This document shows positions 1 through 64,000 of a DNA stretch of 64,000 bases, piece after piece. This DNA comes from Dendrophyllia cribrosa (Eukaryota; Cnidaria; Anthozoa; Scleractinia; Dendrophylliidae): contig JAJLRJ010000013.1 in NCBI GenBank assembly GCA_024195265.1, positions 2,799,075 through 2,863,074 of the forward strand, read 5' to 3'. How positions within the stretch are numbered: position 1 is the first letter of the stretch; each line of letters opens with the position of its first letter. The position numbers and the translations under genes were made by a program. The notes under the pieces were generated by a model that saw only the letters and a list, made by a program, of their open reading frames with translations, made no database searches and was not told the origin of the DNA.

Positions 1-99
1 ATTACTACTAGTTACAATGGCAGTGTAAAGTTCTGGATGCCCAGATATATGAAGCTGTTGGTTGGGCGGCGAGCCGTGACCAACCTTAGCAACGACTAA
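1..99 (+). CDS. Possible 3' end of an upstream gene (partial)
   Basis: Frame 1 is open from the window edge to a TAA at 97-99, giving 32 codons; the other two forward frames stop early. The residues TSYNGSVKFW resemble the end of a WD40 blade and are followed by a short basic tail. A canonical AATAAA lies about 210 bases downstream at 310-315, which fits a terminal exon and short 3' UTR. The open stretch is short enough to occur by chance, and the gene cannot be identified from this fragment. Confidence 0.3.
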   Translation: MTTSYNGSVKFWMPRYMKLLVGRRAVTNLSND

Positions 100-309
100 A
101 ATCTACTATTCAAATGTTACAGAAATGAAAAAGAAAGAAAAAAAACTAGTATAAAACCTATGTACAAAGTGTTAAAAGTGATGGAAATTATTAAAAACTA
201 TAAAAAGAAAACTTATATACAATAATGATATAAAATTAATCTAAATTGTGATATAAATACTAACAAGCAACGTATAATACTATGTTAGAATTCATAAGAA
301 TTGTTCTAA

Positions 310-315
310 AATAAA
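310..315 (+). promoter_or_regulatory. Candidate poly(A) signal AATAAA
   Basis: AATAAA lies in AT-rich sequence about 210 bases after the TAA of the possible terminal exon at 1-99, and is followed by T-rich sequence. The motif is common in AT-rich DNA, so the assignment depends on that exon being real. Confidence 0.3.
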
Positions 316-367
316 TGTTCGAATAAAATTTTCGCTCTAAAATCAGTTTCCTACTAAATGTTCAAAA

Positions 368-369
<2 letters not shown>

Positions 370-401
<32 letters not shown>

Positions 402-409
402 TATTATTC
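370..409. repeat. (TTA)n microsatellite
   Basis: An almost pure run of TTA/ATT triplets in the intergenic stretch 100-725. The rest of that stretch is AT-rich and holds no convincing gene; its 3' end (about 620-725) is richer in CpG and is the presumed RANBP3 promoter and 5' UTR. Confidence 0.9.
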
Positions 410-725
410 TTAGTATTCATTTGAACTGCGATGTTTACTGTTATATAGCTCCATTTTGTACCCTGATTATACACTGATATTCAAAATTCCTTAAAATTCA
501 AACACTGAGAACTTCAAAAGACACTAACGTTAACATTTAAAACATCCATATTTTTGCTTATCCACCTTATCTTGGCCAATCTATCAGTCGTGAGTTGACC
601 GAGTGTAACTAATAGGTTCCAGTCTCCCAGCGGGCACCTGATTTTTCATTCCGCCATTTTGAATGTCGAGAGAGGGCTGGATCGATTTTTCTAGCGCACG
701 CGTGCGAGTGATGGTCGCATCGAAA

Positions 726-3700
726 ATGGCGGAAAATGGTGAGGTTTTGAAGTTGGACATTTTTAACTACGGATATCTTTAGTATTGTTCTTGCTAGCAT
801 AATCAAGACAACTTTTCTGATTTGTTTTGTTTCCAGCGTCTCCAGCTGTAGCTGCTGAAAATGAGGATTCGTCAGGTAAACGAAGAAAAACACTCGAAAC
901 TGTCGAAGTTAGCTCACGTAAATCCCTTCTCGAAGTGTTTCAATTGACTTGTCAGTTTGCCAGATTTGAATCTATACAACTTGATTTGTCTCTACGTTGT
1001 CTGTGACAACGTTTATTGAATTATGTAGATTAATTCTCGCTTTCTATTTATTTCTTATTTCAAGGAACAGGCAGCGCTTTAAGAATTCTTGCTCCGCCAA
1101 AGTTCACGCTACGACAAGATCTGTCTGGAAGGGTTACGGTAATTACAAGTCTGTATTTATAGTCTTTGTTTTGTCGCAGTTGTGTTTGGTGTAAGAAAAA
1201 AAAAACTTTGTTGACCTGTGATAGACGTGGCGTCGTTTATTGTCTAGAAGAATTATGTTTAGTTATTTACATTTGAAGGTTTTTTGAACCTTGCTTTAAG
1301 AATAATGAAAAATATAACTGCACAAGTAAGTAAGCTTTAAACCAAATTAGCTTGTAAAATTAAGTTAAACTTAAATGTTCACTTACAAGTGTAAAATTGA
1401 GTTGTGTACGTACTGAAATTTCAATTTAGTTTAAAGTCTGCTGCATCTTTGGCTTTTTATAAGAGATCTAATATCTTTACATGATGTTTCATATATCACC
1501 TAAAAGGCTAAAACTGCTTGTTGTTTTTGCCGATCGCAGTGTTTTAATATTTTAATACAGTTTATAGTTGCTATATTTTATACCAGCAAACATCTGGCAA
1601 CATAAGAAAAGTTGCTGAGTGTTTATTTTCAGAAATACTAGAAAATCAGGCTAAAAATTACACAACCAACTCCATAATAACTTCCTTTGTCCACTCTATT
1701 TGCCCTGAAGATGCAACATAATGTTGTATTTTTTTATGTTATATAATTTTTTTAAGGCTTGCCGGATTGTAACCCATTCTGCATAATTTATGTATGAATA
1801 TCTCACGCCGAAGATGCGCCAAAGACTTTCAAAATATATGCCAAGTAGCAAAGTTCATGAAACCTTAAGAATGAACCAATCAAGGAACACACACCAACTT
1901 TGTGTAACCCACACATATTGCAGAATGGTTTATAACTTTACCTGTCACTCCTATGCATGTAGTGTAGTTCTAACTTTTGAGTCTGTCAACAAAATCCTGC
2001 ACATGTATGATGTGACCATTCAAATGAAACCTCTTTGGCAGTACATTTGCATGGCACCATTTGTTTTTCAGTATTTTACAAAATAAAAGTTGGGATTTCT
2101 TGAATTTTGATTTTTTGCTTGAACGAGTATTCAGCCTATAGAATAAAGGAAGCTTCTCTTGACTTCTTCTTTTTGTTGTAGAATGCTTACTCCAAAGACA
2201 ATGAAGAGGAGTCTGCGTCTACAAACAAGGAAATATATCCTAGTGGAGTTTCAGTAAAGGTAAGATGAAATTCTGAAAGAAAACTATGGGATTTTTCTGC
2301 AAGGGAAGTATTAATTTTGGTGTGGGGATAGTTCTAGGTTGCTACGACAGATATCAAGAAAAAAAGTCAGCTATTGATTGATTGAGCTGGTTGCTGGATA
2401 TTGATGACAGCCATATATGGGTGGAATTTTGTGTCTAACAGATGCCAAGGTTAAAATTAGAATTTATGTGATATTCTTTTAAAGTCTTAAAGTAAAGATG
2501 AGATTGTAAATCTCTTTTTCATCATAGCGAGCTGCTGTGGAAGAGAAAGATGCTGATTCTGAACCAGAAGAAGGTAAGTATTTACTTGCCATGGTTACAA
2601 CGCGACTGCTTGTGTTTTAGTTTTTTTTCATACAGAATCTGCAGACAAATTTCGGGTTCTTCTTAAGGCTGGTTTTCACTAGCGCATAAGCATAAGCACA
2701 AGCCAACATACGCAGACTCAGTAACATGTTGATCATTAGTGTCTATTGTTCTGTTTTGTTCAAACAATTGGAACTAATGAAGAACACGTTACTGAGTCTG
2801 CTTATGTTGGCTTGTGCTTATGCTTATGCTTATGCGCTAGTGAAAACCAGCCTTTTAATTTAGTGTTGCAGAAATTATTGTTAGCTTTTGTGTTGTAGTG
2901 TTGGTATTGTTTATTGTCTTTTAAATCTTTTGTTAATATGTTATTACATGTAGGTGATCGCAACTTCCACAACACAGAGAAACTGCCAAAATTTGTTGAA
3001 AAATTAAAATGCAATAGTATATCACATGCTTTGTAGCTCAACTACCGTACATTGTTCAAATTGTAAATTTTTCAGATTTCAAATCTTACAGAATTATTTG
3101 ACATCAGATTCTGTTATATTCCAAAACAAACACTGTGTTTCATCATGTTTGCACCCATTTTCAAATGGGCAAATTCTAGTATTCTACTACAAAAAGGTCT
3201 ATCGCACAATTTTGATTGGGTATTGTATCCAAAATGTTCTCTAAGCTGGGCAGTGTTACATTCAACTTATAAGTTAAATTTTGACCAAAGCTCAAATAAA
3301 GCTGATGTCTGGAAGTCTGAAGGTTTATCTGAGCTTCAATAATTTCTGTCATCCTTGTTATAATGTGAGATAAAAAGATAACTTTATTCATCCATGGTGG
3401 GCCATTTCAGCTACAAGGCTAGTGTCAAATTTTGAAAATTAGAACCAAAGGGAAACAATTCTGATTTTATTAATTATTCAATTTTATTTTCCAGCTGATT
3501 GTTTATCGCCAGTCAAAAAGGTGGCAAAGCTTGAAAGAAAAAATAATGAAGGTATATGTTATAACTGTAATGTGAACTATAGTAATATCAAATCTTAGAT
3601 AGCAAGTGCATTATTTTGTTTTATATCATTATTACAGCTAGCCATAAATGATTCTCTGGGTGCTCAAAATTTTTCTACACAGATACATGTAACTACTTTA

Positions 3701-6700
3701 AATCCCACACATCGTTTGAAATGACTTAAAAATCAGCCTGCTTTATGCACCGTTGGCTTCACTTAGCATTTTGAAACAGTTTTTCACAGGTTCATAATTT
3801 CGTTGACCAAAATTTATATATGTGTGAAGAATGTTTGAAAGAAAACTTTCCATTTTTTGTTTGTTTTTGTTAGGTAGAAACCTTTTCCCAGGTGTCATAG
3901 TTTTGGCAAGACTTGGCGGAAGTGGCAATTAAAAAACTATTTTTACATACTTACAATGACTTTCGTCTTTCATGATCTTGTAGTGCGCACATTATTATTA
4001 ATTGTAGCAAATTTTTCAAAGAGCCACAATGCTAAAACTTGTAGAGGAAATCTTCATCTACACTGTACACTAACAAGCCAACTGTACAAAACAATGCTTA
4101 TCCAGATTAAAGATACAAAAAAGTAGTACATGGACTAGTTTGCCACAAGTGACAAGTTACAGTAGAGCTATTCATTTTGTGGACGATCATGCCGGGACTC
4201 GGTATCATACTTGCATTTCCACACTCATGGCAAATTTTAAAGTTCTTATTTTATTTCATTGCAGAATCAGAGGAAATGAAACCTCCGAAGGTTATTTTTA
4301 AACCATCTATTCTCTCAGATGTGGCAAAGAACTTGGCAACTTCATCATCAAAAAGTAAATTTAATTCTTTCATAATCATTCTGTTACATACTTGTTTATA
4401 TTGCCAATGTGTATTTCTAATAGGCCATTTTCGAGTTACGTTATGCCTCGTTGTCAAAGCGAGACTAGGTGCACAACCTTTCATATGGAAATGAGTTTTT
4501 ATTCAAATGCAAATAAAACTCATTTCCATATGAAAGGTTGTGCACCTAGCCTCGCTTTGACAAGAGGCATAACGTAACTCGGAAATGGCCTATTGATGTA
4601 AGTCATTTTTAAGATTAATGCAAGATTTCTTGATAGAAAAATAAATATAAATATATATAACTGCAGCAGTATTTTGATTCGTTTCTTTCTTTATTTTCAG
4701 TTGATAGAAATGCCACAACTTCTCCAGTTCCAAAGGTATATTAATAAATATTATAGTTTGTAGTCTAAGTCATCCCTTTTAGTAAATGGTTTGTGGCTCA
4801 AATTTTTGTTCATTTTCAAACCAATTTAATTTTTATTTTCCTTTGTCTCAGATTCATTGCCATAATCTGAGCCAATGCAGGGGTGTAGCTAGGAGTTTTC
4901 AAAGGGGGGTCACACTGTGTCACACTCAGGGTACTTACCAGATTGTCATGTCGACATCCACGCTGTGTTTTACTAAAATTATCTCACAAAGGGAGGGTCA
5001 CGGCATTCCAGGATCCCACTAGCTACGCCCCTGCAATGAAAGCAAAAATCAAACTGGGGTCAATTTAAGAAAACTTTTACAAGTGCAGCCATTGTTTCAG
5101 AGGTTGAAAACAATAGCTACACTCGTAAATTACAAGTGTAAAAGTTTTGTTAAATTGACCCCTGGTTTGAAAATTTTTGAAACCAAATAAAAATTTCAAC
5201 CACAACAGAACTATAGCTTAGCACTTGTCTCCTTATGGGAGACCCTGTGGTTTGACCTCCTGTAAGCGACCACCTTTGCTTTGCATTTTGGGTTGTCGCT
5301 TATGTGGTGTTCAACTGTATAATGTTGTACAGACATATTTAGGGGGATCTTACCTGAGAGGTGTTATAGAGTTAGAAAGTGTGATGTCACAAAAACTAAA
5401 ATTTGTGAAATTATGGGATTGATTAGATATTCGGAAAGGGCATGACGAAAAATGCCCTCTTGCCAAAAATCAGCATTTTATTGCAATTTGGAGGTGAGAT
5501 ATTGGCAGCGTTATGCTCAGACTGATGACTCCATACAAATCCTTCTAATTTTGGCCTTCATTACACAATGAACAGAGGCCAAAATTGGAAGGATTTGTAT
5601 GGAGTCATCAATGCATAACGGTGCCAATATCTCACCCCCAAATTGCAATAAGATGCTGATTTTTGGCAAGCGGGCATTTTTTGTCATACCCTTTCTGAAT
5701 ATCTAATCAAATCCCATAATTTCAAAACTTTAGTTTTTATGACATCATCACTTTATAATTCTATTGCTTTATTTGAAGTTCCACAATTTTTTTTCTCAGA
5801 CTTTTGGAGTCTCCAGCAGTGATTCCTCTGCTGCAGAGCAGAGCACAGACCCTTCACAGCGCTCACATGAGTCTGCACCAGGACAGAATGTAGAGGGAAT
5901 AATCGGAGCTTCCTCTAAAAATTACTTTGAACAGTTTCTTACAAGCGGAAAAGAGTAAGCTGTACAGAATGTGTTTGACTAATATTTTCCTTTCTCTGTT
6001 TTGAACTAGAACATGGTGTCTGGATAGTTAGGTTTTTCAGGACAAATTGTCCGGTTTATTATGAGGTTAAATGTTTAAAATTTGAGGCTGTCCCTAATTA
6101 TATTAGCCAGGTTTTGGCAATGCTGCCTTCTTCAACTGTGTTAATAACAGACTTTAGCTACAACCAAATGGAATTTTCAACTCGAACCTTACTTCATATT
6201 GACAAGTGCAAATATGGAAATTTTTTTCCTCAGATCTTCTGTGAAATCCTCAAGTGGATCCTTTGTATTTGGACAGAACATGGGTGACAGAGTTATGGTG
6301 AGGGGTTAATCCCAAAAATTGCAGCTATAGTAGGCTTCAATTGTCTTCTATTTTTGTGTTTCGTGTGTTGTGTGATCAATTCAAAGTCATTTATGTCTCT
6401 TTGGCCTGAGACCTAGAGGAGGACCCTGAATATGGCTGCGGTGGACATGCATCTGCTAATTGTACTGACCTTCTTAAAATTGGCCTAGATCAAGACTTTA
6501 ACGAGCAAATAATAATAGTATATCTTCATTTCTGGAAGAGTTGCCTGAAGCTCCACTAGCCAAAGCAAGCCAGAGCTCTTATGTGGGCCCTACAATGTGT
6601 GTGACACTGGGCATGTAGCAGGTGGATGATGATGACACATAGATGACACAAAGATTAAGGGGTCCTTGTGATTTGGCTTTAACGTTTGAACTCCCAAGAG

Positions 6701-9700
6701 TGCCAAAAATCAAAATGAAAGAAAAATCCCAAATTTCATTTTGTAAAATATTGAAAAACATATTGTACCATGCAAAAGTACTGCCGAAGAGGTTTCATTT
6801 GAATGGTCACACCATAGGATTTCGTCAACAGACTCAAAAGTTAGAACAAATGGTACCATGCAAAAGTACTGCTGAAGAGGTTTCATTTGAATGGTCACAC
6901 CATAGGATTTCGTCAACAGACTCAAAAGTTAGAACAAATGGTACCATGCAAAAGTACTGCCAAAGAGGTTTCATTTGAATGGTCACACCATAGGATTTCG
7001 TCTACAGACTAAACCATTACAACTACAATGAGGGGTGCCTGGAAAAAAGCCCTAAGTGACTTCTGATAAACTCCTAGATTCTCATTCCAAATTGCCTTGT
7101 ATTCTCTTGTGAAACACAGGGAGAATTTGACGTTACATCAAAAGTCACTTAGGGCCTTATTCCACGCACCCTTTTATTTAATTTATTTATGTTTATAAAT
7201 GACTCTGAGTGGAAGGGTTAAACCAGATCTAACTTAGACTTTGTTTCAATAGTTAGCCCTTTGAGTTTTCAATATTGTTAGAAAATTTTTCTTTCCTCTT
7301 GTTAGTTTTCTGTGGACAGCAGTACAAAGGATGAAGAAACCAGTGAGAAAACAGAAGAGAAGACAGCAGTTACTAACAATTCTGCTAAGGATCACCATGC
7401 AGGTTCTCTATTATTTGTAGTTTTTAACTTGTGAATACGCAAAATGTTGAACGCGTAATAGCAGTGGGACTCGAATGACTGTTAACATTGAGCCTGCAAT
7501 GTGTTATGGTCACCTGCCTTACCCATGGGGATGGCCTTGGTTGGAGGGAGGGGAGGGTGGTGAGCTAGATGCAAGGGGTTAGGGGTCTATGGAGCAAAAC
7601 ACCTAATAGAAGGGAGGGTTGGTAGACACTGAGCCCACAATATCTAATGGTCACATGCCTTACCCATGGGGATGGCCTTGGTTGGAGGGAGGGGAGGGTG
7701 GTGAGCTAGATGCAAGGGGTTAGGGGTCTATGGAGCAAAACACCTAATAGAAGGGAGGGCTGGTAGACACTGAGCCCACAATATCTAATGGTCAAATGCC
7801 TTACCCATGGGAATGACATTTGAGGGAGGGAGGATGGGGAGTTGAGGGGGTAGGGAATCAGTGAAGGAAAAAAACGTCCAGGAGAGGGAAGGGTTGGAAT
7901 GTTTTTTATTTACGAGTTGGCTCTGATGGGAGCCTTTGATTTCTTATTTGCAAATTTTCCATTGTGAACTGTAACAGAAAAAGAAAACATTTTTGCAAAT
8001 TAAAAAGCCTTTGAGCCCTAGCTTTCTCTGAAATCTTTAAAATGAAGCCTTTTCAAATGAAATGAATTTGGTGATGCTGTTTTACTGTTTCTTGACCCTT
8101 TTAGAGCATGGTAGGTCTTTTTAATATTAATTTTGTTATTGCCACAGTAGATTTACTTACTTATAACATGTTACTTACAATATTACGTTACTTACATTAC
8201 AGAACATTATTAGTATTCATGAAGATAATTATATTTAATTTCTAATTACTTTGTATTCATGACTTGTAATAATAAAAGAATTTATATCCTTGAATGAAAA
8301 CTTATTGTTTACATGTATGGTTTTGAGAATACAATACAAATTAGGAAAGCACTTGAAGGGATAGATGGGAGGGCCCAAGACTCCTTATTAAGACTTATAT
8401 AATGTAATGTCGACACTTAGAATTTTATTTTCAATAAATTTTTAAGTGTAAAAAAGAAAATCTAAAATCCCCACTCAGGATTGAACCTGTGACCTCAGCT
8501 AGGCTTAGGCTTACATAGCCTACCGTACCACTGTACCACCTAGCTTCTCGGGTTGCTTAGTCCTAAATTTAACTATATAAACTGCTACCCCTTACTGTAA
8601 CTGAAAGCTAACCAGTTACTCCGTTATATAAGTCTCAATAAGGTGTCCCATTTTCCTGTTGGGCCCTCATCTATCCCTTCAAGTGTCCTCCTACAAATTA
8701 ATGTGAAATACATGTATGTAAGGTATTTTGGGAAAATCAGCCAGCTGCTAAAGGCAGTGATGTTCTTGGAGTTTTTAAAATGGATCATTTATTTTTCTTT
8801 TTTTGAAAACTCCAAGGCCATCACTGTCTTAAAAGTGAAGCACGACCATTAACCACTTAAGTAATAAATAATCAACTTAAAATTCATATACTCGATAGCT
8901 TTTATTTGAATGGTGACACTTAAGGATTTCATTCAGACTCAAAAGTTAGAACCACCTTTTATTACACGACTAAGACATTCAGGGGGCCAATAACTAAAAT
9001 CAACCAATCAGAATGCTCTATTGCCAGTCCAATATTCTCTAAGTATTGGACCGGGCATTGTCCCAAATGAACCTGTGCGATCCTCCCGCCGGCAGGAGTC
9101 GTGTAACAAATCTTTTATTAACCAAGCTTGCTCGGGACCCTACAGGGAGAATATCGGCCCTCGGTATTTTCTGTATGGACTTCGCTGCGCTCGGTCCATA
9201 CTGTCAAGATCTCGGGCCGATATTCTCCCAGTACGGCCATCGCGCTTGGTCAATAAGATATATGTACAGCATGATAAATAGTACCACAGGAAAGTACTGC
9301 TCAGTAGCTTTCATTTGAATGGTCACACTTTAGGATTTTATCCACAGACTCAAAAGTTAGAATCACCTTGTACAGCGTAATAAACAGTACCACAGGAAAG
9401 TACTGCTCAATAGCTTTCATTTGAATGGTGACACTTTAGAATTTTGTCCACAGACTCAAAAGTTAGAACTACCTTGCACAGCATAATAAACAGTACCACA
9501 GGAAAGTACTGCTCAGTAGCTTTCATTTGAATGGTCACACTTTAGGATTTCATCCACAGACTCAAAAGTTAGAACCACCTTGTACAGCATAATAAACAGC
9601 ACCACAGGAAAGTACTGCTCAGTAGCTTTCATTTGAATGGTCACACTTCAGGATTTCATCCACAGACTCAAAAGTTAGAACCACCTTGTACAGCATAATA

Positions 9701-12700
9701 AACAGCACCACAGGAAAGTACTGCTCAGTAGCTTTCATTTGAATGGTCACACTTTATAGGATTTCATTCACAGACTCAAGAGTTAGAACTACCTTGCACA
9801 GCATAATAAACAGTACCACAGGAATGTACTGCTTGGTAGCTTTCTTCTTTATTTCCTCCATATCTAAACATTTGAGTGACATGTCGACAGAAAGCTTAAC
9901 TATAACATTTGAATTTCTCTACAGACGAAGAACCTAAAACTCTTGCGGATGTGGCGCACTCATGCGCAGAAGCCCCAGGCCCGAGGTCACCCACTCACGA
10001 TAAGCCACACAAGTCACTTGCTGAAGCAGCAATGGAATATCAAGAACATCTGAGTCCACCAAAATCACAGCCTGCTAAGGTGGCTGTTGTTACGGGTGAA
10101 GAAGAGGAAAGAAATGTTCTTCAGGTTGGTTGTCACAGTTGTTACTATCATTCTAACCTGCATAACAGGCGTTATTGGGGGCATTCAAGCGGGTTTTCCC
10201 TCCCCGTGCGTGTCTCGCGCTTCGCGCTCGTGTCTCCCGCTGTGCGCTCGCGACCTAAAACCCGCTTGAGTGCCCCAATAATGCCCGTTATGCAGGCTAC
10301 TATCATTCTATGGGTTTTCTTACATGTATGATCAGCCTAAGTCACAACCACCTTAAACATTTTGTAGTCTATCGTCTTTTAAGTTATTATAAATTCCTAG
10401 TGTATTGTATTATTATTATTACTAGTAGTAATCATAGATTATAGTGCGTCTCCATATCCCGTGGCACCTCGTCTTGACCTAGTACCTCAGTTTCATGAAT
10501 TAATTTAGCCACTGTTTAAAAGGGCTATGTCACGAGATATGTCACGCAGGCAAAAACGTGGGGAAGACATCAAACAAATCATTCACGCTATCGCCGTGGG
10601 ATCGGGCAAAATCCTGCCGTGCTGTGTACTCCGAAAGGTCTCAGATTTTTCCGACGTATAAATAGTGTATTTGTCTTGATTTCATTTCGGTTATTTCTCC
10701 GATTCTGAAATCATACTCCTCAGTACATGTACTAATACCGGAACCGGAAATGAGAAATTTCCGAGAAAGCCTGAAAAAGTGCTCCCGTGATAAACTTCTT
10801 GGACACCGCGCATGAAATCGACGTTTAAGTCACGCAACATTCAACGTCAATTTCGCAGGATTTTTCGGATAAAATTACAACTACCAGTTGCAAGTAAGAC
10901 ACAAGACTATTGAATATAATTCCTTTATGAGCTAGACAAATTTTAGTCACAAAACTGCGAAATCTTTAGTCGCAAATGCGCCCGATACAGGCGCAATTTC
11001 GAGCACTGCAAAGTTATTAAATCTGCGTTCGCCCTGGCGCGGACGGTCAGTGAATTATTGCTACAAGACATACAGCGAATTGCACCGTACCTTAGAACAT
11101 CGCGAAGAACGACGTCGGTATTTAGGTGAAAGCTTCCCCAATCAGGCAGAGAACCACAGCAAAATCAAGATATAACATTCAAAACATACCAGAACGGTAG
11201 CGAGGAAAATCCGATAACTTCTTGCTTGATTCCAAAGAGACCCAACAACTTACTTGGTCCGGAGAAGAACCTTCGTCCAATTTTTCCACTGCGTACTTTT
11301 AGTAGGCATTGAAATATTGAGCCGTACGATTCCAAAATCGGGAAAATATCCGAACCTAAGTCAAGACAAATAGATCATTCACATGTGACATTTCGGAACC
11401 CCAGCTCCCCAGGATGATGATGATTTCCACGCGCTGGGAATGCTGGATACTATTGTGACGTTTCAACATGGCGCAGATTTGGTACCGACACTTTTCTCGA
11501 TTCGTTCTGCTTAGACGATGCGCTAAGCATGCTGGATACTATTGTGACGTTTCAACATGGCGCAGATTTGGTACCGACACTTTTCTCGATTCGTTCCGCC
11601 TAGCCGACAAGATTAGGAAGCGTCTCCTTCGTCGACGCAATTATTATTATATATATTTTAATGTGGTTAATGACAAAATAAATAAATGAAATGAAATGAA
11701 GTCAATGAGGTCTGTTAAGGTGAAGTAATTTGGGCAACAAAATTGTGCAATTTGTTGCACAACAATGTTGTATCACGATTCTCTGATACTTTTCCTTACT
11801 TTTGAGGCGTCAGTATAAAGTCATAATCAGTCAGTCGACATAGACAATGTTTAATTGTAATACAAAACTAATTTCGATTTTGAGGCGTCAATACTGCATT
11901 ATATTGACAGCATTAGAAGAAAATATATACGGATTATTTTCTCCCAACTAGCTGTCAATATAATGCAGTATTGACACCTCAAAATCGAAATGAGTTTACA
12001 GTGTTGCAGGTTGTTGCCCAGATGTTGCGTGTATTACCACCTATGCGCACAACAAATTTTCATGTTGCAAACAGTACAAGCCATGTCTACTTTCTGTAAC
12101 ATGAAAATTTGTTGCGCGTGTAGCTGGTAATACGGGCAACATCAGCGCTACAACCTTGTACGATTTTGTTGCCCGTATTACCTCAATCTTACTTTCGGCT
12201 ATTTAAGGTGGCCGTAGCTTTTGGGAGGGATGTTACATTCAGGAATTTCTCGCAAAATTTGACAATTAACGTTACTTTCAGTGTACCGTTGCTTTCGAAT
12301 TCTACTAATTTATACTTACTTAAAAGATGGTGTATTGGTTGTGAGCCCTCCACTCTATTACGAATAAAGCCTAGAAAATGATTCAAGCCCCTCTTACTAG
12401 CAATGCAATGCACACTGAAAATCAATAAAATGTAGGCCAAAAAAATTTTGCTCATAGGCTGATCAGGTAGTAATAGAACTCGTTATTGAACAATTACTCA
12501 GCGAACAGACGTGCGAGTTAACATTAAATCCTAAGCACTGAATATATGATACAATTGACTAACTCTATGTACAAAATTAGAATGACATCTATTTACAAAA
12601 GAACGTTAAAAAATACAGTGCAGACACGGGGTAAGATGTAGTTATGGTCGCGTTCTCTCAATCACTGTGACCTCTGTACAGATAAGAGATCGTGCAGTCA

Positions 12701-14762
12701 ATGAGTGGCACCCCCTCCCCCCTCCCCCCTCCCCCCTCCCCCCTCCCCCCCTCCCCCCTCCCCCCCTCCCCCCCTCCCCCCTCCCCCCTCCCCCCTTACA
12801 CTCGGACAACTTCCATAAGAAACACAAGATATGTTAGAAAAACCCTTAGGGTAGCTAGACCGCCGTATCTCTGTTCATTGTAAAGCACTGGACAATACAC
12901 AGAAAAGAATAAAAACCTTTTTCGCCCGTTCTGCGGCCTCAAACCCTGATAATATAAAGACCTTTGTTTTGGTGTCAATTTTTAATATTATTTTTCTTTG
13001 TCAAATGTAGAGCAATTGTCGTTTGTTTGTGTTTGATACCGTAACACATTCGTGGAGAGAAAAAGGAAGAGGAGTACTCAGATTGAATGACATGTGTCAA
13101 TCAACGACAGAGGGCATCTTCCAATCGAGGCTAGGTAAGGTTTGAAGTGAAAATGCTGGCCCGAAGACGCCCGAAAATATCCCAAACACTTCCGAAGTTT
13201 TCCGAAAAACAAAAATCTTATTTACGGAATGCGTTTGAGGTACTGTATTCTGAAAGAGGGTGTCGAGGTTGTCTCCATTCACCTTTATCACAAGTAATCT
13301 TTTTCTTGGCGCCCAATATAAACCATAGAAACGTGTGGTCTATTGTGTTTATATGATAAATACATTTTCCATGTGGTTTACCGGTATAATAGTCAATAGT
13401 TATTGACCAGAGCGCGTGCATTATATTCAGTTATTAGAGCGGTTTTCAATTGAGTGTCGTGAAACCAAAACCAAAGTAATTACTCTGACCAATCACAACA
13501 GACGCAGACATCAATGAACCAATCAGAGCTCGAAGCAAATACATGTAGCCGGCGCCAAGCGCGGGAAAACGTGTGCAGGCAAGTGACGATTGGTTTTGGT
13601 TTTACTTCTGATTGGTCGAGAAAGTGGCGCGAGATTTATTAGCCAATCACAAAACTCAGCAATGCAAAACCAAAGCAATTGCGAAATTACTTTCGACAAA
13701 TCAATTGAAAAGCGCTTTATATAAATCCTTTTAATGTTTTTACAGTGATGCGTACTCAAGGCAGTTTACGTGTTGTCCTTAACACCAAGCTGTGGCCAAG
13801 TATGACTCTAGAAAAAGGCAACGAGAAGAGTTTACGGATAACTGCCATGGACAGCGAGAAAGATATCAAAATTTACCTTGTTATGGTGAGGAAGATTTTT
13901 AGTAATAAATGCTAATCATTAGCTGTCGTTACTTTTATCTTGTACTTATATACACTTTTAATTTTCAATTCTCTAGTTTTTTAGCTGATCATTTTTTTTT
14001 TTTGGCGATTTGAGCCAAAAATATTCTTAAAAATGTTCTTGAGGAAAGAAAAATGGCATGCAGAAATCATTATTATAAAAGTTTTGAGCGGTTTTCGCTT
14101 GAGTGTCGTAAAACCAAAACCAGAAGTAATTACTCCAGCCAATCAAAACAGACGCAGACAATCCAATGAACCAATCAGAACTCGAAGCAAATACATGTCG
14201 CCGGCGCCAAGCGCGGGAAAACGCGTGCGAGCAAGTCACGATTGGTTTTGGTTTTACTTCTGATTGGTTGAGAAAGTGGCGCGAGATTTTTTAGCCAATC
14301 ACAAAGCGTAGCAATGCAAAACGAAAGCAATTGCGAAATAACTTTCGACACTCAATTGAAAATCGCTTTATCATACAAGTTCGCAATTCTTGACATCGTA
14401 ATAAGAAACTGTTAGGTATGTCTCTAAATAACCTAATGCACGAGTTACTCTGTGTTTGTATGTTTATCTTCCAGGCCGCACCGAACGATATACAGCGACT
14501 TTGGACCGCCGTTGATCGTCGTATCCAGGCCCTTAAGCGCGGTCAAGATGGCCGTTCGAAAGAAAAATCCGCCGACCAAGACCACACTGCAGATGACGAG
14601 GACGAAAGCAAAACCGAGCCGGATGATGACCTCAAGGGGACTGAGCACGAGGATGACGATGATTCAGTTAAAGATCGTTGCGAGGTCCCGGATGAGAGCA
14701 GCAGTAACGATTCTTGTCCGACAGGGGAGGGGAGGGTAAAGGAAACGGCAGCTGACGATTAA
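726..14762 (+). CDS. RANBP3: Ran-binding protein 3 (RanBP3), 15 exons
   Basis: Nuclear Ran-binding cofactor; in known animals it helps CRM1/exportin-1 and RanGTP in nuclear export. Proposed exons: 726-738, 837-875, 1065-1138, 2182-2259, 2528-2573, 3495-3551, 4265-4354, 4701-4735, 5800-5954, 6234-6297, 7306-7402, 9925-10124, 13011-13134, 13746-13885, 14475-14762. All have GT/AG borders and compatible phases and sum to 1500 nt (499 aa plus stop); human RANBP3 is about 567 aa. Family landmarks: the APPKFTL segment in exon 3, the CLSPVKK basic stretch in exon 6 (possible NLS), NYFEQF in exon 9, the FG-type motif FVFGQNMGDRV in exon 10, VTGEEEERNVLQ opening the Ran-binding domain in exon 12, SWREKGRGVLRLND in exon 13, and LNTKLW plus LRITAMDSE in exon 14. 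The acidic D/E/S-rich tail is in exon 15. A second in-frame ATG at 711 also has good context and would add five residues. The upstream exons are less certain than the Ran-binding exons. Confidence 0.93.
1955..2125 (-). repeat. Single minus-strand copy of the 87-bp repeat family
   Basis: Lies in RANBP3 intron 3. It carries the family core on the minus strand (GGTACC-like start changed, then the shared TTTGAATGGTCAC block and the ACTCAAAAGTTAGAAC block), followed by the family flank seen at 54640-54710. It is antisense to RANBP3. Confidence 0.7.
2665..2854. mobile_element. MITE-like inverted-repeat element
   Basis: About 65-bp terminal inverted repeats beginning AAGGCTGGTTTTCACTAGCG and ending with its complement, around a short centre of about 50 bp. 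The repeated GCATAA/TTATGC motif expands differently in each arm. It lies in RANBP3 intron 5. No transposase is present. Confidence 0.85.
4419..4594. mobile_element. Foldback MITE, family copy 1
   Basis: A nearly perfect palindrome of about 175 bp starting AATAGGCCATTTTCGAGTTA, with arms of about 80 bp. It sits directly after exon 7 in RANBP3 intron 7. A second copy lies at 61573-61751, so this is a dispersed family. Confidence 0.88.
4878..5033. mobile_element. hAT-like MITE
   Basis: Terminal inverted repeats CAGGGGTGTAGCTAG and CTAGCTACGCCCCTG. The CAGGGGCGTAGCTA-type terminus is typical of hAT-derived non-autonomous elements. A short CAATG is repeated on both sides. It is 156 bp long, in RANBP3 intron 8, without coding capacity. 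Confidence 0.75.
5056..5162. repeat. Short inverted repeat
   Basis: Arms of about 35 bp beginning GGGGTCAATTTAAG with an AAAACTTTTACAAGTG block, separated by about 40 bp. Probably a small foldback element in RANBP3 intron 8. Confidence 0.75.
5363..5765. repeat. Long near-palindrome, arms about 180 bp
   Basis: The left arm contains GATTAGATATTCGGAAAGGG and GCCAAAAATCAGCAT; the right arm holds their complements in mirrored order, around a centre of only about 20 bp. The palindrome ends a few tens of bases before RANBP3 exon 9 (5800), so the intron 8 transcript could form a very long hairpin there. Confidence 0.88.
6690..7020 (+). repeat. 87-bp tandem array (three units) with element flank
   Basis: Three direct units anchored on GTACTGCYRAAGAGGTTTCA and the GGTCACACCATAGGATTTCG block, preceded by the CTCCCAAGAGTGCCAAAAAT flank seen at other copies. 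Same family as the TTAA-flanked element at 54634-55102. In RANBP3 intron 10, sense orientation. Confidence 0.88.
7487..7870. repeat. Tandem repeat, unit about 141 bp, 2.7 copies
   Basis: The anchor CCTTACCCATGGG recurs at a spacing of about 141 bp. Units are purine/G-rich with GGGAGGGG and GGGTGGTGAG tracts; the third copy is partial and diverged. It lies in RANBP3 intron 11. Confidence 0.88.
8344..8691. mobile_element. MULE-like MITE flanked by a 9-bp direct repeat
   Basis: Imperfect terminal inverted repeats of about 55-60 bp (left begins GGAAAGCACTTGAAGGGATA) bounded by the direct repeat TACAAATTA at 8335-8343 and 8692-8700. A 9-bp target duplication is typical of Mutator-like elements, so the superfamily call is inference. 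The centre holds a tRNA-like segment (separate entry). Confidence 0.82.
8460..8552 (-). other. tRNA-like (SINE-type) segment inside the MITE
   Basis: On the minus strand the sequence has an A-box-like TGGTACAGTGG and, about 50 bases later, a B-box GGTTCAATCC within a T-arm-like stem (CACAG with CTGAG). This is the internal Pol III promoter layout of a tRNA-derived SINE. The anticodon arm is not clean, so a working tRNA gene is unlikely. Confidence 0.55.
8885..8960 (+). repeat. Single diverged copy of the 107-bp unit
   Basis: Carries the TTTGAATGG, GGATTTCATTCAGACTCAAA and GTTAGAACCACC blocks of the array at 9255-9850, separated from it by inserted repeats between 8960 and 9255. Confidence 0.7.
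9116..9260. repeat. Inverted repeat with GC-rich arms
   Basis: The arms contain GGGAGAATATCGGCCC and its complement GGGCCGATATTCTCCC, with a TATGGACTTCGCTGCG/CGGTCCATA loop and AAGC/GCTT-type ends next to Lys-rich AT sequence. It interrupts the 107-bp repeat domain in RANBP3 intron 11. Confidence 0.78.
9255..9850 (+). repeat. 107-bp tandem array (five full units plus partial)
   Basis: The anchor TTTCATTTGAATGGTCACAC recurs at about 9309, 9416, 9523, 9630 and 9737. Each unit also has AGCATAATAAACAG, CCACAGGAAAGTACTGCTC and GACTCAAAAGTTAGAA. The last unit decays about 75-80 nt before RANBP3 exon 12. Sense to RANBP3. Confidence 0.95.
10156..10298. mobile_element. Palindromic MITE with a 12-bp flanking direct repeat
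   Basis: Inverted ends CCTGCATAACAGGCGTTATT and GTTATGCAGG, both followed inward by CAAGCGGGTTTT-type sequence, around a CpG-rich centre. Both flanks are ACTATCATTCTA (10144-10155 and 10299-10310). It lies 31 bp after RANBP3 exon 12. Confidence 0.8.
11440..11606 (+). repeat. Two-copy direct duplication, offset 89 bp
   Basis: A block of about 78 bp starting TGCTGGATACTATTGTGACG is repeated at 11530 with two or three mismatches, separated by GATGCGCTAAGCA-type sequence. It lies in RANBP3 intron 12. Confidence 0.88.
11715..12185. repeat. Nested inverted repeats (TTGTTGC-rich element)
   Basis: The outer ends carry TTGGGCAACAAAATTGT and, inverted, ACGATTTTGTTGCCCGTATT. Inside lies a second palindrome at 11872-11992 (CGATTTTGAGGCGTCAATAC and its complement) and a third AAATTTTCATGTTGCA pair near 12050-12115. 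Probably a composite of foldback elements in RANBP3 intron 12. Confidence 0.7.
12710..12796 (+). repeat. Polypyrimidine (CCCCCCT)n tract
   Basis: About 87 bases of C5-6 T units with no purine. The opposite strand is a long run of G-tracts able to form quadruplexes or a triplex. It lies in RANBP3 intron 12, about 215 bp before exon 13. Confidence 0.95.
13437..13718. mobile_element. CCAAT-rich MITE, copy 1
   Basis: A 280-bp element with terminal inverted repeats around AGCGGTTTTCAATTGAGTGT. Inside are several ACCAATCA/TGATTGGT motifs and a GGCGCCAAGCGCGGGAAAAC core. It ends about 27 bp before RANBP3 exon 14. Other copies are at 14085-14370 and 51571-51910. Confidence 0.9.
14085..14370. mobile_element. 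CCAAT-rich MITE, copy 2
   Basis: Same orientation and highly similar to copy 1, about 650 bp downstream and on the other side of RANBP3 exon 14. The inverted termini AGCGGTTTTCGCTTGAGTGT and CACTCAATTGAAAATCGCTT are clear. Confidence 0.9.
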
Positions 14763-15174
14763 AATTGACTTACTTCGATAATTCTGATGACGTAAAGTTC
14801 AGTCTGAAAACCAATATAATAATTATTCAGAAGTTGTGTATTGTACAACAAGGTCACAGACTGTCCACTGGCCAAGTTTCACGTCAATATAAATCTACCG
14901 AAACACAGATATGTTTGGACTTAATCCCCTGCAGACTCGGCTGCAGGCATTGTTTTCCCGCCATTTTAGTTTTGGCGGCAATTCATTACGTCACTGACAG
15001 GTAATACATTCCTAGGCCCTTACGTGCACTAATCGCTCGCCCGTGATTGTGAGAGAACGCCTGGGCGCCCGCACCGACTCTGTGTTAGTCGCCATTGCAT
15101 GTAGTACATAGCTTTTATTTCTCTTTATTGTGGTATTGCCCTGGCATATTTGCCACATATTTGTAATATCGCGA

Positions 15175-15180
15175 ATTAAA
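15175..15180 (+). promoter_or_regulatory. Candidate RANBP3 poly(A) signal ATTAAA
   Basis: ATTAAA about 410 bases after the RANBP3 stop, followed by a T/G-rich stretch as expected of a downstream element. No AATAAA occurs between the stop and this site. Confidence 0.4.
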
Positions 15181-15896
15181 GGTTATTATTTTTTGTGCCT
15201 GATAAGACGCAAAGCTTTATGCGAGTTCAATGGAAGTCTTTAAGGGTTTTTTTTAACGACTTGCGACACAACTACGAGAAAACCGCGACACGGAAATAGT
15301 GTTTGCACATGACGTCATAAAAAATAAAAAAATCTAAAGTATACATTCTACAAAGCTGTTTCTAACATGGTATGTGGATACCAGTGTTATAATCTTTCAC
15401 AAAAAGTTTCGGGTTTTAACGGTGTTTCGTTTTCGATTTATAAAGGTTGTAAATGTGTCACGTAATTCGTCACGCTATTTCAGATAAGCCGTGAAAATAA
15501 ACAAAATTGAACTAGTTGAAAGTGCCTCTTATAGTGAATACAATATTTTGTGATGAAATTTTTGGTGTTATGAAGATTTAAAGTTTTGGCCGCCATGTTG
15601 GTGTCCCTAAGTGGGACACCAAGATGGCCCGCTCCATACATTTCTTACTAAAAACGTCTATACTTATTCGCCTATAACTCTTGAATGAAATGCTCTTGCG
15701 CTTCAAAATTTGGCCCATATATATCTAGTTTTAAACTCTACAATTCCATAAACATTTTAGAATCGAAAACTGCTTCTGAATTTTGATATGACGTCAGTGA
15801 AAACACTCTATACCATAGACCACTTCGCGCTTAACGGGAATCGGAGATAATCATGGTAAACATGCCACCAAATACAGTGTTTGTATGGGGAATAGA

Positions 15897-16081
15897 CCTC
15901 TTTAGCTTGTATGTTTTGTTTTCCCAATGTAGGTCGTGATGTTTTCAAGGGAATTTGTCCTTTGTCTTTTCATAAATTATGCATACATATGCACGCGAAG
16001 AAAACAAAATTTAAAAGAAACAGTTCTCTAGGGTAACATCACATGATCTACATTGGGAAAACAAAACATACAAGCTAGAGA
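15897..16081. mobile_element. MITE-like element
   Basis: Terminal inverted repeats of about 30 bp beginning TTAGCTTGTATGTTTTGTTT, with TTCCCAATGTAG inward, and the complement at 16049-16079. Intergenic, no coding capacity. Confidence 0.82.
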
Positions 16082-17488
16082 ATTGAAATTGAAATTCTCC
16101 AATTTTCATGAATTATTAAAAAAGTAATAACAGGCAGAAGACGAACACTCATCAAATTTGAGGGAGAGAGTGATTTTACAAAACCCGTGAACAAACTTAA
16201 ACACTCATTGTCTAATGGTCAAAAGAAAGCAATCGAATTAGTATGTAATTGTCTATTTCACGGGTTATGTAATAGCCTGCGAGCAAGCTCTCGGGCTGCT
16301 TTCCCACCCCAAACCTTGCGGGCTCGTAGGCTAGTTATGTACAAATCCACTCTATAGCTGTGTTGGGAAGCCTGTAGTCACATTTTTAAGTTTTCTATTT
16401 TTCAATAAAACCCAGTCAAATTCCACCGAAATATGTGCAGACAAAACCATTTAACTGCACGCTTTCTAACATAGCTATTTCCCTTAAATTTGATCAGTGA
16501 ATTTTCTTCCTACGTAGTATCGTACGTTTGCAGCAAATTTTCTGCAAATATTTAACTATTATAGCGCGAAAGCGTGCGTGGTATCGCTAATTCTTAGCCG
16601 ACGAGGCTGATAACAAAGCACAGTTTGAAGAAGAAATATCGAGGCCGCTCCGTCATTTTTGCATTCTCTTGTCAAAATGCGAAATTTACCTCCACCGTTG
16701 GATATAGGTCATGTAGACATAGCGTATATCGATATTGGGCAGTGTATCAATGTGTTGAATTATAATCTGAAATATTCAGCTTAAAGATCCGAAAATTAGC
16801 TTTCAGATATTTCCCTTTAAATTCACTTAAATTATAAGGAAAAACAGCAGAACACCATTCCAAGCATTTTCCAAAACATCCCTGATATTTTTAGATGCAA
16901 AATTCCAGACGTCCTTGGTAAGCCTCCCCGCGCAAATTACCCCCTCCTCTCCCCTCCTCGTGCTTCTAAACAAAATCCCGCCGTCGACGCGACGTCCGTC
17001 CTTCTATACAGAAATTTAAATTTGAAAAGGGATTATCCAGCTGATATTAACACCTCGTTTATATTAAAAGACCTAGACAATTAACCAGACAGTTCGTTTG
17101 CAGACGGATTATTAACCTCGTTAGGCTAAGTAGTAAATCCAATTTATTTTGAGAATTTGCACAGCATCCGTCTTATTTACTTTGGCCATTTTTAAAGCCA
17201 CAATGTTCATTTTCGAAATTGAAAAAATGTGTTTTCTTCATCAACAACGGCATATTTTTTGCCGTACATACTGGTCCATCCCCCGAGAGGTTAAAATTGC
17301 TCCTGAAATAAACAAAGGCCAGGTCACTCAGCAGAAGAGTATCAAAACAAGACTCGGTGTATTCCCTCAATCGACTTGAAAAATTCGCTCTTGTGAAAAA
17401 CAACGTCCTTCACAGAAAAGTAACGTTTCACAGTATGAAAAATTTTAAGAGAAGAAAAATTCGTTGATTTTGGTGGTTTTTCATTGAT

Positions 17489-18847
17489 ATGGGTACTAAT
17501 ACGTCAAGTTTACGGCACACGGAAGATTTTTCTTTCTCGAATCGGGCAGCTGTGCCTAGATTGTCGGGGAGATCACATCGTTCTTTACCCTCAGAAAATC
17601 GCCATGACCACCTTTTCGACGTTGTCATTCAGCTCAAACATGAAGACAAGGACATTTATTCCTGTTTCTTTCCGAGTGATGACGACAGCGTACTTTTGAC
17701 TGCTTCTAAAGTAGAGCAAACGACTTTTTTACAGCGAAATCGCGAATTTTCATCGATAAGATTATGGGACCTTCATCGGCGGCAGATCAACACTGGGTTT
17801 TTGGCGGATTTTCCACGCTCGTTCAAATCTTGCGACTTTTCACCTGACGGGCAGTTGGTCGTATGTATTTTTAATGAAGATTCTCTCGCTTTGGTGAGAA
17901 TGCGATCGTGGAAAACAACCAGCGCCGAGGTTGTTCACATGCGGAGATTTTGGCGAAAGAGAAGGGGAGTTTTAATGTGTTGTTCCTTCTCACCGGATGG
18001 TCGTTCTCTTGTCGTGGCATCTAAATTAACCGGAGATTTAAATCATATCTGTATTATTGACATCGCCTCCAAGAAAATGGTGAGGAAAATGAAGTCGGCC
18101 ACGAATTCCAGTTCGAAAATTCGGGGGCACGCTCGCTCGTGTGTATTCTCACCCGACGGATTGTTCTTGGCCGTGTCGTGTACTTCAGGTCAACTGATTG
18201 TTTTTGATACTCAGGACTTTCACATTCATAGTAGCCTCGATTTGGACACTTCTACCTCATCCACGTGCTTGTGTCTGCCATTTCGTCACGCAAGTCGCCG
18301 ATCACTCAGTTCACACATGCAATGTTGGTACCTTTTTGACCCCCGTTATGGTCACAAATACTTAACATCATGTCTAGAAGATGGTACCATTCAGACATGG
18401 TCACTAGCTGCAGATGAACCTGGCCTTACTTGCATTCAGTTTGCTTATGCACTGCAAACGCCCTGGCAGAAGATACGATCTGCTGCCTTTTCCCCTGACG
18501 GCACAATGCTTGCGGTTGGCACATCTGATTCCAAAGTTTTAGCCCTGAATTCCGAAAGCTTGCATGTTTTGTTTGTACTCAATGCACACCTCCAACCTGA
18601 TGGCTTAAGAACTTGGTACCAGAATACAGAAGTGTCTTGTCTGGCATTTACACGCACCTGTCAACAGCTTGCTGCTGGTTACAAGGATGGGCGTGTTAGA
18701 GTTTGGCAGTTGCCGTTGATTTTAAACCTTCAACACATGTGTAGATTGGTTGTCATTAAACACGTTCCTGCACGTGAAATTCCTCAGCTGCCCCTCCCAG
18801 CTCACTTGGTCAGATATCTTTTATTCTCCCCTCTAAAACAATTCTAA
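17489..18847 (+). CDS. WD40-repeat and SOCS-box protein (WSB-like), single exon
   Basis: A 452-aa uninterrupted ORF. Recognisable WD40 blades: CDFSPDGQLVV (about 115-125), CSFSPDGRSLVVAS (165-178), CVFSPDGLFLAVSC (218-231), EDGTIQTW (297-304), AAFSPDGTMLAVGT (332-345) and CLAFTRTCQQLAAG (384-397) ending RVRVWQLP. The C-terminus (412-447) is a SOCS box: a BC-box-like LQHMCRLVV for Elongin B/C and an LPLP Cul5-type motif, followed by HLVRYLL. Proteins of this design recruit substrates to a CUL5 ubiquitin ligase; the target is unknown. The ATG is the first in frame and gives an MGTNTS start, a possible N-myristoylation signal. The C-terminal tail resembles animal WSB1/WSB2, but the blades are too diverged for a firm orthologue call. 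The lack of introns contrasts with its neighbours. Confidence 0.88.
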   Translation: MGTNTSSLRHTEDFSFSNRAAVPRLSGRSHRSLPSENRHDHLFDVVIQLKHEDKDIYSCFFPSDDDSVLLTASKVEQTTFLQRNREFSSIRLWDLHRRQINTGFLADFPRSFKSCDFSPDGQLVVCIFNEDSLALVRMRSWKTTSAEVVHMRRFWRKRRGVLMCCSFSPDGRSLVVASKLTGDLNHICIIDIASKKMVRKMKSATNSSSKIRGHARSCVFSPDGLFLAVSCTSGQLIVFDTQDFHIHSSLDLDTSTSSTCLCLPFRHASRRSLSSHMQCWYLFDPRYGHKYLTSCLEDGTIQTWSLAADEPGLTCIQFAYALQTPWQKIRSAAFSPDGTMLAVGTSDSKVLALNSESLHVLFVLNAHLQPDGLRTWYQNTEVSCLAFTRTCQQLAAGYKDGRVRVWQLPLILNLQHMCRLVVIKHVPAREIPQLPLPAHLVRYLLFSPLKQF

Positions 18848-18974
18848 TTTATCATCTAAGGCTGCTTGAAAATTGACTCTCTTTGAGCAACCATTATTGT
18901 AAGGGACCAATCCTGTTTGGAACATTTTTTGACAAGCACCATATTTAGACTCTACCATAAATGACCATCTCCCT

Positions 18975-19190
18975 TTTAACTCCCAAGAGTGCCCAAATTA
19001 TCAAAACTCAAGAAAAATCCCAAATTTCATTTTGTAATATTTTGAAAAACAAATAGTACACTGCAAAAGTACTGCTGAAGATATTTTATTTGAATGGTCA
19101 CATCATAGGATTTTATCCACAGACTTAAAAGTTAGAACCACATAACATGTCTCCATAATAGACTCTGAAGGGATTGAAAGGGTTTCAATT
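18975..19190 (+). mobile_element. Degenerate one-unit copy of the CCCTTT...AAAGGG element
   Basis: Starts CCCTTTTAACTCCCAAGAGT, holds one core unit (GTACTGCTGAAGATATTTTA and the GGTCACATCATAGGATTTTA block), and ends near TTGAAAGGGTTT. Same layout as 54634-55102, but the TTAA flanks are not intact. Confidence 0.7.
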
Positions 19191-20015
19191 ACCAATTTGG
19201 TGATTCTGAGGTTGGTCGCTTATGAAAGTGTCAACTCTACTCAAAGTGCTTAGATGCAATTGACTGTACTCAGATTTTGTGAACAGTTCGTGTTATTGCC
19301 TGGAATTTTAGCATTAACTTTAGTGTCAGTGGTAAAATTTTAATCAGTGACATTTTTCCAGAAAATGTCCATAATCCCCACAGAAGGTTAAGTTGAAACC
19401 CCTAGCTGGGGACCGCACAATTTTAATCATGTTTCTAAAGCTTTGTTACATCATTCATAGAGTTTTCACGCAGTATATGCTTCTTCTTAATAATTTTCAT
19501 GTTGATGTCAGAGTTAAAGGTTTAACCCTTTAAGCCCTAAGAGTGATCAGCATCAAATTCTCCTTGTAAAATTAATGCATTATCAATCAAAAAGGTCATG
19601 AGAATTAAGGACTGCTCACAAGATGAGTTCTCTTGATATCCAAACAATTTCTCCCCACTTCTTCTATAGGAAATGTTTAGGACTAGAAATGAGAATTTAA
19701 ATTTTGATGTTAGGGCTTAAAGGCTTAAAGCATATTTGGTAGTGGGGTATTTCTTGTTATGGAAACTTTTGTTGTTTACATTTTGGGTGGTGGTGCTGAT
19801 ATTAGGGAGCTTAAGCAGTGATGATGCCAAGAAAAACAAAAACGTCACTTAAAAAAAAATTGTTCCACTTTGTTGAGTTTGTCTAGTGTGACTGGATTCC
19901 CTCAGAGTCGGATTTTTTAGGGATGTCTTTCCAGTCGAAGTAAAGAAAGAAAAATTACCGGTAACCATTGTGTCACACGTTCTCCACAAAACCTATTAGA
20001 CGTTGTTATTTTGCA

Positions 20016-20235
20016 GGAAAGGGCAAAGAGAATTATGTACCAAACTGTAAAACACACGTGCAGACGCATTGTTTTTGCTTTTTTGTTTTTTGCTATATTT
20101 TTTTGTGCCATTCTCGCTTCCATTGCTATTGTTGTTGCTAAAGCTTCCTATTATTCAGTGTCTTTTGAGTCATTTCGTCATTTGGTGATCACAACACCAA
20201 GAAACTGCCTGGTTTGGTGTTATGCTATGGTGTAA
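20016..20235 (+). CDS. Possible terminal exon of a membrane protein
   Basis: An acceptor-like TTATTTTGCAG is followed by an open frame of 72 codons to a TAA at 20233. The frame begins with a basic segment (ERAKRIMYQ, HTCRRI) followed by a hydrophobic run (VFAFLFFAIFFCAILASIAI) of transmembrane type. No partner exon or homology was recognised, and the WD40/SOCS gene upstream already has its own stop, so it may be a chance ORF. Confidence 0.2.
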
Positions 20236-21818
20236 AAAGTTAATACATATTTTTTCAGAAGATATTTATCAATTTGTAATTATTTAATTCTATTAAAAGT
20301 GTTATTTAGCCTAAAATAGATGCCTTTCTTTTTACAACCACCACACTGTCCTTAATTTAACAGCTACATGTGCACTATGATTAAGATTTTTTATTAAACA
20401 ACAATCAAATTTTGTTTGGAACTAATAACAGTTAATTACAGTCTTCACAGTGTGTTGTAAAAGGGAAAGCATAATGTGTGGTATTAGAGGCTTAAACTAA
20501 ATGTGAAGGGTTGAAAGCAAAACATTTTGTGTGACAAATTTAGGGTTAAATCCAAATAATTTGCTCCAAATCAGCTCTATTTTGGCACAAACTGGAATCA
20601 TGTAAGAAAATTAGTTCGGTATTAAATATTTTATTTTTTAGAGCAAAAGGTTTAAATTAATGCCTTAAATCATCACACGATAGTTAAATGCATTGAACCC
20701 TTCATTTAGTGGAAGTATTTTTTTAGACCAGAAACCCATAAGTGGGTTGAAAAGTGCAACTGTCTTTTGTACGCTTCAAAACAAGCTTCCGATTATTCAA
20801 TTTGCTAAGAAGTTGTTACAGCCATATTTGGAAAATCAAGATAAAAATATTAACCAATCAATTCGCTAGAACAACTTGCTTCCAATCACGAGGGACCAAG
20901 GGGTTTCCAAATATGGTACTAAGCAAAAAATGAATATTCGGAAGCTGTGAATGCGCGTTACATGTTTCAACCCACTTATGGGTTTCTGATAAGACTTGAT
21001 AAAAGTAAAGGACATCAACTTTGGCTTAGCCTGCATGGCAGGCGTGAACGGGGAGGGGGGAGGGGGCACGAAAAAGGAGAGAAGGAGAAGGGAAGGAACA
21101 CCTGCTATAAGAACCGGGCTATTCACATTACGCCCACCAATTTCCTTGTAATTGAATTACGTCAACTGTCAATACCTTCACCAATCAGAAACTAGCACAC
21201 ACTTTTACGCATGAATGACTTCATGCTGGAATTTACTATGTTTACTGCCCAGCGCGAATTAGCCAATCAGAATTTGCGGCCGCCAGCATCCGTAGAAATG
21301 AACAAATGGGGGTCCTTATTGCAGGCGTCCTTTCCTTCTCTCCCCAGTTCCCTTCTCCCCAATGCCTGCTGCGCAGACTACTTTGGCTTTATTCTACAAA
21401 ACAAAATTTCCTGGCAAGTCAGTGCATGTATGAAAGCATGTCCAAAATACCAAAGAATTTTCACGTAAAAATTAGTCCAAGAGGGCTAATTAGCATGCAT
21501 AAAAAAGAATAATAAATTGCCCACCATTTTGGAATAAAGTGTATTATACCACCCAAAAATTATTTTCCACTCGGGCATGTACTAAAAGCTATATTTAACT
21601 ATAATAATAATTATTATTGCAGTACCGGCAATGATCGCAAGACTATTTGTATGACTTGTACTGTGCATGCAAGAGGGCTATTTATTGCATGCTATTGCGG
21701 TGCAGTGATTTGGAAATAACACTGGACCATTATTATGATTATTATTATTATTGTTAAGACTGTTCATGATGCAAGTTATTCCAAATTATGTGTACCTGTA
21801 AATTTGTATCGTGGATGA

Positions 21819-21824
21819 AATAAA
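21819..21824 (+). promoter_or_regulatory. Candidate poly(A) signal AATAAA
   Basis: AATAAA followed by a T/G-rich stretch, in sequence that looks like the end of a 3' UTR. It could end a long WD40/SOCS 3' UTR (about 3 kb) or a transcript using the possible exon at 20016-20235. Confidence 0.3.
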
Positions 21825-22237
21825 AACTTTGTTGAATTTTTTTGTCTTTAAAATACTTTTAGCACCTAAGTAAGGTGCTCTTTTTGAGGGTGAAGTTCTA
21901 AGTAAAAAAAAAAACAAGGTAATTAGGACATCTTCAGGGTTTTTTCAGGCGCTTGTTTCACCCACCAAGAGCGACAGAAAGCACGTTAAAAAAACCTCGT
22001 TTCTTCAGGGATCGAAACAAATGCCGCGACAGTCAAATTTTCGTGCTGGCAAATGCCACGAACCGAGCTGAATAATTTTGACATTATTTTTTTAATAAGC
22101 CAGTATCAGGCTCCTAAATATGTGAATACAGAGGTAATCTTTATCCTTATGCAGGGCCTTGATCCTTATGCTTTTAAATTTTATGCTAAATTTATACTGT
22201 CAGACGGCCAATTATATAGCCGAAAAACCTAACTTAA

Positions 22238-22464
22238 AGGGGCAGTATCATGAGGGCAAAATTTGAAAACGTTTGGTCCATGTTTTCAAGTTTGATTCGG
22301 CAAATTCAAAAAGGCCGTCGAGAAGTGGAGGTATTTGTTGAATCAAAAAATCTGTTTTGATAGCCGGAAGAAAAAAAATCACTTTTGACAGTGATATGTC
22401 CAAAATTCCGGTGCAAGAACAATGAACAGTACCGCGCGTGGAACCTCATGATACTGCCCCTTTT
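22238..22464. mobile_element. MITE-like element with 20-bp termini
   Basis: Near-perfect inverted termini AAAGGGGCAGTATCATGAGG and CCTCATGATACTGCCCCTTT enclose about 185 bp of non-coding sequence. Confidence 0.85.
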
Positions 22465-23012
22465 CCAGCAGTGGCCAACCACCGGGCATTTGCATTTTTT
22501 TGAAAAAAATGGTAAATGCCCCACGGTGGGGACAAGTAAGCCATTCAAATTCCCTGCGGTCGGGCCAAAAAAGAATGGTAAATGCCCCACCCCGGGGTTC
22601 ATACATCTCAAGTTTAAATAATATTTGTCTTGTAGCTAAATTAAAGCCAGTGAACAGACTAGAGTACTGTAAGTTGAGAAAAAATGAGGTTTATTAAATA
22701 TATTCATCCGTTTTCATCTATTAAATCATGCAGTACAAGTATATAGTACTATAGTATTTGCATATCAAGCATCCAAATGGTCATTGAGCGAAGTGAAATA
22801 TCTGAGTGAAGCAAATCCAAGGGAAACGGCTTTTGGTTCAAGTTATCTGAAAGTTCGAGAAACCGAGGGTTCAAGAAATCGAAGTTCCACTGTAGTTCGA
22901 ACGGCTGTCAATTCAAGAAGCCGCTACAGACTTATGCATCTTCTTAAATTATTTTGCTTTGAAATGAAAACATTTACGATATACTAAAAAGAAACAAAAC
23001 GATCAAACATAC

Positions 23013-23094
23013 CCTTAAAAATGTCTACAAGTTTTTCTAGCCCTTGCTGGACCAGCCATTCTCCGACAAACTCCTCGTTCTTGAAGGATGCCAT
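23013..23094 (-). CDS. Orphan first exon with SAM-like start
   Basis: On the minus strand an ATG in good context (AACATGG) opens 27 codons ending at a consensus donor (G then GTATGT). The peptide contains EEFVGEWLVQQGLEKLVDIF, which matches the first helices of a sterile alpha motif domain (VxxWLxxxGLxxYxxxF pattern). The remaining exons should lie at lower coordinates, but none was found before the WD40/SOCS gene. It may have a very long intron, be a broken gene, or be a chance match. Confidence 0.4.
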
Positions 23095-23218
23095 GTTTGA
23101 AGAGTTGTCAAACTGCGGGGCAAAGCCATGTGGCTGTCAAATTCCCTGGGGTAAGTGACGGGTGTACTAATACCCGCCCCTCGGGCCAAGCTACATTTAT
23201 AAATATGTATCCTACGCA

Positions 23219-23465
23219 GCGTTAATCCACCGTAGGAAAAAAGATGGCGGCTGTTCATTTTACCACAATACCTTGCGGACCTAACACAGCACATAAGGCA
23301 CAAGGAAAGCCAAATTTTTACAATATTTGTTCCAGTACTAAGGACAATGTGTAGACTAAATTTGAAGATTTTATAACTTTTCCTTACATTTTTATGAACG
23401 TTGTTTTGTGCGCTAAGAATTATGGGTAAATGTACCAGTCGCCATCTTTTTTCCTACCGAGGATT
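23219..23465. repeat. Inverted repeat carrying YY1-like AAGATGGCGGC
   Basis: Ends share TAGGAAAAAAGATGGCG (left) and its complement CGCCATCTTTTTTCCTA (right). The AAGATGGCGGC motif is the well-known YY1 consensus of animal promoters, so the element places two opposed YY1-like sites between the two gene starts. Confidence 0.65.
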
Positions 23466-23588
23466 GTAGTTATGTGAAAAAATGTTAAGTTTAACACTTT
23501 TTACAGCGTTAAACTTAATTAACACTTTTTCACCAAGCTAGATTTGCTCATGCCCCACCCCCGGGATGGCAACATGTGTAAATGGCCC

Positions 23589-23609
23589 GGGGGGGGGGGG
23601 GGGGGGGGG
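23589..23609 (+). repeat. Poly-G run
   Basis: About 20 consecutive G bases after GGCCC, at the edge of a CCCCGGG-rich repeat fragment. The exact length is likely to be uncertain in any assembly. Confidence 0.9.
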
Positions 23610-24264
23610 CGGATGGGCACTGCTGGAATTGACTCAACCATTAACTCAGAGAATAGGCGACCGGCGATCGAAATCAATTCACTTTGTTGACAAGATCAAT
23701 ATATTACATTGGGAAACATTATACAGATTATATTAAGAACTTAAATATTTTATCTGCAAGCTAAGATTTAGACACGAATACGAATACAGCACGCAAACTA
23801 CAAGAATTATTATGTGCTGATGTGTGTGATGTTATATTTTGTTCAGGCAATATCGAATTAAAATCTGGATAAACATCTGGCTCTTTTTACCTTTGTTGAA
23901 TTTAGAAGGTGACCGCAGGCTTTCAAAGGTGTACATAGTAAAAGCCTGTACTGTGTGTTTGAACGAATGAACCTCTGTTCGTTGGAGAAGATCAACGAAA
24001 GTAGTTATTGACCCTGCCCCGATGGAAAATATTTTGTCACAGGGTGGCACGTGACCAGCCGCAACCACAGGGTCTCTCGTAATTGAAGAGAGAGAGGACC
24101 TGGGAACGAAGTTGACCCAAATCAAATAAATCAACACACGCGGTAATCGAACGGCCAGGATCCGTAGGAAACGCCGGTTCGCGATCAAACAGACCAGACG
24201 CCCAGACGTAGCGATACATAAATAAAGTCGAGTAAAGATAAAAGAAGAAGTGTTCTTTGGTAAA

Positions 24265-27200
24265 ATGGCGAGTATCCGTGAATCCACACAGGAAAGATCT
24301 ATCAGGTAAGATAATGTTCGTTTATCCAACGGCCGTCAGAAGGTTTGTATATGCGCTATACGGGTTTCTACTGTCAGCACGTGATAATGATGATGAAACC
24401 TTTATTGAAGTGTCATCATATCACAATAACGGGGGGTGACAACCCTAAGAAGGCCTGTTTCGGGAGAAAAACAAAATTCTTCCGGGAATCTGAAGATTTT
24501 GCCGGGAATCGGGAGACTCGAAAAAATTTCGGGGAAACATGAGATAAGCTTAATGTTGTTAAAATTTCGGGAGGTTTGAAATTTTTGCGAGAATGTCTCC
24601 GAAAAAATCGGGAAGATATTCCAAATTTTCGGGACAACTTTCAGTTCCACACAGTATTGCTCAAACAGCGTTTGTTAGAGTTGTCACCCCCCGTATAATA
24701 TATAGATAGGCCGAGCCTAACAACGGTGAAACTTAACTAAAGTGAAAGGTCAGAAGCACAAGAATTAAGATTGACGACCGGGCTATTTTTTAATTTTAGC
24801 AATTCTGAAAAACAGTTAGCTTATTACACGGTACAGCCTACAGGTCCAATGAAATTAGAGTTAGAGGTTGTTAAGAACTGCGTGGTATCTGATTACGCGA
24901 CCGTCTGCACTTTAGACCGTACAAAAGTTCACAAAAACAACTTTTTCAACGTCTAGAATATAGTACGACTACTTTCCGAATAAAATACACTTGTTGCTAG
25001 TCAAAAATTGCCCGAGAAACTGATTTGGAAATCAAAATTGCAAAATTACACAAACATTTGCATAAGGCGACGTTAGTGAAGAAAATCCAAGTCTTGTTTT
25101 GTTAACATAAAATCGCTTTTCAATCTATGTAATGAATGAACAAACACATAAAAATGGACAACACAATCTTATTCAAATCGCCATTAGTTTAAGTGGCTGT
25201 CTCCCTAAGGTACTCATAATCAAAATTAGTCATGAAACAGATTTTCTTCAAATCTTGCATGTGAATTACACTTTGTCTAGTAACTTTAAAAACACATTTC
25301 GTTTGGTCTGAAAATGCTTTCTTCAACAATTTACAGGGGGTCCCCTGGGGGACCAAATTTGATATTTTTTTAGTATGAAAAATGCAAAATTTCCCTAACT
25401 TTTTTATGTTTGTTTTCATGATATTTAAGATTAAGGTGGCTGAACACAGTTTGCGCACGCTCTTCAATTTCAGCTGCTTACGTGAGTCAGCACACGCAGA
25501 GTTTTGAGAAAAACAAATGTGGCGCCTATATTCAGCGATCATTTTATTTTGCTCAGCGTGGATGACGAAAGTGTTGTTTTTCGTCTTAAAATCAAACAAT
25601 TTGTTGCTCATAAAACTGTTTGTTGAATCAATAGATAATTTATGGAACCATTGAAGAAATACACTGCCTTTTTGGTCGTTTTTGTCTTTGGATCAAGAAC
25701 CCAGTCAAATGCAACGCATGCGCAGTTGACCAAAAAATTGTGACTGGATGTTTTAGCGACTTTCCTCGGAAACATGCTGATTTCTACGGAACCACTTGTT
25801 AGAATTTCACAAAATTTGGCAGCAATAATAGTTCCGAATATGCCGAACTTACCTGCCATCAAAAATTTGAAATCTAACAGAGGAGATTTTTACAAAATGC
25901 AAACATATTAAACCACAAATTATGGAAGATCCCTCTGTCAAAATTACACGATTCCAGTGTTAACACGCGAAATTTTACGAGTTTACTGAAGACAAATGAT
26001 GGACAAAATCTAACGACTAGATTTTCTGAAAATAAACGAAACCAAATATTGCAGGCTGATTTACAATCCACCGTGTTGCCATGGCAACACCCTTAAAGCT
26101 CAACAAAAATATCAAAATATATAGCTTGTTGCTTAATCATATGCCTCACCAATTTTGGACGCCCAGACGTTAGTGGTTTAAAAATGACAATGAATGACGC
26201 ATAGGTACAGTGAAACTGTGCTCAGCCACCTTAAGTCTTCGTTGTTCTATGGCTGCAAGGAAATTGCTGTACGATGATCCACTTTTGGTTTAGATGAATT
26301 TTTGTGAACCCATTTTTCCTGTTTTATTACAAGCTGTGTAAGTGGGTTGATAGAAGTTAAGTAATGATCCGCATAAGAAGGATAGCGCTGAACGGCAATG
26401 CACGATGGAATGTCAACTTTTTTCATTGTTACAACTAGTGATCTCATTGGCCTAGACTAAAAAACTGCTAAGAAGTTAAGATTCAAGGTGCATTTTGTCT
26501 AATTTTTTTAAGGTTTCAAGTCATTTGAGACCCAATCACCCAACATGCAATTTTTAAAAGATAATTTGTATTTGGGGAACTTCATCAAAGAAGCAAAATT
26601 ATTAGCTGTCTTCTGCTATTCTGATTGGTTAAGCACGAACATTTCCTAAAATTTATTTGACGCAAATGGATTTTCTTTATTTTTATAATGAAATATAATT
26701 ATGAACCATCAGCTCCTCCTCTCTTCTTGAAACCAAAGATATTCTATGTGGGAAAGAGCCAATGCCGCAGAACAATGAAGTTTACTATAGTTCTTATGTG
26801 GAGCATTACGTAATGTTTGACTACTTGAAACAATGATATGGAAACTTTTATAATGTTGTAATAATAACTGGACTCGTACCTGTCTAAAAACAGTATAATT
26901 TAGCTCTGTGTCAAATTTTAAGTATTGCGAGAAGTTGCCAAAGTGAGGAAAATTCTGCATTTTTTATACTAAAAAAAAATATCAAATTTGGTCCCCAAGG
27001 GGACCCCCCTGTAAATTGCTGAAGAAAACATTTTGAGACCAAACAAAATGTGTTTTTAAAGTTACTAGACAAAGTGTTCTTCACATGCAAGATTTGAAGA
27101 AAATCTGTTTCATGAGTAATTTTGATTATGAGGATCTTAGGGAGACAGCTACTTACAAGCAAAATGCATACCATTTATAGCGCATCAAGTTTGAGCTGCC

Positions 27201-30200
27201 TTCAATGAAATTCAAGAAATCGATACAACTGATTTTAATCACGTTTTAAAAACAATTCTCCAAAACTAACAAGAACACAAAGAAAAAGTCAATCACAGAT
27301 TGATATCAACATAAATTCCCATCGAAAAATGTAATCTGTTTTTCCTTTAAGTATGAGGGGTAATTACCGCCAAAATTAAGTTTGGGATTTAGTTATGCTG
27401 TTTGCCAATGCGGTTTTTACTGTTTTCACTGGTGTTTTTGATGTTACGAATTGTGTTTTACGTGTTCTCAATTATGTTCGGCAAAACATCGCTGTTGTTT
27501 TTGTTGCCCTTGCATTCGATTATTCGTTGCAAATTTTGTTTTCTGCGTAAACAATTCTCTTCTGTATTTACGCATTTTGTTGTTCCATATTGTGTTATGC
27601 GAACTGTGATTTCATTATTTGTGTTTCAAATTATGTTCTTCCAAATCCGGGTCTTTAGGGAGCGTGGCCGCTATGGTCTGGCGCAAGTAATAAATTATGC
27701 ATATTTTTCCGGTGGAAAGAAAATTTATGCTACTCTCGTAAGTGGTAATTTACTTGTAAATTAGAGTTAACAACTCGGAGCGTTTTTCATGAATGTATGT
27801 AGACTGTTTATTCATCCAGGCATTCATGACAGCTCACTTAGTAGTATCTTATTTATGGCTGTCAACATTTGAACTGTGTCACGCGTGACATTGTACTCAA
27901 CCAGACTGAACTGCTCTTTGAGTTATGATAAGTATGCGTTGTTATCTTTGTGTAATCAATACAAAGTTATGCCTTATCGGGCCTCACATGCTAGTTTGCA
28001 TGCTTTATACTGTGCCATTAATAGTGCATTGTTTGTGGTCTGTAATCGATACAAAGTTATGCCTTATCAGGCTTTTATACATAGCTGCGTGTTCGCGTGT
28101 TCTCTCCCTGTACAGCACCTTGTGTTGCCGTGAGTTCACCATTTGCTTATCTCAGTTTACTGTGCTCTGTTTTTTCTCCCACCTCACCCCTCCTTATCAA
28201 TAAAGCTGGACTACGGGCTTGGGTGCACACCTGCCACTTAGGGTTGCACGTAGCAGACTGGGTGGGACCCTGACCCCACCTTAGCCTTACACTAGCCGGG
28301 TGTGGCATGCGCCACACTCGTTGGCTCATCCCTTAGTTTTATTGCATTTTACCAGGTGTGGGATGCCCCACACTTGTTGGCTCATCCATTACCGGTGGGG
28401 TGTGTTGCTGCCACCCCCTTTATATTACCGTTGCAGGGTGTGTCGCTGCCACCCTTATTTTAGTCCAGGGTGCACCCAACAACCTTGGTCCCATTTACTG
28501 CCAAAACATTGTGTGGTTCTCTTGTGTATTTACTTATAAGCGGGAAAGTTGTTAACAGACCAAGCATGATGGCAGAAGTCGTGAGGACTCGTCTTTGAGC
28601 ATGGATAAATGAGATTTCAAAATTCACAACTTGCCTCACCAAACTTGGATTCTGATAGCCAGGAATCAGTTTATTATCGTGTTGAAACTCTCTATAACAC
28701 AGTTGTAAGGTTCGATGGAGTTTGTGGAATTGACGGCATTTATATATTGTTTACCATCTGAGAGAAGTGCGGGACCTTATACTCAGCTCCCATAATCTTT
28801 CTTTTTCTGCACATATATGCAATGAGATTTGCATCTCATTGCAAACTTGATACCTTAGAAGAGGCGATTATTAAAAAAAAAAGTGTTAAACTTCTGATGG
28901 TTTGCTTATTTTCCTTTGTGAACTTTGGAATGGAAAGGGGGAGCGATTCTAGAATACCCGGCCACTTATTTACATTTCACTGAATGTTTTGTAGAACAAG
29001 GCATATGAGAACAAAAGGATCCATTCTTATTCGATGAAATCAAAATAAGTGGCCGGTTATTCTAGAATCTAACCAGGGATAGGAAAGAGACAGAACTACT
29101 GTTCAGTGGGAAGGGATCCTGAAGAGCTGGTAAAAAGGAGTCTGCTTAATCTTTTAACTCCTAAGGGTACCAATCATAAAAATTCAAGAAATTACATTTC
29201 ATAAAATATAAAAAAAAATTGTACCATTCAAAAGCACTACTGAAGATGTTTCATTTGAATGGTTACGCCATAGGATTTGGTTCACAGACTCAAAAGTTAG
29301 AACTACGTACATTACACGTCTCCATAATGACTCTGAGAATTTGCCACAATTAGAAACGAGAAGGAAACTGGGCCAAGTAAACTTTCGTAACGACTTCTGG
29401 GATCGTTACAGGGGACGCTTCTTTTGTCTCTGTTCCCAGTAACAGTCCCAGAAGTCGTTGTGAAAGTTCACCCGGCCCAGTTTCCTTCTCGATTCTAAAG
29501 TGGCGAATGAAAGGGTTTAATAGAAGTGCAATGAGGCGAAGCTTTTGGGGAGTCAAAGTGTAACACCGGTGCAAAAAGTGTAATACCAGTGCAAAAAGTG
29601 TAACACTAGTGCAAATTACAAATCAAAAATAAAAATTGATGCAAAAATGTTTTGCAAAAAAAAATTTTCCAAAAAAATTTTTTTTTTTCCAAAAAAAAGG
29701 AAAAAAAATTTGCAAAAACAAAAGAAAATTCCAAAAAAAATGGATGCAATTTTTTTTTCATGTATAATTATTAATAAGTAATCATACGGTTGTCTCGTTC
29801 AATTTGGGATAAATTTGCACTTGTGAGTTTTTTGAAAAACTCACTCGTGCAAATTAATCCCAAATTGAACTCGAAACAGTATGATTACCTATACTAATAG
29901 TGATGTATTGACAAGATGCACTTGACAGAGCAATCAACTCAGACTACCCGCCATTAAACTAGAATGTACTAGGAAATCGTTTTTTTACCATGGCAGTGTA
30001 GTTTTTAATAATTGATAGATTCTCTTGTTAATATTGCATTTTTTATTTATATATTTTTATCCATTACTTAATTAGCAATTTTATTGATTCTTTTATTTTG
30101 TATATTGTTTTTATATTTATCTTAAGGGCCTCTATTGATAACAGTTTTTTACCTTAGTTTGTAATTACTGAAAGAGTTACCCAGTGTAAATAAAAGTATC

Positions 30201-33200
30201 TATCTTATCACCCACTTTTTTGTGAGTGCGGTGTCAAAATTAAGTTTCTAACCCAAAGACCACACCTCCTGTGCCTACAAATATCTTTTTCTTTTTTCAA
30301 GCCAATTTCTGCTTAGAAATAATATTTGTGCTTTTCAACTGAATTATTGGCCTAGACTCCACATCAGTGATGAACAGTTGAAGAGTCGTATGCTGTTGGC
30401 AGTTCCAAAGAAAGGAAGACTCTATGATCAGTGCATTACCTTAGTGGAGAGAGCTGGAATTAAGGTAAAGTAAGCCAGCTTTAGCTGTGATAAGTTATGC
30501 TATATATGCTCTCTACAGTTATGCTCTCAGCCCTTAAAGTGCACATAACGTTTAATTTTTTATTTTCTCATCTAAATGTAAACACCACACAAGGAACCTC
30601 TGCGAAACAAGTTCGCGCTTTGCAAATCGCGAACTTTGCGCTTTGCAATCTTCAAAATCCTATTTTTTGTGGTATACCTGTCCCGCTGTTAAGAAGGCCA
30701 ACGGGCTGAGCCACATGTTCCTTAATCTACGTCACAGTTCCTTTGTTTGAAGTCACAAGTTCCTTTGTTTGAAGTTATGTGTTCCTTAATCTACCTCACA
30801 GATCCTTTGTTAACCGAGAGAGACCGAGAGGAGACTAATGCGAATGGTGGACCAAAATGGCGGCAAATTTCGAAGACTTTAAAAAGTCATAAAAAATTCA
30901 TGTTTTGCTGAAATCAAAAAAATTTTCGCAGATGTTCATTACATGTACGTGATGTGTAGATTTAGATAAGAAAATAAAAAAACCATTATGGGCACTTTAA
31001 CTAAATGGCTGCTGGCATTAAACCAGCCTATGTTGAATTTTGCAGACATGTGTCACTCACAACTGTACTCAGCCTGGTGTTTTGTTGAGCCGAGAAAGCA
31101 TTCTCTAAAGTTCTAAAGTAATGACATGTTCATTTAAGTTAAAATAGAAGAGAGCCAATCAGGTTATTGTCTTTCAATTATTGAAAGTACATTTTGACTC
31201 TTTAATTCAGTCAAAATATTTTTTTTCAAGAATGTGGGATGTTTGAGCTTATTGAGTCTCTATAACTTCAGCTTATATTGGCTAGTCATAATTTTAGCAG
31301 TATAATGCTTTTTTGGCTTACAAAACATGAAAAATATCAAAATTCAACTGAGCCCTTTTGCAATTTAAATTTTTTTTAACCTTTACACTCTCTTTCAGTA
31401 TCACAAGAAAATACGCCTGGATTTGGCTCTGTGTACTTCACTCAACAGTAAGATTTTGGAAACATGATGGTTATGCATTGTAAATCTTTATTTCTGAATT
31501 ATTTAATCTTAGTTTATACTATTTTTATTTTGCAGTGGCTCTTGTGTTTCTTCCTGCATCAGACATTGCTCTTTATGTCAGTCAAGGAAGGTCAGTGAAT
31601 ACCGGGGGCTCGTGTTCTTTAATATTTTATAGTTTCTAAACTCATGTCCAATAGATAAGCTTCGGGAACGAAGGTGCCTTTAGGTATGGTGGAGCCACAC
31701 CTGATACGAGCAGGAGTTGCAGGTATCCATGGCAACCCTGAGAGCAGCAACCATCAGGCTTCCGTTGATAGAATCAGTGGAGATACTTGCTAACCCATAT
31801 ACAGTACTAACGTAAACCAACAGCTGGAGTCGACGGAGAGGGATGGGAGCAGCAAAGTTACACACATGTGTGATTGAATGCTAAACACAATTTGCACATC
31901 CACACACAGCGGGAACACAAAGCACGTAACACTTCTGCAAAAACCCTGTATGCATGCACAACCTTAAGCAAATGACCACCATGAACTGCCATTATTGCAC
32001 TAACCAACATGTGGCTTATTGAGTCTAACTTAAGGGGGCTATCACCTATGTCATGGCGGTTTTATGTTTTTGTCTCAGACTGTGTAGAATTAAAACTGAG
32101 CATCTATTTCAAACATGAAATGCTTTTAGAACACCAAGAACAAGATATCATGTAAATTCTTGTACAAAGAAAAAAAAACCCATAATCAGTTTTTAGCAAA
32201 TTTTCTAAAACAAATTTGAAAAAATTGTCCATTTTTTCAAGTTGCAATCGTCTACTTCCATCCTAACGATCTGTATAAGTCATCAGACACTTGTTTATAG
32301 TTTCATTATACTTGTAAAGCAATTTTAAACAAAACTGGACCATTATTTTTGCATTTCCTCTGAAATAATAATAAGTCTTTATTCATCAGATAAAAATACA
32401 TCATCATTTGTTTTTGTTACAATCTGTTACATATACAATGCCCTTTAGCTTTTTAAAGTAACACTAAAAATGGTAACAAGCCTCTTTAACCTAAATTTCA
32501 TTTACAAATTAAAGCCACATTTTAACAAGTGAAAATTATTACATGTATGTAGTCATCACCAGTTATTTATTCTTCAGATTGTTACTTCAATAGCGGCCCT
32601 TATGCATGTTTACATCTGGTTAGCTAATTTCACCCCCAAGCCTCGCTTTCGAAGTGGAAACCTGTGACAATCTCATCAATGTATTCTCAAAGGAGCAAAG
32701 TTGAAAAGAATACCCACTCAAAAACAACGTGAACTTGTCAAAGGTTTGCAAGGAATTTCACACAAACGAGGTTTGGTGGTGAATTTTGGGCTGGTGACAT
32801 CATCATGCATAAGGCTATATTGAAGGGCTGTCAGAGCATGACACCAGCCTAAGTCAAATTTTAAAATATTTCACCCACAAATTGTGTTTTTTTAAAGTGC
32901 CCATAACGATTTTTTTTTAATTTCTTATCTAAATCTACACGTCACGTAATGAACATCTGCGAAAAAATTTTTTTGATTTCAGCAAAACGTGAATTTTTTA
33001 TGAATATTTCAAATCTTCCAAATCCTATTTTTTTGTGGTATAGCCGTCCCGCTCAGTTAAGAAGGCCAACGGGCTCACATGTTCCTTAATGTACATCACA
33101 GTTCCTTTGTTAAAATCACAGGTTCCTTTGTTTGAAGTTATGTGTTCCTTAATCTACATCACGGATCCTTTGTTAACAGAGAGAGACCGAGAGGAGACTA

Positions 33201-36200
33201 ATGCGAATGGTGGACCAAAATGGCGGCAAATTTCGAAGACTTTAAAAAATCATAAAAAATTCGCGTTTTGCTGAAATCAAAAAATTTTTTTGCGGATGTT
33301 CATTATGCAACGTGTAGATAAGAAAATAAAAAAAATCGTTATGGGCACTTTAAGCCAAGAAAGCACTCTTTTGCTTAAGTAATATGTCTCTATTTTGACT
33401 CTGAGAGTGAAAAAATAAACTGGCACATTTTAGGCATGCACAATAATTGTCAGTTATGAACTTGTACAGTAAGCGAGAGATGATTGGAAAATAATTTTAA
33501 CCATTTATTATTTTACCAGAATCGACATGGGTATCACAGGACAAGATGTCGTGGCTGAAAGTGGAGGAGATGGTATGGGCCATTTAAAATATTTAAATTT
33601 TAATCATAAAATTATTAAAAACAAAAAATAGGTGACACATAAAAGTAAAAAAAGATAATTAAAAATAAATTTAAAAAATAATTAAAATTAAAAAAATATA
33701 TTTTAAAAATATATTTACATATGTAGTGAATAATACATAAACTTGCCAAGAAAACATTTTATTTCACAAAACTTAATTATATGAGTCACATTGTATTATT
33801 TCTGATACATCATATTACTGAGAAGTTTTCTTTTATTTCAGTTCATGAGCTTTTAAAGCTTGGATTCGGCAAGTGTAAGCTTGCAGTGCAGGTAAACATT
33901 TAACAATAAAACATGAAAATTAATCCTGGCTTACTTTAAAACACTGAATTGATATAGTTACAATAACATGTTACAATTATTAACTATAGTTATAACATGT
34001 ACAGTACCTGCATGAAAAGTATTCACTCTGTAAAATAGCTTTCACTTGTCTGAATGGTCACAATTACAGTCAAAATACTCAGCGCATTCCACTTATCATT
34101 TGGGAATGACTTTCATTAATCGCGGGTGGATTGCATTATTGAAATCAAAATTCAGGTTTAAAATTGATTATTGGAATCTTCCAACGGTAGCCTCATTCAA
34201 AATAATGAATTTTGATTGGTTTATTTACTGACATTTACAGTAAGTCAAAAGTTCACAGGTGAAATATGTGACCATTGGCAGCTGTCACTTTCAGTGAATT
34301 CAGTCGCTTGGACTTGATAGGAAATTTTCTTCACTTTCCATGAAAATTTCTCTTTCAGAGCCAGCACACTAAATAAAGCTTTTTAAGAATTCTTCTTTGG
34401 AGTTTTATAAATGCAGAGCTTTCATTCTCCACGTCAAAAAAATACACAGCTGTGATGAATTTTTGTTGAGCGAACAGAAATAGGTCAGATGTGTCAAGCC
34501 TCCAACTGTCCGCGAGCTGCTTAAATGCATGTGATCATTCGCCTGATGTCAATGAAACCAATCAGCATTCATTATTTTGAATGAGGCTACCGTTGGAAGA
34601 TTCCAATAATCAATTTTAAACCTGAATTTTGATATCAATAATGCAATCCGTTCCCAATTAATGAAAGTCATTCTCAAATGATGCAGAATGTGCTGAGTAT
34701 TTTGACTGCAAGTATTATAACTAATTAAACTTACTGTACAGCATAATAAACAGTACCACAGGAAAGTACTGCTCAGTAGCTTTCATTTGAATGGTCACAC
34801 TTCAGGATTTCATTTACAGACTCAAAAGTTAGAACCACCTTGTACAGCATAATAAACACTACCACAGGAAAGTACTGCTCAGTAGCTTTCATTTGAATGG
34901 TCACACTTTAGGATTTCATCCACAGGCTCAAAAGTTAGAACCACCTTGTACAGCATAATAAACAGCACCACATGAAAGTACTGCTCAATAGCTTTCATTT
35001 GAATGTTCACACTTTAGGATTTCACCCACAGACTCAAAAGTTAGAACCACCTTGTATAGCATTGATAATAAACAGCACCACAGGAAAGTACTGCTCAGTA
35101 GCTTTCATTTGAATGGTCACACTTTCTAAGGATTTCATCCACAGACTCAAAAGTTAGAATCACCTTGTACAGCATAATAAACAATACCACAGGAAAGTAC
35201 TGCTCAGTAGCTTTCATTTGAATGGTCACACTTTCTAAGGATTTCATCCACAGACTCACAATGTAGACTGAACCACCTTGTAGAGCACAACAAACACCAT
35301 CACATGAAAGTACTGCTCAATAGCTTTCATTTGAATGGTCACACTTAAGGGTTTAATGATCTACAATGTACAGACTAAAAAATTAGAACATTTTTTTCAA
35401 CCCTCCTCTCAGAGTTTGTAAATCCTGATGAAGCAGCTAGTCTTCCTTGTGTTTGATAAATTAATAATTTCTATCAACAGGCTGCAGTGACATCAAATAT
35501 TTCAAGCACTAAGGAGCTTGTTGGTATGAAAACTTAAAACATGTTAAAACATGTCTGGCCTGCATGTCAAGCCTAGATTAGCTTTTGCTACCTGCAGGCC
35601 AGTATTATAAACTCTATAATAACTAACTAATAAAGATTTTTGTTGTTGTTGTTGTTGTTGTTGATAATGCTGACCTACATGATATGTACCAGCGATAATA
35701 TCTGTGGTATTTATTGTTATGAGCTATTTGTCTTGCATTCAGGTCAGACCTAGGTGTTAATTGCAGGTATTTGGTGATGTGACTGCTAAGTGACAGTCGG
35801 GCAAAATAATAATGGAAGATCAATACTAGTAATGCAATAGTTTTAAGTAGTTTATACTATGAAATATCCCTCGAGTAACTTGATTTTTCTTAGTATACAG
35901 TCAGGCAGCACAGTTACTCCTACACATATGCAAGTCAGCGAGGCAATCAGTGTTTAATAGATGTAATTAGCTTTTGGACATCGTGTTTCAGTTACTACTA
36001 AGAAAATGGAAATGTGGTTAATATTTGGGTCTAAAAATGTCTGGTCATCCTGCATCACTCTTGTATTAAAAGTGAATTGTTGGAGGTGCAAAAGGTCTGC
36101 AGACATCAGGGGCTGGGTGGTTCCAACCAAATTTCCCTTGTTTCAGTTTGTCTGTAACTAAACTCTATGTGAGGTGGACATTCTCTAAGCAGACAGCTAG

Positions 36201-39200
36201 AGGTGCAGGTCTTGAGTGTGTCTGGCTTACGGAAAGTTCATTGTATATAATAACCTGGAAATTGTAATTGAATAGTTTTAAAATAATTTCAATGTGCTTT
36301 ATACACATGTAGGGAAAAGAATTGTCACATCATTTCCAAATGTAACAAGGAAATATTTTTCTGTAAGTATTATGAAAAAGTTATTATTTGCTTTCTGTAA
36401 CATATGTTTTTCTGATGTTTTACTGATGTAGAGTAAAGTTTCTTGTCGGAGGAAACAACACGATGGCTGGGACACTGTCCTTCAAATCTGAAGTCAAATT
36501 GCGCTAACCACGACACTGCCATGCCTATACTGTTATTCATACATATACCTGCAACCTTGCGATGGGCTAGCATCCCACTCTGGTTGCTTCATGCTACAAA
36601 AACTATGTTAAGCTCCACCCAAGTGGGCCACCTGTGCATGGTCCGGGCAATTTTACCTTTGCCTACCTTCATTTTAACAGAAAAAAAATAAAGAAAAATC
36701 ACAGGCCATTTTGTACTCACATGTACTTACCCAATGGAAACAATCCAGGGAATTTACCCATAAGCAAGAATTCAAAACCCTCTCTGTTGCATGGTTTATA
36801 TATACAATTCACAAAACCTTGAAAGTTCTACCCAATATCCTTATAACATATGGCCAATGTGCTAAATGTAAAATGTACATGTATATGCTTATTTTTTTTT
36901 CATCCACAGCAATTTGATCCTGACAACAAAACAAAAATAAATTATGTCAATGGATCAGTTGAGGTGTGCAATTATTTTAAATGTTATTGATTAATGTGTT
37001 CACTGATTAAACTGTTTGACAGCATTCAATTTGTTTTTACTATTTGTTACGTGTCTGCCACTTTTGAAGGCAGTCAATCACGTGATTGGTAACCGCTGTA
37101 ATTGATCGATAATAATATTAATGTTTCCAACTACTATTACATGGGGATGATAATGACATACAAACGGTTATGGACTACAGTAAGGAGAACTTGAACATCG
37201 ATAGTGCGTGCGGATTATGAAAGGTTAAACATGGTATCTAGTTTCTTAAACCACGATCATGAATGTTCTGGGGTCACTAGACTGTCTTCAACTGACAGGC
37301 ATTACATATTCAGCCGCCAGACTGATCTACTGACCTCTACTCACTCCAAGGGAATAGTAACTGCCAATAATTAAATGATATATAAATGATCAATTATTTT
37401 GATTTGCTTTTTGTCATATTTTTAAAGGTTGCTTGTAGTCTTGGTGTGGCAGATGGAATTGGTGAGTGGTTGTATCCCATCTTTACTTTGCTAATAAAAT
37501 AAGACTCAGCAAACTCACTGAGATGCCAAGACCCTTGTTTAAAAGTCCGAGCCAGAGACAAGAGTGAGTCTTCCGAAATTCCAAACCCAAGATGCAAAGG
37601 TCCAAAAATCTAGACCAGAGACAACAAACTCCTGTACATTAACATCCGTTTCTCTTGCTACATGTATGGTTCCTTATTTTTTGGTTAGTTGCCGCTTGTT
37701 AAACTGCAAGCTTCTGGCTGATACTCCCGTCCAATGCGGCCCTGTTTTTGCCGAGCCGAGATTCCCTTTTTCATTCCGAGATTTAGAGATTCAGCTAAAA
37801 TGTACTCATTCCAAATTTGTGCTCCCCTATATTTCAATGAAAATTTTCCTTAATTTATTTTTCTGTAATGAATATGTTGGATGCTGATAGTGTATCATGA
37901 CTTTGTATGTTTTCATGTAATATAAAATAATTATTCAAATATCCTGGAAGATTATTAAGAGTACATTAATAAGAGTGATAGGAATAATGGCTTTGTGTCC
38001 CATGGTGTTTTATAGTGGTCGTTTAAGCTAAACTGTATGCCTTTTTGCAGTTGATCTGGTTGAAACAGGTGACACTATGCGAGCTGCAGGGCTGGAAGTG
38101 ATATCAGAAATATTGGAGACAGAGGTACATGGACAATAAAACTATGTGGTACCTGCTAATACGAACTCCAATGGGCTGTTAAAAATGCTTCAATTATTAA
38201 CATTATTAACACCCCAAAAGTGGCCACAACAGGACTGTCATTAGTAGGTTAATTATGGCTGACAACTGTAGTGAAGATGACTAGCTACTCTAATAAAGGA
38301 CAACAACCATGAAGACTATCTGGAATTTATGACCGCCTATTTTTCTTGTGTTGCCAGCAAACTCAACGCTTAATGTCAGGCCTGCAAAACAAGGAGGTGG
38401 TTGTGTGTTTATTGTTTTTTCATTTTTTTCTTTTCAGAAAAACTTAAAAGTTTTCTTATCCTCCTTTTTTGCAGGCAGTGCTTATAGCAAACCCTAACAC
38501 TCATTTCCAGGTATGTTTGACATTCAAATAGTTTCGTTTTATTGTATGTTTTATCCAGCTTTGCCAGAGTATGCAAGGAAACCACAACAATCCACGTATT
38601 CCCCCATACATGGAAAGCCCAGACCAAGAGATCAGGAATGCGTTGCCGTACCTTTATTTTTTTTTTGAACAGCCATTTGTGTTCTTTAAAATCCCTACTA
38701 GTTTTAGTGCGAAAAAGTGTAGCGGACAAAGCCAGCTGAGGTTTATTCTGTCATTTTCCAATGACTGATGATCGTCTAAACTGAGTCAAGCTGTTGAGTA
38801 CAACCGGCATGTTTCCAAGTTACATTTAAAGTGCATATGAAGTAAAAAAAATATTTCCATGGTTTGATAGTGCTTTCCTTTCTTTATCTAAATTTGTGGG
38901 TTTCATCGAAAAGATCCTTCCCATTGTGAAATTATTCAGCTTGAAAGTTTTGAATTTTCCGCCAGAAAGTGTCTCCATCGAGCGCGCGGCCAAAGCTATT
39001 GTATTACAAGGCTGTGACGTAGAAAATACTTCAACTCACGAGTATCATGGCGGCAAAGGAGAAGTCTTCGACCTCGGCGACTTTCTGTCTGTCTGACAGA
39101 GACTCTGTAGAAGACATAATTTCATCACAGTCTGACATTCTTTTGAAGAAATGGAACGAAACACACTGTGAGCATACAAAAGAAGGAATCTCAAGTATTT

Positions 39201-42200
39201 TCTACGTCATCAACACAATGGATATTGAAAACTCATTCCCAGTCTCCGGGACACTGATTTCTGCAAATTGTGCTACTTTGGACGGCAAAAGAGAGGCCTT
39301 AAATTTTTCTCTGACAAATTTCTTTTATCATTTCGAAATAAAGGCATAATAGCCTCCAAAAAAATACAAAATAAAAAATTACTTCATATGCACTTTAAAG
39401 TGGCTATGAATGATGGATTATCTGTCCCTAGTATAAATTGGGCCACTCATAACCGCCTGCTCTAAACACTTAATGACTGGTCCCGAGGAAAACAGTGAAC
39501 TTTGTTTCCAGAGTAAACGTAAATTGCCACAACTATTGGCTTCTGCCGCTTTGCGCTTGGATGTTCTTTCTCTTCTGATATTGGCTGGAGTCTCTAGCTC
39601 TTGGCAGTGACTTACGCATTCTTTAACTAGTTTCTCCTCAACACCAATCTTCTCAACATAGTCTCGTATTGCTTGGTGGTGCTCCTTTGTTGAAAGCTTA
39701 AGTAATCTGAACTCTTGGTAGCCAATCGTCCAGAGATCTAGGGCTTCCATCTTTATTGTAAAGAGGGGTTTTGAAGACTGGTAGGAAGTGTCCTGGATTG
39801 GTACGATCTAGCATTGGTTGGGGAATTCGAGTTGTCTCAAAACCTGTCCACACGTTTTCTTGGCAAAAAGAAGAGAGAGTTCCATATAGATTTCACCGCG
39901 AATGTAGTGAGAGTACTGGAACTCCATTATCTTCTTGATGTAGCCTGCCCATTTTCAGGTTTAAGACCACCCCCATTTTCATGGGAAAATATTTCGGGGC
40001 GTCGCCCTTTTCTCGCCCACCGCTCCCCTCCCATAATAAATGACCGGTTCCCTATTTGCCATCTTTATTATAGGATGTAGTCAAGACTGTAGCATCAAGA
40101 TTTGAAGGGATCATCAATGCTAACAAGTCTGTATAAATTCTTAAAATAGTAGTGTTTTGCTGTCTTGTTATATTGTTTAAATCCTTCACTTCTAGTCTTT
40201 TAAGTTTGGGTGACATCCGCAAGTGCGGCCATAAATAAGCTATGTAACAAAACTATCCTGTGATTCTGTTTATTATGCTTTACAAGAGTGGTGTAACGAT
40301 TAATCGAATTGTCGATTAATCGCGATTATGACCATTCGGTTCGATTCACGATTCTTTGCTTCCACGTTTCGATTTTGGTTCGATTTTTGCATACCTTTTA
40401 CTGGGTGCTCTCAATGAGTTATAATGATATTGTGAAATCAGAATTCAGAACTCTTTAAAATCTGCGTTTTTGATTGACGAACAAAGGCGTTTGCAGTTGC
40501 AGTTGCAGTTGCAACAGTTACAGGCGTTTTGTGTTGCCTGATAAAATTGCTGCCCTTCTACCACGTTCTCAAACATGGCGACGAACGACCAAGCAATCGT
40601 GAATCCGCCTGCATTAATTTAGATCAGCTGTGTAGAAATACATGGTTTTTGGGCTAAAGACGGTACAACAGATAAGTCTAAAACTATCTGCAAGAAACAT
40701 TTTCATAATCGAATCGAAATATTTGAAATAGAAAGGCAATAATCGAAATCGAATCGAATCGCAAGGAATGCGAATCGTTACACCCCTAAAGAGCGTTTTC
40801 ACTTGACGTCATAGCCGCCATATTGGTGTTCCCGTACAAAAGAATTTTAATTAACTTCTTTTGTTAGGAACACCAACATGGCTGCCATGGGCCTTTATCA
40901 CGCCCCGCCATTTTGTATAAAAACAAAAGATTTGCCCCCCAAGCCTCGCAGTGAAAAAGTTGAAAACGAGGTTAAGCATGGGAAAACAAAGCATTTTATT
41001 CTCCTGGGAATCAACATGGCCGCCGCGTGATAAAGGCCCATGGCCTTTGTCATTTGAGTCCAACGGGACTGAAGGTCACGTGAGTGAAAACGCTCTATTT
41101 ACAAGTGGTTCTTACTAATTGTGTTTGTAGATGAAATCCTTAAGTGTCACCATTTAAATAAAAGCTGCCGAGCAATACTTTCCTTTGATGCTGTTTATCC
41201 TTTTTTTTTTTCAGAAAACAAAATTTTGCATTTATTTGAGTTTAGGACTTGACCACTTTAACGAGTTTAATTTATAGGGTTTTAAATTTTTATTGTGATG
41301 TATTTAGTTATTTGTAGTTACTTGCAGGTATGTGATGGTTGAATACAATGTGGAAAGAACGGTTCTTCCAGAAGCACTCAAAATCACTCCAGGAAAGGTG
41401 ATTAAAATGTGAAATGTTACCGGCTATTTTACGCCGTATTATTCTCATCATTCTGCGGGAATTAGTTCATTCTGAAATTGTCCCAATGTACCATTCATCA
41501 TTCCGTGGGAATAAGTTCATTCTTAAAATGACCCAAGATACTAACTCATCATTCAGTTGGAATAAAATTATTCTTAAACTGACCCATTATACTACTCATC
41601 ATTCCGTCGGAATTAGTTAGTCGGGCTGCTTACAAGCAAGCCCGACTTATAAATTTGGTTGTGTGCTTCTTGTTCTCTTATTATTGCCAGATTTGGCGAG
41701 AATTCCATCGGAAAGCCGACAATGTTGAAGAACTAAGCAGTCAACATCTTTCAAATATTTTTTAGCTATACCAGCTAATCACAGCGACGAACTTCCAAGT
41801 GGGAGCAAGTCTGAAGTCATGTGTTCCTTAATGTATGTCACAGCTCATTTGCAGACCGAGAGAGGACTAAAGCGAATGGCAAGCCAAAAATGCCGGCAAA
41901 TTTGAAAGTTTTATAACATTATTTAACAAATCGCGTTTTGCGCAAGTCGCAAAATTTTTTCGCAGAAAGTCCTTGAGTGACATTTCCATTCTGGTGAGAA
42001 AATCTAAAAATTTGGGTTGTGGGCACTTTAAACTGACCCAATATACTACTCATCATTCCCCAATTTTTTTTCTTTTAATCAACTCAATGTACGTTGAAAA
42101 GTCGAATAGTGAAATATTTCTTGTTTTTAACGTCGCGTTAGTGAGTTATAGAGATATGAATTTACAAAATGCTAATTAGATGACGTCAAATCAAGACTTT

Positions 42201-45200
42201 ACCATTATTTCTACTTCATTTTACAATACGCAGTTCACAGCTTAAGGATAATCAATTTAAGAAATACTAAATAAAAACCGTTAATAGTCAATTGGTTTGT
42301 AAAAAAATATTACCTGGAGGTGGAAACAACGGTTCAAACGTCGCATTTCACATGTGCCGAATATAATTCCTATTTTAGTCGACTAAAATAGTTAAATTCG
42401 ACATTTGATTCAAACGTCGAATTTAATTGTGCCGAATTTAACTCCGTTAGCAGTCATTGCCATACATACATACTTTATATGATAAAGCAGGTTAAATAAA
42501 ATGGCAGCAAATGCTGATGCGGACCTACTATTGATACAATAACTAATAACCTCTAGGACAGCTTGTTATCCAAAATGGTAGACAACAACGTGGTTGGTGA
42601 AGTCGACGAAAACTCTGTTCGTTTTATTCAAATATGATTCGCAACAGCAGAAGACGCAGGATAATGATGCAATCAACCGTCAACTACATTGTTTAATCTC
42701 TTTGCTGAAGCTTACATCATAAACAAAGGTGAAAAGACAGCTTCTCAGACACTGATCATGTCTAAGACTGGCAAGAAACACTGGATGGTGAGAGAATGTA
42801 TTGGAAAATTACTCTGATGCGCGATTATACAGATTATTATAGATTTTCCCTCTTTCCACCCAGGAGTGGTCCTTTTCGTCTTCGAAAACCGAGCACCTCA
42901 TACAAAGGTGATTACCGCATGTGCAAGAACCACACATTCCGTCGTCTCCGCCGTGTTTCCAGCGTTGTTAAGACTCTTCTGCGCATGGCATTCACGAAAA
43001 TCCTGTGGGTAATAAATGAATCATAATAATTTACTATAATTTATGCATTATATTCGGCACATGTGAAATGCGACGTTTGAATCAACTGCCGAACTTCTGT
43101 CGAATATTCGACTGGTCCGTCGAAGATGCGGCAGAAGTCGCATTTAATTCAAATCAGTCGAATTTAATTGATTCAAACGTCGCATTTCCAACATGCATTT
43201 AATTCGTGAATTATATTCGGCACATGTGACATGCGACGTTTGAACCGCGCCTTATTAACATTTTGTCAATTCAAACCTCTACAATTCACTAACGCAACGT
43301 TGAAAACAAGAAATATTTAACTATTCAACTTTTCAATGTGACATAGAGTTGATTAAGCGAAAAAAACAATTTTGAGTTTAGGTGCACTTTAGAGTACTAC
43401 TGTAGCTCTTCCAGACCTCTATTTTTATTGGCCCCGTAGTACTGTAGCTTCTATTGTGTTTAGGTCTAGGGCTATTGTTTCTGTTGTTTAACCTATTGTT
43501 TCGTTAACCAATCACTGAGCTTGTTTGGAAAGGTACAGCCTCTCCCGCACTTTAAACTGACCCAATATAATTTTACTCATCATCCAGTGGGTATAAGTTC
43601 ATTCTTAAACTAACCTAATATACTACTCATCATCCAGTGGGAATAAGTTCATTCTTAAACTGACCTAATATACTACTCATCATTCAGTGGGAATAAGTTC
43701 ATTCTTAAACTGACCTAATATACTACTCATCATCCAGTGGGAATAAGTTCATTCTTAAACTGACCTAATATACTACTCATCATCCAGTGGGAATAAGTTC
43801 ATTCTTAAACTGACCTAATATACTACTCATCATCCAGTGGGAATAAGTTCATTCTTAAACTGACCTAATATACTACTCATCATCCAGTGGGTATAAGTTC
43901 ATTCTTAAACTGACCCAATATACTACTCATCATCCAGTGGGAATAAGTTCATTCTTAAACTGACCCAATATACTACTCATCATTCCGTGGGAATAAGTTC
44001 ATTCTTAAACTGACCCAATATACTACTCATCATCCAGTGGGTATAAGTTCATTCTTAAACTACTCATCATCCAGTGGGTATAAGTTCATTCTTAAACTAC
44101 TCATCATCCAGTGGGTATAAGTTCATTCTTACACTGGCCCAATATACTACTCATTCTTCCGAAGGAATTACTTCATCCTAAAACTGACCTTACTCATCAT
44201 TCTCATTTATCAACATTAAGTATTCACAATTCACAAATATCCTTCTAATCCTTTTCCCACTAACTCCTTTTTAATTTAATGTGGCTGTGTTCAGAGGTCT
44301 GCAACACTTTCTCCTTTGGAAGATGAAAACTGGGTAGCAGTTCAAGCAATGATACTTCAGAAAGAGGAGAATAAGATACTGGACACGCTAAAAGGTTGGT
44401 TTTACTATTGTCACCACCATGTTCTACATCACAACAAAAATGAAAACAGGCTTGCCGTGTCGCCTGTGCAAGGGTGGCTCCAGAGGCGATTTTCACAGTG
44501 CACTGGTGATACAAAATATTATTCATGTAATCACTTGTGTAACTGCGACCTTATCAACAATGCCATTGTCATCATCACCACCACCATCCCCGACACCATT
44601 GTAGTCATTCATCGTCGTGATCATCAACCACATCATCGTTGTTCTACAGTCAAAGTTCTCTGAGCGGACTCTCTTGTAAGCGGATAGCTCTACTTACGGC
44701 CGCCTTGACATTAACCCCGTTTGAATTCTCCAATAACAAGAATCATTCCCGTAAGTGACCAGCTCCAGTTACAGACACTTCCTGCTTCCCTAGGGTGTTC
44801 GTTTGAGAGGGCTTTATCTCTATGGTCACTTACGGAAATGAGAAGAATGAAAATGAGATTGAAAACGGGGGTTGTAAGTAGAGCTGTCCGCTAAGAGTGT
44901 CCGCTCAGAGAGATTTCACTGGAGTAATCACCCCATCCCAGGGCCCGCGCAGGGGGAGGGGCCGGGGGGCCAGCCCCCCCCCCACTACTTTCTGTGAAAA
45001 AAAATAACAAAATAAGGTAATTGACATTTTAAAATAACAGAGTCTGCCCCCTCCCTTCAATTGAAGACGTGGAGCGGCCCTTCATCCCCGCTACTATTGT
45101 CGTCATCATCATCATCATCCCCCCGTAACTAACGAACGACTTTTTTTTTCTTTTCAGGAATTGGTGCTCATGACATTGTTACTTTCAACATTCAAAACTG

Positions 45201-45210
45201 CCGGGCTTAA
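24265..45210 (+). CDS. hisG: ATP phosphoribosyltransferase (HisG/HIS1), 16 exons
   Basis: First enzyme of histidine biosynthesis: ATP plus PRPP gives phosphoribosyl-ATP plus pyrophosphate. Proposed exons: 24265-24305, 30356-30464, 31399-31447, 31536-31590, 33520-33572, 33842-33891, 35481-35523, 36313-36362, 36910-36963, 37428-37461, 38051-38124, 38475-38510, 40074-40126, 41328-41397, 44295-44394, 45158-45210. All phases agree and total 924 nt (307 aa plus stop); yeast HIS1 is 297 aa. Motifs in order: VPKKGRLY (30-37), VFLPASDIALYV, DMGITGQDVVAES, LGFGKCKLAVQ, GKRIVTSFPNVTRKYF, VNGSVEVACSLGVADGI, then the PRPP-loop-type VDLVETGDTMRAAGL. The C-terminal regulatory domain of the long form follows (EYNVERTVLPEALKITPGK, NWVAVQAM, GAHDIVTFNIQNCRA). 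It reads like the fungal/long form. Exon 1 is supported only by a good start context, a consensus donor and matching phase. The exon 13 donor (AA then GTCTGT) is weak. Introns carry the same repeats as neighbouring animal genes, which argues against contamination. Confidence 0.95.
24429..24694. mobile_element. MITE-like element
   Basis: Inverted termini ACGGGGGGTGACAAC and GTTGTCACCCCCCGT enclose 236 bp rich in TCGGGA/TCCCGA motifs, themselves partly palindromic. Confidence 0.85.
25431..26234. mobile_element. Nested element with TTAAGGTGGCTGA termini
   Basis: Inverted ends TTAAGGTGGCTGAACACAGT and ACTGTGCTCAGCCACCTTAA, 804 bp apart, inside the 2-kb inverted-repeat structure. The terminal TTAAGGTGG recurs at 45311-45958, so the two may belong to related families. 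Confidence 0.82.
26355..26815. repeat. Dispersed segment, copy 1
   Basis: This stretch matches 47617-48075 in inverted orientation over about 460 bp, including GTGCATTGCCGTTCAGCGCT (copy 2 strand), CAATGCCGCAGAACAATGAA and CCAATCAGAATAGCAGAAGA-type blocks. Confidence 0.85.
28945..29072. repeat. Foldback element
   Basis: Inverted arms GATTCTAGAATACCCGGCCA and GGCCGGTTATTCTAGAATCT around about 70 bp. The interior GTAGAACAAGGCATA is shared with 57900-58043, so the two are probably one family. Confidence 0.8.
29210..29345 (+). repeat. Single unit of the 87-bp family
   Basis: Contains GTACCATTCAAAAGCACTAC, TTTCATTTGAATGG, ATAGGATTTGGTTCACAGAC and CTCCATAATGACTCTGAG in family order, with the CTCCTAAGGGTACC flank just before. 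Sense to hisG. Confidence 0.75.
29347..29505. repeat. Foldback element
   Basis: Arms AGAAACGAGAAGGAAACTGG and CCAGTTTCCTTCTCGATTCT with an inner ACGACTTCTGGGA pair around about 50 bp. Confidence 0.82.
29783..29900. repeat. Foldback element
   Basis: Inverted arms AATCATACGGTTGTCTCGTT and ACAGTATGATTA with an inner CAATTTGGGATAAATTTGCA pair meeting at a TTTTTTGAAAAA centre. Confidence 0.8.
30534..31000. mobile_element. TTAAAGTGC-terminus element, copy 1
   Basis: About 467 bp with ends TTAAAGTGCACATAACG and CATTATGGGCACTTTAA. The interior has GTTCCTTTGTTTGAAGTTAT, GAGAGACCGAGAGGAGACTA and CAAAATGGCGGCAAATTTCG. In hisG intron 2; further copies at 32892-33353 and about 41815-42031. Confidence 0.88.
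32892..33353. mobile_element. TTAAAGTGC-terminus element, copy 2
   Basis: Ends TTAAAGTGCCCATAACGATT and AATCGTTATGGGCACTTTAA are near-perfect inverted repeats; the interior matches copy 1 over its length. In hisG intron 4, same orientation as copy 1. Confidence 0.9.
34068..34712. repeat. Inverted repeat, arms about 160 bp
   Basis: Arms 34068-34226 and 34556-34712 contain TTGGAATCTTCCAACGGTAG and its complement, GTCAAAATACTCAGC, and AAATTCAGGTTTAAAATTGA, around a spacer of about 330 bp. It lies in hisG intron 6 beside the 107-bp array. Confidence 0.9.
34735..35390 (+). repeat. 107-bp tandem array (six units)
   Basis: The anchor TTTCATTTGAATG recurs at about 34782, 34890, 34997, 35104, 35212 and 35322. 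Units are close to those at 9255-9850; the last unit decays about 90 nt before hisG exon 7. Sense to hisG. Confidence 0.95.
35637..35662 (+). repeat. (TTG)n microsatellite
   Basis: Seven or more TTG units preceded by AATAAAGATTTT, the layout of a retroelement or SINE tail. Confidence 0.85.
38826..39398. mobile_element. Element with TTAAAGTGCATATGAAGTAA termini
   Basis: Inverted ends TTAAAGTGCATATGAAGTAA and TTACTTCATATGCACTTTAA, 573 bp apart, in hisG intron 12. It carries a 100-codon open frame (39047-39349) of unknown nature. The TTAAAGTGC end is shared with the 30534 and 32892 elements. Confidence 0.85.
39418..39750 (-). CDS. Unrecognised 110-codon antisense ORF
   Basis: An intact ATG-to-stop frame on the minus strand in hisG intron 12. 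Its composition looks protein-like: charged segments (STKEHHQAIRDYVEKIGVEE, KLVKECVSHCQELE) and a basic stretch (RRERTSKRKAAE) with paired Cys/His. No family was recognised. It is probably a gene fragment or mobile-element remnant captured in the intron. Confidence 0.3.
   Translation of the reverse strand: MEALDLWTIGYQEFRLLKLSTKEHHQAIRDYVEKIGVEEKLVKECVSHCQELETPANIRRERTSKRKAAEANSCGNLRLLWKQSSLFSSGPVIKCLEQAVMSGPIYTRDR
40286..40788. mobile_element. hAT-like element with GGTGTAACGATT ends
   Basis: Left end GTGGTGTAACGATTAATCG and right end CGAATCGTTACACCCC are inverted. The interior is rich in CGATT/AATCG. GGTGTAACGATTC-type termini are known from hAT-family elements. 503 bp, hisG intron 13, no intact ORF. 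Confidence 0.7.
40790..41098. mobile_element. MITE with AGAGCGTTTTCACT ends
   Basis: Inverted ends AGAGCGTTTTCACTTGACGT and ACGTGAGTGAAAACGCTCT about 300 bp apart. The interior holds several CATGGCCGCC/GGCGGCCATG-like blocks and two inverted GGCCTTTATCACG copies. Directly adjacent to the previous element. Confidence 0.82.
41130..41210 (-). repeat. Single 107-bp family unit, antisense
   Basis: On the minus strand it carries the AGCATC...GGAAAGTATTGCTCGG block, TTTAAATGGTGACACTTAAG and the GGATTTCAT block. It lies in hisG intron 13, opposite to the gene. Confidence 0.65.
41425..41620 (+). repeat. Diverged outlying copies of the 50-bp satellite unit
   Basis: Three or four irregular units with CATCATTCCGTGGGAATAAG and TTCATTCTTAAAATGACCC-type blocks, about 2.1 kb upstream of the main array at 43555-44165 and interrupted from it by other elements. 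Confidence 0.8.
41815..42031. mobile_element. TTAAAGTGC-terminus element, truncated copy 3
   Basis: The interior ATGTGTTCCTTAATGTA, GACCGAGAGAGGACTAA and GCGAATGG blocks and the GTGGGCACTTTAAA right end match copies 1 and 2. The left terminus is not found. Confidence 0.7.
42331..43246. mobile_element. 916-bp element with GGTTCAAACGTCGCAT ends
   Basis: Inverted ends GGTTCAAACGTCGCATTTCA with CATGTGCCGAATATAATT and the mirrored right end. Further internal copies of the same terminal motif occur near 43045-43080 and 43160-43190, suggesting nested insertions or repeated termini. In hisG intron 14. Confidence 0.85.
43555..44165 (+). repeat. 50-bp satellite array, about 12 units
   Basis: Units of ACTGACCTAATATACTACTC plus CATCATCCAGTGGGAATAAG plus TTCATTCTTAA, with a regular 50-bp period. 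The last units shorten to about 34 bp by losing the TGACCCAATA block. The array ends about 130 bp before hisG exon 15. Confidence 0.95.
44657..44914. mobile_element. MITE-like element
   Basis: Inverted arms TCTCTGAGCGGACTCTCTTG and AAGAGTGTCCGCTCAGAGA with inner CGGATAGCTCTACTTAC pairing. 258 bp, hisG intron 15. Confidence 0.87.
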
Positions 45211-45310
45211 TGAAAGGTCATTTCTATTACAAACGTAATAAGAAAAAATAAGTAACGATCATATTTATCACTTCCAAGACAAAAGTACGTTTTTGGTAGA
45301 TTTCCAATTC

Positions 45311-45958
45311 TTAAGGTGGTGGACTAAGTTTTAAAAAAATTCGTTGATCGCTTTTTAATTCGTGACAATTATAATAAGTGTAGGGTAAATTTTTGATAAA
45401 AAAGCGAAGTAACACTCCAGGCCAGTTCATATTCAAGCCAATATTTCTGAAATTCAAATGGTGCGATTTCCTTGAGATTTTCACCTAAGGTATTTGGATG
45501 GTATAAAATTCATTTAAGACCAAAATATTATTTCATCAAGCCTTGTAGACATAAGTTTTGAAAACATTTCAAAATTGTTTTGTTTTTGTTGTATTTTAAC
45601 AAAACTATATAACTATATAACTAATAAAACTTCACTCGAAATTTTCTCGAAAACGCTTCCATAGAAATTTGTAAAATTTTGTAGACCTTAGGACAAGTAC
45701 GTCAGGTCGAAGATCCAGAGAGCGTTTTCCAAAATTATCTCTTGATGACAAGTTATTCGGTATTATGTAAAACAGGGAGTGACGTCATAACGTTGCTTTG
45801 GCAACTCCGATTTCCATAAAACTTACCTCATCTGAAGCTTTAATCTTTCTCTCGTACAGCTGTGGAAATCGATTTTCCGTTGGATCGTTTGTGGTGGTAC
45901 ACAAGTTTCTTAAAGTTAAAAGGTATCGTCACTCAAAAACCCAGTCGAGCCACCTTAA
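45311..45958. mobile_element. Element with TTAAGGTGG termini
   Basis: Left TTAAGGTGGTGGACTAAG and right GAGCCACCTTAA are inverted, 648 bp apart, just after the hisG stop. The ends resemble those at 25431-26234. One open frame inside (45798 onward) looks fortuitous. Confidence 0.72.
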
Positions 45959-47616
45959 ACTAAGTAGAAAAAGCTTTGACTTAAAATATTTATTATATTA
46001 TTTCTGCAACCATTCCCATGAAAAACAAGATGTAAATTTTAACCATCCAAAAGAGTATATTGTAACATGTAATAACGTTTAGTTAGCTTCTAGAACATAT
46101 TTGTCATGTAGAGATTCGTTTAGCTTGTTTACTTTTGACATTACCGCTAGCCTCAAAATGCTACTTGATACGCTATTAATTTACCCTTACGCTATTTAAA
46201 ATGAAACAAAGACTATTGTTGTACGGAATAAAAGGCAGATTTTAATAAGTAATAAAATAACGTAATTCTAAATTTTATCAAGACGCTGTGGGAGCGTATA
46301 CTTGGGCGTCGTTGTAGTAGGCGTATTGGAAAATAAATGTCTTGGAAATCTGCATGCAAGTTATTTCACGGTTTTATGATAGGGAGTGTTTGGATAGTGT
46401 GAGCAGTCCAACAACGAAGCGCGTTAACCGTTTCACCGAGGTTTGAACAAGCCCATTCCCGTCCCCAGAGTTGCGCAATACTGCACATTTGTGCACTACC
46501 AAACTGCATTTTATAACTTGGTCGCTACGCCCAAGTAATAATAAAGCAGTTTGTCGAAGAATTTCATAGGAATCAGTGATAACATTGGATATATCGTTAA
46601 ATGGAGAAAGTGTAGATCTCTGTAATGAATGTTGATGGAATGGAATAAATTGTTTTGTGCCCCAAGCACACCACAGCGGGGTTGTCCAATGTTTTGGTCC
46701 TGGTCCCGACGACATGCCCAAATTTCACTTTCCTAATTTCCATATATATTTCCAAAACCAAGCAAATCTACAACCAAACTTGGTGAAAAAAATTCTACAG
46801 AGCGAAATAGAACAAAATCATAATAGATATGAACTGTGTAGCGCCAATTGTATCAAATGAATATGTTTAAAAAAGTTATAAAAGCGCTTTTGAAACTAAA
46901 TGTTCAGACGTTTCGGGACTTCTGTCCCTTCCTCAGTGAAATAGAACAAGTAGTTTAGGGGGGAGTACACAATTGCAAGGAAGTGGATAACAGTTCATCA
47001 CGTTAATTTCGTGATAGGCGGTCAAGAAAAAGAAATTTGGTTCTTTGAAAGTAGTCGCTTATCAGAGTTAGTCGCACATGGTGTTTCGACTTTATCAGGG
47101 TTTTTAATAAATCAGGGCACGCACAGCTTCAATCTATAGTTTAAAAGATTAGATTTCAATATAACTAATTCTGATCAAACAATAATAATTTAGAATATAA
47201 AGATTACTTCATGGCCAGTGCGGGCGTAAATACCGTTCAAAGCACTGCCCATGTTGCAATTTATTTTATGCATTTGTGATTGGACGAAACGCTTTTTTCA
47301 CGTGTGAAAAAGTCGTTTCGCCATTCTGATTGGTTGCGAACCGAACGGGGTTTTCACACGCCAAATTTCAATAGAAAACCACAATAAGAAAAACGGAAAA
47401 CAAAATTAACTGAACAGTTTTGTAAACAATTACTATACTATTACACTGAAACAATGGCCAGGATGGAAATGGATTACAACTTCTAAAACTCATTAATAAT
47501 TCATGACGAGAACGCCAAGGAAATCACTAGGTGGTTTGGATACCCGGTCTTAGATTTTGGCGATTTTATTCCTTCGCTTTCTTTGCATTTAATGATCAGT
47601 TTGTGAAGCTATATTA

Positions 47617-48075
47617 AGTAGTGCTCCACATAAGAACGATAGCAAACTTCATTGTTCTGCGGCATTGGCTCGTTCACACATAGAATATATTTTATTTCAA
47701 GAACAGAGGAGGAGCTGATGGTTAATAATTATATTTCATTATAAAAATAAAGAAAATCCATTTGCGTCAAATAAATTTTTGGAAATGTTCGTGCTTAACC
47801 AATCAGAATAGCAGAAGACAATAGCTAAAAATTTTGCTTCTTTGATGAAGTTCCCCAAATACAATATCTTTTAAAAATTGCATGTTGTGCGATTGGGTCT
47901 CAAATGACTTGAAACCTTAAAAAAATTAGACAAAATGCACCTTGAACCTTAACGTTTTAGCGGTTTTTGAGTCTAGGCCAATGAGATCACTAGTTGTAAC
48001 AATGAAAAAAGTTGACATTCCATCGTGCATTGCCGTTCAGCGCTATCCTTCTTATGCGTATCATTACTTAAACCT
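47617..48075. repeat. Dispersed segment, copy 2
   Basis: Inverted match to 26355-26815 over about 460 bp. Here it is not enclosed by the 215-bp inverted repeats, so the segment also occurs outside the larger structure. Confidence 0.85.
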
Positions 48076-48506
48076 CGAAGTCGGTAACAAATCTCGGCTT
48101 CGCCTCATTTTTCAACCTACTTCTCGGCGTTTGGATATCCTGATGAAACACTCTTCCTCGTGTCTGATATATTACTTGAAAAAATTGGCCAATTTTTTCA
48201 AGTTCTTCCCATGTGTCTTAAAATCTTTGAAAATTTGGTTACGATTTTATCTCCCTTGGAGGAATCACTTGACATTTTCCTTTTGATGTTCTAGATGCAT
48301 TTTGTGTATAAACAAAGGTGTTTGGTCGAATTCCAAAAACCAGCAAAATCACCGTGACAGTGCCTCTAACAAAGTTGAGGGCTAAACCGGGTGCAAATTG
48401 GTCAAAATCTTTAGCAGTGCCTTGCACACAGGCCAGCAATCAACAGCGTTTTCAACTGAGTGCCACTGAACATAGGCAATTCTTTTAGGGGTGAACCATT
48501 ACACTT

Positions 48507-48512
48507 TTTAAT
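48507..48512 (-). promoter_or_regulatory. Candidate ALG6 poly(A) signal (ATTAAA)
   Basis: ATTAAA on the minus strand 150 bases after the ALG6 stop codon. The minus strand continues into C-rich then T-containing sequence. No AATAAA is nearer. Confidence 0.35.
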
Positions 48513-48661
48513 GGAGTGGGGGAGGGGGGGTGCTTTGAATCTCTTTACGGTGGCCAATTAACCTAATCAACGCGGTTGATAAAACCAAATTTCTGTGTAA
48601 ATTGAAAGTACCCGCTAAATAATACACTACATAAACATCAACCCTGCTAAGTTGCTGTCAT

Positions 48662-51600
48662 TTAGGACTTCTTTTCTTTAAATGACACAGGCTTTGCAGC
48701 GTATGGTAATGTAAACTGAAGATAATTAAAATAACAGAGAAATCCTAAGAAATGCACACAGGAGAAGAGTGATATGAGCACAGGCCAGAGGTCTGGGTAC
48801 CGGCTGGGAGGCTGGACCACAGCTGAACCAATGTGAAGACACAGACATCCCAGTACTGACAAAACAAACTGAAAAAAGGAAAAGTGTTAAAACAAATCTC
48901 ATACATTAAGGTGACACATTAAGACAGTCCGTGTACAAGGTGGTTCAACTATCGACTGAGTCTGTGAATGAAATCCTAAAGTGTGACCATTCAAATGAAA
49001 GTTATTGAGCAGTACTTTCCTGTGGTACTGTTTATTATGCTGTGTAAGGTGGTTCTAACTTTTGAGTCTGTGGATGAAATCCTAAAGTGTGACCATTCAA
49101 ATAAAAGCTACTGAGCAGTACTTTCCTGTGGTACTGTTTATTATGCTGTGTAAGGTGGTTCTAACTTTTGAGTCTGTGGATGAAATCCTAAAGTGTGACC
49201 ATTCAAATAAAAGCTACTGAGCAGTACTTTCCTGTCATGCTGTGGTACTGTTTATTATGCTGTACAAGGTGGTTCTAACTTTTGAGTCTGTGGATGAAAT
49301 CCTAAAGTGTGACCATTCAAATGAAAGCTACTGAGCAGTACTTTCCTGTGGTGCTGTTTATTATTCTATACAAGGTGGTTCTTACTTTTGAGTGCATAGA
49401 TGAAATCCTAAAGTGCGACCATTCAAATTAAATCTACTGAGCAGTACTTTCCTGTGGTGCTGTTTGTTAAGCTATTTTAAACTTGATTTGAACTTTTGAG
49501 AACTAAGTTCCCTGACAAAATTCCTGGGGTGCTGTTTTGCAAAATGACATAAATTTGGTATCCTAATTTAGTTTTAAATTTAGGTATTTTTAGAAGTAAT
49601 ATATAAAATGTGTATAATTACCAAACTTTGCTTCAGTGGCTTGGTGTTCTGGAGCTCAAACACATGATACGCAACAGCATAGAACAGCAACATACAGGAA
49701 ACGTAGGGCAGGGCCAGTCCATCTTTGAGCAGTAAAGGCCACATACTACAAACAAAACGTGTCCGTTAACAATCAGAGCTCGAAATTAACAAACATTTGC
49801 GAGTAAGTATTTCTCTTATAACATTTGGAGTGAACGTTCTTCGAGAATGTTGTGGTGTTTTGTGTTAGCCACTTGCCAGCGGTTTTACAAGAAGGGAAGC
49901 TGTGCACACTTTATCTGTGCATTCACATTTTGTTGGAATCGGCAACGTGACAGAAGAGAATGAATTTCACGTTTTGCGAGTCGCGTTTGTTGTAGATGTC
50001 CAAAATAACCGCTTTTTTCAAGAAGCCCTCGACCTCTTAAGACTACCGGTAACGTGACCGACGATGACAACGTCTTGCCCGACAACCCCGAGCCGCCAAA
50101 GAAACAACAGGACAACGGCAAAGAAGACCACAAAATTAACAGTATACATACCTATTTAGTATTTTTATCTTTATATAGCCAATCACAGTACGTAGCAATG
50201 CAAAACCAAAAAGGCCTCTATAATGGGACCATAATGCTACTAACCTGAAAGTGGAGATAACCAGGAACCACGTACATTCAAAAGGCTTGTAATGAAGTAA
50301 CAGACAAACAGGGCTAAGGAAAGAACAGCAAAATAATTCCATGACATAAGTGAGCTTTTCGCAAAGACTGACTACCATAACGCAAATGTAAATGGAAGCA
50401 CAAGCAAACCCACCGAAAGAAATGGAAAATTTTCCATTACCTTGCGCTTGCCATTGTTTGCGCTTGTATTTGCATTTCATGCGTGTGAACCGGGTTGACG
50501 CAAACGCAAACGTTCACAAAGTTGAAGTTGAAACCAAGATGGCGTTGTCCGCCATCTTGGGATGCTGAAATGCGCATTCGTATCTTCAATCGACGCCAAA
50601 AGTGTTGAGACATTTCGTTATTTTGGGAGTCGTTTCCTATTGCTTTTATTGTTGTCGTCACAAATTTACCCCCTCCCTCCAATCAATGTTGATACACAGA
50701 GCTCAGGCCTTGTTGAAAGCTACAACATTGAACGGGGGAGGGGGGGGGAGCTTTGTAGCACCTAGTAATATGAATAATAATGATGAATACCAAATTCATT
50801 ATTCGATAATGCGATATGCTGAGACTGTCTCAACTACTTCTGTCGCCGATTGTAACTATGCTTGCATTTGCGTCGCCGTGTGAACCAGTGTTTCAAATGA
50901 AGGCTTCTCATGAGCAGTACTTACACTTGGCAGTAAAATTTTTTAATCTTACATTCTTGTTTTCACTGAGATCGCTTATTAAATGACACTGATCTGAGAT
51001 CGATGTAAACGGGCCTTGAGTCTGTCTTACGTTGAAACCGTGAGGCCTTTGATAGTCCCAGGCGTGCGTTTCTCAAAAGTCCCGAAAACGTTCGGGCCCG
51101 AAAAGCTCTGTTAAGTGCTGAAAGTTTACCAACAAGGATTCAATATTCTTTGATTTTGAAAGCCAAGCACAAAACAATCCCTAGTTGACGAAAAACGCTG
51201 CGCTGGTTTGGGGACCGGATAAAAACTACATCGCTACTCGAAAGAAATTGAATTTTAGAAATAATTTTCGAACCCGAAAAGGCGTCGGGAGTTTTGCGAA
51301 ACGCACGCCTGATTTGAACAGTTTTGATTCACGGTTTGAAAATAAACAGTAACCATGGATGAGAACTGAGATATCGATGCAAATAACGTGTAATACTTAC
51401 AGTGCTGCTAATAGGATGGACTTTTCATGGACTTGATATGAGAAAATAAAGAATGACATGGAAGAATTCACCTGAAATTTATTTCACACAACATAAGCAT
51501 GATGAAGATAAATAAAGTAAATGTTTAGCTCGGTCATATAGTAACGTAAATTGGTTGACATGACAACCGAACTAAAACGGTTTTCAATTGAATGCCATAA

Positions 51601-54600
51601 AATCAAAATCAATATAATCACTCTACCAATTGCAAGATTCGCATATACACGCAACACAGGCAGCCCAAGCTCACGTCGCTTTCTCGTGACTTGGGCTTCC
51701 TGTGCACGCAATGAACAAATAAGAACTCATAGTAGACACATGAAGTTGGCGACACACGCGAGAGAAAAACACAGGTGCGAGCATGTCACGATTGGTTTTG
51801 GTTTTACTTCTGATTGGTTGAGAAAGTGGCGCGAGATTTTTTTCACCAATCACAAGGCGTAAAACCAAAGTAAACGAGAATTATTTTGGACACTCATTTG
51901 ATAATCGCTCTAAGGCAGCGCTTACACCGACACGGTTTCATTTCAAATCGCATCCATCCATGTCGTCAATGCGTTAACGCGTTCCATTTGCGAGGTGCAT
52001 TTTGAGACCGCTACCGAAATCAGTCATTTTGTAACCGAAACGATTTCATGCATCTACCGCATAAATAACACTAAAACCTTCGGTTAATTTGATCGAAACT
52101 GTCTTTTCTTTTGTTGCGGAGCGAAATGCGCACATCGTCCTTGTTTCGTGTTTTCGCCAGACGAAACACGTACCTTGTTTCTTTCCACGCAAAGGTCCCG
52201 GATGCGTCGCGGCATTCTGTGCGATGTGAAACCATGTTGGCGTAATCCCTGCTCGACCCTGCCTTATGTTAACTTCATAAAATACAGCTGGATTATAACC
52301 CTTACCAGAGCCAAAACAAATCGATCTATTGTCGGGTTCTTCAACAAATTCAAAGAAGAAGGTAAACAGGCAGTTAGTGTTGACCACGTACTGGAAAAAA
52401 AAATTAGAAAAAAAAAACACTGAACACGAAAAAAAATCAAGCAAGATGTCACCTATTTCCTTACTTCACGAGCAAAAAGCACAGCAAAGAAAAAAAAGAA
52501 GATGTATGCAATTATCCTAAAAATAAACAGTCGAAATAGACAGATTAGTAAGTGACTTTTACCTGAGTTTTATAATCTGTGTTCGGGATAAAACTCTTTT
52601 GATTTTAACAAGAACAGAAAGTGAACACCACATATTTGCCACCTTATCCTGGGGAATAAAATATATAAGAAAGTAGTTATAATTTAAGAGGTCTTGCTAC
52701 ACAACAGTAAGAAATTTTTCAGGATTTATATTTTGTAGATTGATTATTTTTTGACAGGTGTTTCACAAAATCGATTTCTTGAAAACCAGTAATCTGCCTT
52801 TCCAGAAACTTGTCATGTAGCCAGGCATATTGGGACTATACACAAAAAAAATTAATATTGGTTATTTCACGTATAATCCAGTTCAGCAACAAAATGATAA
52901 ATCACAGCTAAAGGTAGGCTTAGATATGAAATTCCTGAAAAATGGGCTAAAATTCTTTCCGGAATTTCTCCAAAAAAAGCTCTAAAATTCTTTTAAAAAT
53001 TTCTAAAATTCTCAAAAATTCTGACTGTGAGCTGGTGGATGGCTGACTGAACAGAGATGTGGAAAGCATAATTTGAGTGGGAAATCGCTGATTGGTTGTC
53101 CTGTAGACACTACTGTGAGGGTGAGCCCTTAAGTTGGTTAGTGGTAACACAAAATAAATGCTTTCACGATGTTTTTGCTTGTTTAAAATTGTCAGTGTTA
53201 CCTGGAAGCTGATATTTCTCTAAAATTCTACCAAATTTGACTCATTGTCTAGAATTCCTGAGATTTTCTCAAATTCTTTTTAGTGTCTAAAACATTAAAA
53301 AAATTCCAGAAGTGTGTGTAGCCTAGGGTGCGTTTTTTGGGACATATTCTGGTCATTCTGAAATCAGAATACGCTAAAACTATGTTGTTTACATTCTTAC
53401 ACACCAATAATTTTTCAGGTACACAGTCAAAGTAGCAACTTTTTTCATATTTTACGAAAGAATAGATGCAATATTTTGAGGTAGTCTGTTTCTGGAATGA
53501 CCAGAATATGTCCCAAAAAATGCGCCCCTAGTCAAAGGGATACCATCATTGTGGAAATCACAGCTGATGGCTTTGAAGTATCATCCTTAAATAAAAATCC
53601 CAGGTTTAAACCTGGGAAAAAAAGGTTTGAAAAGTAATACAAAACTTTTTGTGGAAAATTGTCCCACTTAGCATTTTCTGTCGGAGTTTTCACACATACC
53701 TCAAAAATACCTCTTGAAAATGGAAAGAGCCTGTGAATAACTTGTAAAATCATTGGCAATCCAGTCAAAAATGGCATCCAGCTAAAATGTAACAAAATTT
53801 TGAAGTTAAACTATACTATTATATAAAACAGTTGGAAAGCCTACACTGTACAAGTTCTCATACCTACCATAAAATGAATGTTACAGCAACAACAATCCCA
53901 AGTTTGGCAATACTAAATATTCTGGAAATCCTGTGAGAGAAAATAAAAAAATAAGATCAAGGCACAATTTCTGCACTGATAAATTTAAAGAATTTGATTT
54001 GATTTGATTGTCCAATTACAAAACACTGGCCCATCTTTGTTTCTATAGCTTCGATAACTCTCTCCTCCATAAGGGGGGGACGGGAAGGGTGGAAGGGGTG
54101 GGAATATCTCTTCTCAGCATTCTCTTCATTTTCTCATCTCCCCAGCCTCCACTCAACAATCTCATATGAGGCCTATGCAGAGTAGAAAGTTTAATAACAC
54201 TTCCCAGCCAGGGAAGATCATAGATTCGGCTAAAATCTTAAATGACAGGAACTTTTAGATTTAGTACCTCTTAGTGGTTAACATCCATTTTAGCTATGCT
54301 GACCAAACAAGATCCTGGTACCTTTTAGGGTATTTTTCGAACATTTCCTACGTGCACCCCCATCATTTTGATATGGCAGTCCCCCCCCCCCTAAAACAGT
54401 GTTAACAAATCAAAAATTTTACCATGTCTTTTGTTGCCATGATTTTCCTAATAAATAGAAGAAGAAAGGAAAGGCATGGTACAGCTCCATCTGCTTGTAG
54501 TTCAAAGCCAGTGTGAACGCAATGGATCCAAAGAGATCATGACCACAAGACAGGCCTATCACTCCCCAAAGTGCTAAACCAAGGCTTATGGCATTATATC

Positions 54601-57600
54601 TGAAGTTACTTGTCAAGGACTAGAACTCATTAACCCTTTAACTCTCAAGAGTGCCAAACATCAAAATTCAAGAAAAATCCAAAATTTCATTTTGTTAAAT
54701 ATTGGAAAACAAATGGTACCATGAAAAAGTACTGCTGAAGAGGTTTCATTTGAATGGTCACACCATAGGATTTCATCAACAGACTCAAAAGTTAGAACAA
54801 ATGGTACCATGCAAAAGTACTGCTGAAGAGGTTTCATTTGAATGGTCACACCATAGGATTTCATCAACAGACTCAAAAGTTAGAACAAATGGTACCATGA
54901 AAAAGTACTGCTGAAGAGGTTTCATTTGAATGGTCACACCATAGGATTTCATCAACAGACTCAAAAGTTAGAACAAATGGTACCATGCAAAAGTACTGCT
55001 GAAGAGGTTTCATTTGAATGGTCACACCATAGGATTTCGTCAACAGACTCAAAAGTTAGAACTACACTACATGTCTCCATAATTGACTCTGGAGTGAAAG
55101 GGTTAACTGTGTTCCAGCCATACTAAAAATCAATGGCTCCTATTAACCAACTCATGAATACAAAACAACCTTCAGTCCCTCCCCTCCCCTACGTGTTTTG
55201 CTCCACCCACCCACCCACCCCACCCCCAACCCTCTATATCTACCTCCCCACCCTCTCCCTCCCTCCAACACCGTCCCCATTGCTAAGGCAGGTGACTATT
55301 ACCTATCGCATTTGGAACAGGCAAAATACTGTATATGCCAAGCCTTATGTTTCATGTATTCACAAGTTACAAAGGGAGAAATTGAAAAATTGAGACAAGG
55401 GAACAAAGGATACTGAAAGTGTCCATGATCTATAAGAATTAATCCAGGGTAGAAAAGTATGGCAGATGTAACAAGAACCTGAAAAAGGTAAGAAGACTCA
55501 ATTAAAAAATTATGGCTTTAAAATCAAACATGATCCATGACGAACTTGGATTATTAAAAACTATTCATTAATATATTATATTTTACTATAATGATGTTGT
55601 GTTGTAACAGAATATATCTCCCCCCACAGAAGGACTTCTTGGTTAAAAGAAATACCAGTTTTGCCTGATATTTTCCAACCATTTTTACCTTATTTAAAGT
55701 AGGCTTTCTTCCCAAGCAAAGAAATGAAAACACAAAGACTGCAGGAATGTAGATGAGTACATCAGCAACAAGAACTATAAAAAATATAAACAAAGCAATT
55801 AAGTACACCGATTTATCTAAAATCCATTAATTTGCTTAACTGGTAGAATACCATTTCACTTTTAAGACTTTTAAGGTAAATCAAGCAGGCACCGGTTGTT
55901 CAAAAGGTGGATAGCAATATCCACCGGATAAATCACTACCCAGTGGATAACACAATTTATAATTATTGGTTTTGCTTACATGTATGCTTATCCACCAGAT
56001 AGTGATTTATCCGGTGGATAGCGCTATCCACCTTTTGAACAACTGGAACAACTCTATAGCATGAATGTTAAATCAGGAAATATTGCTTCTTTTCCTTAGA
56101 TGGGATACTAGTCCAAGTTCATCGCAACAACAACAACAACAATTTATTGACAATAATCAAAATAGAATAATATTAATAGTCCCGCAAATAGCTATGAAGC
56201 TATCTAGGCGGGGCAAGGCAAAGCACATCTTACAAAAAGAAAGCTAAGAAAATTACAAGCAGAAAAAATACACTTTTTAAGACATTTCGCTAGTTACACG
56301 CACGGCAGTGTTGGAAATAACAGTTCTTGCACACCATCAGTATCCATGCCAATTAAGCCAATTACAGCCTGACCTTTATTGTTAACTCAAAAAATCATAC
56401 ACATATCATAAGTGTACACAGACCTTCAACCATAACATTAAAAGTCTACTGTGTACTAGCTTCTTCATCGCCCCACTACCACATTTGAATTTTAAATCAA
56501 AATTTCAAAAAGTGAAATAGGCATTTTGTGTAGACAAGCACAAAGAAGATAGATTCATTTTGAACTGAATTTATGATTTTTTTTTGCAATAATAGTTAAT
56601 TCATTACCTGTGTATCTCATAAATAGCTTATGTTTGAGGCTTTCATGTCCCCGGGATTTGTTAAGTGAAACCCAGTCTGGATTTATGTTGTTGGCTCTAC
56701 AAAGAACAACCACAAATTACTGTAAAACTTTGCACGATAGTAAAACTTACTAGTAATACTCCTTATGTATACAAAATGTCATGGGATTTTTTAGTTCAAC
56801 TGGAGAACATTAAAAACTAGGAAAGTAATAATAATAAAAGCATTTATTTATACACGATAAAATTACAGCATAGCTGATGTGGTCGTGTGTGAAATAAAAA
56901 CTAAAAATTATTTAAGAATTAAAATCGTTAAAAAAACTACAGGTGCACGATACAATTAAAAACAGTTTATCAAATAAAGAATTGTTATATAGGCCACTTC
57001 GAAAAATATCATAATACTCTTTAAAGTGCAGGTTTGGTTGGTGCTTGATGTACATGTAAACCTGATTTTTCCATATTTTTTTTTTCAGCATGAACTGCAC
57101 ATGCTATGCTTCAACTTCTTGGCAATTTGCATACGGTGCACATTTGTATACGAACACACAATGCTACGTCCTAGCATTCCTACGTGTACATGGACTCTGA
57201 ATTCCATTGTGCCATTCTCACAAGAGAGACTTGAATAATTACACCCCGGTGAGGCTGAGCCTGCACATAAAAGACTATTATGGTATTTAGTGACTTTTTT
57301 AAAGAAAGTTAGCCTTACATGAACCCACAAATCCAGCTGTGATAGGCAGTGAGTGGTGGATAATCCAGACCCCAGTACATCAAGTCATTGTTGGTTGTAT
57401 TAGTGTACCTGACAATCAACAATATAAAGTCATTAATCATATCAATAACAAAATTCTCAATAATTTGAGATTGCGCTGGCCCTTCAGGGGTCGTTCTCTT
57501 GGCAAGATAAGGGAGGAGCAACCATACAATTAGATCCACCACTGGCCTGTGCAAAAGAGTGCAATAAATGCTAAATTGGAGAATAGTTTTGATATACAAT

Positions 57601-58503
57601 TCTTTCAATTCTCTGATCGTAGAATAGTCTGAGGTTTAGGGTTAGGATTTTAGGAATTGGAATATTAACCCCAAATCAGTATTATACTATTCTCTGATTT
57701 AGCACTTATTATATGCTATTCTCTAATCGCACCATATTCGGCCTACGTCCCCTAATCTTTTACTTATCTTTCACTGACAACCATTTGGCTGACTGTCTGT
57801 TATCTGTTCAATAGAAAGAGGATCATCCTATGTGGTCTTGATTCAAATTATTTGGTTTAATATTTTATCGCACTTGCAAACCGTAAGGGGGAGCACGGGA
57901 GCAATTGCAGAATACCCCGAAACTCCTGACGACTTTATTTACATGTGTCAGAATGCTTTGTAGAACGAGGCATAACACGTACAATAGGCACTTTTGTTAT
58001 TCAACGAGATGCAGATAAGTTGCGAGGTATTCTGCAATTTAGCCCAAGTTTTCGGTTCCTTCTGCATGTACCGGAGCACATATTACGTAAAACAAAAGGA
58101 ACAAAGAACGACAATAATACAAATGCAAAACAAGACCAAATACAATGCCTCACAAAAGAAGACAATGGGTGGTACTTCATGGGTACCGGTACATGCAGAA
58201 AGACCCAAGTTTTCTTACCGTATTATTAGCTACTAACTTACCACTCATCGACTGGTAGATTATAAGTTATCTCCATCCAGTGCCTCTGCGCTTCATAATC
58301 TCCAAACATCGGTGGTTTTCCTTTCCCTGCAGTGGAGTATAAAAAACATTGGGTAAAAATGACTTTTAATCCCTCGCACGAGACGTGAAGAAGTTTTTTC
58401 TCTTTTGGCGAAACTCACCTGAATATGAACTAAGAGATACGCACCACCGAAGCAGAATAGACGCCAGAAGAGATATCGCTACTGCGTAGAATGTTTCTGC
58501 CAT
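48662..58503 (-). CDS. ALG6: Dolichyl-P-Glc:Man9GlcNAc2-PP-dolichol glucosyltransferase (ALG6)
   Basis: ER membrane enzyme that adds the first glucose to the lipid-linked oligosaccharide for N-glycosylation. Exons in order of translation: 58419-58503, 58242-58326, 57319-57408, 56608-56696, 55689-55774, 55414-55478, 54423-54599, 53868-53930, 53700-53781, 52563-52648, 51401-51471, 50245-50313, 49622-49745, 48662-48868. Landmarks: an N-terminal membrane helix ([14 protein letters not shown]); the luminal loop [19 protein letters not shown], whose Asp is the presumed catalytic base; [101 protein letters not shown]; and [11 protein letters not shown]. Found exons total 1379 nt against about 1520 in human. 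Exon 10 ends in phase 2 but exon 11 begins in phase 0, so an internal exon of about 30-40 codons between 51472 and 52562 was not located. All other junctions agree. Confidence 0.93.
48932..49485 (-). repeat. 107-bp tandem array (five units), minus strand
   Basis: The complement of the anchor (CCATTCAAATGAAAG-type) recurs at about 48987, 49092, 49198, 49312 and 49418, with AGCAGTACTTTCCTGTGGTA and TGTTTATTATGCTGT. The array stops about 65 nt upstream (transcript sense) of the last ALG6 exon. Sense to ALG6. Confidence 0.95.
51059..51311. mobile_element. MITE-like element
   Basis: Inverted ends CAGGCGTGCGTTTCTCAAAA and TTTTGCGAAACGCACGCCTG, with further pairing of the CCCGAAAACGTTCGGG-type region. 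253 bp, in ALG6 between exons 11 and 12. Confidence 0.87.
51571..51910. mobile_element. CCAAT-rich MITE, copy 3 (with insertion)
   Basis: Matches the copies at 13437 and 14085 at both ends (CGGTTTTCAATTGAATGCC, and GATTGGTTTTGGTTTTACTT onward). The middle contains a divergent block of about 60 bp with a GGCAGCCCAAGC/GCTTCCTGTGC inverted pair. It lies in the ALG6 interval where an exon is missing. Confidence 0.8.
53323..53530. mobile_element. MITE-like element
   Basis: Inverted arms CTAGGGTGCGTTTTTTGGGA with CATATTCTGGTCATTC, and the complementary right arm ending GCGCCCCTAG. 208 bp, in ALG6 between exons 9 and 10. Confidence 0.88.
54634..55102 (+). mobile_element. TTAA-flanked piggyBac-like MITE with four 87-bp units
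   Basis: Bounded by TTAA on both sides (54630-54633 and 55103-55106), with inverted ends CCCTTTAACTC and GAGTGAAAGGG. TTAA targets and CCC-type ends are the piggyBac signature. The interior is a direct array of an 87-bp unit (GGTACCATGMAAAAGTACTG, TTTCATTTGAATGGTCACAC, CAACAGACTCAAAAGTTAGA). Antisense to ALG6. Confidence 0.85.
55190..55275 (+). repeat. Pyrimidine-rich CCCACC/CTCCC tract
   Basis: Low-complexity C/T-rich sequence with CCCACCCACCCACCCC, giving G-tracts on the ALG6 transcript strand. It lies between ALG6 exons 6 and 7. Confidence 0.8.
55892..56046. mobile_element. Foldback MITE
   Basis: Inverted arms CCGGTTGTTCAAAAGGTGGA and TCCACCTTTTGAACAACTGG, with an inner ATCCACCGGATAAATCACTA pair. 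155 bp, in ALG6 between exons 4 and 5. Confidence 0.88.
57900..58043. repeat. Foldback element related to 28945-29072
   Basis: Inverted AATTGCAGAATACCCC-type ends, with the interior GTAGAACGAGGCATAA shared with the 28.9-kb element. In ALG6 between exons 2 and 3. Confidence 0.65.
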
Positions 58504-58611
58504 TTCTTTACCGATGAGTTTTCAATTCTTATTCTATCACTTACTTTACTTTTTGTCCGCCATGTTGAAAATCCGAAGGTAAGGAATGATGGGATAGCTC
58601 TTTTCCAGTCC

Positions 58612-58733
58612 CTTGACGTTTATTGCTGGGTTCATTCTCGTCCCCAGAGCCCTCGTTTCGTTTAGTCAGCGGATAAAGAATACACGAGACGCAATTTAAA
58701 AAAAAAACGTGGAGCTCTGGGGACGAGAATGTG
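58612..58733. repeat. Foldback element with GTCCCCAGAGC ends
   Basis: Inverted ends ATTCTCGTCCCCAGAGC and GCTCTGGGGACGAGAAT, 122 bp apart, just upstream of ALG6. A related CCCGTCCCCAGAG fragment is at 46457. Confidence 0.85.
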
Positions 58734-59204
58734 CTGGGTTCGAATTCCCGGAAAGCGGTGTAAACGGCTTTCAAAACGGACGTTTTGGAGACAAGAAAAG
58801 CATTAATATTCGTATATAGATATATAGCGCATATACTCAACTCCGTTCTATGAGACGTACAGACGAGTGAGTGTAGGCTCCTAGGCGAGTGATCTCACAG
58901 CAGTTTTTATCGAGTTCCCTATGTTTCAAGAGTGTTGCTATTGTTACCAGGCTTGATGGAATTTTCCAATTTTGCCTGTAAAATAATAGCTTGTATTTTT
59001 CCACAGAAGTTTGGGTGAATGTTGCAAGCAATCACAGTACGTACGTCTAACATCTTGTTCATTTGAAAAATATGAACAGATCGAAAACTTGGTATGATTG
59101 CAAGACGGACAATGACGGAACTTGCAATTGTGCCGTATGGATTCGTCTGTCCTTCACAGCCCTTTTTGAACTGAAATCAATTCTTAGAACGCAACTGATT
59201 AATA

Positions 59205-59272
59205 ATTATAATAATAATAATAATAATAATAATAAATGATAATAGTCTTTATTTACAACAACAACAACAACG
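59205..59272 (+). repeat. (AAT)n and (CAA)n microsatellites
   Basis: A run of AAT triplets is followed by TCTTTATTTACAACAACAAC and more CAA units. The layout resembles the 3' tails of cnidarian retroelements; the body of such an element was not identified. Confidence 0.85.
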
Positions 59273-59370
59273 TTTATTCGCACTGTAAAGTTACAAAGAT
59301 GTGTACGTAATATATAAATTAAAAATAGGTACAGTAGCTGGTTACCTAAAATTACGGTGGCCCACAACTG

Positions 59371-59770
59371 TCACGGCAACATCATTTTGGTCACGGCAAA
59401 TTAATTTTGGTCACGGCAAAATCATTTTGACTCACGGCAAATTCATTTTAGTCACGGCAAAATCAGTTTTGCCACGGCAAAATCATTTTAGTCACGGCAA
59501 AATCATTTTGACTCACGGCAAATTCATTTTGGTCACGGCAAATTCATTTTGACTCACGGCAAATTCATTTTAGTCACAGCAAAATCAGTTTTGCTACGGC
59601 AAAATCATTTTAGTCACGGCAAAATCATTTTGACTCACGGCAAATTCATTTTTGCTACGGCAAAATCATTTTAGTCACGGCAAAATCATTTTCACTCACG
59701 GCAAATTCATTTTAGTCATGAAAAAAAAATCATTTTGACTCACAGCAAGATCGAGTTGAGTGACGGCAAG
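59371..59770 (+). repeat. Minisatellite, unit about 20 bp
   Basis: About 20 units of the form TCACGGCAAAATCATTTTRR, with two alternating variants (GACTCACGGCAAATTCATTT and GYCACGGCAAAATCATTTTA) and occasional GCTACGGCA units. It forms an open frame at its start only by chance. Confidence 0.93.
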
Positions 59771-60419
59771 CTTTACAAGGAAGCCCGCAAGGTGTTATGG
59801 GGGCTAATTCAACATGGCGAAGAGCTGAAACGATAGCTGCGGTTACACGTTTCAACTTTTACCTAGGTAAACTCGAAACAACAATAGCCAGTGCACGCTT
59901 AATTTGAATTAACAATAGCCCTTGCACGCTTAAGCTTGCCTCGGCTATTGTTCTTTCGAATTGTATTTCTTTGGAAGGCATTATTTAAAAATTTTAGCAC
60001 TTTCTTCTCTTGGCTGAATTGAGGATATTTCTAAATGTGAGCGCTTTCGTTTCCTGTACATTCCTTCTTAAGTTCGGAATGGATGCTATTAGATCAGTGC
60101 GCAAGGGTATAAATACATGTTTGAAAATTATGTCGAGCAGAAGGGTTTAACCGTTCTCAACAAAAATATGCGTTGCTAAAAAGGTAGCAACTAGCAAATA
60201 CAAACCCGGCAAATGATGAGGTTCGAGAGGAGAACCGAAACCATGGTCTTGCCTGAATGAAATATCGGAGAAATAGTGGCGTAAACGAAGCACTCGCCAG
60301 ACTGTCAAAATTGACAACGGAGCGAGCTCCTCCACGCAGCTATAAAGCGTAGCGAAAGGAAGCTAAAATTACGGGTGGGTACAAAACGAAGACCGAAGAC
60401 CTAAGACCCAAAAACGAAG

Positions 60420-60900
60420 ACCCCATCAAAATCGTTTTGAAATCACTTGAAAAAGGCTGGGACATGATTCTCGCAGAAACAAGGAGCAACAAAGTTTGCG
60501 GTTATTAACGAATTTGACCCGGGTCTTCGTTTTGTACAAAACCCCACCAAAAATACAAAACGAAGACCCCTTCAAAATCGTCTTGCAATCACTTGAAAAA
60601 GGCGGGAGCATGATTCTCGACCGAAGCAGAAACAAGGAGCAACAAAATTTGCGGTTATCAACGAATTTGACCAGGGTCTTCGTTTTGTACATAACCCTAC
60701 CAAAAGTACAAAACGAAGACCCCTTCAAAATCGTCTTGAAATCACTTGAAAAAGGCGGGAGCATGATTCTCGACCGAAGCAGAAACAAGGAGCAACAAAA
60801 TTTGCGGTTATCAACGAATTTGACCAGGGTGCCTTCGTTTTGTACATAACCCTACCAAAAGTACAAAACGAAGACCCCTTCAAAATCGTCTTAGCTCGAG
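60420..60900. repeat. Tandem repeat, unit about 150 bp, 3+ copies
   Basis: The anchor CAAAATCGTCTTGAAATCAC recurs near 60427 (variant), 60573, 60727 and 60880. Each unit has ACAAAACGAAGACCC, GGAGCATGATTCTCGACCG and AACGAATTTGACCAGGGT followed by TCTTCGTTTTGTAC, which is inverted relative to the first motif. Confidence 0.93.
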
Positions 60901-61572
60901 CTGCAAGAAAACACCCAGCACAATAAAATACTTATTTTCCCTTTTGCGAACTTTAAATGTATCCGTTAATGGGATAAGTTTAGTTTCGCCCAAAGAGTGG
61001 TCAAGAGATTATTTTTTCCTGTTTATTTTTTCGGGATTATTTTTTCTGTTTATGAAATTATCATAATCACGCACATGTGGCCCAGGAGGTTACATAAATA
61101 TTGACTTGACATTGGCTCTGTGGAAACATTTACCGAACATTTCTTTTTTAACTTAAAAGGTCATTGCTGAAAATTGCCTGTTAATTATCTTTTTTTTTGA
61201 AATTTCGAACTCTTGAAGAGCGCATTTGTGAGAGTTACCGTAACAAGCGCATACTCGAGTCTGAATAAGCGCACGCGACACTATTTCAAATGCGGTGATT
61301 ATCCCGAAAAGGAGATATGAATTTAAAAAACGTGATTATGATTTACGTTAACAAAGAGTTATACCGTTTTTATAAGTTTAAACTAAAAAACACGAAGAAT
61401 ATTTTACATGTGGTGTTAAATTCCTTCAAGATTTTAGAAACATATTTCTTTTTGAATAAGTAGCTTAGCGACATGGGACTTGAGACCAAGATTTTATATA
61501 AGTAATTAGGAACTTAGCATAAACAGCTCTTGACACACGCAATCTTCCTAATATCCAGTAAAACCAAAGGGC

Positions 61573-61654
61573 AATAGGCCATTTCCGAGTTACGTTACGC
61601 CTCGTTGTCAAAGCGAGGCTAGGTGCACAACCTTTCATATGAAAATGAGTTCTC

Positions 61655-61685
<31 letters not shown>

Positions 61686-61751
61686 TGAAAGGTTTCGCAC
61701 CCAAGCCTCGCTTTGATAGAGAGGCTAAAGGCAACTCGGAAATGGCCTATT
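61573..61751. mobile_element. Foldback MITE, family copy 2
   Basis: Same family as 4419-4594: AATAGGCCATTTCCGAGTTA at the left, its complement at the right, and a palindrome centre of CATTCACATGCAAATG type. 57 kb from copy 1. Confidence 0.88.
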
Positions 61752-62327
61752 TCCATCCTTACGATAAAACTCTCTTTTATCTTACACCTTACGGTTTTAC
61801 TGAACTTCTAGAAGTAGAAAACTGAAAATCCTTTATTTTGCTTGACTTAAAAATAGAACCTCTTTAAGCAATAGTCAGAGGACGGGACAGCTTGTCTCCA
61901 AACTTGACACTGGTTCTCGCTCTTTGAATGCATTAGCTTTTAAAAAGGTACTTCCGGAGTTTTAAGCACTTAAGAGTAGGAACTTTGGCTCCTCTAGCTG
62001 TCGTCAAAACTACTTTTTGCAGTTAAATCAACCAGAATAAAGGGCGTTTCCTTTTGTTTATTATTAACTATTTTACCAACTGTGATTTTAGTGACTCATT
62101 TTATATAAGAAAAGTTCGTTTTACAAGGAACATTTAGCACTTACTATAATCATATGTTAATCAAGCGTACCATACGTTGTAATCGATCAAGTTGTTTTAA
62201 ATTTTGTATGCTCAATTATCATATAGAAACATATAAAAAGAGCATTGTAAATTAGATTACGTTCAAAGAAAGCTAAGTAAGGGAAACTAGAGGCTGAGAC
62301 TGAGTGAAGTTAGAATTGAAGAGGTGA

Positions 62328-62333
62328 TTTATT
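62328..62333 (-). promoter_or_regulatory. Candidate sulfotransferase poly(A) signal AATAAA
   Basis: AATAAA on the minus strand about 365 bases after the stop codon of the sulfotransferase. Confidence 0.4.
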
Positions 62334-62696
62334 AAACCATGTGTTGAGACTGAATAGTCACTGTTGCAGTCCGGCGAACCTCTACTTCACCCAGTTGAGC
62401 AGTCCTCCCGTGGGATGTAAAAACTCGCCACATTACAGTTGTTTAACGGTAGACCTGAGTTCAACTCCTTGGCTACGTTTGTAAAACAGCCAACTAGCTG
62501 GTCTGCCTCAGATCTCCGGTCTGCCTCCTCTCCGATCCTCCTCTGTCTCCTTACATGTTTCGTTCAATTTCTTGTTTCTGTTGTTTAAATGCTCGGCCCA
62601 CTAACACCTGCGCTATAAACACTTACCGAGGGTGATTATAAATATAGGTCATAAAATTAGTTTTTTTTTTTCATCAACGTTTGCGTTTGAGTACGG

Positions 62697-64000
62697 TCAA
62701 GGACACAACGCCTCCATTTCGTCCGCAACGGGATCTAATCCCAGTAAATCTAGCAATTCCTTGCATTGCTGTTCGATAACCCGGACACGTTTGATCGGCG
62801 ACTCTCTTCTCCACTTAAGATAGTTGCTACTTGAATCTCTAATGTGAGAATAGGGATTTTCTAGGGCTTCTGATAATTGCTCCTCGTCTGGATTCGTGCT
62901 ACTCGCAATCCAATCAATCAAGCTATCTGGCATTTCGAAGCCAGCGAATTTGTACATTTTCTTTGCGGTGGTGACAGGCATGGTAGCAATCTCCCGATAT
63001 GTGATTTCCATGTATCTATCCTTCAGCCATTTAACCGATTGCAATGTTCTTCCAAACTCGATATTTGCTGTAATTTTACGGCACAATGAATAAACGCTCT
63101 GTGGAAATCCTGTGTAGGTGAAATCCGAAATCCATCCACTCCTTATTCGAGAATTAATACTTCCTCGTGGATCGCGTACGATTTGAATAACACGAACATC
63201 TGTGTCTGGATTATCGCGAAATACACGCGGAATTAACACACGAAGACTCTCAAGCGGAACTCTAACTTGGCCTACCTTGACAACACTGTGTTTAAATTTG
63301 CTGAGACAAACATTTTCGGCGAATTTGGGATATTTGTAAAGGTTTGGCCAGAAAGTTCTTCCAGATTTTGTTTTAGCCCTAAATGGTGACGTTCTGAAGA
63401 CGTTTTTATCAAAGACACGTTCACCAACCCACGAGGTATTCGTAAAAGCTAAAAAGTATCTTGCCATCTGCGAATAAGTGAAATTACAAGATAACAAACC
63501 ATTCACGACGTCTGTTACCATTATATCTTGATCCTCCAAATCCATAATGCCAAATTGTTTGAACCATTTCTTTGTCACCCATAATGGTTCGTATACTGTA
63601 AACATCTGAGGGTCAGCGGCAAACATTTTAGTCACGAACGTTGTCCCGGAGCGATCATCGCCGAAGATAAGAAGGCTTTTACGTTTCTTCGAACTTGCCT
63701 TCGGAAGTTGATCGGAATCCCCAAGATTACTTGTGATATTCGACGAAGACTTCCCTCGGTGATTTGAATCAACTTTACTGGAGTGTTTTCCACGACTGTG
63801 CTTCACCCTCTTCGAAGATGCCGTCGGGTGTTGATCGGATCCGCGAAGATGAATTGGACCCCCTTCTACTTTGTCCGAAGATGCCTTCGGAAGAGAATCG
63901 GAATCTCGAAGATCATTCCGCGTTATTTTCGACTCGATCATACTTTGATAATAGTCAGAAACCACTTTGCTCGAAGGCCGTTTAATTTCCTCAGAATTGG
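62697..64000 (-). CDS. Carbohydrate (6-O type) sulfotransferase, 5' end outside window
   Basis: Golgi enzyme family that transfers sulfate from PAPS to sugars of glycans or proteoglycans. The frame stays open from the TGA at 62697 to the window edge, so the start and the expected N-terminal membrane anchor lie beyond 64000. Numbering from the codon at 63965: the 5'-PAPS-binding loop GDDRSGTTFVTKMF is at 102-115 and the 3'-phosphate motif IQIVRDPRGSINSR at 260-273. YEPLW (125-129) and the GW after RIRS fit the CHST1/3/7-like group. The C-terminus (about 300-422) has the CRKI, YREIA and WRRESP family segments. Residues 15-95 form a charged Ser/Lys-rich stem with three imperfect copies of an SDxxPxASS motif. 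The acceptor sugar cannot be predicted. Confidence 0.85.
   Translation of the reverse strand, partial: NSEEIKRPSSKVVSDYYQSMIESKITRNDLRDSDSLPKASSDKVEGGPIHLRGSDQHPTASSKRVKHSRGKHSSKVDSNHRGKSSSNITSNLGDSDQLPKASSKKRKSLLIFGDDRSGTTFVTKMFAADPQMFTVYEPLWVTKKWFKQFGIMDLEDQDIMVTDVVNGLLSCNFTYSQMARYFLAFTNTSWVGERVFDKNVFRTSPFRAKTKSGRTFWPNLYKYPKFAENVCLSKFKHSVVKVGQVRVPLESLRVLIPRVFRDNPDTDVRVIQIVRDPRGSINSRIRSGWISDFTYTGFPQSVYSLCRKITANIEFGRTLQSVKWLKDRYMEITYREIATMPVTTAKKMYKFAGFEMPDSLIDWIASSTNPDEEQLSEALENPYSHIRDSSSNYLKWRRESPIKRVRVIEQQCKELLDLLGLDPVADEMEALCP

Follow-up and report, generated by a model that had tools for sequence, protein, structure and literature searches.

Histidine synthesis is absent from most animals. 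The closest described exception comes from stony corals, for which the sections of Ying et al. 2018 (PMC6214176) on this pathway describe a complete fungal-like histidine pathway in Fungia and Goniastrea, with Stylophora added and parts of it in corallimorphs. According to the same sections, every pathway gene except IGPD carries introns and synteny is conserved, complex corals and anemones lack a complete pathway (with K04486 occurring in complex corals and K01663 in Nematostella), and the coral pathway is called unique among animals and ancestral. A later paper citing this work remarks, in the part of its text at hand, that function is unproven (PMC9506716). In an octocoral, ATP phosphoribosyltransferase is described in symbiont-derived transcripts only, as far as the accessible passages of that paper extend (PMC5976621), and the available portion of PMC11988736 contains no mention of coral, cnidaria or sponge. 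Very recently, the sponges C. candelabrum, O. lobularis and S. ciliatum were stated to be able to synthesise histidine (excerpts of PMC12465263, 2025). Histidine synthesis hence extends beyond the robust corals, since HisG occurs in sponges too. The relevant passages of two further papers date the loss of histidine synthesis, in whole or in part, to the animal stem (PMC6040629, PMC4339202), which is contradicted for HIS1 because both sponges and corals have the gene.

The locus described here encodes a long-form ATP phosphoribosyltransferase (HisG/HIS1) of 307 residues. It lies in a window, i.e., the whole stretch of DNA that was analysed, of 64,000 called bases without a single N, corresponding to positions 2,799,075-2,863,074 of contig C5 (28.9 Mb) of a 627-Mb assembly comprising 22 contigs. 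With the robust-coral pathway, as far as it is set out in those sections of Ying et al. (PMC6214176), this genome shares the intron-bearing HisG, a trifunctional HIS4 located by FARSA (SYFA), an intronless IGPD as well as HIS7, HIS6 and HIS5. HIS1 and HIS4 reside here on one contig, whereas they were on different scaffolds there. The coral HisG reported here is an additional orthologue of the published case and not new in kind; what is added is a one-gene tree of coral and sponge HisG together with the equal contig sizes listed for HisG and ALG6 in Pocillopora and in Oscarella. A literature search of titles and abstracts, covering few subscription papers and no preprints, returned no report joining coral and sponge HisG in one tree and none noting a HisG-ALG6 linkage.

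Gene structure and genomic setting

A scripted rebuild of the gene gives 16 exons between positions 24265 and 45210 of the plus strand, with a coding sequence of 924 nt including the stop codon; all 15 introns are of the GT-AG type and the phases fit throughout. The HisG protein of Desmophyllum pertusum (P0001) matches 15 of the 16 exons in collinear order with 26.6-69.7 bits, counting matches on the plus strand above 19 bits inside 24000-46000 only, while the best chance match of this protein anywhere in 20 first-order Markov windows reached 25.4 bits. The exception is the 41-nt exon 1 (MASIRE..), which is the least certain exon because its support is limited to the N-terminus MASI common to P0001, P0002, P0003 and P0005. 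The features of the window are given below; exons 2 to 16 are each obtained by the scripted rebuild and matched by P0001.

10014..14633, + strand: RANBP3 exon matches within this range (Ran-binding domain, C-terminus), from tblastn with a human fragment; upstream of HisG
17468..18847, + strand: intronless open frame of 459 residues with WD40 and SOCS box, between RANBP3 and HisG
24265..24305, + strand: HisG exon 1, start codon, MASIRESTQERSI, 41 nt
30356..30464, + strand: HisG exon 2, AVPKKGRLY
31399..31447, + strand: HisG exon 3
31536..31590, + strand: HisG exon 4
33520..33572, + strand: HisG exon 5, MGITGQD
33842..33891, + strand: HisG exon 6
35481..35523, + strand: HisG exon 7
36313..36362, + strand: HisG exon 8
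36910..36963, + strand: HisG exon 9
37428..37461, + strand: HisG exon 10
38051..38124, + strand: HisG exon 11, VDLVETGDTMRAAGL, which we take to be the phosphate-binding loop
38475..38510, + strand: HisG exon 12
40074..40126, + strand: HisG exon 13
41328..41397, + strand: HisG exon 14, start of the HisG_C regulatory domain
44295..44394, + strand: HisG exon 15, HisG_C
45158..45210, + strand: HisG exon 16, stop codon
48665..58503, - strand: ALG6, multi-exon (Alg6_Alg8, E 3.3e-147), downstream of HisG and tail to tail with it

Two short RANBP3 pieces scanned against Pfam gave no match. The WD40/SOCS-box frame, being intronless amid genes with several introns, is possibly a retrocopy. Rfam and tRNA scans of the 64-kb window found nothing. 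HisG introns 1, 6 and 13 (three of the 15) are tied to both flanks of the gene by 94 blastn matches (E <= 1e-5) with up to 94% identity over 461 bp. Two introns hold minisatellites, one in intron 6 (34735-35354, 5.7 copies of a 106-bp unit, the array being copied in both flanks) and one in intron 14 (43552-44061, 10.1 copies of a 50-bp unit). Within intron 1, at 29360-29491, an inverted repeat was recognized by eye, the arms of which, approximately 15-20 bases long (GAAGGAAACTGGGCC and its complement), are separated by about 110 bp; it possibly represents the ends of a small transposon.

The original prediction of a full-length HisG in 16 exons with consistent phases is thus borne out by the rebuild and the collinear Desmophyllum protein. 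It had also placed the gene between the animal genes RANBP3 and ALG6; both do flank it, but the WD40/SOCS-box frame lies between RANBP3 and HisG. The further claim that the introns carry the repeats of the flanks holds for introns 1, 6 and 13, and the claim that the gene is no bacterial or fungal contaminant agrees with the spliced exons, the repeats common to introns and flanks, the lack of any N and the 86% identity to the Desmophyllum protein.

Family membership and the histidine pathway of this genome

The window protein exceeds the curated cut-offs of Pfam HisG (PF01634, E 5.4e-49) and HisG_C (PF08029, E 9e-25, profile positions 1-73 of 73) as well as those of the NCBIfam equivalogs TIGR00070 (175.3 bits against a cut-off of 75.75) and TIGR03455, and by sequence it is closest in the PDB to full-length HisG chains, 1nh7 among them. 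It contains both the PKKGRL and the D-L-V-E-x-G-D-T-M-R motif, which are invariant in all seven sequences of the alignment, and PKKGRLYD, GITG and DLVETGDTMRAAGL are the same as in other eukaryotic HisG. The family motifs from PKKGRLY to the C-terminal regulatory domain had been noticed at the outset and are recovered by these profiles and motifs. An AlphaFold2 model was considered for the Desmophyllum orthologue P0001 (not for the window protein); it has a mean pLDDT of 90.8, with low values for residues 1-17, and its best PDB matches are the histidine-bound long-form HisG of Mycobacterium tuberculosis, 5lhu and 1nh8 (TM 0.83 by query). As far as can be judged through this model, the coral protein shares the long-form fold, including the C-terminal regulatory domain, with yeast HIS1 and the M. 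tuberculosis enzyme, the Desmophyllum protein being 34-35% identical to the M. tuberculosis chains. Unlike the yeast and M. tuberculosis genes, the coral gene is interrupted by 15 introns.

Judged by its family, the protein is predicted to condense PRPP with ATP, the first and committed reaction of histidine synthesis. Its C-terminal domain would be expected to bind histidine, resulting in feedback inhibition, and the enzyme would act alongside a fungal-like enzyme set encoded elsewhere in its own genome. Expression, activity and feedback control of the coral HisG are what we infer from this.

Gene sequence for six of the seven yeast-type genes, covering nine of the ten steps, is present in the genome, the genes other than HIS1 being known from exon-level matches only; HIS2 stands outside this count, and we infer its presence. 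HIS3 is an intronless IGPD in one open frame (C16:39,879,951-39,880,382, profile 1-144 of 144, E 8.4e-62), the surroundings of which share repeats with the window (three matches, best 251 bp at 78%). For HIS4, histidinol dehydrogenase was found in six pieces at C5:503,297-507,469 (profile 7-410 of 411), with PRA-CH (two exons) and PRA-PH upstream of it, giving a trifunctional gene. Stops were flagged in three of these six pieces; on rereading, two of them gave exon frames free of stops, and the stops of the third come after a donor-like exon end. FARSA exons lie approximately 3.5 kb downstream of HIS4 on the other strand. HIS7 is a GATase-HisF fusion, as GATase (E 6.7e-22) runs into His_biosynth in one open frame, and further pieces reach profile position 226 of 228 (C16:23,038,367-23,042,474). 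HIS6 is only partly covered, by eukaryotic-type HisA pieces 27-102, 100-163 and 235-255 (the last with E 0.0997) of 255 at C4:8,398,581-8,402,540, with no piece over the whole-protein cut-off. HIS5 is represented by hisC pieces 23-113, 135-221, 218-284 and 285-348 of 349 at one locus (C1:2,550,107-2,553,568); none of them exceeds the whole-protein cut-off, and for the two pieces that were rescanned hisC is the best match among NCBIfam. A search for the other HIS genes, proposed at the outset as a check, was positive for HIS4, HIS7, HIS6, HIS3 and HIS5.

Another strong hisC-profile match, on C16, was rejected as HIS5, other aminotransferases fitting better. Downstream of HIS5, at C1:2585225, 2606120 and 2613616, there are three hisC-like pieces with equal scores (profile 224-284), perhaps partial or tandem copies. 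Regarding gene positions, HIS4 (around 0.50 Mb) and HIS1 (around 2.82 Mb) are located on the same contig C5, about 2.3 Mb apart, and HIS3 and HIS7 both on C16 at a distance of about 17 Mb. The Pfam HisG profile gave no match in the whole genome and even missed the gene of the window, presumably due to the short exons. As the window's own HisG was missed, a negative profile search of this kind carries no information for genes with short exons, and further HisG copies may exist in the genome.

Relatives and phylogeny of HisG

A protein search with the window HisG gave 3,015 proteins at E <= 1e-3, the best 120 of which were listed. None of these 120 is identical to the window protein, the best being P0004 with 88% over 92% of the query. 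Among the matches listed are P0001 of Desmophyllum pertusum (86%), coral-like entries with 83-88% and P0005 of Pocillopora verrucosa (81%), followed by P0007 (65%), then P0008, P0009, Oscarella lobularis (57%) and an scpid entry (56%). From the style of their identifiers, we take P0008 and P0009 to be holozoan protists and the scpid entry to be Sycon. P0001, annotated as ATP-PRTase, is full length with collinear exons; 266 of 307 aligned residues are identical and 41 differ, and it is longer by two residues near the N-terminus. The longest contigs of P0002, P0004 and P0006 measure 1629, 1320 and 997 bases, far below the 21-kb gene, and these entries are hence presumably spliced transcripts of relatives. 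The sponge proteins (Oscarella lobularis, Corticium candelabrum and the scpid set) belong to the same family with the same two-domain plan. Those of Oscarella and scpid are 55-57% identical to the window protein, and the Corticium record, added by a profile search, comprises 271 aa and is devoid of the N-terminal PKKG motif. A scan of genome contigs for bacterial relatives yielded 13 loci from 65 stretches: one of a Spirochaetes MAG (L001) with 46% identity over query residues 4-285, and 12 (nine Helicobacter, one Helicobacteraceae, two other Campylobacterales) with 32-41% over shorter parts. Of these 13 loci, L001 alone entered a tree.

In the single-gene HisG tree, built from the window protein and 57 of 172 HisG proteins fetched, the eight coral-type rows (window, P0001-P0007) and three sponge rows occupy one side of a branch at 88/89 (not starred), which is recovered in 86% of the 200 bootstrap trees; the branch leading to the scpid (Sycon) row is long. 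Corals and sponges group at 90/93 with four of the five rows that we take as holozoan protists from identifier style and tree place; the fifth of these, P0076, falls outside. Holding the corals with 14 fungal rows was rejected (p 0.026), and so was holding them with 18 algal/stramenopile rows (p 0.031); source names exist for 13 of the 14 and six of the 18 rows, respectively, the remainder having been assigned by a first tree. Placing them with three rows, one of which is labelled bacterial, was not rejected (p 0.142). These constrained groups were picked after that first tree, which comprised 69 rows and had the animals at 94/91. Also placed among the eukaryotic HisG are P0017, P0019 and P0025, of which one carries the label of a bacterial MAG; they may be misbinned eukaryotic contigs or transfers.

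Three HisG trees group the window protein with Desmophyllum to the exclusion of Pocillopora (92/92, 94/93 and 100/93). The window HisG thus falls within the robust corals, if Desmophyllum and Pocillopora are both robust, as we assume. The refined ALG6 protein groups with P0121 (94% identical, 100/99); in the best tree, built from 11 ALG6 rows, it tends towards the Montipora side (91/98), with the robust side not rejected (p 0.217).

HisG and ALG6 are adjacent in the window, and the longest contig is of the same size for the HisG and ALG6 entries in Pocillopora (21,123,342) and likewise in Oscarella (3,475,296). Since the listed sizes are equal, both genes most likely reside on one contig in each of the two animals; this linkage is no more than suggestive. 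An apparent further case, HisG 'gene8068' (P0113) adjacent to ALG6 'gene8061' (P0179) in one dataset, was rejected as evidence of linkage: P0113 groups with stramenopile/algal sequences, while P0179 resembles an animal protein on visual inspection, and they may come from different genomes.

Origin and significance

Our main reading, to which we assign a probability of roughly 90%, is that of a native stony-coral HIS1/HisG, most likely of the robust clade, inherited vertically from the animal ancestor rather than acquired by transfer or introduced by contamination. A contaminant, or a fungal, algal or bacterial gene misassembled into a coral contig, might be suspected for a gene missing from most animals, the more so as the passages of Ying et al. 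(PMC6214176) at hand blame bacterial contamination for Nematostella matches of two other histidine-pathway domains. This explanation is already contradicted, and its probability is practically nil, by the 16 spliced exons, the repeats common to three introns and the flanks, the window devoid of N, the close identity to the Desmophyllum protein and the further his genes located on this contig and on other large ones in the assembly. Horizontal transfer from a fungus, an alga or a bacterium into a coral ancestor, with introns gained later, would explain why most animal groups are without HisG and draws on the grouping with the three bacterial-labelled or other rows that was not rejected (p 0.142). 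Nevertheless, we regard it as improbable, as the corals join three sponge genera first and holozoan protists next, the fungal and algal/stramenopile groupings are rejected (in sets picked after the first tree), and HisG and ALG6 are listed with equal-sized contigs in Oscarella and Pocillopora. Tree and contig sizes instead point to inheritance from the animal ancestor.

The two remaining alternatives concern the host and the use of the gene. If the window came from a complex coral or a corallimorph, the published robust/complex split would be broken or shifted. The weak lean of ALG6 to the Montipora side and the pathway genes mentioned for corallimorph genomes in the text of Ying et al. (PMC6214176) speak for such a source, which we still consider unlikely given the position of HisG beside Desmophyllum and a HIS4 next to FARSA, the robust-coral order described for Fig. 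7 of that paper; gene set and HIS4-FARSA order agree with its account of robust corals. Very unlikely, in turn, is a relic or moonlighting HisG, kept without histidine being made, e.g., with one later step missing: nine of ten pathway steps have gene sequence in the same genome, the HisG motif regions are conserved, and the cited sections of Ying et al. (PMC6214176) describe every step as present in Fungia and Goniastrea, with the HIS2 type (K04486) extending to complex corals.

The native coral gene is in line with the original prediction, which had mentioned a histidine pathway in robust but not complex corals, correctly according to those sections of Ying et al. (PMC6214176). A phylogeny had been proposed as a check on it, in which the corals now group with sponges and then with holozoan protists, fungal and algal groupings being rejected at p of about 0.03. 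The interpretation given there is supported, and the gene is confirmed as real and native.

Beyond this locus, it is likely that the last common ancestor of animals possessed HIS1, probably in the neighbourhood of ALG6 even then, and that robust corals as well as homoscleromorph and calcareous sponges retained it, auxotrophy elsewhere being the result of several separate losses and not of a single stem loss. If true, this would contradict the single loss on the animal stem given in the relevant passages of PMC6040629 and PMC4339202. The grouping of coral with sponge HisG and the contigs shared by HisG and ALG6 bear on the timing of the loss of histidine synthesis in animals, and they open the single-stem-loss account to tests by intron positions and gene order. 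For the stony corals themselves, a genome of 22 large contigs confirms the gene for the committed step together with five other histidine-synthesis genes, and such a coral may be independent of its algal partner or food for histidine.
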